Shown in pieces: positions 1-45,188 of a DNA stretch of 45,188 bases. The notes below the pieces were generated by a model. The model was not told the origin of the DNA. It saw only the letters and a list, made by a program, of their open reading frames with translations, and did no database searches. The stretch covers positions 1 through 45,188 of the forward strand of contig JALONG010000051.1 in NCBI GenBank assembly GCA_025455065.1. The letters run 5' to 3'. The translations under genes and the position numbers were made by a program. Positions within the stretch are counted from its first letter, which is position 1, and each line of letters begins with the position of its first letter. Source of the stretch: Candidatus Kapaibacterium sp. GTDB lineage: Bacteria > Bacteroidota > Ignavibacteria > Kapaibacteriales > UBA4661.

Positions 1-127
1 GCTGGCAGAAACGACTCCTCAACTTCTAGGGCAACTGCTTTTCTTGATGCCCTTGCAAAGCCCCTTCACGGCTAACGAGAACTGTCAAAACTACTGTATC
101 TGTTATTCACATATCCACAGATAACCA
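1..127. other. Window edge, possible 3' end of a truncated gene
   Basis: The first plus-strand frame is open from base 1 to a TAA at 73-75 and would encode the last 24 residues of a protein cut by the window edge. The peptide is too short to recognise. Bases 76-127 are the leader of the AraC-type gene and show no clear ribosome binding site. A second frame stays open slightly longer, so the reading is uncertain. Confidence 0.25.
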
Positions 128-1003
128 ATGATTTTTCGCTTTCACGATGAAACGACATCAGGAATCTTAGAGTTATGGAGAAATGAACCTCAAATCACTC
201 GCCATGCCTACATTCGCGAAGAAATTCTGCCGCAGTATGTGATTCTTTGGAATTGTGGTGCGGAGCAAACTCTTGTGGTCGATGGTATCGAATACCAATT
301 TTGCGAACAAATGCTTGTCGCTTTAGGGCAGACACAAGCATTCACCTTAGAACACTCTCATGATGTTTTGATTTGGCGATATAACAGGAATTTTTATTGC
401 ATTAGCGACCACGATAGGGAAGTTTCTTGTATTGGTCTCTTGTTCTATGGTGCAAGTGGCGTGATGCTTTTGCGGACAACCCCCGAAGAGCAACGGAAAT
501 TATCTCTCCTCCACCAAGTATTTGAAGACGAAATGCAAACCCACGACACGATTCAAGGCGAGATGCTGCGTGCTATCTTGAAGCGTTTCATCATACTGCT
601 CACAAGGATGGCGAAACGGCAGCACATTCAAAATATTTCATCCCAAGCAAGCAATGAACTTGACCTTATCCGGCAGTACAATGTTCTGGTAGAACGGCAT
701 TTTAAGGCACATCATGATGTATCCACCTACGCTGCAATGCTGAATAAATCGCCCAAAACACTTGCCAATTTTTTTGCCCTGTACTACAACAAAACTCCTC
801 TCACCGTTATTCATGAACGTCTCGCCTTGGAAGCACGACGATTGCTTATCTATACCGAAAAATCCGTGAAAGAAATTAGCTATGAACTTGGTTTTGAAGA
901 GCATACCCATTTCAGCACATTCTTTCGGAAACATCATCGGCAATCTCCCACCGATTTCCGTCTTCAATACAACAACAGACACCAGCAAGCATCAGTCCTG
1001 TAA
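128..1003 (+). CDS. AraC/XylS-family transcriptional regulator
   Basis: The protein has 291 residues, the usual size of a two-domain AraC regulator. The N-terminal ~150 residues look like a cupin-type effector domain. Residues ~190-280 form the double helix-turn-helix: a first helix pair around YAAMLNKSPKTLANFF, then the conserved second half with KEISYELGFEEHTHFSTFFR and the SPTDFR ending typical of the family. It is cytoplasmic and should bind DNA and respond to a small molecule or oxidant. It stands 227 bases upstream of a DUF417 membrane gene on the same strand; an AraC regulator next to a DUF417 gene recalls the reactive-chlorine locus rclR/rclC of enterobacteria. I see no diagnostic sensing cysteines that would prove that role, so only the family is firm. 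Confidence 0.9.
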   Translation: MIFRFHDETTSGILELWRNEPQITRHAYIREEILPQYVILWNCGAEQTLVVDGIEYQFCEQMLVALGQTQAFTLEHSHDVLIWRYNRNFYCISDHDREVSCIGLLFYGASGVMLLRTTPEEQRKLSLLHQVFEDEMQTHDTIQGEMLRAILKRFIILLTRMAKRQHIQNISSQASNELDLIRQYNVLVERHFKAHHDVSTYAAMLNKSPKTLANFFALYYNKTPLTVIHERLALEARRLLIYTEKSVKEISYELGFEEHTHFSTFFRKHHRQSPTDFRLQYNNRHQQASVL

Positions 1004-1042
1004 GCCGTTCCTGTGTGCATCCTCATTTCTTGTCCTTTTATG

Positions 1043-1073
1043 TACCGACCATCGGTATTCGCAATATTTTTTT
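1043..1073 (+). terminator. Short hairpin with T-run after the AraC gene
   Basis: TACCGA at 1043-1048 pairs with TCGGTA at 1052-1057 across a 3-base loop, and a run of seven T follows at 1067-1073. The gap between stem and T-run makes it a weak terminator candidate; the same palindrome could instead be an operator in front of the DUF417 gene. Confidence 0.3.
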
Positions 1074-1230
1074 CGTTAAGGGAATTTCCTAATAATAGTC
1101 GGGAAGTATTCGTAAGCATACACAAGGTTGCATACCGTAGTTTTGTATAGTGAGATTGATGAAAAGCAATACAGCACATCATCAACCATTCACAAAACAC
1201 ACTACTGTTTCATTCTTGTTCCCTACCACC

Positions 1231-1770
1231 ATGAACCGCTCCCATCGTTCTTTGCACAACGCTGCCTTTGCAATTACCATCATCGGCACGGCAATTGTTC
1301 TTTTTTGGATAGGTCTTTTCAAATTTACCCCGACCGAAGCCAAAGCCATACAGCCCCTCGTGAATACAAGCCCTTTTATGTCGTGGATGACTCCGGCTCT
1401 CGGCATACAGACCACATCGAATCTTATCGGCACAATCGAAATCATTACGGCACTTCTGCTTGTGAGCGTCTTTATCCCACAACAAATGTTTCGGAAACTG
1501 GCTCTTGTTGGTGGAGCAATGGGCGCACTCACGTTTCTTTTGACACTCAGTTTTTTTGCGACTACTCCCGGACTGTTTTCCGTTGTTGATGGCTTCCTCA
1601 TTCCTGACAGCTTTATTCTCAAAGATATTGTTCTCTTTGGAGCAAGTTTGCTCTGTGTTGCCGAAGCACGGTCGTTGTTGCTAGCAGAGGCGGAAAACGA
1701 GCGACTCAGCCCGAATTCGGTTGCACATACTCCAACGGCGGAAACGGTCGCCTATCAACATATCCGCTAA
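1231..1770 (+). CDS. DUF417 (YkgB/RclC-like) inner-membrane protein
   Basis: The 179-residue protein has four hydrophobic segments (about residues 11-30, 65-82, 90-110 and 131-150). It carries the family signature WIGLFKFTPTEAKAIQPLV near residues 26-44 followed by NTSPFMSW. I chose the ATG at 1231 because homologues begin just before the first membrane helix; the in-frame ATG at 1150 would add 27 non-conserved polar residues. The family includes RclC, part of the hypochlorite response in E. coli; its molecular function is not established. The C-terminal ~25 residues are polar and variable. The gene lies between the AraC regulator and the histidine kinase, all on the plus strand but with gaps of 90-230 bases, so co-transcription is uncertain. 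Confidence 0.85.
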   Translation: MNRSHRSLHNAAFAITIIGTAIVLFWIGLFKFTPTEAKAIQPLVNTSPFMSWMTPALGIQTTSNLIGTIEIITALLLVSVFIPQQMFRKLALVGGAMGALTFLLTLSFFATTPGLFSVVDGFLIPDSFILKDIVLFGASLLCVAEARSLLLAEAENERLSPNSVAHTPTAETVAYQHIR

Positions 1771-1860
1771 AGCCCTTTACTGAAACTCATTGTTGAAACT
1801 TGTTGCCGATTTCTGTACAGCTAAAACACTCATATTTCTCTTTCCTTTTGGACAATAGTC

Positions 1861-3141
1861 ATGAATACTATATTTGCCTTGACCGATGCCGATATGCAGC
1901 CGGAACTTCAAGCCTACATTACCGAACAAGTACGCTTGCGTACAACAGAGCTACAACATATCATCAACGAATTGACCGAACGCAATATTTCCTTGCTGAA
2001 TCTCCAAACGGAAAAAAATGACTGGCTGCAAATGTTAGTGCATGACCTCAAAAATCCTCTGGCAAGTATTTCTCTTGCAGGAACATTTCTGGAAAAGTAC
2101 TGGCAACGAATGTCGCTACCGGAATTTCAAAAATACACCCGCACCATTCAACAAAATACCATGCGGCTTAATACGCTTATTTCGAGAGTATTAAGCCTGG
2201 GAGCATTAGAGTCGGGCTGTCTCGACTTTAGCTATGACCATATCAATGTTGCTCAAATCCTTGCCAGCATTGTGTCAGAGTACAAAGGACAAGCCGCAAA
2301 CAAAGATATTGACCTTGTTCTCGACGTGGATTCGCAGAATGTTTTTGTGATTGCCGACCGATGCGCTTTTTTGGAAATTATTGATAACCTGCTCTCGAAC
2401 GCTATCAAATACTCGCCATTTCATTCAACGGTTATTCTTCGCACACGTATCAACGCAGAACTGCGTACGGTAAGCATCGAATTTCAAGACCAAGGTCCCG
2501 GCATCAAACCGGAAGAATTTGAACGCTTATTCACAAAATTTGCGAGACTCTCCGCAAAACCGACCGGCGGGGAACATTCGACGGGCTTGGGCTTGGCAGT
2601 CGTGCATAAACTCATTACCTCCATGAATGGCACAATCACGTGCAAGAGCAACTATGGCAACGGAGCAACCTTTGTCGCCGAACTGCCCTTGTCATCACCT
2701 CAGCAATATCTTGATGCCGTAGATTATACTTCGCCGCTTTCTCTGACAGCACGACCATCGCTCCCACCCCTTGCAATCAATGGTTTTGATACGGTCTCGT
2801 ATTATACACTCGGTAAACCTCAACAAGGTCACGAAACAATTTCGACGGTATGGCAAGGAAAACGCTGGTATTTTGAGAACGAAAACCATAAAGCATTATT
2901 TCTTGAAAGACCGGAACGTTTTATGCCGAAATACAATGGCTATTGCGCACTCGGAATGGCTCGCCATGTTGCTGCGGAGGGGAATCCGGAATCATGGGCT
3001 ATCCTCAATGAAGAACTCTTTTTCGCCTACGATGATGAAGTTTTGGAGGAGTGGAAAGCACGGCAGCACTTGTTTGTTTCGCAAGCTGACACCTTTTGGA
3101 AAAACCAAGATTTTACGCCGTATCACGCAGCAGTGAAATAA
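1861..3141 (+). CDS. Cytoplasmic histidine kinase fused to a C-terminal YHS domain
   Basis: The 426-residue protein has no membrane segment. Residues 1-55 form a short coiled-coil-like leader. The phosphoacceptor H61 sits in VHDLKNPLASIS. The ATPase part has the N box (EIIDNLLSNAIKYS, 172-185), the G1 box (DQGPGIKPEEF, 210-220) and the G2 box (HSTGLGLAVVHKL, 239-251), so the kinase looks intact. After a short linker, residues ~303-410 match the YHS family as found in exported YHS proteins: NGFDTVSYYTLGKP, then RWYFENENHKALFLERPERF, then YNGYCALGMARH, then a W-x-I-L-N-E-E-L-F and EEW segment. YHS domains are thought to bind metal. A kinase with a YHS domain at its C-terminus and no PAS, GAF or membrane sensor is unusual; the YHS part is the likely input domain. 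No response regulator is adjacent; an ECF sigma gene follows. Confidence 0.88.
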   Translation: MNTIFALTDADMQPELQAYITEQVRLRTTELQHIINELTERNISLLNLQTEKNDWLQMLVHDLKNPLASISLAGTFLEKYWQRMSLPEFQKYTRTIQQNTMRLNTLISRVLSLGALESGCLDFSYDHINVAQILASIVSEYKGQAANKDIDLVLDVDSQNVFVIADRCAFLEIIDNLLSNAIKYSPFHSTVILRTRINAELRTVSIEFQDQGPGIKPEEFERLFTKFARLSAKPTGGEHSTGLGLAVVHKLITSMNGTITCKSNYGNGATFVAELPLSSPQQYLDAVDYTSPLSLTARPSLPPLAINGFDTVSYYTLGKPQQGHETISTVWQGKRWYFENENHKALFLERPERFMPKYNGYCALGMARHVAAEGNPESWAILNEELFFAYDDEVLEEWKARQHLFVSQADTFWKNQDFTPYHAAVK

Positions 3142-3228
3142 CGAATAGGAATACCCAATAGGCATCATGACTGCATGGATTGGATTTTTTTTATCAGAGC
3201 ATTATTTTTTTACTATCATCTCATACAA

Positions 3229-3840
3229 ATGCCCTCATCTCCCGACAATTCACCGCATCATAGCAGGCTCAATCCCACCTCGTGGGTTGCCGCGTACGGT
3301 GATTATCTGTACCGTTATGCTCTTGTGCGACTTCGTAGTGAAGTGCTTGCGCAAGATGCCGTCCAAGAAACATTTCTGGCTGCCTTAAAGGCACAGGAAA
3401 CCTACGAAGGAAGAAGCTCGGAAAAAACATGGCTGGTCGGTATTTTGAAGCACAAAATTATTGATATTTTTCGCAAACAAAGCCGCGACATGGCGGAGCA
3501 TGATACGGTATTGCCATTTGAACGCGAAGAACTGTTTCTTGGTGAAGAAAGCGAATGGGCTGGTCATTGGAAAAAACAGTCTTCTCCTATTGATTGGGGC
3601 GACACACCGCTCAACGCTTTGGAGCAAGAGGATTTTCATCGTGTCTTCCGCTCATGCTTTGAGAAATTACCCCAGCGTGTTGCCCTTGCTTTCCAGATGA
3701 AGGAAATAGATGACAGCGAAGCGACTGAAATTTGTACTGTACTGGAAATTTCGGAAGCAAACTTGTGGGTGATGCTCCACCGCGCACGAATGCACCTTCG
3801 CCGATGCTTGGAAGTTCGCTGGTTTGCTCGTCATACGTAA
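3229..3840 (+). CDS. ECF-type RNA polymerase sigma factor (TIGR02943-like)
   Basis: The 203-residue protein has region 2 with YLYRYALVRL and AQDAVQETFLAALKA followed by RSSEKTWLVGILKHKIID, and region 4 with FEKLPQRVALAFQMKEIDD, EICTVLEISEANLWVMLHRA and a final LRRCLE. The sequence, including the RSSEKTWL motif and the long acidic linker, matches the small-sigma group that I recall as TIGR02943; members usually sit beside a small zf-HC2 protein that acts as anti-sigma factor. I chose the ATG at 3229 because the upstream 18 residues from 3175 are hydrophobic and not expected. No anti-sigma gene follows here; instead a 464-base gap and the hydrogenase locus follow. A fitting zf-HC2 gene lies at 19685, beyond the hydrogenase genes. 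Confidence 0.88.
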   Translation: MPSSPDNSPHHSRLNPTSWVAAYGDYLYRYALVRLRSEVLAQDAVQETFLAALKAQETYEGRSSEKTWLVGILKHKIIDIFRKQSRDMAEHDTVLPFEREELFLGEESEWAGHWKKQSSPIDWGDTPLNALEQEDFHRVFRSCFEKLPQRVALAFQMKEIDDSEATEICTVLEISEANLWVMLHRARMHLRRCLEVRWFARHT

Positions 3841-4304
3841 GGTAGTATCTAAACTCTCTTGAATTCGGGTTTGGAAAATTCGATTATCTTTTGTAATATA
3901 CTTTCGTGTGATTACTCTTCTCCATTTCTTCCTGTATATTCTCTCAAGTATCACTGTGTGTCGTTCACCACTGTAAGAATTTTCGGAGAGTTTTTCAAGA
4001 AAAATGCCACAGCCCAAAGGCAGTATCGGCATGGCTTTTGACACTAGCATATAACCAAAGAAGTTAATTGAAAAATCCGGCTGTCGTCTGGGAAGTGAAT
4101 GTACGCTGTCGCATTATCGCTTGACGAGATAATCGGACAGCCCGCTAAAAAGCAGGTAACCCAAAGCATACTGAACTCTTTTGGTCATATATTAACCTGT
4201 GAACTCTTCACAATAAACTCACACCACAAGCATACTCACACCACGAGTATCATTAAGCAAGCATCACTAGCTCCATTTTTTTTCATCGTAAATCTCTTGT
4301 CCCC
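3841..4304. promoter_or_regulatory. Upstream region of the hydrogenase locus with a small inverted repeat
   Basis: No credible gene lies in these 464 bases. GGCTGTC at 4079-4085 is complementary to GACAGCC at 4136-4142, and between them ATTATC (4113-4118) and GATAAT (4128-4133) form an inner stem. The same GGCTGTC/GACAGCC core recurs in the larger element at 40510-40630. Just upstream of hupS, ACTCACACCAC is repeated twice (about 4217-4245). The hup promoter must lie here, but I could not find a convincing -33/-7 or sigma70-like pair. Confidence 0.4.
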
Positions 4305-5279
4305 ATGGCAAACGTACTCTGGCTCCAAGGCGGCGCGTGTAGCGGAAACACGATGTCGTTTCTCAACGCCGAAGAACCGACGGTGGTTGAGCTTATCACC
4401 GATTTTGGTTTGAATATTCTTTGGCATCCGTCCATTGGTTTGGAAATTGGCGAGCAGGTCAGCGACTTGATGAACGACATCATCGCAGGTAAAGTTCAGA
4501 TGGATATTTTGGTCTATGAAGGGTCGCTCATTGAGGGTCCGAATGGAACAGGAACGATGAATTATTTTTGCGACCGTCCGATGAAAGATTGGGTGCAAGC
4601 GCTCTCGAAAGTGGCAGGCTACGTCGTCGCTATCGGCGATTGCGCTACGTGGGGCGGTATTCCGGCAGTGCCACCGAATCCAAGCGAATCTACAGGGTTG
4701 CAGTTCCACAAAGATAAAAAAGGCGGCTACCTCGGCGCGGGCTACGTGTCGAAAGGCGGCTTACCTGTGATCAACATTCCGGGCTGTCCAGCGCACCCCG
4801 ATTGGATCACGCAGATTCTTGTTGCCATTTCGACTGGGCGCATCAAAGACGTGCTGATAGATGAATACCACCGACCAAAAACATTCTTTACCGATTTTGT
4901 GCAAACAGGCTGCACAAATGTTATGAATTTTGCCAATAAAGTTGATGGACATTTCGGTAAGCGTGGAGGCTGCTTGTTTTATGAAGTCGGCTGCCGCGGA
5001 CCAATGACCCACGCAAGTTGCAACCGCATTCTCTGGAATCGTCAGTCCAGCAAAACCCGTGCAAATCACCCATGTTTGGGCTGCACCGAACCGGGATTCC
5101 CGCACCATGACTTGCAAAAAGGTAGCGTCTTCAAAACCATGAAATATCTTGGCTTCCTTCCGCGCGAAGTCCCAGCAGGACATTCTAAACTTGGTTACTA
5201 CATCAGAGCGGGCTTAGAAAAAACGCTCGCTGTGGTCGAAGGCGGTGCCGACAGAGACTTTGTGAAAACCTCGAAATAA
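4305..5279 (+). CDS. hupS: Uptake [NiFe]-hydrogenase small subunit, group 2a
   Basis: The 324-residue protein carries the iron-sulphur clusters that pass electrons from the NiFe centre. It lacks a twin-arginine signal peptide and begins directly with VLWLQGGACSGNT, the form of cyanobacterial HupS and mycobacterial HucS rather than the membrane-bound group 1 type. Cluster-binding cysteines are seen at C12, in GDCATWGG, in INIPGCPAHPDW (C161), in QTGCTN, in GGCLFYEVGCRGP, in HASCNR and in HPCLGCTEPGF. The residues after C12 (SGNT) differ from the group 1 CTCC motif, as expected for group 2a. It is the first gene of the locus and precedes hupL by 34 bases. Family-level knowledge: group 2a enzymes oxidise low concentrations of H2 and are cytoplasmic-facing. 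The electron acceptor cannot be told from the sequence. Confidence 0.97.
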   Translation: MANVLWLQGGACSGNTMSFLNAEEPTVVELITDFGLNILWHPSIGLEIGEQVSDLMNDIIAGKVQMDILVYEGSLIEGPNGTGTMNYFCDRPMKDWVQALSKVAGYVVAIGDCATWGGIPAVPPNPSESTGLQFHKDKKGGYLGAGYVSKGGLPVINIPGCPAHPDWITQILVAISTGRIKDVLIDEYHRPKTFFTDFVQTGCTNVMNFANKVDGHFGKRGGCLFYEVGCRGPMTHASCNRILWNRQSSKTRANHPCLGCTEPGFPHHDLQKGSVFKTMKYLGFLPREVPAGHSKLGYYIRAGLEKTLAVVEGGADRDFVKTSK

Positions 5280-5313
5280 CATCACTTTTTATGCAATTTT
5301 ATTCCCTATCACT

Positions 5314-6909
5314 ATGGCAACTGCTGTCAAAGAACTCAATCTCTCGCCCGTAGGTCGCGTGGAAGGCGACTTGGACGTGAAGGTCTATATCGAAAACGGC
5401 GTGGTGACGAAAGCACACACGCAAGCAGCGATGTTTCGCGGTTTCGAGAAAATCATGGAAGGCAAAGACCCGCAGTCGGGCTTAATTGTCACGCCGCGTA
5501 TTTGTGGCATCTGTGGAGGTTCGCACTTGTATTGCGCCTCCAGCGCACTTGATACGGCATGGGGCACGACGCTCACGCCTAACGCACTGCTCCTCCGCGC
5601 CATCGGGCAAGCCGCCGAGACGCTTCAGAGTATCCCGCGCTGGTTCTACGCCATTTTCGCAACCGATATGGCAAACAAAAAATTTGCTAACAAGCCACTC
5701 TATGCCGAAGTCGCAAAACGCTTCGCAGCGTATGTTGGAACGAGCTTCCAGTCTGGTGTGACGGCGAGTGGTCGCCCTGTGGAAGTGTATGCAATTTTCG
5801 GTGGTCAGTGGCCCCATTCGAGCTACATGGTGCCGGGTGGTGTGATGTGCGCCCCAACGCTGAAAGACATCACGCGCTCGCATGCAATTTTGAATCAATT
5901 CCGCCACGACTGGCTTGAAACCACATTTCTGGGCTGCTCAATTGAACGCTATTTGCAAATTCAATCGTGGGACGACATGATGGCGTGGGTGGAAGAAAAC
6001 GAGTCGCAGCGCAACAGCGATCTTGGACTTTTCATCCGTGCGGGTATTGAATTCGGGCTGGATAACTTTGGTCAGGGCGTTGGAAAATTTATTGCCTACG
6101 GCACGTATTTGCACAAAGACCGCTACAATAAACCAACCATCGAAGGGCGCAACCAAGCGCTCATCAGTTCCAGTGGCTACTACGACGGCAGCAACTACCA
6201 CGTGTTTGACCATATGAACATCCAAGAACACGTGAGCCACACGTGGTTTGAAGACGTTCCAGCGGCGCATCCGTGGGACGAACCGTTTCCCGTTCCCGTC
6301 AAGTCCACCAACCTTGTTGATACGGATTTCACGGGCAAATACTCGTGGTCGAAAGCACCGCGCTACTCGGCAAACGCCGCCGAAGCCGGCCCGCTCGCTC
6401 GCGTGATTATGAACGCCAATCCAAAAAACATGGATCACCAAATCCGCGACCCGCTCTTTGGTGACATCATGCGCGTCAAGGGACCAAGCGTGTTCACACG
6501 AACACTGGCGAGGTTGCACGAGGCACCACGAATTTATGAATATCTGAACGAATGGCTCGGACAAATTGACCTCGACGGTGAGTTTTACATCAAGCCTGAA
6601 GAAAAAGACGGCAAAGGCTTCGGAGCCACCGAAGCCGCTCGTGGTGCGCTCTCGCATTGGATTGAAATCAAAGACGGCGTGATTAAAAACTATCAAGTCA
6701 TGGCTCCGACTACATGGAACGTCGGACCAAACGACGACGCAGGTAACGCTGGACCAATCGAAACTGCCCTGACGGGCATGGAAATCGCAGACCCGCACGA
6801 TCCTGTGGAAGTAGGTATGGTGGCTCGCTCGTTCGATTCCTGCTTGGTTTGTACTGTTCATGCTCACGATGCTGCGTCAGGCAAAGAGCTTGCGCGGTTT
6901 AAATTGTAA
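5314..6909 (+). CDS. hupL: Uptake [NiFe]-hydrogenase large subunit, group 2a
   Basis: The 531-residue catalytic subunit binds the NiFe(CN)2CO centre. The N-terminal ligand motif is RICGICGGSH (62-71, ligands C64 and C67). The C-terminal motif is DSCLVCTVH (508-516, ligands C510 and C513). A 15-residue tail after H516 is the peptide removed by the maturation protease, so this is a protease-dependent precursor. The tail ending KELARFKL resembles cyanobacterial HupL. Residues such as SPVGRVEGDLDV and FRGFEKIMEGK at the N-terminus are standard for the fold. The gene starts 34 bases after hupS; a strong hairpin follows its stop codon before hupD. All visible active-site residues are present, so the enzyme should be functional. 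Confidence 0.97.
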   Translation: MATAVKELNLSPVGRVEGDLDVKVYIENGVVTKAHTQAAMFRGFEKIMEGKDPQSGLIVTPRICGICGGSHLYCASSALDTAWGTTLTPNALLLRAIGQAAETLQSIPRWFYAIFATDMANKKFANKPLYAEVAKRFAAYVGTSFQSGVTASGRPVEVYAIFGGQWPHSSYMVPGGVMCAPTLKDITRSHAILNQFRHDWLETTFLGCSIERYLQIQSWDDMMAWVEENESQRNSDLGLFIRAGIEFGLDNFGQGVGKFIAYGTYLHKDRYNKPTIEGRNQALISSSGYYDGSNYHVFDHMNIQEHVSHTWFEDVPAAHPWDEPFPVPVKSTNLVDTDFTGKYSWSKAPRYSANAAEAGPLARVIMNANPKNMDHQIRDPLFGDIMRVKGPSVFTRTLARLHEAPRIYEYLNEWLGQIDLDGEFYIKPEEKDGKGFGATEAARGALSHWIEIKDGVIKNYQVMAPTTWNVGPNDDAGNAGPIETALTGMEIADPHDPVEVGMVARSFDSCLVCTVHAHDAASGKELARFKL

Positions 6910-6927
6910 ATTGTTTATCGCTCCCAA

Positions 6928-6968
6928 GAAAAATACCTGTACTTCGTTTGTGATTGCAGGTATTTTTC
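6928..6968 (+). terminator. Perfect 12-bp hairpin after hupL
   Basis: GAAAAATACCTG at 6928-6939 pairs exactly with CAGGTATTTTTC at 6957-6968 across a 17-base loop. The 3' arm is T-rich and a second T-run follows (6971-6975). The position, 18 bases after the hupL stop and 50 before hupD, suggests partial termination or an mRNA end-protecting stem that keeps structural-subunit mRNA above that of the maturation genes. Confidence 0.65.
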
Positions 6969-7018
6969 GCTTTTTGCCAGCAATACCTATCTTCTCTACA
7001 CTGCCTGAATACTTGTTT

Positions 7019-7495
7019 ATGAAGACTGCCATCATGGGTTTTGGTAATCCCACCCGCAGCGACGACGCAGTGGGAATCCATGCCATTGAACTGCTGCGTT
7101 CGCGCTTGGCAATGCTGCCAAACCGTGATAATATCAGCCTTTTGGATATGGGTACGTCCGCCTTCGAGGTCTTGTTTCAGCTTAAGGGACACGAGCGCAT
7201 TATCCTCATTGATGCAGTAGTGAACACGGGCGAGTCGGTCGGGACACTCTACAAAGTGCCTGCAAGCGAGATAGAATCAACGCCACAGGACGACCCAATG
7301 GTTTTTTTGCACAGCATAAAGTGGGATCAAGCTCTGTCCTACGCAAAAAAAATCCTCCGCGATGAGTACCCAAGCGATATTCAGGCATATTTGATTGCTG
7401 TGGACAATACGCGCATGGACATCAATCTTAGCGATGCCGCCAAGCAAGCAGCAGAGCGGGTTGTGGAGCTTATTTGTGAAGTTCTGCACGAATGA
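7019..7495 (+). CDS. hupD: Hydrogenase maturation endopeptidase (HupD/HycI family)
   Basis: This 158-residue protease should cut the C-terminal 15 residues from HupL after nickel insertion, probably after H516. The N-terminal motif GFGNPTRSDDAVGIHAIELL is typical of family M52. The presumed nickel-sensing ligands are D16, D65 (in ILIDAV) and H98 (in VFLHSI), corresponding to E16/D62/H93 in E. coli HybD. I chose the ATG at 7019 because the motif begins at residue 5, as in homologues; a longer reading from 6860 would run back into hupL and through the hairpin. Its position directly after hupL supports the assignment. Confidence 0.93.
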   Translation: MKTAIMGFGNPTRSDDAVGIHAIELLRSRLAMLPNRDNISLLDMGTSAFEVLFQLKGHERIILIDAVVNTGESVGTLYKVPASEIESTPQDDPMVFLHSIKWDQALSYAKKILRDEYPSDIQAYLIAVDNTRMDINLSDAAKQAAERVVELICEVLHE

Positions 7496-7551
7496 AAGAT
7501 GTGAAATTGGTCATCATTCAGCAATAATCAATAACAACAACCAATAATAGC

Positions 7552-7890
7552 ATGGCTGCTATCCGTCTCAAATCCTCGCATCTCTACATCGAAGCCCCCT
7601 TGGCGCGAGAGGTCTTCGGCGACGCAAACAAAGCCGATGTTGTGTATTATCCAGAGCGCGGAACGCTACTGCTTTGTGCGCCCGACAAAGAGTTTTTTCA
7701 CAAGATGCACAAAACGCATTTGATGATGCTCAAAGACCGCAATGCCAAAGGCGACAAGACAATTATGCTCACGGAACTGCTCATAGACCACGAGATTGAC
7801 GACCGCGACCGCGATTTGAACTACACTGTGCGCACCGAAACAAAAATTTTGAGTATCGAACTTTCTTCATCACTTTCACAGCTCCTCTAA
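7552..7890 (+). CDS. Small hydrogenase-locus protein of unknown function (112 aa)
   Basis: I do not recognise a family. The protein is 112 residues, soluble, with no signal peptide and one cysteine only (LLLCAPDKE). It begins with a beta-rich stretch (IRLKSSHLYIEAPL), then a central KMHKTHLMMLKDRNAKGDKT segment rich in His, Met and Lys, then an acidic stretch (IDHEIDDRDRDLNY). It lies 56 bases after hupD and 12 before the next small gene, in the middle of the hydrogenase locus and in the same direction, so a role in assembly, scaffolding or electron transfer is a reasonable guess. Codon use matches its neighbours. Confidence 0.7.
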   Translation: MAAIRLKSSHLYIEAPLAREVFGDANKADVVYYPERGTLLLCAPDKEFFHKMHKTHLMMLKDRNAKGDKTIMLTELLIDHEIDDRDRDLNYTVRTETKILSIELSSSLSQLL

Positions 7891-7902
7891 AAGGTGCGTG
7901 TT

Positions 7903-8235
7903 ATGGCTCCTTCCTCGCATTTTCCGCATTTTGAACTTCAGTTCCACGACAATAAGCACGGAACACCTGCCGATGCGGGCTTCATCACGCAAGGCATTTG
8001 GTTGCAGAACAGCGAAGTGCGGCACTACGTTTTCCAACGGCGTGGACGTTGGCACGTGGTCATGGTCTTCATTGCGGTGAGCAATCCATTCCAGTTTCTT
8101 TGCCGCGAAATCAATCATTACGAATCCGAGCAAAAAGCCTGCAATGCCGCACAAATCCTGCAACGCGGTGCTGCAAAAGACGCTCGTGGCACACTCAAAT
8201 CCAATACGAATGCTTTCCATATTTGTTCAAACTAA
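7903..8235 (+). CDS. Small hydrogenase-locus protein of unknown function (110 aa)
   Basis: I do not recognise a family. The ATG at 7903 is preceded by AAAAGG at 7889-7894, a plausible ribosome site; a GTG at 7894 would add three residues. The protein has a His/Phe-rich start (SSHFPHFELQFHDNKHG), a hydrophobic strand-like region (WHVVMVFIAV) and a Lys/Ala-rich helical end containing CREINHYESEQKACNAAQI. It has no membrane helix long enough to be certain. It overlaps the start of the TPR gene by 26 bases, which suggests translational coupling and a shared role with the hydrogenase. Confidence 0.65.
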   Translation: MAPSSHFPHFELQFHDNKHGTPADAGFITQGIWLQNSEVRHYVFQRRGRWHVVMVFIAVSNPFQFLCREINHYESEQKACNAAQILQRGAAKDARGTLKSNTNAFHICSN

Positions 8236-9919
8236 TGCGTCGGTAAGTGATACCGTACTTGACTCGGCAAGCGATACTCTGAGCCGTGTGCGAAGCATTA
8301 TTGCCAGCGTGGACAGGTTAGACGAAGTTGTAACCGTAGAAGAAATTTCTCCGAGAATGTTTGCGGAATCGCATTCCGAGTCGGGTTCCAGTGCTGTTGC
8401 GTTACCGTCGTTGCTGGTTGATGAGAGCGGTATTCGCCACACTCTCGACTGGGCAAATGCGACACCGCCCTATCTTTTGCCCGATTGTATTGCGCTCCAG
8501 ACCGAAACGCTTTTGGCGTGTGTCTTTGCGCGGCTCGGGAACTGGGAGCAAGTCCACGCCCTGCTCGCAAACCAGCATACGGAACTGTATGCGGAATTTG
8601 ATGTCGTGAATCGGTTGCAAAATGCTATTCCCTTAGCGCCAGTTCTGAAGCCGCACCATATCCGATTTGCTGATGATACTAAGCCGGAATTTGAGCAGTA
8701 TCGTCAGTTGCATAATGCTGCCATAACGCTCCATTACGGCACGTATAGCAACGCTGATAGCTCTGATGATAGTGAACGTGGTTTGAACGAGATTGTGAAT
8801 TTCTACGAATGTGCCTTGCAAGCCGCTCCCAGTGTGGCACATATGGCTTTCACGACGTTGCATTACGCGACACTTTTGCTTGATGTGGGCGAACCAGAAA
8901 AAGCAGATGCTCTCTTGCAAACCGCTCTACAAGCTGCTTTCGGTGAAACTGCTTTCGGTGAAACTGCGAAGTTTGCGCTCAAGTCCGTACAAAATAGTGC
9001 GTGGCTTGCACAGCTTACGGTGCCTTACGACGAGGCGCGGCTTGAACGGCTTAAAACTCAACTTTGGGAAACGCTTCAGTTCTACGAGCGCAGTGGACAA
9101 AGCCTGCAAGCCGCCTTGGTGCTGGTGGATGCGTCGCAGATTGCAAATTATTTGAACAGTTTTTCGGAATCGCTGGGCTATATCAGCAAGGCAATTCACA
9201 TCCTCGAACACGAGGAACTACCGGAGCTTTTGGGAACCGCGTTCTATCGCAAAGGTACGCTGCTTTTCACGTGGGCAAAGCAGGGCGAGGGCAATCCGCA
9301 GTTCTACAAACCCGCGATGCAGGCATACCAAGACACACTCAAGATTTTCGACCGCGACACCGCACCACAGCTCTTTGCCGACGTGCATCATCATCTTGGT
9401 GTGATTTATTCCGAAATGCCCGACGACCCGCAAAAACGCCACATCTGGGCGGCACTATCGAGTTCCTCCTTCAAAGAAGCACTCAATTTTTACACCAAAG
9501 AAGCGTATCCTTACCAGTACGCTATGGTCTGCACAAGCATCGGCAATGCGTTCACGAAATATCCCGAAGGCGTTCGCACCGACCACTACGAAAAAGCAAT
9601 CGAATACTACCGCGAGGCTCTCACCGTGCGCTCTGCGAAGGATTATCCCGAAGAGCGTGCGCTCACGCTGCTGAATTTTTTGGAAGCAAGTTGGTACGTC
9701 TCTCAAGGAACTCAAGCCAATGAAGCACAAAATGAAGCGCAGAATAGAGCGTGGAGCGAAGCCAACGAAGCCCATTACCAAGAGATGCTCCGCGCTGCCG
9801 ATGAAATCCCGCGCCTGACCGCAAGCCCACATTTGGTGCAGGAAGCAGAGCAGCATCGAAAAAATCTGGATATGCTCAAAGCAGCTATCCAAAACTCAAG
9901 CAGTATAACGCCGTTGTAG
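8210..9919 (+). CDS. TPR-repeat protein of the hydrogenase locus
   Basis: The 569-residue protein is mostly helical with tetratricopeptide-like pairs, most clearly in the second half: GTAFYRKGTLLFTWAKQ, AMQAYQDTLKIFDRDTAP, LFADVHHHLGVIYSEMP and YEKAIEYYREALTVR. It has no signal peptide or membrane helix. TPR proteins act as scaffolds; I recall TPR genes in other group 2a hydrogenase operons, so a role in assembling or anchoring the enzyme is likely but not shown here. I chose the ATG at 8210 (MLSIFVQTN), overlapping the previous gene by 26 bases. A small in-frame duplication (AFGETAFGETA) occurs near 8936-8970 and an Ala/Glu/Asn-rich stretch near 9715-9775. Confidence 0.8.
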   Translation: MLSIFVQTNASVSDTVLDSASDTLSRVRSIIASVDRLDEVVTVEEISPRMFAESHSESGSSAVALPSLLVDESGIRHTLDWANATPPYLLPDCIALQTETLLACVFARLGNWEQVHALLANQHTELYAEFDVVNRLQNAIPLAPVLKPHHIRFADDTKPEFEQYRQLHNAAITLHYGTYSNADSSDDSERGLNEIVNFYECALQAAPSVAHMAFTTLHYATLLLDVGEPEKADALLQTALQAAFGETAFGETAKFALKSVQNSAWLAQLTVPYDEARLERLKTQLWETLQFYERSGQSLQAALVLVDASQIANYLNSFSESLGYISKAIHILEHEELPELLGTAFYRKGTLLFTWAKQGEGNPQFYKPAMQAYQDTLKIFDRDTAPQLFADVHHHLGVIYSEMPDDPQKRHIWAALSSSSFKEALNFYTKEAYPYQYAMVCTSIGNAFTKYPEGVRTDHYEKAIEYYREALTVRSAKDYPEERALTLLNFLEASWYVSQGTQANEAQNEAQNRAWSEANEAHYQEMLRAADEIPRLTASPHLVQEAEQHRKNLDMLKAAIQNSSSITPL

Positions 9920-9971
9920 CAAATGCAGCCAAGTAACGGAACGCACCCGAACACTCAATCCACCACGCCCA

Positions 9972-10325
9972 ATGCACGAAGTTTCTCTGGTCAATAGTAT
10001 TTTTCGTTCCATCGAATTAGAATTCCCCAAGCAAGACGTAGAGCGCGTTCGGGGGATTTTTATGCGCGTGGGATTGCTCTCAAATGTGGAACCCGTCTTG
10101 ATGCAAAGTGCTTTTGCTGCCGTCATCGAAACCGAATCTGCATTTCGACAAGCCACGCTGCACGTGGAGGTGTTGCCGATTCTTGTTCACTGCGCTGAAT
10201 GTGATAAAACCTCGCTCGTCGAAAATTACAAGTTTGTTTGCGCTTGCGGCAAACCTAGTAATAACATCGTGCAAGGTACGGAATTGCTTATTCACAAAGT
10301 AGAGTTCGCGCTTGATGACGATTGA
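9972..10325 (+). CDS. hypA: Hydrogenase nickel incorporation protein HypA
   Basis: This 117-residue metallochaperone delivers nickel to HupL together with HypB. It begins MHEVSL, giving the conserved nickel ligand H2 and E3. The structural zinc site has C74 and C77 (CAEC) and then C90 and C92 (CAC). The second pair is C-x-C instead of the usual C-x-x-C, one residue shorter than normal. The remaining family signature is seen at the end (NIVQGTELLIHKVEF). It lies between the TPR gene and hypB and fits the locus. Confidence 0.93.
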   Translation: MHEVSLVNSIFRSIELEFPKQDVERVRGIFMRVGLLSNVEPVLMQSAFAAVIETESAFRQATLHVEVLPILVHCAECDKTSLVENYKFVCACGKPSNNIVQGTELLIHKVEFALDDD

Positions 10326-10382
10326 CGCACAAAGCCGCTAACGCACAAAGTCGCTACCGCACAAAGCAACTATGCGGCTTTG
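10325..10382 (+). repeat. Three 16-bp tandem repeats with a hairpin between hypA and hypB
   Basis: Three imperfect copies of ACGCACAAAGCCGCTA lie at 10325-10340, 10341-10356 and 10357-10372. CAAAGCCGC of the first copy (10330-10338) is complementary to GCGGCTTTG at 10374-10382, so the transcript can fold a 9-bp stem enclosing the other copies. It sits right after the hypA stop codon. Confidence 0.7.
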
Positions 10383-10438
10383 CGACTAATGACAAATCAT
10401 TGAACCAATTACCTCCAACGAACCAATCACTCATTGCC

Positions 10439-11200
10439 ATGTCCACACCGCACACGCACAAGTCCAATCGCGCGCCAGTTGGCGCGGTACAGTGCGAAAA
10501 CACGTCGCTAAATTTGCTCAAGGCAAACGATTTTGTTGCCAAAACTATCCGCGACCGAATGGCAGCGCAAAGCACGCTCGTCATCAATATCACCTCGTCG
10601 GCAGGGAGCGGTAAAACTACGCTCATGCAAGCAACGGCGGCGCGTTTGAAGGATACGCTTTCGATGGCAGTGTTGGTAGGCGATCTCGAAACCGAGCGCG
10701 ACGCAATTCGCATCCGCGAGGCAGGTGTGCCGTCGCTGCAAATCGTAACGGGCGGTATCTGCCACTTGGAAGCACAAATGGTGCTTCAGGCAATGGATCA
10801 TATCACGCTCGAAGGTGTGGATTTATTGTTCATCGAAAATGTGGGCAATCTCGTTTGCCCAGCCGCTTTCGACCTCGGTGAGGACTACCGTGTAACGCTT
10901 ATCGCCACAACCGAAGGCGACGATAAGCCCAAAAAATACCCGCGAATGTTTCTGACAAGCGAGGTGATGCTCATCTCGAAGGCAGACTTACTGCCTTACG
11001 TACCGTTTTCGGTGGAGGCGGTGGTGCAAGACGCACGCGAGGTAAATCCTGACATTCACGCTATTACCGTGAGCAGCACAAGCGGCGTGGGGATTGATGA
11101 ATGGTGCGAATGGCTTTTGGAGCGAGTCCGAGAAAAAAAAGGAAGCGACGAAAGCAATGATAGCGTAGTATTCCTAAGCAAGCAACTAGGCTCCATGTAA
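10439..11200 (+). CDS. hypB: Hydrogenase nickel incorporation GTPase HypB
   Basis: The 253-residue SIMIBI GTPase powers nickel delivery by HypA. The P-loop is SSAGSGKTT (53-61), the metal-site residues are C108-H109 in GGICHLEAQ and C140 in GNLVCPAAFDLGE, and the guanine-recognition motif is SKAD at 180-183. The N-terminus lacks both a histidine-rich nickel store and the CxxCGC high-affinity site, so nickel storage must lie elsewhere (the permease in this locus has a His-rich loop). I chose the ATG at 10439; the longer reading from 10322 passes through tandem repeats and is not conserved. The C-terminal ~25 residues are variable. Confidence 0.95.
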   Translation: MSTPHTHKSNRAPVGAVQCENTSLNLLKANDFVAKTIRDRMAAQSTLVINITSSAGSGKTTLMQATAARLKDTLSMAVLVGDLETERDAIRIREAGVPSLQIVTGGICHLEAQMVLQAMDHITLEGVDLLFIENVGNLVCPAAFDLGEDYRVTLIATTEGDDKPKKYPRMFLTSEVMLISKADLLPYVPFSVEAVVQDAREVNPDIHAITVSSTSGVGIDEWCEWLLERVREKKGSDESNDSVVFLSKQLGSM

Positions 11201-11237
11201 GCAACTCACTAAGCCCTAACCAAGCAATTTCTTCGCT

Positions 11238-13844
11238 ATGCCCACAGCACACATTCATATCGGCGGTATCGTTCAAGGTGTCGGCTTTCGTCCGTTTATC
11301 TTCCAGACCGCACAGCGTCTGGGATTGAAGGGGTGGGTGTGCAACACAAGCGATGGTGCGCATTGCAGGGTAAGCGGCTCGGAAGCGAGTATTTATCAGA
11401 TGTACAGAGCCTTAGTCGAGTCGCCGCCGCCACTTGCGGTGGTAACCTCGCACAGCCTTGACTTCCGTGATGAGGAGGTGTTTGAAGGATTTCGGATTAT
11501 TGAAAGTACCTCCGAACTCTTGCCAAACCTCATTCTCACGCCCGATGTGGCAATGTGCGCCGACTGCCGCGCAGAACTCCATGACCCCGCAAACAGGCGG
11601 TATCGCTATCCGTTTATCACTTGTACGCAGTGCGGACCGCGCTATTCCATCATCACAGGACTGCCTTACGACCGCCCGCAAACGACGATGCAGGATTTCC
11701 CGATGTGTGCCGATTGCGAAGCGGAATACCACGACCCCACCAATCGGCGGCATTACTCGCAGACCAATAGCTGTGAGGCTTGCGGAATCACGATGCAACT
11801 CATGCGCTCGCTGAAGGACGAAGATGGCCACAGCTATGACGACGAACTCATCAGTACCGATACCAAAGAAATCCTTCGCAAGACTGTTGAATACTTGCGA
11901 GAAGGGCATCTTGTTTCGGTAAAGGGTGTGGGCGGTTTTTTGGTCTTGGGCGATGCCGCAAACAGCACAGTAATCGAAAAAGTGCGCGAACACAAAGACC
12001 GTAATATAAAGCCATTAGCCGTGATGTATCCCACGATGGAAATGCTCGAAGCTGACGCATTTGTCAGCGACATCGAACGAGCAGAACTGGAATCGCCTGC
12101 TGCGCCGATAGTGATTCTGCGGGTTCGCCCGGAGACCTTATCAGGACTTGCTCCGTCGGGTATTGCTTTTGGTGAAATTGCGCCGCATTTGGAGTCCATT
12201 GGTGCAATGCTGCCCTATGCACCGCTCTACGACTTGATTGCACGAGATTTTGGCAAGCCGCTCATTGCCACCAGTGATAACGAAAAGGGCAAGACGATTG
12301 CCTACGAGAATGAAGATGCACTCGACCTTTACAGCGAACTTGCGGAGTACACTATCGTTCACGACCGCGATATTTGCTTGCCGCAAGATGATTCTGTTGT
12401 GCGGTTTACCGGCACCTCGACCAGAATGCCTACCACAAAAACAAGCGAAACGAACGAAGTATCCGAAAGCCTGTACAACACGCACCGTATCGTCATGCGT
12501 CGTGCGCGGGGCTTTGCGCCGGCGTTCATCCAGCAATCGCTTCGCACCGCCGGTGCATTGCCAGAGAGCTTGTCAATCCTCGCGTTTGGGGCTGATGTGA
12601 AAAACACTTTCACACTGCTAGACCGTGGGAACGTTCATCTGAGCCAGTTTTTAGGCGACCTACAAAACTATGGATCCCAAAGTACCCAAAAACTCGTGCT
12701 TACATCGGTTCTCACGACGCTGCAAGCCTCACCCACAACGATTCTCGTTGATGAGCATCCGGAGTATTACTCGACTGCCTTAGGCGAAGCAGTAGTTTTG
12801 ACCGGCAGCGACGAACCTTTTGCGGCGCACTGTAACGGTGCGACAGTTGTCAAAATTCAGCACCACATGGCGCACTGCGCGGCTGTGCTGGCGGAAAACG
12901 ATCTCCATATCTCCGCAATCGAAGACACAGAGCCGGTTTTGGGCGTAGTCTGGGATGGAATGGGATATGGCATAGACAAAAACGGCGACAAACGCCATAA
13001 AATCTGGGGTGGCGAGTTTTTTCTCTGCAAGCGAGCAATGGGGCAGCACGGGACAATGGAACGAGTTGGGCATCTGGCAACGTTTCCGCATCTGCAAAAC
13101 AATCTCATGGCGTTTTACGGTAAAATACCAGCATTTGCCTTGTTGCACGACGAGCCAGAGGTGCTGGAACTGCTACGACCCAGTTTTCTCAACTACGAAT
13201 GGCAAGCGAATGTGAACGCTGTTTCTCATCCAACGGGAATCGCAAAAACACTACGTAGTTCCAGCGTTGGCAGGCTTTTCGATGCCGTTGCTGCATTGCT
13301 GCGTGTGTGTGAGTGCAACAGTTTTGAAGGTGAATCGGCAATGCTTGTCGAGGCAGCGGCTGGTCGCTTCTTTGCAAAAAATGGCTATAATGCGCTTGAA
13401 TACACGGGTTTGGCACAATGGCAATTTGCCGGAGAATCCGAAACGGAAGCTAGAACGGAAGCTAGAACGGAAACCGGAACGATAAGCGGAACGAAAATCG
13501 TACCGCCGCCGTGTAGCACACTCGTGGTTAAGCCACTACTGCTGGCAATTGTGCGTGGTTTTCGAGCTGGAGCGAGTGTGGAAGAGCTTTCTGCGCTGTT
13601 TCACGTCGAGCTTGTGGGCGCAGTGCTGGCAATGGCGCGCTTTGTCGCAAAAGAACATAATATTCGCGGTGCGATGAAGGTAGCATTTAGCGGCGGCGTA
13701 TTCCAAAATGCAGTCTTGGTAGAGCTGCTTGAGCGTCAGCGTTCAAGAGCATTTCAGCCGTTTTTTCACCAACAACTTTCGCCCAACGACGAAAATATCT
13801 CCTTCGGGCAGCTGATGTATCATCTGAATTTTCAGCCCAGTTAA
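11238..13844 (+). CDS. hypF: Carbamoyltransferase HypF
   Basis: The 868-residue enzyme makes the cyanide ligand precursor from carbamoyl phosphate and passes it to HypE. Domains in order: acylphosphatase (VQGVGFRPF, 12-20, with N36), two zinc fingers (C107-x2-C110, C129-x2-C132, C157-x2-C160, C179-x2-C182, exactly the family spacing), a YrdC-like domain from ~210, and a Kae1/TobZ-like domain with KIQHHMAHCAAVLAE, VWDGMGYGIDK and the final SGGVFQNAVLVELL. It is longer than the usual ~750-800 residues partly because of a variable Glu/Ala/Arg/Thr insert encoded by 12-bp repeats at about 13437-13490. Everything needed for activity is visible. Confidence 0.96.
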   Translation: MPTAHIHIGGIVQGVGFRPFIFQTAQRLGLKGWVCNTSDGAHCRVSGSEASIYQMYRALVESPPPLAVVTSHSLDFRDEEVFEGFRIIESTSELLPNLILTPDVAMCADCRAELHDPANRRYRYPFITCTQCGPRYSIITGLPYDRPQTTMQDFPMCADCEAEYHDPTNRRHYSQTNSCEACGITMQLMRSLKDEDGHSYDDELISTDTKEILRKTVEYLREGHLVSVKGVGGFLVLGDAANSTVIEKVREHKDRNIKPLAVMYPTMEMLEADAFVSDIERAELESPAAPIVILRVRPETLSGLAPSGIAFGEIAPHLESIGAMLPYAPLYDLIARDFGKPLIATSDNEKGKTIAYENEDALDLYSELAEYTIVHDRDICLPQDDSVVRFTGTSTRMPTTKTSETNEVSESLYNTHRIVMRRARGFAPAFIQQSLRTAGALPESLSILAFGADVKNTFTLLDRGNVHLSQFLGDLQNYGSQSTQKLVLTSVLTTLQASPTTILVDEHPEYYSTALGEAVVLTGSDEPFAAHCNGATVVKIQHHMAHCAAVLAENDLHISAIEDTEPVLGVVWDGMGYGIDKNGDKRHKIWGGEFFLCKRAMGQHGTMERVGHLATFPHLQNNLMAFYGKIPAFALLHDEPEVLELLRPSFLNYEWQANVNAVSHPTGIAKTLRSSSVGRLFDAVAALLRVCECNSFEGESAMLVEAAAGRFFAKNGYNALEYTGLAQWQFAGESETEARTEARTETGTISGTKIVPPPCSTLVVKPLLLAIVRGFRAGASVEELSALFHVELVGAVLAMARFVAKEHNIRGAMKVAFSGGVFQNAVLVELLERQRSRAFQPFFHQQLSPNDENISFGQLMYHLNFQPS

Positions 13845-13863
13845 TAAAAAACGACACATTCAT

Positions 13864-13974
13864 AGGACTTACGAAAAAAGCCAGAGCAAGGAGCTAAAAC
13901 CCCTTGTTAAATAAAGACTTACGGAACAAGGAGTTTCAACCCCTTGCTAATCCATACTTTTTTTCGTAAGTCCT
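13864..13974. mobile_element. MITE-like inverted-repeat element between hypF and hypC
   Basis: AGGACTTACGAAAAAA at 13864-13879 is an exact inverted match of TTTTTTCGTAAGTCCT at 13959-13974, bounding a 111-base element. Inside, a second GACTTACG copy begins at 13916. Two similar units of the form CAAGGAG-N-AACCCCTTG (about 13886-13907 and 13927-13946) can each fold as a small CAAGG/CCTTG hairpin. There is no coding potential. The perfect 16-bp ends and duplicated interior fit a non-autonomous mobile element; it could also act as a terminator. Confidence 0.7.
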
Positions 13975-14001
13975 CATTCATTCACTATTCACACAATTAC
14001 T

Positions 14002-14307
14002 ATGTGCCTCGCAGTCCCCGGAAGAATCGAACGCATTGATATGCGTTTTAATGGTATGGTTCGTATGGCAAAAGTTATTTTTGGCGGCATCAGTAAGGAA
14101 GCTAGTTTAGAGATGGTTCCGCACGCCAAAGAAGGCGACTACGTTCTCGTCCACGTGGGCGTAGCCATCAGTGTTGTGAACGAAGAAGAAGCGCAAAAGA
14201 CCTTCACGTATTTGAAAGAAACGGGTGAGTTCGACGAGCTTCTGCCCGAAAACTACGACGCACCACCGAGTGTTTTGGCGGGTTCTGCGCTGTATTCAAA
14301 GAATTGA
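14002..14307 (+). CDS. hypC: Hydrogenase assembly chaperone HypC
   Basis: The 101-residue protein carries the Fe(CN)2CO unit with HypD and hands it to apo-HupL. It begins MCLAVPGRIE with the essential C2, and H51 is in YVLVHVGVAISVVNEEEA, the standard HypC core. The C-terminal ~25 residues (from ~76) extend beyond short HypC proteins. hypD follows 34 bases later. Confidence 0.95.
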   Translation: MCLAVPGRIERIDMRFNGMVRMAKVIFGGISKEASLEMVPHAKEGDYVLVHVGVAISVVNEEEAQKTFTYLKETGEFDELLPENYDAPPSVLAGSALYSKN

Positions 14308-14341
14308 CGAATTGATTTCCGACGTTTATTGACCCAACACT

Positions 14342-15451
14342 ATGAAATACCTTAGCGAATACCGCGACCCCGAACTCGTCGGGCAATATTTGAACGAGTT
14401 GCACAAAACCGTTACGCAGACGTGGACAATTATGGAAATCTGCGGCGGGCAAACACACAGCCTTGTCAAACACGGGCTGCTTGCCATGATGCCGAGTGGC
14501 ATCAACATGGTGCACGGTCCGGGCTGTCCGGTGTGCGTTACGCCACTGAATTTGATTGACAAAGCGGTCTATCTGGCAGAGGAGAAGCGGGTGATTCTTT
14601 GCTCCTTCGGGGATATGATTCGCGTTCCCGGCTCGAAAAAAAGCCTGCTTGAAGCCAAAGCGGGCGGCGCAGACGTGCGGATACTGTATTCGCCGCTGGA
14701 AGCCGTTGAAATCGCCGTGAGCAATCCTGACCGCGAAGTGGTATTTTTTGCTGTCGGTTTCGAGACGACTGCACCCGCAAATGCCCTGTCGGTGCTGCAC
14801 GCAGAGCGTTTGGGGCTGAATAACTACTCAATACTTGCCTCCCACGTGCTGGTTCCGCCGGCAATGGCGGCAATCATGGACGACGAAGAGGCGCGGATAC
14901 AGGGCTTTTTGGCAGCCGGTCATGTCTGCACAATCATGGGCATCCACGAATACGAGCCGCTTGTGGAGCAGTACAAGGTTCCGATTGTGGTTACGGGCTT
15001 TGAGCCGGTGGATATGCTACACGGAATTTTGATGACCGCTCGCCAACTCGAACGTGGCGAAGCAAAGCTCGAAAACCAGTACACGCGCGTTGTCCAGCCC
15101 GATGGCAATCCAGATGCACGAGCCGTGATTGAGAAAGTATTCTGTGTGAGCGACCGCGAGTGGCGCGGCATCGGGACGATTCCCACAAGCGGCTACGAAG
15201 TGCGCTCCGAATATGCTGCCTTCGATGCGAATGTGAAGTTTGACGTTCACATCACAAAAGCTCCGGAGTCAAGCGATTGCATCGCCGGACAAGTCCTTAA
15301 AGGACTCAAAAAGCCGCATCAATGCTCGCAGTTTGGCAAATCTTGTACGCCGATTTCGCCACTTGGTGCGCCGATGGTCTCCAGCGAAGGTGCGTGCGCG
15401 GCATATTATCATTTCTCGCAAGCGGCTTCGGAAGAGCTGCAAGAAGCGTGA
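14342..15451 (+). CDS. hypD: Hydrogenase Fe-cyanide/CO assembly protein HypD
   Basis: The 369-residue iron-sulphur protein assembles the Fe(CN)2CO unit with HypC and HypE. Conserved motifs are EICGGQTHSLVKHG (C34), HGPGCPVCVTP (C62, C65) and the C-terminal cluster cysteines C313, C328, C335 and C352 (SDCIAGQ, HQCSQFGKSC, EGACAAYY). Length and all motifs are normal. The ATG at 14342 directly follows the hypC region without a clear ribosome site, as for most genes here. Confidence 0.96.
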   Translation: MKYLSEYRDPELVGQYLNELHKTVTQTWTIMEICGGQTHSLVKHGLLAMMPSGINMVHGPGCPVCVTPLNLIDKAVYLAEEKRVILCSFGDMIRVPGSKKSLLEAKAGGADVRILYSPLEAVEIAVSNPDREVVFFAVGFETTAPANALSVLHAERLGLNNYSILASHVLVPPAMAAIMDDEEARIQGFLAAGHVCTIMGIHEYEPLVEQYKVPIVVTGFEPVDMLHGILMTARQLERGEAKLENQYTRVVQPDGNPDARAVIEKVFCVSDREWRGIGTIPTSGYEVRSEYAAFDANVKFDVHITKAPESSDCIAGQVLKGLKKPHQCSQFGKSCTPISPLGAPMVSSEGACAAYYHFSQAASEELQEA

Positions 15452-15506
15452 AGGTGCTTGTCGTATTTTTCATTTCCATCGTACTTTTATCTGTTTCCCA
15501 TACACT

Positions 15507-16091
15507 ATGAAACTCAACAGCAAAACTACCACTGTCGTATTATTCATCGTTGGTATGCTTTTGCTACCGCTTTCTGCACAGCAGATGCAACCGTCGTCGG
15601 CACCACAGACTACGATGCCGGAGCATCACGCCACACCCGCTGCCAAGCATGACATCATCGAAGAAGTAAAGGAAATTCACGGTGGGGCGGGACAGTTTGT
15701 TGTGGCGGGATACCGCATGGGGCAACGCGCCGTGCAGCAAGTGGGAGCGCAGCCGGGAGCCTTCACGCTGCTTGTGCCGCACTACTGTCCCTCAGAGGTG
15801 CAGTGGTCCTGCATTGTGGACGGACTGCAAGCAGCCACGCACACGATTTTAGGCAAACTTAATTTGGAGCGTATCGCTGCGGCACAACAGGAAATGCGGA
15901 GCGTTGTTACAAACCGAAAAACAGGAACGCAAGTAATCGTTAGGCTTGCAGAGCCGTTTCTCAAAAAATATTTGAATACGCCTATGGAGCAGTTAGAAAC
16001 AAAAGGGCGCGAAGTCGCATCGTTGAACGACGAAGACATTTTTGTTATCGAAACCACGACCTCAAGCGTTGCGTGGCAGGTGACAGCATAG
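15507..16091 (+). CDS. Exported FmdE-like protein in the hyp operon
   Basis: The 194-residue protein starts with a signal peptide (hydrophobic 9-24, cut near SAQQ), so it acts outside the cytoplasm, unlike the hydrogenase. The rest resembles the FmdE family (formylmethanofuran dehydrogenase subunit E-like): HGGAGQFVVAGYRMG (58-72) aligns with the family motif HGHxCPGxxxGYR, and SCIVDGLQAATHTILGKLNL (101-120) with CxxDAIQxxTGCTxGKGNL. In the first motif the second His and the Cys, usual metal ligands, are Gly here; C94, C102 and H112 remain. It sits between hypD and hypE. A role in metal handling or sensing for the locus is inference; catalysis seems unlikely. The ATG at 15507 was preferred to a longer reading that overlaps hypD. 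Confidence 0.6.
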   Translation: MKLNSKTTTVVLFIVGMLLLPLSAQQMQPSSAPQTTMPEHHATPAAKHDIIEEVKEIHGGAGQFVVAGYRMGQRAVQQVGAQPGAFTLLVPHYCPSEVQWSCIVDGLQAATHTILGKLNLERIAAAQQEMRSVVTNRKTGTQVIVRLAEPFLKKYLNTPMEQLETKGREVASLNDEDIFVIETTTSSVAWQVTA

Positions 16092-16114
16092 CAAACAACA
16101 AAGGTACGTAAATA

Positions 16115-17194
16115 ATGACCACACCACAAAAACTCTCCATGCAGCTTCAATGCCCGATGCCGCAACTTGATTTCGACATCATCACACTTGGGCATGGCTC
16201 CGGTGGCTTGCTCACGCACAAACTCTTGGATTCGGGCGTGTTTGATGTGTTGAAAAATCCATTGCTTGACGCACGGCACGACGGCGCGGTGTTTCCCGTG
16301 GAAGCCGCACAACGACTTGCTTTTACGACTGATAGTTTTGTGATTGCACCGATTTTTTTTCCGGGTGGCAACATTGGCGAGATTGCCGTTTTTGGTACGG
16401 TGAACGATCTTGCGATGTGCGGAGCAATCCCGCGCTATATCTCGCTTGCGTTTATTATCGAAGAAGGGCTGCCGATGACAGAATTTTGGGAAGTGCTGCT
16501 GGGCGTGAAGTCCGCTGCCGAGCGGGCGGGCGTACACGTCGTTACGGGCGACACGAAAGTCGTTGAGCGCGGCAAGGGCGACAAAATTTTTATCAACACT
16601 TCCGGTATTGGCATAGTCCACGAGCAAGCATCTATCAGCCTTTCACGGGTTGCTGTGGGCGACAGTATCATCCTTAGTTCCAGCATTGCAAACCACGGCA
16701 TAGCGGTTATGGCAGAGCGCGAAGGATTGCAGTTTGAAAGTACCATCACGAGCGATACACGTCCGCTCAACCATGCTGTGAAGCGACTTCTGGATGAATT
16801 TGGTGCGAGCATCCACCTTCTACGCGACCCCACACGCGGCGGCGTGGCGACGACGCTGAACGAAATCGCCCGCGACACGAAACTCGGCATCAACATCCGC
16901 CAAAAGCCCATCGCTATTGACGAGCAGGTCTATGGCGTGTGCGAGATTCTGGGCTTGGACCCGCTTTATGTTGCCAACGAAGGCGTTTTTGTTGCAATCG
17001 TAGCGGCAGACGCAGCAGAGGCAGTCGTGGAGCGGCTTCGGGGTGAACTCGGCAGCGAGATTGGCGGACACGAAGCAGCGGTAATTGGCGAAGTTGTAAG
17101 CGAGCATCCGCGCCAAGTCGTACTGCAAAGCCGCATCGGTGGTAGGCGCGTGGTGAGTATGCTGGTTGGCGAGCAACTGCCGCGAATTTGTTGA
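16115..17194 (+). CDS. hypE: Carbamoyl dehydratase HypE
   Basis: The 359-residue enzyme receives a carbamoyl group from HypF on its C-terminal cysteine and dehydrates it to thiocyanate for the cyanide ligands. The AIR-synthase fold is recognised by ITLGHGSGG (23-31), the DTRPLNHAVK and LRDPTRGGVATTLNEIA motifs, and the C-terminal end PRIC with the essential C359. The protein is of normal length and complete. It starts 23 bases after the FmdE-like gene. Confidence 0.95.
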   Translation: MTTPQKLSMQLQCPMPQLDFDIITLGHGSGGLLTHKLLDSGVFDVLKNPLLDARHDGAVFPVEAAQRLAFTTDSFVIAPIFFPGGNIGEIAVFGTVNDLAMCGAIPRYISLAFIIEEGLPMTEFWEVLLGVKSAAERAGVHVVTGDTKVVERGKGDKIFINTSGIGIVHEQASISLSRVAVGDSIILSSSIANHGIAVMAEREGLQFESTITSDTRPLNHAVKRLLDEFGASIHLLRDPTRGGVATTLNEIARDTKLGINIRQKPIAIDEQVYGVCEILGLDPLYVANEGVFVAIVAADAAEAVVERLRGELGSEIGGHEAAVIGEVVSEHPRQVVLQSRIGGRRVVSMLVGEQLPRIC

Positions 17195-17247
17195 AAGCCG
17201 AAAAAAGGCGCTCTGAAGGCAAGCAATTTCCTTCTCTCCAATCACCC

Positions 17248-18381
17248 ATGTACCCAAAAATCACTCAAGATATAGATTCCATGCGCCTCAAATCCGCTCT
17301 ACCATTTGTTTCCGGCACGGTTGTTTTTCGTGGCGAGCAAGGCAATCCATTCCTTGCGCCGCGCGGAGTGTGGCTTGTGGGCGGGAAATTGATTGTGTCG
17401 GACACGGGGCAAAACCGCGTGTTCATTTGGAATGAACTGCCACGCACCGAATTTCAAGCTCCCGACGTGGTGCTGGGGCAATCCGAAAGTGCAGACACAG
17501 GGCGCAATGCGGGTGGTGAGGTATCGGCTTCGACGCTTCAGTATCCGTCGGGCGTGTGGTCGGACGGCAAGTGGCTTGTGGTGGCAGATGCGTGGAACCA
17601 CCGCGTGTTGATTTGGCTTGCGTTCCCGACAAAGAGCGGTCAGGCGGCAGACGTGGTGCTGGGACAGCCCGATTTCAGCAGCAATCAGCCCAATGTTGTG
17701 GGTATCTCGCAAGCACCAAGCGCACGAAGCCTGTACTGGTGCTATGGTGTGTTTTCCGATGGCAAGCGGCTTTGGGTGGCAGACACGGGCAATAGGCGAG
17801 TGCTGGTCTTCAACGAGATCCCAACTGAGTCCTACGCCAATGCTGATGCGGTGATTGGGCAAGCGAGTTTCTCCGAGCGTGATTACGACTCTGCCAACGC
17901 CGTTTGGCCCTACTCGGTGAAAGTGAGTCCGACGGGCACCATGGCAATCACCGACACGCAGTTCTACCGCGTGTTGCTTTGGAACACTTGGAATGATGCG
18001 CTCTCCAAACCAGCCGATGTACTCTTGGGGCAGGGAAGTTTTCAGGCAAATGGGCAGAATCAATACGAATTTTTCCCCAAAGCTAACACGCTCTCGTGGT
18101 GCTACGACACGCTCTTTGTGAGCGACGGTGCTGCGGAAAAAATCATGGTTGCTGATGCGGGCAATAGCCGTGTGCTGCTCTGGAACACGCTTCCGATTGC
18201 GCACAACACGCCCGCCGACAACGTGCTGGGACAAGAGCATTTCGCGGTCAGTAGCGAAAACAAGGACAGCGTTGCCAGCACCGAAAACTCGCTCTATTGG
18301 GCATTCTCACTGGCGCAGAGCGGCTCTACGCTGGCGATTGCCGACACAGGTAACCACCGAATTATGCTCTGTGAAGTATAA
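17248..18381 (+). CDS. NHL-repeat beta-propeller protein of the hydrogenase locus
   Basis: The 377-residue protein contains six repeats of the pattern (V)xLGQ...(Y/L)-x-x-G-V-x-x-D-G-x-L-x-(V/I)-A-D-T-x-N-x-R-V-L-x-W-N, consistent with one six-bladed NHL propeller; examples are VSDTGQNRVFIWN, VADAWNHRVLIW, VADTGNRRVLVFN and IADTGNHRIML. There is no signal peptide. I recall NHL proteins as companions of group 2a hydrogenases; their role (scaffold, oligomer assembly or electron-acceptor docking) is not shown. I chose the ATG at 17248; an alternative at 17188 overlaps the end of hypE and adds 20 polar residues. The stop-codon region is triplicated downstream. Confidence 0.85.
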   Translation: MYPKITQDIDSMRLKSALPFVSGTVVFRGEQGNPFLAPRGVWLVGGKLIVSDTGQNRVFIWNELPRTEFQAPDVVLGQSESADTGRNAGGEVSASTLQYPSGVWSDGKWLVVADAWNHRVLIWLAFPTKSGQAADVVLGQPDFSSNQPNVVGISQAPSARSLYWCYGVFSDGKRLWVADTGNRRVLVFNEIPTESYANADAVIGQASFSERDYDSANAVWPYSVKVSPTGTMAITDTQFYRVLLWNTWNDALSKPADVLLGQGSFQANGQNQYEFFPKANTLSWCYDTLFVSDGAAEKIMVADAGNSRVLLWNTLPIAHNTPADNVLGQEHFAVSSENKDSVASTENSLYWAFSLAQSGSTLAIADTGNHRIMLCEV

Positions 18382-18401
18382 GTGAAGTATAAGTGAAGTA
18401 T
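18371..18401 (+). repeat. 11-bp tandem repeat spanning the stop codon of the NHL gene
   Basis: GTGAAGTATAA is present at 18371-18381 and 18382-18392, with a third partial copy (GTGAAGTAT) at 18393-18401. The first copy contains the last two codons and the TAA stop of the NHL gene, so the stop codon region was duplicated by slippage. Confidence 0.85.
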
Positions 18402-18438
18402 GAACATCAATTACCAACAATGGACATAGGAGTAGTGT

Positions 18439-19134
18439 ATGGAAACAGCGTTTCCGCTTATATTCGCGCTTGTTATGGGCTTTAGTCATGCCTTCGAGGC
18501 AGATCATTTGGTGGCAGTCAGTACGATTGTTACGCGGCGCACGAGTTTTTTTGCGGCTGCAAAGGATGGTCTTTTCTGGGGCTTGGGGCATACCTCCACC
18601 ATTTTCATTATCGGCGCGATAATGATTGTGGGCAAGGTTGTTATTTCCGAACAAACCTTTCACTACCTCGAAGCGTGTGTTGGTGGGATGTTGGTGGTCT
18701 TGGGCGGGGTGCGACTGTGGAAACTGTACCCTCGGCGCAGCAACACTACGGCAGTTACCACACACCTTCAGGCACAGGAAGATTCACACGAACATTCATA
18801 TCAACATTCGCAGGCACATTCGCACGAACACTCGCACTCGCTTGCATATGGCGTTGGTGCGGTGCATGGGCTTGCTGGAAGTGGCGCTTTGGTGCTGCTC
18901 GTGATGACGAATATAGCGGGCGCGGCGGCGAGTATGCTCTATTTGCTCAATTTCGGCATGGGTTCGATGGGTGGTATGCTGGTAGCGGCGGGCGTTTTTA
19001 GCCTGCCATTCTCTAAAAAATTCTCCATGAAACTCCACACCACTGCCTTGTTACCGAAAGCGCTCACGCTGGTATCGGCAATGGCGTGTGTGGGGTACGG
19101 GGTGTGGATTATTATCGAAAATCTTATACAATAA
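18439..19134 (+). CDS. HupE/UreJ-type nickel permease
   Basis: The 231-residue membrane protein should import nickel for the hydrogenase. It has the nickel/cobalt transporter motif GFSHAFEADHLVAV (14-27, with H17, D22, H23), about six hydrophobic segments, a second motif AVHGLAGSGALVLL (141-154), and a cytoplasmic-looking His-rich loop at 117-133 with eight or more His residues. This is one of the few genes here with a clear ribosome site (AGGAG at 18428-18432, six bases before the ATG). Its place at the end of the hyp genes supports nickel rather than cobalt as substrate. Confidence 0.87.
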   Translation: METAFPLIFALVMGFSHAFEADHLVAVSTIVTRRTSFFAAAKDGLFWGLGHTSTIFIIGAIMIVGKVVISEQTFHYLEACVGGMLVVLGGVRLWKLYPRRSNTTAVTTHLQAQEDSHEHSYQHSQAHSHEHSHSLAYGVGAVHGLAGSGALVLLVMTNIAGAAASMLYLLNFGMGSMGGMLVAAGVFSLPFSKKFSMKLHTTALLPKALTLVSAMACVGYGVWIIIENLIQ

Positions 19135-19382
19135 TGCTTATGGATACAACTATTCCAGACGATTTCGACTTCGACCCGCATGGACTTTTGCTGTATGCGT
19201 TGGAGTATTATGGGATTGCAATTGAGCGCGACGCAGGCAAACACGTCTGGCTTACAAACGGCTACAGCATTGAGGTGGAAGGCACAGACCTGTGGAAATT
19301 GTACGACAATGGCAAGGTAATTGCGCCATTCGCCGATGTGGATGAATTGTGTGCGTTTATCCTTCGTGGGACTGCCGCATGA
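19134..19382 (+). CDS. Small unknown protein at the end of the hydrogenase locus (82 aa)
   Basis: I do not recognise a family. The start overlaps the permease stop (TAATG), which shows translational coupling. The acidic, aromatic-rich protein (DFDFDPHGLLLYALEYYG, TDLWKLYDNGKVIAPF, DELCAFIL) has no signal peptide or membrane helix and one cysteine. An ATG at 19140 is an alternative start. The gene ends the co-directional run of hydrogenase genes. Confidence 0.65.
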   Translation: MLMDTTIPDDFDFDPHGLLLYALEYYGIAIERDAGKHVWLTNGYSIEVEGTDLWKLYDNGKVIAPFADVDELCAFILRGTAA

Positions 19383-19684
19383 TATGCTAAACAAGGATGA
19401 TAATTGCGTAATGTAGATATTTGTTGTGGTTTGACCCCCTAAATATTGGACAAAAAAACCAGGAATTACGGTAACGTTTGGTCTTGCATGGTACGGTAGT
19501 TTTGCTCGGAAAATTCGTCATGCGTAAGGTATGCCGCACTCCAAGCGACTACAACATAACGTTCCATCAAGCATTATCCTTCGCGGATTTCCGTCATAGG
19601 ATATATCGGCATCATCCGCAATATGTATTTTTTTTGGGTACATCTCATATACCTCACTATTCTATCACTCTGTTATTCTCCGTT
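19383..19684. other. Intergenic region at the right edge of the hydrogenase locus
   Basis: These 302 bases hold no credible gene. They contain the IS3-type end at 19427-19452 and otherwise show only AT-rich sequence leading to the zf-HC2 gene. Confidence 0.5.
19427..19452. mobile_element. Solitary IS3-family-like terminal inverted repeat
   Basis: The 26 bases begin TGGTTTGACCCCC and end ATTGGACA. This matches the general form of IS3-family ends (compare IS2, which begins TGGATTTGCCCC and ends CAGACA). No transposase or matching second end is nearby, so it would be a relic. The call rests on resemblance alone. Confidence 0.4.
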
Positions 19685-20047
19685 ATGACACGCCTTCGGT
19701 ATATGCTCGCAAAAATCGTCTTCGGCATTACTCCGCCCTGCGACGATATGACCGTTCTTCTCTCCAAATCTATTGATACACCGCCAACGCTCAAAGAACG
19801 AATGCAAACGGAATTGCATTTATCGTTGTGCGTGGCGTGTAGCCGAGTCCGGACACAATTTGACGTACTGCACGGTGTGGCACGACAAATTTTGGATGAA
19901 GATGTTTCCGGTGCATCCGCAGAGCCGCAAATGCGGAGCATGATGTTGAAATCAACCGCGATTACATTGCCCGAAGATGTCAAGGGGCGACTCCAAAACC
20001 GTATCAATGAAGAACTCAATAATCCTGACAGCAAGCCCGGTCTGTGA
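19685..20047 (+). CDS. zf-HC2-type putative anti-sigma factor
   Basis: The 120-residue protein has the zinc-binding anti-sigma pattern C19 (PPCDDMTVLLSKSID), then KERMQTELHLSLCVAC with H45, C49 and C52, followed by a helical tail. There is no membrane segment, so it is a soluble anti-sigma factor if it is one. The form closely resembles the small zf-HC2 proteins normally encoded directly after TIGR02943-like sigma genes; the sigma gene at 3229 lacks such a neighbour. I chose the ATG at 19685 because the upstream reading from 19478 is AT-rich and not conserved. The next gene starts six bases later. Confidence 0.65.
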   Translation: MTRLRYMLAKIVFGITPPCDDMTVLLSKSIDTPPTLKERMQTELHLSLCVACSRVRTQFDVLHGVARQILDEDVSGASAEPQMRSMMLKSTAITLPEDVKGRLQNRINEELNNPDSKPGL

Positions 20048-20053
20048 GTTTTT

Positions 20054-21040
20054 ATGACGCTCTTAGCAGAAGCATTTCGGATAGTCGTGATATTGTGTTT
20101 GACCGTCATTCCCGCCCTCACAATATCACAGCAAAACCTTGTCTGTATGCCTACCGGCTCGGACACTGTGCGCCTTGCGGACGGAACACGCATTATCTGC
20201 GAAGTGCCGGACAAATCTCTCTCAGTTGGAGAGAATGTTCTTAAAGAGTGGATTCGCCTCAATGCTTGCGCTGTTCGCACCTACTTTGGTGTCTTTCCCG
20301 TGCCGCTCTTGCGCCTCGTTATCAAGCCCGTTCAGGGCAGTAACGACATCAGTTACGGTAACGCGATGCCCGGCTCGCCGCCACTCATCACCGTGTATGT
20401 CGGCACGGAGGCAAATGAGGAAGAATATCGGCAATCGTGGGTGTTGGCGCATGAAATGACCCATTTGGCTTTTCCAACACTTGACCGTACGTATCGGTGG
20501 ATTGAAGAAGGTATGGCTACCTACGTCGAACCGATAGCGCGAGTAATGGCGGGCATTATCACCGAAGAAAGTGTGTGGGAAGAGATGACACGGAAAGCAC
20601 CAACGGCATTTGTACTCGACAGACGCGCTCACAAGGGATTGAACGGTGCGCGTGATTTTGAGCGTGTGTATTGGGGTGGGGCTGTTTTTTGCCTTATGGC
20701 TGACATAGAAATTCGGCAAAAAACCCACAACAAACATTCCTTTCAAAGCACTCTACAAGCCATTCTGCGGCAAGAAGGCACCATGAACACTGACCGTGAT
20801 GTGCTTCGTGTCATGAGGCGAGGAGACAAGGTAATCGGTGTGCGTGTGCTGGAGCCGTTGTACAAACAGTTCGGCACAACCTCCTTCACGCCGAATCTAC
20901 CAAAACTCTGGGCAGATTTGGGTGTTGTCCGCCGAGGCAATACGATTGAACTCCGCAATGATGCTCCTTTGGCAGCGCTTCGGCGGAATATATTTTCCTG
21001 TACCTGCCCTGTATGCATACACCCTACTTCAAAACCATGA
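20054..21040 (+). CDS. Exported zinc metallopeptidase (gluzincin type)
   Basis: The 328-residue protein has an N-terminal signal sequence (hydrophobic ~8-25) and the zinc motif HEMTH (133-137) with a likely third ligand in RWIEEGMATYVEP (E151 or E152), the spacing seen in peptidase-MA-like gluzincins. The C-terminus contains CTCPVC. Substrate is unknown. It starts six bases after the zf-HC2 gene, and its stop codon overlaps the nitrilase start (ATGA), so the three form an operon. Only the fold-level assignment is supported. Confidence 0.7.
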   Translation: MTLLAEAFRIVVILCLTVIPALTISQQNLVCMPTGSDTVRLADGTRIICEVPDKSLSVGENVLKEWIRLNACAVRTYFGVFPVPLLRLVIKPVQGSNDISYGNAMPGSPPLITVYVGTEANEEEYRQSWVLAHEMTHLAFPTLDRTYRWIEEGMATYVEPIARVMAGIITEESVWEEMTRKAPTAFVLDRRAHKGLNGARDFERVYWGGAVFCLMADIEIRQKTHNKHSFQSTLQAILRQEGTMNTDRDVLRVMRRGDKVIGVRVLEPLYKQFGTTSFTPNLPKLWADLGVVRRGNTIELRNDAPLAALRRNIFSCTCPVCIHPTSKP

Positions 21041-22014
21041 GTCCCGAGAATAGCCTTCGCGTCGGCATAGCACAAATTGCACCCGTCTGGTTGCTCCGTG
21101 CCGCCACCATAAAAAAAATTTTAGCAGCTATTGACGAAGCCGCAAAGCAGGAAATACAACTCCTCGCTTTTGGTGAAGCACTTCTGCCCGGGTATCCTTT
21201 TTGGCTGGATGCGACGAATGGCGCACAGTTCGATTCTCCCTTGCAGAAAGATCTTTTTGCGCACTATGCCAAAGAAGCCGTTTGCATTGAACGTGGCGAC
21301 TTGGCAGAAATTTGCGCCGCCGCCCAAAAGTACGCAATGATGATCGTTTTGGGCTGTGTGGAACGTCCTTTGGACAGAGGCGGACACTCACTCTATTGTT
21401 CGCTGGTGAGTATTGGCGCGGACGGCACAATTCTTTCGGTTCACCGAAAATTGATGCCAACCTATGAAGAGCGTTTGGTGTGGGGTATTGGTGATGGACA
21501 TGGTTTACGGACACACACGCTCCATGAATTTACGGTTGGAAGTCTGAATTGCTGGGAAAACTGGCTGCCCTTGCCTCGTGCCGCTTTGTATGCACAGGGC
21601 GAAAACGTTCATATTGCCGCTTGGCCCGGAAGTGAGCGCAATACGAAAGACATTACTCGTTTTTTAGCTTTGGAAGGGCGTTCATACGTTCTGTCTGCAT
21701 CAAGTGTATTGCGCCATGAAGACATCCCCGCCACAATACCGCATAGTGCCTTGCTTCAAGGAGCATTTGCTTCCACTCCAATCATTGCCGACGGTGGTTC
21801 GTGTATCGGTGCGCCCGATGGAACGTGGCTTGTAGAGCCGATTACGGGTGAAGAGCGTATTATTGCTGCTGTGCTTGACATGGAAGAAATTTTGCGTGAA
21901 CGTCAGAATCTTGATAATGTCGGTCATTACTCCCGCCCCGATGTTTTGCAGCTTTCACTCAATGCGGCACGGCAAAGTACGCTGACCATTTCGTCCATTT
22001 TACCCACATCGTAG
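21037..22014 (+). CDS. Nitrilase-family carbon-nitrogen hydrolase
   Basis: The 325-residue enzyme has the catalytic triad E47 (LAFGEALLPGYPFW), K138 (SVHRKLMPTYEERLVWG) and C172 (GSLNCWENWLPLPRAAL). The CWENWLPLPR context and the HRKLMPTYEER motif place it near true nitrilases and cyanide hydratases (branch 1), which turn R-CN into the acid and ammonia, rather than amidases. The start at 21037 overlaps the peptidase stop by four bases; an ATG at 21013 is an alternative. The physiological nitrile is unknown. Confidence 0.88.
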   Translation: MSPENSLRVGIAQIAPVWLLRAATIKKILAAIDEAAKQEIQLLAFGEALLPGYPFWLDATNGAQFDSPLQKDLFAHYAKEAVCIERGDLAEICAAAQKYAMMIVLGCVERPLDRGGHSLYCSLVSIGADGTILSVHRKLMPTYEERLVWGIGDGHGLRTHTLHEFTVGSLNCWENWLPLPRAALYAQGENVHIAAWPGSERNTKDITRFLALEGRSYVLSASSVLRHEDIPATIPHSALLQGAFASTPIIADGGSCIGAPDGTWLVEPITGEERIIAAVLDMEEILRERQNLDNVGHYSRPDVLQLSLNAARQSTLTISSILPTS

Positions 22015-22020
22015 AAATTC

Positions 22021-23268
22021 TCACGCCCCAAGAAAATAGGTTTTCATCATGCCTTTGCCCTTGATGTCTATTTCTCCGCGTTCTTGGAAAGGGAAAAGAT
22101 GATTCAAGCGTTGAAAAACTTCCTCCGTGCAGTGAATACGCCCTGCCTCTCCATGAGATTCCATGCGGCTTGCCGTGTTTACGGTATCTCCCCAAAGGTC
22201 GTATGTGAATTTTTTTGAACCAATCACCCCCGCTACCACCGGACCTATATGCAAGCCAATGCGTAATTCAAGCGGGAAGCCCGTTATCTTGTTCAGTCGC
22301 ATGAGTTCATACTGCATATCCAGGGCTGCTTGTGCAACGGCTTCAGTATGCTCCGAAACTCGCTCCGGCATCCCCCCCACTACCATGTAACAATCACCAA
22401 TCGTTTTGATTTTTTCGAGTGAATGGATGTGTACTATTTCGTCGAAGGTAGAAAAAACACTATCCAGAATCTTAATTACACGGTCCGGTGGAAGCGTTGC
22501 TGCAAGCGGTGTAAAGCCTACCAAGTCAGCAAACATCACCGTTACATCGTCGTAGTGTTCGGCGATGGAGCGCTCCCCGGATTTTAGGCGTTTCGCTATC
22601 GGCACAGGCAAAATATTGAGCAATAATTCTTCCGACCGCTTGAGTTCACGTGCCAAGAGTTTTTCTGCGCTTGCGGTTTGGCGATAAAAAATACTATTCA
22701 CCCCAACAAGTGTGACAAAGAGCATAAGAAGATTCAATGACCGAGAAAATACCAGCACATCGGGTGCTATTGGGTACAGTGCCTTGTCGTCCGTAAAGAA
22801 GATGTCCACAAAGAAAAAAACAGCAACGGAGAACAGCACAATGACAAGACGCTGCCTTGAGGAAATTGTATCGAAGACCAGATACGTTCCGGCGCAAGCA
22901 ATGAACAGCCAAAAATGAACGGCAATTTTTGCCCCTGCTATCCATGAAAAAACAATGATTTGAAGGTAAGCAATTACCAACAAATAGACATTAGCGATGT
23001 TTCTATGGTTTCGGGCATTGAAAAACGGCACAAAGGCAAGCAAAAGCGACAGGGCGAGATTGGCAAGAAGTGATACGACAGCACTATTTTTCCCACTTGT
23101 GTACAAAAAAACTTCGACGATAGCAAACACTATTGAAACCACAGCACCAACCATGGCAATAAAATTCGTTATCCTGACACTGCGCCGCGTGGTGAAATCC
23201 ATTTCATCTTGGACACCGGACTCAAGGAGCCGCGAAAAAAAGAACGATTCAAGAATGCGATAAGGCAT
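22021..23268 (-). CDS. Membrane-bound class III adenylate cyclase
   Basis: The 415-residue protein has about six membrane helices in its first ~200 residues, a short linker (ELKRSEELLLNILPVPIAKRL, quoted in part: SEELLLNILP) and a class III cyclase domain. Metal-binding D248 (MFADLVGFTP) and D292 (IGDCYMVVGG), substrate-specifying K286 and D357 (YDLWGD), and N364/R368 (TVNTASRME) indicate ATP as substrate, so it should make cAMP. An ATG at 23331 would add 21 residues with no visible conservation. It converges on the nitrilase gene with only six bases between stop codons. Confidence 0.9.
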   Translation of the reverse strand: MPYRILESFFFSRLLESGVQDEMDFTTRRSVRITNFIAMVGAVVSIVFAIVEVFLYTSGKNSAVVSLLANLALSLLLAFVPFFNARNHRNIANVYLLVIAYLQIIVFSWIAGAKIAVHFWLFIACAGTYLVFDTISSRQRLVIVLFSVAVFFFVDIFFTDDKALYPIAPDVLVFSRSLNLLMLFVTLVGVNSIFYRQTASAEKLLARELKRSEELLLNILPVPIAKRLKSGERSIAEHYDDVTVMFADLVGFTPLAATLPPDRVIKILDSVFSTFDEIVHIHSLEKIKTIGDCYMVVGGMPERVSEHTEAVAQAALDMQYELMRLNKITGFPLELRIGLHIGPVVAGVIGSKKFTYDLWGDTVNTASRMESHGEAGRIHCTEEVFQRLNHLFPFQERGEIDIKGKGMMKTYFLGA

Positions 23269-23332
23269 GAGACGATTGTTTGGTGAAACTCTATCGGGTT
23301 GTTGCACAGCTCGGAAGTTGTGTGGTAGCACC

Positions 23333-23350
23333 GCAGCAAAAAATTGCTGC
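23333..23350. promoter_or_regulatory. Palindromic hairpin upstream of the cyclase gene
   Basis: GCAGCAA at 23333-23339 and TTGCTGC at 23344-23350 form a perfect 7-bp stem with a 4-base AAAA loop, followed by TTTAT on the plus strand. It sits in the divergent region between the cyclase and the RiPP-like operon and may be an operator or short terminator. Confidence 0.35.
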
Positions 23351-23573
23351 TTTATAGCACCATACTCTTACCATACTCTCACCATAGCAATGGCTTTTCC
23401 CTATCGGTATTAGTCGTGTACAAAGCGTTTTTCCTTACACAAAAAAACAATATTCACTTCAATTTCCGAGATAATACCACAACCGAAAAAAAAATGTGTG
23501 ATAATTCGGCACATCATCTGTAAGGTTTGCTGTATTCAGACGACTAATTATGAAAACACTCTAAGAGACAACA

Positions 23574-23596
23574 ACGGGAACATCCCGTCATTTTTT
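23574..23596 (+). terminator. Leader hairpin with T-run (attenuator candidate) before the precursor gene
   Basis: ACGGGA at 23574-23579 pairs with TCCCGT at 23583-23588 over a 3-base ACA loop, and a run of six T follows at 23591-23596. It lies 26 bases before the precursor start codon and just before its ribosome site, so it could stop transcription within the leader. Confidence 0.5.
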
Positions 23597-23610
23597 ATTC
23601 ATTCTTTTTT

Positions 23611-23615
23611 AGGAG
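23611..23615 (+). promoter_or_regulatory. Strong ribosome binding site of the precursor gene
   Basis: AGGAG lies six bases before the ATG at 23622. Most genes in the window lack such a site, so this suggests strong translation of the small precursor and fixes its start. Confidence 0.75.
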
Positions 23616-23621
23616 TTCTTT

Positions 23622-23864
23622 ATGAATCGCCAAGATTTTTCTAAACTTATGGTCGGTGCTGCGGTTGCAGGCTTGATTTCCGGCTCTACGCTTGTAGCTC
23701 AAGAAAAAGCAGAGCAGAAGCAAGAAAAGAAAGCTGAAACCAAAGCCGAGAAGAAAAAAGACAGCTGCAAAGGCAAAGACGGCTGCAAAGGTAAAGACAG
23801 CAAGACCGATAAGAAAAAAGACAGTTGCAAAAGCAAAGACGGCTGCAAAGGTCATTCAGCATAA
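23622..23864 (+). CDS. Cys/Lys-rich secreted RiPP-like precursor (bufferin/HvfA type)
   Basis: The 80-residue protein has a signal peptide (hydrophobic ~9-26, cut near LVA-Q) and a mature part made almost only of Lys, Glu, Asp, Ala, Gly, Ser and four Cys. KKKDSCKGKDGCKG (44-57) and KKKDSCKSKDGCKG (64-77) are near-identical repeats 20 residues apart, giving cysteines 49, 55, 69 and 75. Short exported peptides with repeated Cys-Lys/Gly motifs next to DUF692 and DUF2063 genes are precursors of bufferins and HvfA-type metallophores, in which an iron oxidase converts Cys into copper-binding thiooxazole or oxazolone/thioamide groups. The operon here fits that; the exact motif differs from the EGKCG of HvfA. 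Low-complexity chance reading is unlikely given the strong ribosome site and operon context. Confidence 0.82.
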   Translation: MNRQDFSKLMVGAAVAGLISGSTLVAQEKAEQKQEKKAETKAEKKKDSCKGKDGCKGKDSKTDKKKDSCKSKDGCKGHSA

Positions 23865-23943
23865 CCATTCCATGGATGAACGCCGTGATTCATGCTGCTT
23901 TTAACGCACGGCAATTCATCAGATTGTTGATGTTATACAAGAC

Positions 23944-24053
23944 GGAGAACAAACATTGTTCCTTCATTCCTTCGGAATAATACTTTAAGGGGCAAAACAG
24001 AGTTTACGCATAATACTCCACAACTGAGGTTGTGACGGGCAAGTTTGTTCTCC
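23944..24053 (+). other. Multibranched inverted-repeat element between precursor and downstream genes
   Basis: GGAGAACAAAC at 23944-23954 pairs exactly with GTTTGTTCTCC at 24043-24053. Inside are two smaller stems: ATTCC/GGAAT (23966-23970 with 23974-23978) and CACAAC/GTTGTG (19 bases of 24019-24034 with a TGAG loop). The whole can fold as a three-way junction. There is no gene in it. It may be a MITE-like element or an RNA structure that sets the ratio of precursor to enzymes. Confidence 0.6.
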
Positions 24054-24075
24054 ATTGTATTGGCGATAATTGTCT

Positions 24076-24678
24076 ATGACACCGCACGAAAAATTTCTCA
24101 ATAGCAATATGCTTTATCCATCACGACCGGAAGACACAAGTCCAATAAAAGCAGGAGCAAAAGTTCCGTCCATCATTCTGAACAATGAGTTGGGCGTGCC
24201 TGTCAATGTCAATATCAGTTTGCGAGAAAAACCCGCTGTACTGATTTTTTATCGGGGTGGCTGGTGTCCCTACTGTAATTTGCAAATGAGTTCACTGAGA
24301 GCTGTGGAGGAAGAGTTTTACAATCTTGGGTTCAATATCTTCGGCATCAGCCCCGACCGACCGGAAAAATTATCCGAGAGCCGCGATAAACACAATTTTC
24401 GCTATGTACTGCTCTCTGACAGTTCCATGCGGGTTTGTTCGGCATTTGGTTTGGCGTATAAAGTTCCCGACGATGAAGTTATCATGCTTCGAGATAAATT
24501 CAACTCCGACATTGAAGGCAATTCCGGTGAGAAACATCATCTCCTCCCTGTTCCGGCTGTCTATCTCGTGGATAACAAAGGAATTTTCGGCTTTCAGTAT
24601 TCTAACCCCGATTTTACCGTTCGCATGGATTCGCAGGAACTCTTGCTCATTGCACGGAAACACCGTGTGGCGGCATAA
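24076..24678 (+). CDS. Peroxiredoxin-like AhpC/TSA-family protein
   Basis: The 200-residue protein has a thioredoxin fold with the motif FYRGGWCPYCNLQMSSL, giving a C64-x2-C67 active site as in the PRX-like2 group of the AhpC/TSA family. It has no signal peptide, so it acts in the cytoplasm. It likely reduces peroxides or disulphides. It lies between the precursor and the DUF692 gene (51 bases before the latter), so it may keep precursor cysteines reduced or protect the oxygen-using iron enzyme; that is inference. The start at 24076 (ATG) was preferred to a TTG six bases earlier. Confidence 0.85.
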   Translation: MTPHEKFLNSNMLYPSRPEDTSPIKAGAKVPSIILNNELGVPVNVNISLREKPAVLIFYRGGWCPYCNLQMSSLRAVEEEFYNLGFNIFGISPDRPEKLSESRDKHNFRYVLLSDSSMRVCSAFGLAYKVPDDEVIMLRDKFNSDIEGNSGEKHHLLPVPAVYLVDNKGIFGFQYSNPDFTVRMDSQELLLIARKHRVAA

Positions 24679-24729
24679 AACCAAACCTTTGAGGATACTA
24701 TTTTTCAAACACCTAACGCGACAAAAACT

Positions 24730-25659
24730 ATGCTCGCAAATCGTTGGAATCTGCCTGATTTAGGCTTTGGTGTCGGACTTCGTTCGGTGCATTACGACCA
24801 CATCCTTGAGCATTTCCCGCCTGTGGATTGGTTCGAGGTGATTTCCGAAAATTACCTTTCTCGCGGCGGGTATTCATGGTATGCACTGCAAAAAATTCGG
24901 GAGCGCTACCGCATTGTTACGCACGGTGTGTCGCTTTCGATTGGCAGCACCGACCCGCTCAATTTCACGTACTTGGAACGCTTGAAACGTCTGGCTGACG
25001 ACATGGATACACCTTGGGTGAGCGACCACATTTGCTGGACGGGCGTGAACGGGCGGAACACCCACGATTTATTGCCGATTCTCTACACCGAAGAAACGCT
25101 ACGGCACGTCGTGGAACGGATTCGCACGATTCAGGACTTTTTGGGGCGGCGTGTGGCATTGGAAAATGTTTCGACGTATGTGGAATTTGCCGCTTCCACC
25201 ATGCCCGAATGGGAATTTATCGCACGTATGGCGGAAGATGCTGATTGCGGCTTGCTTCTGGATGTGAACAACGTGTATGTCAGTTCCTTTAATCACGGGT
25301 TCGACCCCTACGAATTTATTGATGCCATTCCCGCTGACCGCATCTGCCAATATCACCTCGCCGGACACACCAACAAAGGAACGCATATTATTGACACCCA
25401 CAGCGACCATGTTGTAGATGAAGTATGGGAACTCTACCGGTACGCCTATGGGCGCTCCGGCGGACGAGCGACGCTGCTTGAATGGGATGAGGATATTCCA
25501 CCCTTTGAAGTTGTCCATGCGGAAGCGCTCAAAGCACGGAATTATCGGGATGCTGTGCCTTTGGTGCGCGGCAAAAACTCCAACGCACTTGAATCTCCCA
25601 ACGAGCACAAACCTCACAACACCGATGTTCTACGACGCTTTGTAGAAGAATATGCCTAA
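24730..25659 (+). CDS. DUF692 multinuclear non-heme iron oxidase (BufB/HvfB/MbnB-like)
   Basis: The 309-residue TIM-barrel enzyme starts with LGFGVGLRSVHYDHIL and has the metal-site residues of the family: H65 (VTHGVSLSIG), H100 (WVSDHICW), E145 (ALENVS), D178 with the NN pair (LLLDVNNVYVSS), H209 and H213 (YHLAGH), D222 and H224 (DTHSDHV) and E251 (LLEWDEDIP). Such enzymes (MNIOs) hold two or three irons and use O2 to remodel cysteines of RiPP precursors. It overlaps the DUF2063 gene by eight bases. With the Cys-rich peptide at 23622 as presumed substrate, this is the key enzyme of the operon. Confidence 0.93.
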   Translation: MLANRWNLPDLGFGVGLRSVHYDHILEHFPPVDWFEVISENYLSRGGYSWYALQKIRERYRIVTHGVSLSIGSTDPLNFTYLERLKRLADDMDTPWVSDHICWTGVNGRNTHDLLPILYTEETLRHVVERIRTIQDFLGRRVALENVSTYVEFAASTMPEWEFIARMAEDADCGLLLDVNNVYVSSFNHGFDPYEFIDAIPADRICQYHLAGHTNKGTHIIDTHSDHVVDEVWELYRYAYGRSGGRATLLEWDEDIPPFEVVHAEALKARNYRDAVPLVRGKNSNALESPNEHKPHNTDVLRRFVEEYA

Positions 25660-26584
25660 TACCACCATCACAACGGGCAACAGCCATGCGCCCACGAAAT
25701 TAGCAACCATGAAATTAGCAACCTTCCAGCAATGGATGGTTTCGGTTGTTACACATTTTGGGACTGACGAAGAAGCGTGGAATTCCGAGGAAGCCACAAC
25801 CGCACTCAGCCACGCACGAGCATTAGAAAATATTATTCCAACCAAAGACCTCAACGGCTACGAGCGGATAGGCATTTATCGGCGAATGTATTTTCTCAGA
25901 ATGCGTGATGCTCTGACGGTAGATTTCCCCGCAGTGCAAGAGGCTGTCGGCACGAAAGCATTTGAAGATATTGTGGAGCAGTATTGTACGCAATGTCCTT
26001 CGACATCCTATACGCTGAACGATTCAGGGCTGAAATTCCCTGCATTCATGCGTTCTTCCGATATTCCCGGCAAAGAATTTCTCGCCGAACTTGCCGAACT
26101 CGAACTTGACATAGCAAGCGTGATGGAAGCGGAAGAAGTACCACCGCTCACCGTCGAGGAAATCATGTCCGTTCCTCCTGAAGCATGGGCGAATGCACGT
26201 TTTACGCCTGTTGCTGCTCTTAAAATTTCTGCCTTTCGCTATCCTGTTTATGAGTATTTCAGAGAAGTCGAGGCAATGACCGCACCGGAAACAACAGCAC
26301 AACAACGAATGGAAGAAGGTTCAAACTATTGCTACATCCATCGCTCTGAATACAGCACGCGCCATTATCCTTTGAGTAAAGAAGAATATCTCCTTCTGGC
26401 TGCACTCATAGGCGGTGTACCGCTCCAAGAAGCATTTGATACCGTTCAAGACCTCCTGCCAAACTCTCCTTCTTCGACCAACCAAACCACGATTGAACCA
26501 GAGGTGGAGCAGTTCCAAATCCAAATTAGGGAGCGATTTCAAGAATGGATGCAGATGGGCGTTTTTGCTGCCATACAACATTGA
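25652..26584 (+). CDS. DUF2063 partner protein (BufC/HvfC-like)
   Basis: The 310-residue protein is the usual partner of DUF692 enzymes and is thought to recognise the precursor and present it to the oxidase. The N-terminal DUF2063 domain is recognised by YERIGIYRRMYFLRMRDAL, VDFPAVQEAVGTKAF and the CPSTSYTLNDSG...FPAFM pattern within residues ~55-135. The C-terminal ~170 residues resemble the beta-rich recognition part of HvfC-like proteins. The start codon lies inside the last codons of the DUF692 gene (eight-base overlap), showing tight coupling. Confidence 0.88.
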   Translation: MPNTTITTGNSHAPTKLATMKLATFQQWMVSVVTHFGTDEEAWNSEEATTALSHARALENIIPTKDLNGYERIGIYRRMYFLRMRDALTVDFPAVQEAVGTKAFEDIVEQYCTQCPSTSYTLNDSGLKFPAFMRSSDIPGKEFLAELAELELDIASVMEAEEVPPLTVEEIMSVPPEAWANARFTPVAALKISAFRYPVYEYFREVEAMTAPETTAQQRMEEGSNYCYIHRSEYSTRHYPLSKEEYLLLAALIGGVPLQEAFDTVQDLLPNSPSSTNQTTIEPEVEQFQIQIRERFQEWMQMGVFAAIQH

Positions 26585-26637
26585 TTGATAGTTTGATAGT
26601 GAATTGATGCGACTGGTCAGGTTTCATCACAATTTCA

Positions 26638-26743
26638 TCCACGAATTGCACGAATCTTCACAAATGAAGAATTTGACCCATCTTCTTTGGCGAAAAGACA
26701 CAGTACTGCTCAAGAATTCGTGCCAATTCGTGCGATTCGTGGA
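26638..26743. repeat. Inverted-repeat element between DUF2063 and DoxX genes
   Basis: TCCACGAATTGCACGAAT at 26638-26655 and ATTCGTGCGATTCGTGGA at 26726-26743 are inverted matches with one mismatch, and another ATTCGTG copy lies at 26716-26722. The 106 bases can form a long hairpin and hold no gene. ATTCGTG-type repeats look like dispersed intergenic repeats. Confidence 0.6.
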
Positions 26744-26842
26744 CATTTTTTTCGCTATGGTATTTGAAGCCTCGTATCGTTTTCAGAAAGTGCATTGAAA
26801 TATGACAACTATGTTTTTCTTCACTCTATTTCCGTAGATGCT

Positions 26843-27397
26843 ATGGTTATTTCTTCTTCGCTTTTTCGCACGGTTTCATCGGTGTACTCCCGTTTGACCA
26901 GTGGTTTGAATTATGGTCAGGATGCAGTATTGCTGATAATGCGCTTGTATTGGGGGTGGCAGTTTTTTCAAACGGGGAAAGGAAAACTTGCGAATTTTGA
27001 ACGCACCGTTGAATTTTTTACCGGCTTGAATATCCCCTTTCCTACGGTGAATGCAGCAATGGCAGGAACAGCAGAGTGCCTTGGAGGTTTGTTGTTGCTC
27101 TTGGGTTTGTGTTCGCGCATAGTGAGTTTGCAGTTAATGGTAGTGATGGTCGTTGCATATCTGACTGCTGATGCCGAAGCGGTGTCGCATATTTTTTCCA
27201 ACCCCGATGAATTTACTTCTGCCTCACCGTTCCTCTTTTTGCTGACGGCAATTATTGTCGCCGTTTTTGGCGCAGGACGCATTTCCTTTGATGAAGTATT
27301 GCGGCGGTATTTTTCTGCACAAAAACATGATGAATTGAACGGCGCAGTCTCTCATAGCGCTGATGCTCACACGCTTTCTACGGCAAAGAACTTGTAA
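26843..27397 (+). CDS. DoxX-family membrane protein (BufD-like)
   Basis: The 184-residue protein has four hydrophobic helices and the DoxX pattern LLIMRLYWGWQFFQTGKGKL, then AGTAECLGGLLLLLGL and a final PFLFLLTAIIVAVFGAGRIS. DoxX proteins are frequent fourth members of DUF692/DUF2063 operons, with an unproven role in redox or quinone chemistry at the membrane. I chose the ATG at 26843; a TTG at 26795 would add 16 residues. A 258-base gap with an inverted repeat separates it from the DUF2063 gene. Confidence 0.85.
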   Translation: MVISSSLFRTVSSVYSRLTSGLNYGQDAVLLIMRLYWGWQFFQTGKGKLANFERTVEFFTGLNIPFPTVNAAMAGTAECLGGLLLLLGLCSRIVSLQLMVVMVVAYLTADAEAVSHIFSNPDEFTSASPFLFLLTAIIVAVFGAGRISFDEVLRRYFSAQKHDELNGAVSHSADAHTLSTAKNL

Positions 27398-27472
27398 CGT
27401 GCCGGATTTTCCGCACAGGCTTTTTCCGCACACGTATTGTGCAACTCCTGTTTTTGCAAAAACTTCTTCACT

Positions 27473-29809
27473 ATGAATGTCACTATTCGTCAAAAAATAC
27501 TTCTGGTTGCTGCTCTGCCAACAATAGCGTTGATGGTGTTTGCAGCAAATACCATTCGGCAATCCTTGGCGACGATGAACCGTGCGAATGAGTTTGTGAC
27601 GATGGCTCGTCTTGCAGAGCGTGCCGGAGCCGTCGCCGATGCTCTTGCGTTTGAAAATACTATCGCCAACGGATTGGTCGGCAGTAAAACATCAAGGTTT
27701 TCCGACGAATGGAAACAGGCACAGACCAAGAGTGATTCCGCATTGGCGGTGTTTCATCAGATGCTGGATTCTCTTGCCAATACCGAAGAGCAGCAGATAC
27801 TTCACGATGTGGGTTTGACTTCCCGCCATATACAAGGCTTTGCAGAACTGCGCTCCGGCGTACAATCACTCTCCACCACGACGGAAGAAGTGCGCCGACA
27901 ATACACAACAAAGACGCAGCCTCTGGTGCATATCATCCGCTCGACCTCAAGATTTTCAGCACAAGAGCCGTCGCTCGCACTGCCGTTTACCGCGCTTTTT
28001 CAACAAACAGAAAAGCAACGTCGCGCCTCACAACTACAAGCCTTAATTTTGAGCGCAACCGCATCGAAGACCATTTCCGGCGCGGAATTAAAAGAAATGT
28101 ATGAACTGCGCTCCGAAGAAGCTGTTTTTGCACGCGAGGCAACATTTTGGGTGGATTCTGCTCTTACGCAAGCGGTATCTGAGCAGCTACGACGTGAGCG
28201 GCGAGAGCCGGAACAAGAGTATGGACGTTTTATTGAAATGCTGATACAAGTTTCTGATTCCGATAGCCTGAGCCTCTCTTCGGAACAGTGGCTGCACATA
28301 TCACAGACCTACATCAACACCCTCATGGCAGAAGAGAAGGCACTGCACGAGGAAATTCGCCGTAAAGCGGCACGACTGCAAGAATCCAATGCACGGACAC
28401 TGCACGGTGTTCTGCTTGTGAGCATCGCTATCCTTCTGATTCTCACCGGAATTTCCTTTACGATTGTACGCTCCATTACACGCCCCTTAGCCACGTTGGT
28501 TCTTCATACGCAGAGAGTAGCCGAAGGGGATTTTGCAGCAGTTCCGGCAATCCATTCGCACGATGAAGTCGGCAGATTGGCGCAAGCCTTTCAGGAGATG
28601 ACCAAACGCATTGGTGCTGCTCTTGCAGAAAGCCGTGCGGCACATCAAGAAACCGAGGTAGCACGCGAGGCAGCCTTGCAGGCACAGCGCACCGTTCAAG
28701 AAAGAGAAGAATTGCTACGGCGGCATATTGAACATCTTTTGGCAGCAATGGAACGCTTTGCGCAAGGGGACTTAACGGCAACGGTATCATTGGCGACGCT
28801 GCAACATGAGACGAGAAGTCCGGCGCTGATAACACTACCCCAACACCACTCCACCACCACCAAACACCAAAGCGATATTGAACGACTATTTTGGGGTTAC
28901 AACCAATCCCTGGAAGGGATGCGCAAGGCTATTGAGCGCACCGGTGAAGCAGTGAGCAAAGCGGCAGAAATCGGCGACGAAATACTTATGCAAACAGACG
29001 ATTTGGCAAATGGGGCGTATAACCAAAACACACACGCCCTAGAAATTGCCGGAGCGGTCGAAGAACTTTCCCGCACCATTGCCGAAAATACCCGCCAGAC
29101 GATGATTGCCGCCGACGAAGCCCGTGCGACCGGCAAAGAAGCTGAATCAGGCGGCGCGGTCATTACTCGCACCATTGCCAGCATGACGGACATTGGCGAT
29201 ATGGTGTTGTCGCTGACATCCACCATTGAGCGACTTGGCGAAAGTGGGAATCATATTGGCGAGGTCATTGAAATAATCTACGGCATCGCCGACCAAACAA
29301 ACCTTCTCGCGCTTAATGCTGCCATCGAAGCAGCACGGGCGGGCGAATCAGGACGAGGTTTTGCGGTCGTTGCCGACGAAGTGCGAAAACTTGCCGAGCG
29401 GACGCAAAACGCAACGAAAGAAGTAGGGCGTATTATTGAAAATATCCTCAACGATACCGAAGAAGCGGTACAGATTGCGCGTCAAGGCTCCGAAAATGCA
29501 CAAGAGAGCGCAAAAGCCGCCGCAGAATCTTCGACCGCGCTCCACCGCATTATTGACCGAACAACCGTTGTTTCTGATATTATCGCAGCCTTGTCCGCCG
29601 CAGGAGAGCAACAAGCAGGGGTTGCCGAGGACATTGCACAACGGATGGCAAACATTAGCCGCATCACACAGTCGTCATCCGATGCAGCGCAGCGTATCAC
29701 CGAAACAGTACAGACCATGGATTCGCTTATGCTGACCGTACAAACAATGGTTCGTGGATTTCAGACAGACGCGGCACAGAATTATTCAAACTCACAAGTT
29801 CGGGCGTAA
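27473..29809 (+). CDS. Methyl-accepting chemotaxis protein with NIT-like sensor
   Basis: The 778-residue chemoreceptor has a first membrane helix at ~8-26, a helical extracytoplasmic domain of ~285 residues that resembles the nitrate/nitrite-sensing NIT domain (paired helical bundles, [20 protein letters not shown]), a second helix at ~313-333, a HAMP domain ([21 protein letters not shown], quoted in part: [13 protein letters not shown]), a second HAMP-like segment ([12 protein letters not shown]) and a long signalling coiled coil. The hairpin tip [20 protein letters not shown] starts at N610. It couples to CheA/CheW, not encoded here. It lies 75 bases after the DoxX gene; functional connection is unknown. 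Confidence 0.9.
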
Positions 29810-29862
29810 GGGCAAATACACAATACCTTCCTATACCACCACCCTAACCACACGAAGTAATA

Positions 29863-29995
29863 CCAATTTGAGTTGATAACTGTGCAAAAAAAAATCCGGC
29901 TTCAGTGGCACAGACATTCTTTTCTGTGCGAGTATTTATGCTGCTTCCAGAGAAAAGCATTGAAAAAATAATGCACAATCTTCAACGTAAATTGG
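29863..29995. mobile_element. MITE-like element with TA duplication upstream of the IS630 relic
   Basis: The 133 bases begin CCAATTTGAGTTGA and end TCAACGTAAATTGG. Including flanks, the ends match as imperfect inverted repeats over about 27 bases (22 matches), with TGTGCA conserved on both inner sides. TA lies on each side (29861-29862 and 29996-29997), the target duplication typical of IS630/Tc1-type transposition. A broken IS630 transposase gene lies 100 bases downstream. Confidence 0.6.
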
Positions 29996-30043
29996 TATAA
30001 GTGGTCAAAACCAATTCGGTAAACTGTTGGAGAATTGTTCTCG

Positions 30044-30069
30044 GAACGGCAAATTGCGTTATGCCGTTC
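30044..30069 (+). other. Hairpin in the leader of the IS630 transposase
   Basis: GAACGGCA at 30044-30051 pairs with TGCCGTTC at 30062-30069 across ten bases, 27 bases before the transposase start codon. Such leader hairpins often block read-through expression of transposases. Confidence 0.45.
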
Positions 30070-30095
30070 TTGTTTAATTGATAATAGAGTTTCGC

Positions 30096-30768
30096 ATGAA
30101 GTTTGTAACGCCCTTGAATGAAGCCACGCGAGAGCAATTACGGTCTATCGTTTCCTCTGACGCACCATTCCATAAACGCCGCCGTTCTCGTGCCATTCTC
30201 TTGAGCAACCAAGGCTTCAAAGTGGATATCATCGCAAGTATTTTCGAGGTGACCCGCGATACGGTCAGTGCTTGGATAGACCCTTGGGAAGAAGAAGCGT
30301 TTGACGGTCTGGAAGATACACCGTTACTTCATCCGCAGCAAAGCAACCGAGCGCGTCTGGTGGTGGAAAAGAAATTGAAGAAATCGCTCTCGCCGAAAAC
30401 CATTCGCCGCCACTTGCAAGAGTCCGGTTACAGCTATCGTCGCATTTGGCAGGACATTTGCCGATACGCCATTGAAAACAGCGTATCAGCGTTCAACAGC
30501 GCGAATGGTTGAACAGACCATCAACGATGACTGTATCATTGCTGCGGTGGAGCGCTATATTACTCGTTTGGTACGTTCAGGCATGAACAAACCTATTGGT
30601 TTAGTTTGGGATAACGCCTCAAGTCATCACAGTGCGCAGATGGATGAAGCCAGAGAGCGACGGAAAAAACGGGGGGTAGAAATTGAATTTTTACCACCCT
30701 ACTCACCAACACTCAACCGCATCGAAATCGTGTGGCAGCGCGTCAAGCACCTGTGGCTACCTCCTTAA
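30096..30768 (+). pseudogene. Broken IS630-family transposase
   Basis: The first part (30096-30512) encodes the N-terminal helix-turn-helix: RRRSRAILLSNQGFKVDIIA, TRDTVSAWIDPWEEEAFDGL and SPKTIRRHLQESGYSYRR. It ends in a changed frame at ~30480. In another frame (to 30768) follows the end of the DDE domain with LVWDNASSHHSAQ (second catalytic D) and EFLPPYSPTLNRIEIVWQRVKHLW (catalytic E). The stretch with the first catalytic D, about 60-80 residues, is missing, and the C-terminus stops early. The element is inactive through deletion and frameshift. Confidence 0.88.
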
Positions 30769-30922
30769 AAAAATCGTTCTTAGCTGTCGCTGAATCTCGA
30801 AATCAATATGCTCCAATTTACCCCCGCAACGTAGTTTCTTCCTTCATTTGCCGTTTGAACTGCTTTTTTGTATTTTGTGTCATACAAAAAATGTGTTTTC
30901 TCTTGAATTGCCCTTTGTTGCC

Positions 30923-33900
30923 ATGCACACGCCGCTCTTTTCGCCGAAAGCTCTCCAAAAACAGTATGATTCTCTTCCCGAACCCTCAGAAAGCGTTCTC
31001 CTTCGCGCTCAAGAATGGAAGCATATGATTGAGAACCGCAGCGTTTTGGCTGCCAAAGAAACCGAACTCGACGGGCAGTTTCTCACGCACTTTTTCAGGG
31101 ATATTCTCGGCTTTAGCGATAACCGTGCTTCGGGCGCGTGGACACTCACCAAAAATCAAACCTCACACGCTGATAGTTCCGTGCCGGATGGTGTGCTGGG
31201 CTTTTTTGCTATGCAAGGCAATGAAAGCGTTTCCCGTGTTCATGCCGTGATTGAACTCAAAGATGCCTCGCACGACCTCGACAAAGCACAAAAACGCCAG
31301 AATGACAAGCGAAGCCCCGTTGAACAGGCATTCAGCTATGCGCCGAAAGCAGGCGGAAATTGCAAATGGGTAATTGTCTCGAATTACCTCGAACTGAGGC
31401 TGTACCACCACACCGACCAAGCCAAATACGAGCGCTTTGAACTTTCGCGCCTCACCGAACCGCAGGAAATGAAACGGTTGCTTTTTCTCATGCACCGCGA
31501 TAATCTCTTGCCATCATCTGAAAGCGAGATCACATCACGCACCGAAGAACTTTTTGCGGCACGGGTGAAGGAAGAAGACCGCATCACCAAAGAGTTTTAC
31601 GCCGAGTACAAACAAGCCCGCAGCGACCTTTTTAAGCACCTCTGCGCGGCGAATCCAACCGCACCGGAATTGCTCGTGCTGAACAAAACGCAAAAGCTGC
31701 TCGACCGCGTAATTTTTGTGTGCTTTGTAGAAGATAAGGAAATCATTCCGCGTCGCACCTTTCGGAGGTTGTTGGATGATGTGAAACGGGACAAATTCAA
31801 CCGCAGCGACACGAAAATTTGGGATAGAGTGCGCGGCTTGTTTGCTGCTATCAACGAAGGGTATCCCGACGAACATATCAACAAGTTCAACGGCGGCTTG
31901 TTTGCTGATGATGCCGAGTTGGACGCGCTTGTCATCAAGGACAGTGTGCTGGAGCATATCATCGCGCTGGAAAAGTACGATTTCGACAGCGACCTGAACG
32001 TGAACATTTTGGGGCATATTTTCGAGCAGTCCATCACGGACATCGAAGAACTGAAAGCCCAAATCGCAGGCACAGCGCACGATGCAAGCAAAGGCAAGCG
32101 CAAAAAAGACGGCATTTTCTACACGCCCGAATACATCACGCGCTACATCGTGCAAGAGACCGTTGGCGGGTATTTGGAAGAGCGCAAGGCAGAATGTGGC
32201 TTTGAGACGCTTCCACCAATCACGGATGCCGATTGGCAAAGCATCAAGCGCGACAAGCGGAACGTGCTCACCTACAACAAAACCATCGAACGGCACATTG
32301 CCGCGTGGACGGCATACCGCGAGAAACTCGCTGCCGTCAAGGTCTGCGACCCTGCCTGTGGGAGCGGTGCATTTTTGAATCAGGTGTTTGATTTCCTCTA
32401 TGCCGAAGGGCAGCGCGTAAACGCTGAATTGGCGCGGTTGCAACTGGGGCAAACCACCACGAGCGACCTCCAAAAAGACATTCTGCAAAACAACATCTAC
32501 GGCGTGGATGTGAACCCCGAAAGCGTCGAAATCACGCGGCTTTCGCTGTGGCTGAAAACCGCAGACCGCTCGAAAGAACTCACCTCGCTTGACCACACCA
32601 TTCGCTGCGGGAACTCGCTCGTGGATGACCCGAATGTTGCCGGAGAAACGGCGTTTGATTGGGCGGCGGCGTTTCCTGAAGTCATTCAGCAGGGCGGCTT
32701 TGATGTGATTGTGGGGAATCCGCCGTATGTACGGCAGGAACTCTTGCCGGAAGCAATGAAGGCTTTTCTTGCCAAAAACTACACTGTTGCTCACGGAAGC
32801 GCGGATTTGTATGCGTACTTTATGGAGCGTAGCGTGAACCTCTTGAAAAATGGCGGTTTATACAGCATCATCGTTGCAAATAAGTGGATGCGGGCAAGCT
32901 ACGGCGAACCGCTCCGACGCTGGATAAAAACCCAATCGCTGGAAGAAATCGTTGATTTTGGCGATTTACCTGTGTTCGAGGATGCTATTGCGTACCCGTG
33001 TGTGCTGCGTGTTCGCAAAGGCGCACCGCAAGAGGAGTTTCGGGCAGCAAACATCACAACGCTTGATTTTGAGAGCCTTGCAGCGGAAGTAGAGCGCACA
33101 CGGTTTGCTGTGAGTGTGGCGCAATTACAAGATGAAGGATGGTCGCTTGCAAACAAGGCAGTGAGCGATGTTCTGGCAAAACTCCGTGCAGCAGGTACGC
33201 CGCTTGGCGAGTATGTACAGGGGAAAATTTATCGCGGCGTTCTGACAGGCTTAAACGAAGCATTTGTGGTAGATGCCGCCACCCGCGCCCGTTTGATAGC
33301 GGAAGATCCACGAAGTGCCGACGTGTTGAAGCCGTTTCTTGCGGGGCGAGATGTGAAGCGGTATGCAACGCCGGAGGTGGAGAATTATTTGATTTTTGCG
33401 CGTCGTGGAATTGATATTGCTCAATATCCCACAATAGAACGCCATTTATCGCAGTTCAAAGACCAACTTATGCCTAAGCCACGCGATTGGCAAGGTGCAG
33501 AATGGCAAGGACGCAAGGCAGGAAGTTACAAGTGGTATGAATTGCAGGATGCCGTAGATTACTTTGCGGAATTTGAAAAGCCGAAAATTATCGTCCCTGC
33601 AATCGTACAAAGCGCATCATACCTTGTGGATTCGAGTGGTTTTTACTCCAACGACAAAACGAGCATTATCGGCGTGGATGATAAAGCCTTGCTTGCGGTG
33701 CTGAACTCCAAAGCAACGGATTTTTTCATGCACAGCATCGCAGCCACGAAACAAGGCGGTTTCTACGAATACAAGCCGATGTATCTGGTGCAGCTTCCCA
33801 TTCCGCCCATCACCAACGCTGAAGCATTGACCGCGCACGTGGAAACAATGATAGCGACAAACAAAGCCCTCGCCGACCTCCGCAAGCGAGTCCTGACGGT

Positions 33901-34177
33901 GCTTTTGAGCAAAACAGGCATAGCCAAAGCCAGCACGAAACTTCAGGAGTGGGATGCGCTCACGTGGGCGGAGTTGGAAGCGGAGTTCAAAAAAGCAAAA
34001 GTGAAACTGTCCTTGAACGACCAAGAGGAATTGTTGCAATACTTCGAGCAGAAAAAAGCAGAAGCGGAGCGGCTGAAAACCATGCTTACCACAACCGACC
34101 GCGCTATTGACGCGCTGGTGTATGAGCTGTATGGTCTGACGGCGGAGGAGATTCGGGTGGTGGAGGGAGGTGCGTAA
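30923..34177 (+). CDS. Type IIG restriction-modification enzyme (Eco57I-like)
   Basis: The 1084-residue single-chain enzyme has an N-terminal PD-(D/E)xK-type nuclease candidate (PDGVLG at 88-93 and VIELKDA with E111 and K113), a helical linker, an adenine-N6 methyltransferase core with SAM motif DPACGSGAFL (from D476) and catalytic NPPY (599-602), and a C-terminal TaqI-like specificity domain with PTIERHLSQF, KWYELQDAVDYF and KPKIIVPAIV. One polypeptide should therefore both methylate and cut. I chose the ATG at 30923. The DUF3800 gene overlaps its stop codon. It lies next to a transposase relic, as expected for a mobile defence gene. The recognition site cannot be predicted. Confidence 0.9.
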   Translation: MHTPLFSPKALQKQYDSLPEPSESVLLRAQEWKHMIENRSVLAAKETELDGQFLTHFFRDILGFSDNRASGAWTLTKNQTSHADSSVPDGVLGFFAMQGNESVSRVHAVIELKDASHDLDKAQKRQNDKRSPVEQAFSYAPKAGGNCKWVIVSNYLELRLYHHTDQAKYERFELSRLTEPQEMKRLLFLMHRDNLLPSSESEITSRTEELFAARVKEEDRITKEFYAEYKQARSDLFKHLCAANPTAPELLVLNKTQKLLDRVIFVCFVEDKEIIPRRTFRRLLDDVKRDKFNRSDTKIWDRVRGLFAAINEGYPDEHINKFNGGLFADDAELDALVIKDSVLEHIIALEKYDFDSDLNVNILGHIFEQSITDIEELKAQIAGTAHDASKGKRKKDGIFYTPEYITRYIVQETVGGYLEERKAECGFETLPPITDADWQSIKRDKRNVLTYNKTIERHIAAWTAYREKLAAVKVCDPACGSGAFLNQVFDFLYAEGQRVNAELARLQLGQTTTSDLQKDILQNNIYGVDVNPESVEITRLSLWLKTADRSKELTSLDHTIRCGNSLVDDPNVAGETAFDWAAAFPEVIQQGGFDVIVGNPPYVRQELLPEAMKAFLAKNYTVAHGSADLYAYFMERSVNLLKNGGLYSIIVANKWMRASYGEPLRRWIKTQSLEEIVDFGDLPVFEDAIAYPCVLRVRKGAPQEEFRAANITTLDFESLAAEVERTRFAVSVAQLQDEGWSLANKAVSDVLAKLRAAGTPLGEYVQGKIYRGVLTGLNEAFVVDAATRARLIAEDPRSADVLKPFLAGRDVKRYATPEVENYLIFARRGIDIAQYPTIERHLSQFKDQLMPKPRDWQGAEWQGRKAGSYKWYELQDAVDYFAEFEKPKIIVPAIVQSASYLVDSSGFYSNDKTSIIGVDDKALLAVLNSKATDFFMHSIAATKQGGFYEYKPMYLVQLPIPPITNAEALTAHVETMIATNKALADLRKRVLTVLLSKTGIAKASTKLQEWDALTWAELEAEFKKAKVKLSLNDQEELLQYFEQKKAEAERLKTMLTTTDRAIDALVYELYGLTAEEIRVVEGGA

Positions 34178-34941
34178 TGTATTTGATGTATGTAGATGAA
34201 AGCGGCGACACGGGTCTTCAAAACAGCCCGACACGATATTTCGTGCTAAGTGCGATGATTTTCCATGAATTACGCTGGCACGAGATGTTGGAAAGTTTAA
34301 TTACTTTCAGAAAGCATCTCCGGGACACGAAAGGTCTGAAGCTACGAGAAGAAATACACGCCTCGCATTTTATCAATAATCCACAAGAATTGGTGAGGAT
34401 ACGGAGAAATGACCGATTAGACATTATGAAACAGTGCATGGACTGGGCGGCAGAACAAAGCGGAATGAACATCGTGAGTGTGGTTGTTGATAAGCACCAT
34501 CATTCCAACGATGTATTTGAGTTTGCGTGGAAGATTTTATTGCAACGTTTTGAAAATAATATCAATTACCGAAATTTTGCCGGTCCAATGAATGCAGATG
34601 AGCGTGGAATCGTGATTTCGGACAATACGGACGGCAGGAAATTACAGACACTTGTCAGAAAAATGCGCCGTTACAATCCTGTTCCCAATATGCAAGGGTT
34701 ATATGGCGGTGGTGCAAGAAACTTACGGGTGAGTCATGTTGTCGAAGACGTAATGATGAAAGATTCTAGCTCGTCATACTTTCATCAAATTGCCGACGTT
34801 GTTGCCTACTGTGTACGACAGATGTACGAACCCAATGCGTACATGAAGAAAAAAGGTGGGCATAAATTTTACGAGCGTCTTGACCCCGTACTCGTAAAAA
34901 AAGCGTCGTACAAGCACCCCTTGGGGATTGTAGAAGTCTAA
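34177..34941 (+). CDS. DUF3800-family protein coupled to the restriction enzyme
   Basis: The 254-residue protein starts MYLMYVDESGDTG, the DESGD motif that marks DUF3800, and later has VISDNTDGRK, SSYFHQIADVVAYCVRQ and a basic end. The family has an RNase H-like fold and is common in defence islands and mobile elements, with a suspected nuclease role. Its ATG overlaps the stop of the type IIG gene (TAATG), so the two are translated together. Whether it adds to defence or to self-protection is unknown. Confidence 0.82.
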   Translation: MYLMYVDESGDTGLQNSPTRYFVLSAMIFHELRWHEMLESLITFRKHLRDTKGLKLREEIHASHFINNPQELVRIRRNDRLDIMKQCMDWAAEQSGMNIVSVVVDKHHHSNDVFEFAWKILLQRFENNINYRNFAGPMNADERGIVISDNTDGRKLQTLVRKMRRYNPVPNMQGLYGGGARNLRVSHVVEDVMMKDSSSSYFHQIADVVAYCVRQMYEPNAYMKKKGGHKFYERLDPVLVKKASYKHPLGIVEV

Positions 34942-34963
34942 AAAAAAGGGACGAAGCCGTCCC
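34940..34963 (-). terminator. Rho-independent terminator on the minus strand
   Basis: Read on the minus strand, GGGACG and CGTCCC (34963-34958 and 34953-34948) form a 6-bp GC-rich stem with a GCTT loop followed by eight T. It ends the candidate structured RNA described next and overlaps the stop codon of the DUF3800 gene on the other strand. Confidence 0.75.
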
Positions 34964-35017
34964 GGGTGAATCCTACTCCGTAGTCTGGCTGCGTTTTGGA
35001 TTCACCATTAAACTACG
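34940..35017 (-). ncRNA. Candidate small RNA with an H-type pseudoknot
   Basis: On the minus strand CGTAGT (35017-35012) pairs with ACTACG (34984-34979), while GGTGAATCC (35006-34998), inside that loop, pairs with GGATTCACC (34973-34965) beyond it. The two perfect stems of 6 and 9 bp interlock as an H-type pseudoknot, directly followed by a strong terminator. The first part (GTAGTTTAATGGTGAATCC) resembles the D-arm region of some tRNAs, but no tRNA cloverleaf can be drawn. The same pairing is possible on the plus strand as a leader 65 bases before the next gene, but only the minus strand has the terminator. No known RNA family is recognised. Confidence 0.5.
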
Positions 35018-35081
35018 ACAATTCTTTGACTTTACCCAACAAAAATGGTGATGTTTTCACCGAACTTGTCCGCGAAGAACT

Positions 35082-35927
35082 ATGAACACGTTTATTTCTC
35101 TCATACAATTTTGTCCCGATCTTGCACGTTCCGATGTGTTTACTGTTGGGATGATATTCCGCTCCGATGCTCATGAATACTACCGTGTAGAGGTTTCGGA
35201 AAGCCGCCTGAAACGTATCTGCCGAGCGTTTGGCATCAAAGACAGATTGCTTTTGGATGCAGCAATCTCAGGCATAAAGCAGCAGCGATATGATGTAGCC
35301 TACTTGCAGTATCTTCACGCCTACGAAAACGGCATTATCCGTTATACACTTCCGAAGCCCGTTGCTACCGATGTGCCGCAGGAGACGTTTACGCAACTTT
35401 ACAAGATTTATGTTGCTGACAGCGATGAATTAACACCACACAAAACAGCACAGCGAGTAAGTTCGACGTTCCAAAAGGCACTCAAAAAAGATATGGTACT
35501 TCCGCATCGTTTAAGTATCCGATATAGTCTCGATACTGTCTTGCAAAAGTATATGACTTCTGCCCCAACGATTGACTTTATTGGCGGTAATGGTAGCCTA
35601 TTTTGTGGTCAGATGCCAAATATGCGCTCTGACGTTACCTTACCTCGTTTTTTGCATTTGTTTGAATCACTCATGCTACATTTTGAAGCCCAAAAACTAT
35701 TTGACGCAGAAAACTTTCATGTACTAATTAACACGCGGTATTTTGGGAGTCAAGAGTTGAAAGAACACCGTGAATCCTTTCGCCGTTGGCAAAAAATAAA
35801 AGGCTTTACACTTCTGGAAGTAAGTGATATGAAGGAAGCGGTGAATATGATTCGTGATAAGGTTGAAGCCAAAGATGTTCAGCCTTTTGACCAATGGCTC
35901 ATGCAACATAGAGAAGAATCAGCGTAG
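35082..35927 (+). CDS. Unknown 281-aa protein, faintly DUF3037-like
   Basis: I do not recognise it with confidence. The start (MNTFISLIQFCPDLARSDVFTVGMIF) faintly recalls DUF3037 proteins, which begin with a strand followed by PDxxRgExxNvGvv, but this protein is more than twice as long. It is soluble, with no signal peptide. Middle and C-terminal parts (KTAQRVSSTFQKALKK, MLHFEAQKLFDAENFHVLI) look alpha/beta. It follows the DUF3800 gene and the pseudoknot candidate and may belong to the same defence island; that is context only. Confidence 0.6.
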   Translation: MNTFISLIQFCPDLARSDVFTVGMIFRSDAHEYYRVEVSESRLKRICRAFGIKDRLLLDAAISGIKQQRYDVAYLQYLHAYENGIIRYTLPKPVATDVPQETFTQLYKIYVADSDELTPHKTAQRVSSTFQKALKKDMVLPHRLSIRYSLDTVLQKYMTSAPTIDFIGGNGSLFCGQMPNMRSDVTLPRFLHLFESLMLHFEAQKLFDAENFHVLINTRYFGSQELKEHRESFRRWQKIKGFTLLEVSDMKEAVNMIRDKVEAKDVQPFDQWLMQHREESA

Positions 35928-36060
35928 CAAATAGTAATGACTTACACCTCTTTCCCACAAAATAACGCCCCAAAACTTGACCTTTTTTTGACCTACATCG
36001 GCAAAAAAATGCAAAAAACATGACAAGTTGAGCGAACATTCGCGGGCAGTGTAAAAATAC

Positions 36061-36093
36061 AAAAGCCTGTAAACTATTCATTTACAGGCTTTT
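36061..36093. terminator. Bidirectional terminator
   Basis: AAAAGCCTGTAAA at 36061-36073 pairs perfectly with TTTACAGGCTTTT at 36081-36093 across a 7-base loop. The A-rich and T-rich ends let it work in both directions: for the 281-aa gene from the left and for tRNA-Ala from the right. Confidence 0.85.
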
Positions 36094-36108
36094 ATGATTG
36101 TTGTATTG

Positions 36109-36183
<75 letters not shown>

Positions 36184-36250
36184 GTGACGTGTTCTAACGT
36201 ATTGATGCGGCTTTAACGCACGGCAAAAATACTCTTTTTTCTTGTCGCTG

Positions 36251-36808
36251 TCAAGGTTTTTTCACCCGTTCAGGATTCATTTCAATAAACTCTTTCCACG
36301 ACGAAGCCTTCTTCTTGCCGCCTTTTCCGGCAAGCGAAGCAATTTGATACGAATGGCAAATCGCCACTGCCAAGGCATCGGTCGCATCATAAAAATCCGG
36401 TGTTTCCTCAATGCCAAGCAGGTTTTTTACCATGTACTGCACTTGTTCTTTGCTGGCGTTGCCGTTGCCCGTGACGGCTTTTTTAATGAAGCGCGGCGCG
36501 TATTCCACCGCCGGAACATCCAGCATAATTGCCGCTAAAATAGCAGCGCTGCGGGCGTGAGCAAGTTTGATAATCGAAGGAACGCTTTTGCTGTAAAAAA
36601 TCGTTTCGATGGCGAGTTGGTCAGGCAAAGAACGCTCAATGACTTTTTGCAAACGGGTGTAAATCGTCTTGAGACGCAAGGGAATATCCTCGTGCTGTCG
36701 CTTTGCTTCGATAACGCCGTATTCGATGAGTGTCAGATTCTTCCCTACTTTTTCCACCACACCGTAACCGCACACAACGCTTCCGGGATCAATACCCAAA
36801 ATCCGCAT
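36251..36808 (-). CDS. ruvC: Holliday junction resolvase RuvC
   Basis: The 185-residue endonuclease cuts Holliday junctions with RuvAB. Catalytic residues are D7 (GIDPGSVVCGYGVVE), E68 (LAIETIF), and D141 with D144 (DATDALAVAICH). Length is normal with a slightly longer Lys-rich tail. It is downstream of hslU on the same strand, separated by 199 bases of tandem repeats. Confidence 0.96.
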   Translation of the reverse strand: MRILGIDPGSVVCGYGVVEKVGKNLTLIEYGVIEAKRQHEDIPLRLKTIYTRLQKVIERSLPDQLAIETIFYSKSVPSIIKLAHARSAAILAAIMLDVPAVEYAPRFIKKAVTGNGNASKEQVQYMVKNLLGIEETPDFYDATDALAVAICHSYQIASLAGKGGKKKASSWKEFIEMNPERVKKP

Positions 36809-36839
36809 AAATACTCGCTCCGTGACACAATACTAGAAA

Positions 36840-36895
36840 GTGTTGAGTGCTAAGTTTTGAGTGTTGAGTGCTAAGTTTTGAGTGTTGAATTTTGA
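36840..36895. repeat. 21-bp tandem repeat upstream of ruvC
   Basis: A 21-base unit beginning GTGTTGAGTGCTAAG occurs at 36840-36860 and 36861-36881, with a partial third copy to 36895. It lies in the leader of ruvC and has no coding meaning. Confidence 0.8.
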
Positions 36896-36911
36896 GTCTG
36901 AAATGCTCAGA

Positions 36912-37008
36912 AAGTAACCAAGCACCAAGTAACCAAGCACCAAGTAACCAAGCACCAAGTAACCAAGCACCAAGTAGCCAAGTAACCAAGCACCAAGTAA
37001 CCAAGCAC
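36912..37008. repeat. 15-bp tandem repeat array between hslU and ruvC
   Basis: AAGTAACCAAGCACC is repeated: units at 36912, 36927, 36942 and 36957, an 8-base partial unit at 36972, then units at 36980 and 36995. The last unit runs up to the hslU stop codon at 37008-37010. There are no spacers, so it is not CRISPR; it is a minisatellite. Confidence 0.92.
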
Positions 37009-38420
37009 TACAAAATATATTTGCTCAAATCTTGATTTTTCGCAATCGCCGACAAGCGTTCTTTCACAAAATCCGGTGTGATGGTAACGGTCTTGTCCGT
37101 CACGTTGTCCGGTGTGTTGTAAAGCGTTTCTTCGAGCAAGGTTGTAAGAATCGTGTGCAAGCGCCGTGCGCCGATATTCACCACTTCCTGATTCACATAT
37201 GCGGCAGTGGAAGCGATTTCTTTTATTGCAGCATCCTCAAACACCAAATTCACCTCTTCACTCGACATGAGCGCTTGATATTGCTTGATGAGCGCGTTTT
37301 CGGGAATCGTCAGAATTTTGAAGAAATCTTCTTCGTTCAAACTATCCAATTCCACGCGAATGGGGAAACGCCCTTGCAATTCGGGAATGAGGTCGGAAGG
37401 CTTTGCGACGTGGAACGCGCCGGAGGCAATGAACAACACGTGGTCAGTGCGAACAGGTCCGTATTTCGTGGAAACAGTCGAACCCTCCACAATCGGCAAC
37501 AAATCTCGTTGCACACCGGAACGCGATACATCCGGTCCACCCGAGCCGCCGCCTGTAGTCGCAACCTTGTCAATTTCGTCAATAAACACAATGCCCATGT
37601 TTTCTGCTCGTGCGACTGCTTCCTGCATAGCGGCTTCCATGTCAATTAGTTTTTCTGCTTCTTCCTGCTCCAAAAGCTGACGTGCTTCGGCAACGGTAAC
37701 TTTGCGCTTGACTGTGCGCTTTGGCATCATGCCTTCCAGCATATTTCCTATGTCTATGCCCATATTGTCCATGCCGATTGGTCCCAACACGTGCATTTGC
37801 GGGGAACTGTCGTTCATGTCAATTTCGATAACGCGGTCTTCGAGGTCGCCGTTTTGGAGTTGTTGTAAAAAGCGGTCGCGTGTGGCGGCGTTTTCAATCA
37901 CTTCGCCCTCTTCGCCTGTTTCAAAGCCAAAACTTCCCGCACGGCGCACCTGCGGTGGAATGAGAATATCCAAAATCCGCATCTCTACGGCTTTCTTCGC
38001 CGCAGCGCGGACTTCTTCACGCTTTTCTGCACGAACCATGTTTGCGGCAATTTCCGCCAAATCACGAATCATTGACTCCACATCGCGCCCGACATAGCCA
38101 ACTTCGGTGAACTTTGTGGCTTCCACTTTCACAAACGGCGCACCCGAAAGTTTCGCCAAACGTCGTGCAATCTCGGTTTTGCCAACGCCTGTTGGTCCAA
38201 TCATAATGATATTATTCGGCATAATTTCATCGCGCATCTGCCCTTGCACATTCTGCCTACGCCAGCGATTGCGCAGCGCAATAGCAACGGATTTTTTCGC
38301 GTTTGCTTGTCCGATGATGTATTTATCAAGTTCGGTAACGATTTCACGGGGTGTGAGCGCTTGCAGTTTTTGGACGTGCGCGGGAAGCGCTGATTTGGTC
38401 TCGGTTGAAGATGTTGGCAT
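37008..38420 (-). CDS. hslU: ATP-dependent protease ATPase subunit HslU
   Basis: The 470-residue AAA+ unfoldase feeds proteins to the HslV peptidase. It has [20 protein letters not shown] (23-42), the P-loop GPTGVGKT (75-82), the pore motif region [15 protein letters not shown], an I-domain (~150-260), Walker [13 protein letters not shown] and the C-terminal SKYIL that docks into HslV. HslV is not in the window: upstream is a divergent S9 peptidase gene. Confidence 0.95.
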
Positions 38421-38519
38421 AGTTCAAAAAGAAAACAAAAGAATAGCAAATAGCGAGGCGAATATAGCAAATTCCTATGGTAGAACAACGCAGAAAATGT
38501 TTACAAGATAATTCAGTAC

Positions 38520-38555
38520 AAAGTTTCGTGCAAAGTTTCTCATAAAGTTTCGCAC
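38520..38555. repeat. 12-bp direct repeats between hslU and the S9 peptidase
   Basis: Three units AAAGTTTCGTGC, AAAGTTTCTCAT and AAAGTTTCGCAC follow each other at 38520-38555 in the divergent promoter region. They share AAAGTTTC at a 12-base period, near one helical turn, and might be a regulator binding array or simple slippage repeat. Confidence 0.5.
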
Positions 38556-38634
38556 GAATGTTCGGGTGTTTGGCGTATATTTGCAAGAATTTGTTGTTGC
38601 AATTATCGCACTATTTTCCACAGCACCATACCCA

Positions 38635-40479
38635 ATGTTTCAGACTGTACCCCGCATCCCGCTTCGAGATTTTTTCCGCAATCCCGAAAAATCCGGTTAT
38701 CAACTTTCTCCTTCCGGCACGTTTATTTCTTGGCTTGCTCCCTTTGAAAACCGCATGAACATTCATGTTCAAGACCGTCGTGATGAGCGCATTATGCGCG
38801 TTACCAGCGAAACGGCTCGTGATATTTCGGGGCATTTTTGGAAATCCGACAGCCGCATTATTTATGTGAAAGACTTCGGCGGTGATGAAAATTTTCACAT
38901 CGTTGCCGTGAATATCAACGGTGAAGATTTGCGCGATTTAACGCCGTTTGAGGGCGTACGGGCGCAGATAATTGACCCGCTCGAAGATTTTGACGAGTTT
39001 ATGCTCGTTGGCTTAAACAAACGCAATCCCGAACTTTTCGATGCGTACCGCCTGAATGTCGTTTCCGGCGAATTAACACTTGTCGCAGAAAATCCGGGTA
39101 ATATCACCGGCTGGATGACCGACCACAAAGGCGCTTTGCGCTTGGCAATAGCCACCGATGGCGTAAATACAACACTTCTGCACCGCGCAAACGAAAACGA
39201 GGAATTTCGCCACGTCATTACGACCAATTTCAAGGAAAGCATTGACCCGCTTTTTTTTACGTTTGACAACGCGCACCTCTACGCCTCATCCAATCTGGGG
39301 CGCGACAAAAGTGCTATCGTTGAGTTCGACCTTCAAACTGCGAAGGAGCGCGATGTCCTTTTTGAACACGACGACGTAGATGCTTCGACGCTTTCCTATT
39401 CCCGCAAACGCAAGGTTTTAACTTCCATCACCTACACGACATGGAAACGGGAGCGCGTCTTTCTGGATAAACTTGCAAAAAATCTTTACCAACGAGCAGC
39501 AGCGCGGCTTTCAGGCTATGAAGTCGTTGTGGCGGATATGAACCGTGACGAAGATGTGATGCTCATTCGCACCTACAGCGACCGCTCTTTGGGCGCATAC
39601 TACCTGTTCGATACGAAAAAAGACAAACTCTCGAAACTGAGTGATGTCAGCCCTTGGTTGAACGAAAAAGACCTTTGCGAAATGAAGCCCGTGCGCTACG
39701 AAAGCCGCGACGGACTGACTATCAACGGCTATTTGACGCTGCCGAAGCTGCCTCGCAACCGCCAAGCGCGAGATTTGCCTGTGGTCATCAATCCACACGG
39801 CGGTCCGTGGGTGCGCGATGCGTGGGGCTACAACCCCGAAGTGCAGTTTCTTGCCAATCGTGGTTATGCGGTCTTGCAGGTGAATTATCGCGGCTCCACC
39901 GGCTATGGGCGCACGTTTTGGGAAAAGGGCTTTAAGCAGTGGGGGCGTTCCATGCAAAACGACCTTTCGGACGGCGTGAAATGGCTCATTGAGGAAGGTA
40001 TTGCCGACCCTAAGCGCATCGCTATTTACGGCGGCAGTTACGGCGGCTACGCAACGCTGGCGGGATTAGCATTTACGCCGGAATTATACGCTTGCGGCGT
40101 GGATTACGTTGGCGTGAGCAACCTTTTTACGTTTATGAACACTATTCCGCCTTATTGGAAGCCGTATTTGGCAATGATGCACGAAATGGTTGGCAATCCC
40201 GAAGCCGATAAAGACTTGTTTCATTCGGCTTCTCCGGTATTTCATGTGGAGAACATCAAAGCACCGCTTCTTGTGGCGCAAGGCGCAAAAGACCCGCGTG
40301 TGAATATCGAAGAATCGAATCAAATCGTGGAAGCACTGAAAAAACGCGGTATTGACGTTCCCTATCTTGTCAAAGACAACGAAGGACACGGCTTCCGCAA
40401 CGAAGAAAATCGCTTTGAATTTTACGGAGCAATGGAGGAATTTTTAGCGAAGTATTTATCGGACGACGAGGAAATGTAG
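38635..40479 (+). CDS. S9-family prolyl oligopeptidase-like peptidase
   Basis: The 614-residue protein has an N-terminal beta-propeller-like half and a C-terminal alpha/beta hydrolase with S468 in YGGSYGGYATLAG, D553 in QGAKDPRVN and H585 in NEGHGF, the S9 triad. PVVINPHGGPWVRD is the oxyanion region. There is no convincing signal peptide from the ATG at 38635; an ATG at 38566 would add a hydrophobic 23-residue stretch (FVVAIIALFSTAP) that could act as one, so the location is open. It probably cuts short peptides. Confidence 0.88.
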   Translation: MFQTVPRIPLRDFFRNPEKSGYQLSPSGTFISWLAPFENRMNIHVQDRRDERIMRVTSETARDISGHFWKSDSRIIYVKDFGGDENFHIVAVNINGEDLRDLTPFEGVRAQIIDPLEDFDEFMLVGLNKRNPELFDAYRLNVVSGELTLVAENPGNITGWMTDHKGALRLAIATDGVNTTLLHRANENEEFRHVITTNFKESIDPLFFTFDNAHLYASSNLGRDKSAIVEFDLQTAKERDVLFEHDDVDASTLSYSRKRKVLTSITYTTWKRERVFLDKLAKNLYQRAAARLSGYEVVVADMNRDEDVMLIRTYSDRSLGAYYLFDTKKDKLSKLSDVSPWLNEKDLCEMKPVRYESRDGLTINGYLTLPKLPRNRQARDLPVVINPHGGPWVRDAWGYNPEVQFLANRGYAVLQVNYRGSTGYGRTFWEKGFKQWGRSMQNDLSDGVKWLIEEGIADPKRIAIYGGSYGGYATLAGLAFTPELYACGVDYVGVSNLFTFMNTIPPYWKPYLAMMHEMVGNPEADKDLFHSASPVFHVENIKAPLLVAQGAKDPRVNIEESNQIVEALKKRGIDVPYLVKDNEGHGFRNEENRFEFYGAMEEFLAKYLSDDEEM

Positions 40480-40509
40480 ATTTTGACTACTGCTTTGTTT
40501 ATGTAGTTT

Positions 40510-40630
40510 TTATACCTTCCGGCTGTCCGCTTCCACGTTCTTACGTGGGCGGGCTGTCGGATTCGCGTCAAACAAAATCCGACAGCCGGCACCGCACTTC
40601 CACTCCTCAGCCGGCAGCCGGAAGATATAA
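40510..40630. repeat. Nested inverted-repeat element after the S9 gene
   Basis: Outer arms TTATACCTTCCGGCTG (40510-40525) and CAGCCGGAAGATATAA (40615-40630) match with one mismatch. Inside are a perfect 12-bp stem (GGCTGTCGGATT at 40552-40563 with AATCCGACAGCC at 40576-40587) and a small CCACG/CGTGG hairpin (40533-40548). It can fold like a branched RNA or cruciform. The GGCTGTC/GACAGCC core recurs near 4079-4142. Confidence 0.7.
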
Positions 40631-40685
40631 AAATTAAGCAGACACAGCACTACCGTGCGTTGCACATTCTTTCATCTCAACTGTT

Positions 40686-41657
40686 ATGCACTACACCGTT
40701 CAACGCTGGCAAGAAGCGACATTTTCCTCCGCAGAATGGGATAAATTCGTGCTTTCTGCCGATAACGGAACAATATTTCACGAGCGCACGTTTTTGAACT
40801 ATCATCCGCCGGAGCGTTTTACCGACCATTCCTTGGTGATTCGCTCCAAAGGCAGGATTCAAGCGCTTTTTCCGGCGGTCGAATGGACGATTGACCGAGA
40901 CAAAACGCTCTTTTCGCATAGGGGAGCATCGTATGGCGGGTTTGTCTATCAGTCCGTTTCGTTGGATGAGGCGTTGGGCTGGGTGCAAGCATTAAAGCAC
41001 TATGCACGGGAAGAAGGTTTTACGCGGATATTGATGACGCTTCCTCCTATGCTCTATGCTGCGCAGCCAACGAACTATTGTGATTTTGCCTTGGTTTCCG
41101 AAGGCTTCCGTTACCAAAAGCGAGAGATGACGGCGGTTTTCGCCGTTCCGCCCACCGAAGACGAGATTTTTTCCCGCTTCAAACAAGAAGCCCGTACAGC
41201 AACGCGCAAAGCCGCGAAAATGGGTGTTCGCGTGGAAAAGTCGCATGATTATGCGGCGTATTACGATATTTTGTCGCATAATTTGATGATGCGGCACGGC
41301 GCAACGCCTACACACACCTTAGCCGAACTCGAATACCTCGCCAAAACCTTCCCAGACCGCATTTCGCTGCAAGCTGCGTTCCTTGAAAAGCGTATGATTG
41401 CAGGTGTGGTAAACTTTATTGCCAACCCGCGCACGATGCTTGGTTTTTACATCAGCGACAACAAGGAATTTCAAGAATACCGTGCGTTGAACCTGCTTTT
41501 TTATGAAATTTTTCGGGAATGTGCTGCAAGCGGCATAGAATGGTACGATTTCGGCACCTTCACACTCAATATGCAGCCCAATTTTGGCTTGGGGAAATTC
41601 AAAGAAACCTTTGGCGCACGAGGAATTTTCAGGGATACACTGGAAATTTGGTTGTAG
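40686..41657 (+). CDS. FemAB/GNAT-like acyltransferase
   Basis: The 323-residue protein looks like two joined GNAT folds of the FemAB/Acetyltransf_6 type: TIFHERTFLNYHPPERF near the start, FSRFKQEARTATRKAAKMGV in the middle and NLLFYEIFRECAASGIEWYDFG near the end. Such proteins often move amino acids or acyl groups onto cell-wall or surface-polysaccharide precursors. Substrate unknown; it lies near glycosyl-related genes. No signal peptide. Confidence 0.75.
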   Translation: MHYTVQRWQEATFSSAEWDKFVLSADNGTIFHERTFLNYHPPERFTDHSLVIRSKGRIQALFPAVEWTIDRDKTLFSHRGASYGGFVYQSVSLDEALGWVQALKHYAREEGFTRILMTLPPMLYAAQPTNYCDFALVSEGFRYQKREMTAVFAVPPTEDEIFSRFKQEARTATRKAAKMGVRVEKSHDYAAYYDILSHNLMMRHGATPTHTLAELEYLAKTFPDRISLQAAFLEKRMIAGVVNFIANPRTMLGFYISDNKEFQEYRALNLLFYEIFRECAASGIEWYDFGTFTLNMQPNFGLGKFKETFGARGIFRDTLEIWL

Positions 41658-41676
41658 AAATTTTTCTTGGAAAGCC

Positions 41677-43512
41677 TTATTTCTTGCGCTCTGCGGAATA
41701 CGACACTCGCTCCATTTCCGCAATCAATCGCACTGCCAAGGCAATCATTGAAGCATTGTAATCAATCGCATTTTCATTCGTCGCGTAGGAGCGCTCATCG
41801 TCTGCATAGCTCTTCAAACCTTGATTCTTGGGGGCAATATTCGATTGTTCCAATTCATTCGCACCGCCTGCAAGCAAGCCCGGAATCATCTGCTTTCCCG
41901 TCAGATGTTTCGCACGAGCAAAGGTGTGGCAAATATGCTCCACAGCGCGAGTGCCAATGCCGCTTACAAACGACAAGCCTTGCGGGTTGCGCCCCATGAG
42001 AAAATCTAATTGGTCTTGTGCGCCGTCCAGAAAACTGCGGTGTTTGCCTGTGGTGTAGGAAATGCGATACGCATGAAGCAGCGTGATTCCTTCTTCCGCA
42101 GCCATTTTGTTTGAACCCCAGACAATGCGGTCATTCCCGTACCGATAACCACTCGCGGCGATACGTCCTTCGATACGTCGGGCGTGTTTGGTAATGCGCT
42201 TGGTAATATCGGCATGAAGCGGCATGGCAGCAGGATTTCTGAGAAGATTTGTCATAGCAAGCGGAGCCGCATTTTTCCATTCGACAATGCCAAATTGCAC
42301 TGTGTCAGTGGGGTGAGCAAGGAACAACCGCGCTGCACGGAAATACGCGCTGTCCTGTGTGGTGAGAAACAGTTCGGAAGCCGCATAAAATCTATCGTCC
42401 GTGTCTGTCAAAAGCGAAGCCTCCCTATCCACTTCCGATTCCAGATATTTCCCCGACCCCCCGTCATCACTCACTTGCCAATCCACTATCATTTGCGGAT
42501 GCTTCTCCAAGTATCGCCACGCTGCTTTTGCCGCCCGTAAACACGTATCGGCATATCGTCCCCAATATGGCTTCAATACTCGCGCCGCTTGCGCCATAGC
42601 TCCGGCAAATTTCGCCGTTTCGGGCGTACTGATGCCGTAAACATAGCGTCGTTGCTGCTCTTCATCGGGTGCGATAAGCGGCGACCACGCTGCACCCGAA
42701 AGTTTTCGCATCACCGCGCCGTCGGAGCGTTGCATCCGCAGCAACCAATCCAGCGCAACCTTGATTTCATCACACACGTCCGGCACTCCATTATTGCTTT
42801 CGGGAATCGCCGTATTGTCTCCAAACAAGCGTGGAAGCGGCTTTGCGAACTCTTCCACCAGTGTCAGTAATTCCGCTACTGTTACCGCCGTTGTGGTGAT
42901 ATATTTTCCGTAATCACCCGCATCGTGCCAACCGCCAACAGCGTGTATGCGTGTTCCTTGTGGATAAATGCTGTCCGCACGAGCAACAACGCCGTCTTCG
43001 CGGTGGCAAGCGCCGTGAACAATGCCAAGCGCCGTGTCGCGGACAGCAACGCCGCAGCGTTGGAAATAGTACGAGCGGAGCATCACGCGCACCAGATTGT
43101 CGTACACGCCTTGCCCAATGCGGAAGGGAGCCGATTCCACGCCGCCATAGCGTACACGATACGTGCCTTCATCACTGAGAATGGAGAAATCAAGCGCTCT
43201 CAAAGTATCACCACTTTGCGCATCAAGCGTTGGTGCGCTCATTGCAACCCGCAGCACAACACGCTTTCGCACGGTATCAACCACATCGGCAATATTCCCA
43301 AAACGCAGCGTGTCCTCATGCCGCACTGCACCTTGCACAAGCGCGATTTTCTGCGCGGAAGGATAAAAACCAAGTTGATTGACCACAATGCGGCATTGTG
43401 CCAATTCTTGGCTATACAGAGCCGTTTCTCGCTTGGAACAGGCTACAATCAGCGTTATCCAAACGATATGAAGCAAGGCAGTCTGCACGGTATAAATAAT
43501 GCGTGATTTCAT
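41677..43512 (-). CDS. Lipoprotein glycoside hydrolase family 9
   Basis: The 611-residue protein has a lipoprotein signal (hydrophobic 10-24, lipobox IVAC with C25), an N-terminal Ig-like domain (~40-135, RIVVNQLGFYPSAQKIALV) and a GH9 (alpha/alpha)6 barrel. Catalytic residues are D197 and D200 in GGWHDAGDYGKY and E580 in YATNENAIDYNA; the substrate loop WGSNKMAAE is present. It should cut beta-1,4-glucans or a related polysaccharide at the cell surface. Its start overlaps the stop of the upstream glycosyltransferase gene by four bases. Confidence 0.9.
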   Translation of the reverse strand: MKSRIIYTVQTALLHIVWITLIVACSKRETALYSQELAQCRIVVNQLGFYPSAQKIALVQGAVRHEDTLRFGNIADVVDTVRKRVVLRVAMSAPTLDAQSGDTLRALDFSILSDEGTYRVRYGGVESAPFRIGQGVYDNLVRVMLRSYYFQRCGVAVRDTALGIVHGACHREDGVVARADSIYPQGTRIHAVGGWHDAGDYGKYITTTAVTVAELLTLVEEFAKPLPRLFGDNTAIPESNNGVPDVCDEIKVALDWLLRMQRSDGAVMRKLSGAAWSPLIAPDEEQQRRYVYGISTPETAKFAGAMAQAARVLKPYWGRYADTCLRAAKAAWRYLEKHPQMIVDWQVSDDGGSGKYLESEVDREASLLTDTDDRFYAASELFLTTQDSAYFRAARLFLAHPTDTVQFGIVEWKNAAPLAMTNLLRNPAAMPLHADITKRITKHARRIEGRIAASGYRYGNDRIVWGSNKMAAEEGITLLHAYRISYTTGKHRSFLDGAQDQLDFLMGRNPQGLSFVSGIGTRAVEHICHTFARAKHLTGKQMIPGLLAGGANELEQSNIAPKNQGLKSYADDERSYATNENAIDYNASMIALAVRLIAEMERVSYSAERKK

Positions 43513-45011
43513 CGGCTTCGGCGGCGATAAAGGCTGAGAAAACCAGTGTTTATGGGATTCATCACGGCGGAATTGGTGTAAGGAATTTGCATGACTAAAT
43601 CGTACTTACGGCGCAGAACGCCCGTTTGAAGCTGTTCGCCCAATTCTCGCAAAATTAAACCATTCAGATACACATACTCGAATTTACCTTCCCAGACAGC
43701 ATCTATCACGTCTTGCGCCTCGCGTTTGCCGTCGAGATTGTTGTCAAACCACGTCATTTCTTCGAGGTTTTTTGTCGGAATGGCAGGGAAACACGCATAG
43801 CGAAAAAGATACGCATCCTCGCTTAAAATCGTCGTTTGTGGGGTGAGATTCTTACGCACAAAGCGCGTCATTGCATCGGTATTGGGATAGGCATTGTGGA
43901 CTTCGCGTAATTGTAGCCAAAGCAGCGCCGAAGCCACAATAATCACCATTCCCGCCACCGCACGAAGGACATCGCTCTCGCGTTCACTTGCCCTTCTAAG
44001 CAAGCAATAGAGAGCTTCTCCGGCAATCGGCGCAAGGAAACAGCACACATATAGAACGTGTTTGTAGAGCGAAATAATATCGCCGGAACGTAGATGATAC
44101 GCGGCAAGCGGTACAGCAAACACGACTAACCCCGCATAAAACCACGAGGAAAGCGTTTTCTCACGCCAAAAAGCGACGATTGCTGCTGCGCAAACAGCCG
44201 TCAAAGCCGCATATTCGCTGATTGTCGCCAGCAATTTCCACACCGTTGCATTTGCTTTGTGTGTGCCAAGAAGCTGATTCTGGTAAAGTTGCAGTAATTC
44301 AGCGCGATTAATGAGGATGTATGCGCCCAAGACCACTCCCACCATGAGCAGAAACACCAGCCCCGCACGACGATTCAGCAGCAAAAGCGCAACAAATAAC
44401 AACGGAAAATACGCAACCGCGATATACTTTGCCAAGACTGCAAAGGCGAATAATGCTGAACCCAAAAGCAGCATCAATACTTGTTTTGAAGCTGTTTCTT
44501 TGTGCATCGTGAAGACCGCTTTGGACAATAACCATAGCGCGGCGCTAAAGAAAAAGAAGCATACCACGTCGTAGGTGGCGAATTGGCTAATAAACGTGTG
44601 TGGAACGCTGAGGGCAAAAAGAACGGTGGAAATCTCTGCAATGCGCTTGGAATCTGGATTTTTTGTAAAAAGATTCCGCACAAATCCGTAAAAAAACCAC
44701 AGTGAAATCACTCCCAAAACCGATGCAACGCCCCGTGCAGCCAAGTAACTCTTCTCGCCTGTAAGTATGCGGTCTGCAAGCCCATAGAGGTACAGGTGCA
44801 TATCCGAACTAAACATATACGTTTTCGTTATCCACGGTTCGCCCGAAAGCAAAGCGCGTCCGACGAAGATATAATCACATTCGTCCAAATATGGCGAGTT
44901 GTAGGCAATGCCAAGCCGCAACAACACCATGATGAGCAGCGCAACTTGCACAAGCCCCCAAAATGCAGGCGTAGCCGTGCGTGGAAGCGGAGAAGTGAGA
45001 CGGGAAGTCAT
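43509..45011 (-). CDS. GT-C (ArnT/PMT-like) membrane glycosyltransferase
   Basis: The 500-residue protein has about ten to twelve membrane helices and the GT-C motif near the N-terminus (SPYLDECDYIFVGRALLSGE), where the DE pair after the first helix is the catalytic base region of lipid-phosphosugar transferases. A soluble C-terminal part (~400-500) carries NLDGKREAQDVIDAVW and YEYVYL-like sequence. It likely moves a sugar from a lipid carrier to a lipid or protein outside the membrane. The stop overlaps the GH9 start, forming a two-gene operon. Confidence 0.8.
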   Translation of the reverse strand: MTSRLTSPLPRTATPAFWGLVQVALLIMVLLRLGIAYNSPYLDECDYIFVGRALLSGEPWITKTYMFSSDMHLYLYGLADRILTGEKSYLAARGVASVLGVISLWFFYGFVRNLFTKNPDSKRIAEISTVLFALSVPHTFISQFATYDVVCFFFFSAALWLLSKAVFTMHKETASKQVLMLLLGSALFAFAVLAKYIAVAYFPLLFVALLLLNRRAGLVFLLMVGVVLGAYILINRAELLQLYQNQLLGTHKANATVWKLLATISEYAALTAVCAAAIVAFWREKTLSSWFYAGLVVFAVPLAAYHLRSGDIISLYKHVLYVCCFLAPIAGEALYCLLRRASERESDVLRAVAGMVIIVASALLWLQLREVHNAYPNTDAMTRFVRKNLTPQTTILSEDAYLFRYACFPAIPTKNLEEMTWFDNNLDGKREAQDVIDAVWEGKFEYVYLNGLILRELGEQLQTGVLRRKYDLVMQIPYTNSAVMNPINTGFLSLYRRRSR

Positions 45012-45060
45012 TTGTGGGGGAATCCAACTGTGAGAGTTAAGGTAAAATTTACTTGTTTCA

Positions 45061-45188
45061 AAACTTTTTTGCTCAAAACTTTTTTGCTCAAAACTTTTTT
45101 GCTTAAAACTTTTTTGCTTAAAACTTTTTTGCTTAAAACTTTTTTGCTTAAAACTTTTTTGCTTAAAACTTTTTTGCTTAAAACTTTT
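45061..45188. repeat. 15-bp tandem repeat array at the window end
   Basis: AAACTTTTTTGCTCA or AAACTTTTTTGCTTA is repeated with a 15-base period from 45061 to the last base, at least eight and a half units; the first two end in CTCA and later ones in CTTA. It lies upstream of the glycosyltransferase gene and is cut by the window edge. No spacers are present. Confidence 0.95.

Follow-up and report, generated by a model that had tools for sequence, protein, structure and literature searches.

Among described systems, bufferins and captophorins most closely resemble the locus analyzed here. Buf2 systems (NF050166/NF050167) combine a signal-peptide-like precursor, BufA2, with an MNIO maturase (formerly DUF692), a DUF2063 partner and DoxX, and the landscape paper describes BufA2-type precursors as having 6 or 12 conserved Cys. 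The same paper places ECF/anti-sigma genes in Buf1 but not in Buf2 clusters, and reports that sizeable proportions of bufferin precursors are encoded away from MNIO genes. The BufA1 (DUF2282) bufferins share the operon layout of the present locus and have reported sigma factors in their clusters. The Cys-Lys captophorin group (PMC13097082) is characterized by multiple Cys-Lys motifs and by an Asp at the MNIO site of FonB-Phe250. Lys-Cys captophorins (HvfA/oxazolin, fontiphorin and gonophorin) are likewise made from a repeat-bearing secreted precursor in an MNIO-PME1-DoxX operon, but their repeats read EGKCG and their MNIO has Phe after the catalytic Asp. The captophorin paper states that characterized MNIO-PME1 products generally bind Cu.

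The DNA that we analyzed (the window) is a 45,188-nucleotide stretch from Candidatus Kapaibacterium sp., a bacterium of the Ignavibacteria, and positions 23622-27397 contain the following gene set:

23622-23864, + strand: RiPP precursor P0001, 80 aa, recognized by its ORF, dN << dS and MNIO-linked motif sites
24070-24678, + strand: peroxiredoxin-like protein with a CPYC motif (PF00578, E 1.5e-22), between precursor and MNIO
24730-25659, + strand: MNIO, a BufB-type maturase (PF05114, E 1.3e-109; NF050167)
25652-26584, + strand: DUF2063/PME1 partner with an RRE-like C-terminal domain (PF09836, E 2.7e-16)
26795-27397, + strand: DoxX/HvfX-like membrane protein, start uncertain (PF07681, E 2.3e-20)

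The original prediction of an 80-aa peptide with two KKKDSCK[G/S]KDGCKG units and Cys at 49, 55, 69 and 75 (spacing 5, 13, 5) is borne out by this ORF. That the ORF is a genuine gene is shown by orthologues in three other genomes of the genus, among which dN (0.05-0.16 over the six pairs, window included) is far below dS (0.60-1.19); for example, the window and L011 precursors differ with dS 1.04 and dN 0.053. By these estimates the precursor is under purifying selection, with leader and core conserved together. It begins with a signal-peptide-like leader, assigned by visual inspection alone (K8 and a hydrophobic stretch from 9 to about 26), followed by a Lys-rich linker and a core of CKGKDGCKG plus CKSKDGCKG. 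Lys follows Cys at all four sites, as in the Cys-Lys captophorins of PMC13097082, and the precursors of relatives vary in cassette number, with 3 to 8 Cys.

Existing precursor models do not capture P0001. It gives no match at E up to 1 to DUF2282, the domain expected of BufA1, and has 4 Cys rather than the 6 or 12 of BufA2 and Buf_6/12Cys. Against the BufA2 model NF050166 it scores 16.8 bits (cut-off 60), and its genus orthologues score 13.7, 17.3 and 20.7 bits. The f24 precursors give 20.6 and 19.2 bits in two cases and no match at E 0.01 in two more, with a collagen-like model outscoring BufA2 in 4/4, and L014 has no match. Such weak matches are not distinctive, as another model gives 16.2 bits on P0001 and a secretion model stands above BufA2 on the L011 precursor (16.6 vs 13.7 bits).

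Profile matches to PF05114, PF09836 and PF07681 confirm the predicted DUF692 protein, overlapping DUF2063 protein and DoxX after the peptide. The MNIO, the single one in this genome, scores 360.3 bits with the NCBI BufB model NF050167 (cut-off 310) and 60.1 bits with the methanobactin MbnB model TIGR04159 (below its cut-off of 325). Its metal-site residues H65, H100, E145, D178, N181, H209, D222 and H224 are invariant in alignments of 50 and 18 rows, and a fold search matches it to TglH, 3BWW and MbnB at Z 27-30 (TglH Z 30.5, 3BWW Z 29.4). The DUF2063 partner overlaps the MNIO gene by 8 bp and scores 60 bits with PF09836 (cut-off 27.2) and 39 bits with NCBIfam HvfC, NF050145 (cut-off 142). Since no solved homologue of this partner was convincing by sequence (best E 0.38), it was submitted to a fold search, in which its model matched 3DEE and the TglHI partner chain at Z 13-15 (3DEE: Z 14.9, rmsd 3.9, 197 aligned). 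DoxX falls just under the NCBIfam HvfX cut-off (78.6 vs 80 bits).

Residue order, the position of the MNIO in the tree, its acidic specificity residue and the canonical 6-Cys motifs of a relative mark CK[G/S]KDGCKG, judged from sequence, as a reduced form within the published Cys-Lys (BufA2-like) group rather than a new chemistry class. The "new precursor motif" of the original prediction thus stands as a repeat variant but not as a class of its own. In the tree the MNIO falls within the Cys-Lys part and apart from both the DUF2282 (97/99) and the Lys-Cys groups, and BufA1 bufferins form a separate MNIO clade; the rows of KDGC type are not one clade, as L013 lies among them with weak support. 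The residue after the catalytic Asp, the FonB-Phe250 site, is Glu in the window (E254) and in 7/7 other KDGC loci, which is acidic although the published Cys-Lys residue is Asp; at other Cys-Lys loci it is D or E in 11/16 and A or G in 5/16. Tree and residue counts exclude L055, L056 and L057 (29-33% identity, another MNIO type), the second MNIO of L040, short pieces in L008 and L037, L010 (a 36-aa piece) and the duplicate loci L001-L006, and the residue counts place L026 under "no precursor seen" rather than Cys-Lys.

The relative with canonical motifs is the L013 precursor from Bacteroidetes MAG SZAS-91 (G032, same order). Its leader is very similar to that of P0001 (MNGKDFGKLMIGAAVAGLISGG vs MNRQDFSKLMVGAAVAGLISGS) and is likewise followed by a Lys-rich linker and two CKG blocks, but these blocks are the canonical HACKGMNECKGKGGC / SCKGKNACKGKGGC with 6 Cys; its BufA2 score of 42.9 bits is also under the cut-off of 60, and a search of the L013 locus for DUF2063 and DoxX gave no match. 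Beyond gene content, the present locus shares with Buf2 the C-x5-C pairs with CKG, a BufB-type MNIO over its cut-off and an acidic residue after the catalytic Asp. It differs in lacking the third Cys of each canonical block, in having D in place of N between the Cys, in its Lys/Asp-rich composition, in the E rather than D at the specificity site, and in the ECF/anti-sigma genes that lie nearby in relatives.

The locus could alternatively be viewed as an HvfA/oxazolin-type pathway with an altered repeat, as it shares gene order and DoxX with such operons, and Lys-Cys operons (L050-L054) exist in the same class. We regard this as very improbable: P0001 has Lys after all four Cys and no KCG, consistent with the prediction that its core departs from EGKCG; Phe follows the catalytic Asp in 5/5 Lys-Cys loci and RR or RK stands where the window MNIO has RS; the Lys-Cys enzymes plus L009 are set apart on a long 100/100 branch; and the MNIO scores 266.9 bits against the HvfB model (cut-off 360). 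On the evidence of the motif, the MNIO residue and the tree we rejected membership in HvfA, and of the proposed "bufferin/HvfA-like" operon only the bufferin half was retained.

The proposal that homologous repeat precursors be sought yielded 16 core-motif coding sites in 8/294 genomes of the class, all 16 lying by coordinates within MNIO-linked precursors, and a reversed control pattern gave 0 matches. A phylum-level pattern search of 395 genomes found the motif in G000 and G005 only; the class-wide count is preferred because the 395-genome sample omitted several genomes later found to bear the motif. By this count the stripped-down repeat is confined to this lineage among the genomes sampled. 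No Cys peptide was seen upstream of the MNIO in 4/20 MNIO-matching class genomes (G011, G178, G221 and G239), nor in 5/34 MNIO loci: L019, L021, L024 (a contig edge), L026 (an 817-aa ORF without a Cys-Lys motif) and L028. A second alternative is that P0001 stays unmodified, serving as a Cys-rich peptide for metal binding or redox, while the MNIO has some other substrate. Modification of P0001 itself is a prediction, and a sizeable share of bufferin precursors is reported away from MNIO genes, but no coding motif was found apart from an MNIO in the 294 class genomes, precursor leader and core are conserved together and the genome has one MNIO, which makes this idea quite unlikely.

Additional features upstream of and within the operon, several of which recur in relatives, are:

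3175-3840, + strand: ECF sigma factor, candidate regulator
19478-20047, + strand: zinc-finger anti-sigma-like gene with H-x3-C-x2-C
19523-19551, + strand: third copy of a promoter-like element (1 mismatch), ahead of the anti-sigma-like gene
20054-21040, + strand: HExxH metalloprotease-like protein
22021-23331, - strand: MASE7 plus adenylate/guanylate cyclase, preceded by the promoter-like element
23411-23439, - strand: second copy of the element (N16), divergently oriented and ahead of the cyclase gene
23519-23546, + strand: promoter-like element TGTAAGG-N15-CGACTA, ahead of the precursor
23574-23588, + strand: hairpin with a T tract, resembling a terminator, located after the promoter element and before the ribosome-binding site
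23988-24012, + strand: non-coding element AGGGG-N10..14-TTACGCATA, in the gap that follows the precursor gene

The ECF, zinc-finger anti-sigma and HExxH genes and their common promoter-like element had escaped the original prediction. The anti-sigma-like gene likely starts near 19685, and zf-HC2 is above cut-off in its G001 orthologue only (the window gene scores 14 bits, cut-off 22.2). The HExxH gene lies directly upstream of the precursor in 3/3 genus relatives. An ECF gene is found near the operon in G005 and G001, and in G008, G032 and G007 the ECF homologues lie on contigs other than that of the operon. Over eight genus genomes an ECF orthologue occurs in 4/4 with an MNIO and 1/4 without, a co-occurrence that is suggestive only (one-sided Fisher p about 0.07, hand-worked). 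No copper gene was recognized among the annotated neighbours.

The promoter-like element, in general form TGTAAGG-N14..16-CGACTA, is exact upstream of the precursor in 4/4 genus loci and has 1 mismatch in G008; at the f9 and f24 loci it was not seen (best 5-6 mismatches). Upstream of the anti-sigma gene it is exact in G002, has 1 mismatch in G001 and 2 in G005, and is not present in G007 (best 5 mismatches). The 5.6-Mb genome contains three exact matches, one being the cyclase copy (reversed control 1). Nine genomes together contain nine exact matches, in 5/9 of them (reversed control 5): four before precursors, one before an anti-sigma gene, one before a cyclase, one before a b561/molybdopterin-oxidoreductase pair of G001 that has homologues downstream of the operon in G007, and two without a clear target (G001:C258, inside a long opposite ORF, and G000:C51). 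No sigma-70-type promoter was found in 23330-24080.

We conclude that the locus probably encodes a captophorin pathway of the Cys-Lys type (a BufA2-like bufferin) whose core is reduced, belonging to a kind whose secreted, modified Cys-rich products take up surplus copper. It may act as an ECF-controlled system for copper or redox stress, with copper, Cys modification and ECF control all being predicted features. Conserved sites and synteny suggest that a stress signal would free the ECF sigma factor from the zinc-finger anti-sigma protein, upon which it would transcribe the precursor operon from TGTAAGG-N15-CGACTA. From family knowledge and its fold, the DUF2063 partner is expected to bind the signal-peptide/leader region of the precursor and pass it to the multinuclear-iron MNIO. 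Within the C-K-(G/S)-K-D-G-C-K-G units this enzyme would oxidize the Cys residues, with 5-thiooxazoles as the most likely products; analogy to Asp251 of BufB2 suggests that E254 would contact the Lys that follows each Cys. The modified peptide would be exported by Sec, its two paired C-x5-C sites could bind Cu(I) or another soft metal, and DoxX may assist at the membrane.

The predicted peroxiredoxin gene is present within the operon (its true start may be ATG 24076) but is not a conserved member. It is not present between precursor and MNIO in three genus relatives, where the gap is about 160 to 400 bp, and its nearest homologues, in G008 (73%) and G005 (63-65%, in pieces), are on contigs other than that of the MNIO. 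A core role in the operon was rejected on these grounds. Peroxiredoxin-like genes are present in the loci of the window genome and G007. Their presence is one reason to ask whether the same pathway serves thiol/oxidative-stress defence or non-copper metal handling. Additional reasons are a regulator of ECF/zinc-finger anti-sigma type, the G001 molybdopterin-oxidoreductase pair that follows the same element, and literature that ties DoxX to oxidative or sulphur stress and reports MerC fusions. Set against this are the Cu binding of characterized MNIO-PME1 products and the lack of conservation of the peroxiredoxin at this place, and we judge such a role rather unlikely.

Under the captophorin assignment, the locus offers a natural, minimal, repeat-based Cys-Lys substrate that helps define what BufB needs around Cys, and the published specificity model can be tested directly through the Glu/Asp versus Phe switch. 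Outside Pseudomonadota, the linkage to ECF/anti-sigma genes opens a way to the signal that induces Buf2-like pathways, and the neighbouring HExxH protein is a candidate enzyme for an as yet unassigned processing step. A more tentative and somewhat doubtful proposal is that these captophorins form a family specific to the lineage, with each Cys placed in a repeated C-K-G-K-D-G-C-K-G cassette of variable number and none spare for disulphides. A dedicated ECF/zinc-finger anti-sigma regulon containing the HExxH protease (possible leader/core processing), the molybdopterin oxidoreductase pair (one relative) and the nucleotide cyclase (here) might then form a sense-make-process circuit around an MNIO metallophore.

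Two further elements flank the precursor, in a region (20000-31000) where no known RNA family was found at gathering level. The AGGGG-N10..14-TTACGCATA element occurs once per genome, at the same place, in the 4 operon-bearing genus genomes and in 0 of 6 others (reversed control: 4 matches in 3/10 genomes). The terminator-like hairpin was found once vs 0.6 expected in shuffles, and a similar GC stem with a T tract is visible by eye in 4/4 genus loci.

The operon predicted from the sequence is present in the window, with all five genes at the predicted positions:

23622-23864, + strand: 80-aa precursor peptide
24070-24678, + strand: peroxiredoxin-like protein
24730-25659, + strand: MNIO (formerly DUF692)
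25652-26584, + strand: DUF2063 partner
26795-27397, + strand: DoxX protein

Pfam profile search upheld the original assignments to DUF692 (PF05114, E 1.3e-109), DUF2063 (PF09836, E 2.7e-16) and DoxX (PF07681, E 2.3e-20); the peroxiredoxin-like protein belongs to AhpC-TSA (PF00578, E 1.5e-22) and the 80-aa peptide matches no Pfam family above cut-off. Among NCBIfam models, the bufferin maturase model NF050167 gives the MNIO 360.3 bits, above its cut-off of 310, and HvfB gives it 266.9 bits (cut-off 360), while the DUF2063 partner scores 39 bits on HvfC (cut-off 142), the DoxX protein 78.6 bits on HvfX (cut-off 80) and the peptide a weak 16.8 bits on BufA2 (cut-off 60, E 0.0057), similar in size to its other weak matches. 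This is the only MNIO match in the genome (5.6 Mb, 131 contigs), whose closest named relatives are Ignavibacteria MAGs. The AlphaFold model of the MNIO (pLDDT 85.7) matches TglH 8hi7 with a Z of 30.5, 3BWW with 29.4 and MbnB with 27-28, and that of the partner (pLDDT 87.3) resembles 3DEE (Z 14.9) and the TglHI partner chain (13.1), with RRE proteins scoring lower. MNIO residues H65, H100, E145, D178, N181, H209, D222 and H224 are invariant in alignments of 50 and 18 rows and correspond by alignment to MNIO metal sites; they are the probable iron ligands. For HvfB, PMC13419390 names N175, D242 and H244.

The precursor peptide is under selection, with dS of 0.60-1.19 and dN of 0.05-0.16 over six pairs of genus orthologues. 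Its orthologues in three more genomes of the genus share an identical leader start, MNRQDFSKLMVGAAVAG, and keep all four Cys. The proposed search for homologous repeat precursors was productive: 8 of 294 class genomes, from two families (f1 and f24), together hold 16 sites of DNA coding for CK[GS]KDGCK[GS], and the reversed pattern gave 0 matches in the same 294. Motif and enzyme are linked, all 16 sites lying by coordinates within MNIO-linked precursors.

PMC13097082 recognises three groups of captophorin precursors, DUF2282, Lys-Cys (EGKCG) and Cys-Lys, and describes Cys-Lys MNIOs (BufB2) as having Asp at the position of FonB Phe250 and as having lost Arg16 conservation. The window system is a genuine, lineage-restricted variant of the Cys-Lys captophorins. 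It is not a new class. Lys directly follows 4/4 Cys of the peptide, and the MNIO lies within the Cys-Lys region of the tree. In that tree (n=46) the window groups with the genus-relative loci L011 and L012 (100/100), separate from DUF2282-linked MNIOs (97/99) and Lys-Cys-linked MNIOs (with L009, 100/100). MNIOs of KDGC-type loci, those with window-like CK[G/S]KDGCKG precursors, lie near one another and are not strictly a single clade, because L013, a same-order Bacteroidetes MAG locus, falls among them with weak support. The residue after catalytic Asp253 is Glu in 8/8 KDGC-type loci and Phe in 5/5 Lys-Cys loci; it is D 8, E 3, A 4 and G 1 in other Cys-Lys loci (n=16), A 4 and D 1 in long-precursor loci (n=5), A 3, T 2 and S 1 in DUF2282 loci (n=6), and E 2, D 2, A 1 and F 1 in loci where no precursor was seen (n=6, L026 included). 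After the first Arg of the MNIO Arg pair stands S/T in KDGC and R/K in Lys-Cys loci. Added interest comes from a possible regulon and a clean specificity test. Literature searches listed no paper on Ignavibacteria bufferins among their matches, and "Ignavibacteria" is absent from the main texts of two landscape papers, whose supplementary tables may list the motif.

Peptides upstream of MNIO genes in related loci span canonical HxCxGxNxCKG blocks to the KDGC form of the window. The L013 precursor has a leader very similar to that of the window, but carries 6 Cys in canonical blocks and scores 42.9 bits on BufA2. Other related precursors have 3 (L014), 6 (L045, L047) or 8 (L048) Cys, with a recurrent 5-residue spacing within the Cys pair, and the contig-truncated L046/L085 precursor has 7 by hand count. 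Of each canonical block, the window precursor keeps the C-x5-C pair but lacks the third Cys. Because these sequences are low in complexity, we can only infer that the two kinds of block are homologous. On 4/4 f24 precursors a collagen-like model outscores BufA2, all far below cut-off.

In the proposed pathway the DUF2063 partner would recognise the leader, 5-thiooxazoles would be formed on the precursor, and the peptide, exported through Sec, would bind copper or another soft metal, with the operon putatively under ECF control. A Sec signal acting as leader has reportedly been described by Junger et al., as cited in PMC13419390.

Genome G005 has the order ECF, AraC, DUF417, histidine kinase, zinc-finger anti-sigma, HExxH, precursor, MNIO and DUF2063 (contig end); a single contig of G001 carries ECF, anti-sigma, HExxH, precursor and the start of MNIO; and G007 runs from the contig start through DUF417, redoxin, anti-sigma, HExxH, precursor, MNIO, DUF2063 and DoxX, with its ECF on a different contig. 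The window holds the same neighbour genes as these relatives, but dispersed:

128-3840: AraC, DUF417, kinase and ECF genes
19478-21040: anti-sigma and HExxH genes

Hydrogenase-type genes (ORFs, named by eye) separate the two clusters, and a nitrilase gene and a cyclase gene stand before the precursor. The stretch 4305-19134 carries NiFe-hydrogenase-type structural and maturation genes, again named by eye from ORFs, and a NicO-like transporter with a weak match below cut-off. In f24, ECF lies upstream of the precursor in three loci (G196, G300, G291), an anti-sigma homologue is seen in G300, and the G283 precursor is at a contig edge; ECF homologues of G008 (39% identity) and G032 (35%) lie off the operon's contig. 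The anti-sigma proteins share H-x3-C-x2-C, with zf-HC2 above cut-off in G001 only. In the HExxH protein, H133-E134-H137 and E151-E152 are conserved in 4/4, and none of the three members scanned matches a Pfam family. According to the landscape paper, sigma/anti-sigma genes occur in Buf1 and not in Buf2 clusters (PMC12452194).

A promoter-like element, TGTAAGG-N14..16-CGACTA, lies before several of these genes:

23519-23546, + strand: before the precursor
23411-23439, - strand: before the cyclase gene
19523-19551, + strand: before the anti-sigma gene

Before the precursor it is exact in 4/4 genus loci and has 1 mismatch in G008; before the anti-sigma gene it is exact in G002, has 1 mismatch each in G001 and the window and 2 in G005, and was not found in G007 (best 5 mismatches). 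Nor was it found in the four f9 and f24 loci tested (best 5-6 mismatches). The window's genome has 3 exact copies (reversed control 1). Two of these are arranged back to back (23411-23546), and the second of the two precedes the divergent MASE7-cyclase gene. Exact matches total 9 across the 9 genomes searched, against 5 for the reversed control, and therefore placing, not number, carries weight. Random 300-nt stretches of the window contain a site with 0 or 1 mismatch in 6/400 cases, the window itself holding three such sites. In L011, blastn-alignable DNA starts at window 23583, downstream of the element. We infer an ECF type, with autoregulation. In G001 an exact copy lies ~50 nt upstream of a cytochrome b561/molybdopterin-oxidoreductase pair; G007 carries homologues of both genes (79 and 73% identity) downstream of doxX, there without the element:

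L067:833-2370 (G001:C273): cytochrome b561 and Oxidored_molyb pair
L077:7296-8897 (G007:C111): the homologous pair

Oxidored_molyb genes are reported in a few EGKCG clusters in PMC12452194.

Several minor observations concern other loci. Long (about 200-340 aa) Cys-rich ORFs upstream of MNIO in L007, L025, L031, L033 and L049 carry C-x-G/S-x-N-x-C-x-x-x-GGC-like motifs, match no Pfam family above cut-off and are possibly protein-sized MNIO substrates. In L026 (Ramlibacter, 4483-6933) the MNIO domain is confined to the C-terminal part (517-776) of an 817-aa ORF; in the preceding ~500 residues there is neither a Pfam match at E 0.01 nor a Cys-Lys motif, and the true start may be internal. MNIOs within 551-658-aa ORFs (L021, L023, L027, L028, L029, L032, L043), mostly from Alphaproteobacteria, are likely MNIO-partner fusions. 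Between MNIO and DUF2063, G196 and G291 of f24 encode a 304-312-aa protein (L081:5300-6214, L084:2882-3820) with a signal-peptide-like start and a GCSDAG-x-CTV motif; the L081 copy has no Pfam match, and by eye the protein looks like an outer-membrane barrel.

Within the operon, a terminator-like hairpin with a T tract (23574-23588), similar by eye in 4/4 genus loci, separates the promoter-like element from the precursor and is a possible attenuator. Between the precursor and the next gene, non-coding AGGGG-N10..14-TTACGCATA (23988-24012) has equivalents in L011, L012 and L010; each of the 4 genus genomes that carry the operon has a single copy and 0/6 others have one, although the reversed control also gave 4 matches in 3/10 genomes. 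The gap before doxX (26637-26744) holds an inverted pair of a AATTCGTGCGATTCGTGGAC-like repeat, 2 matches against 0.02 expected.
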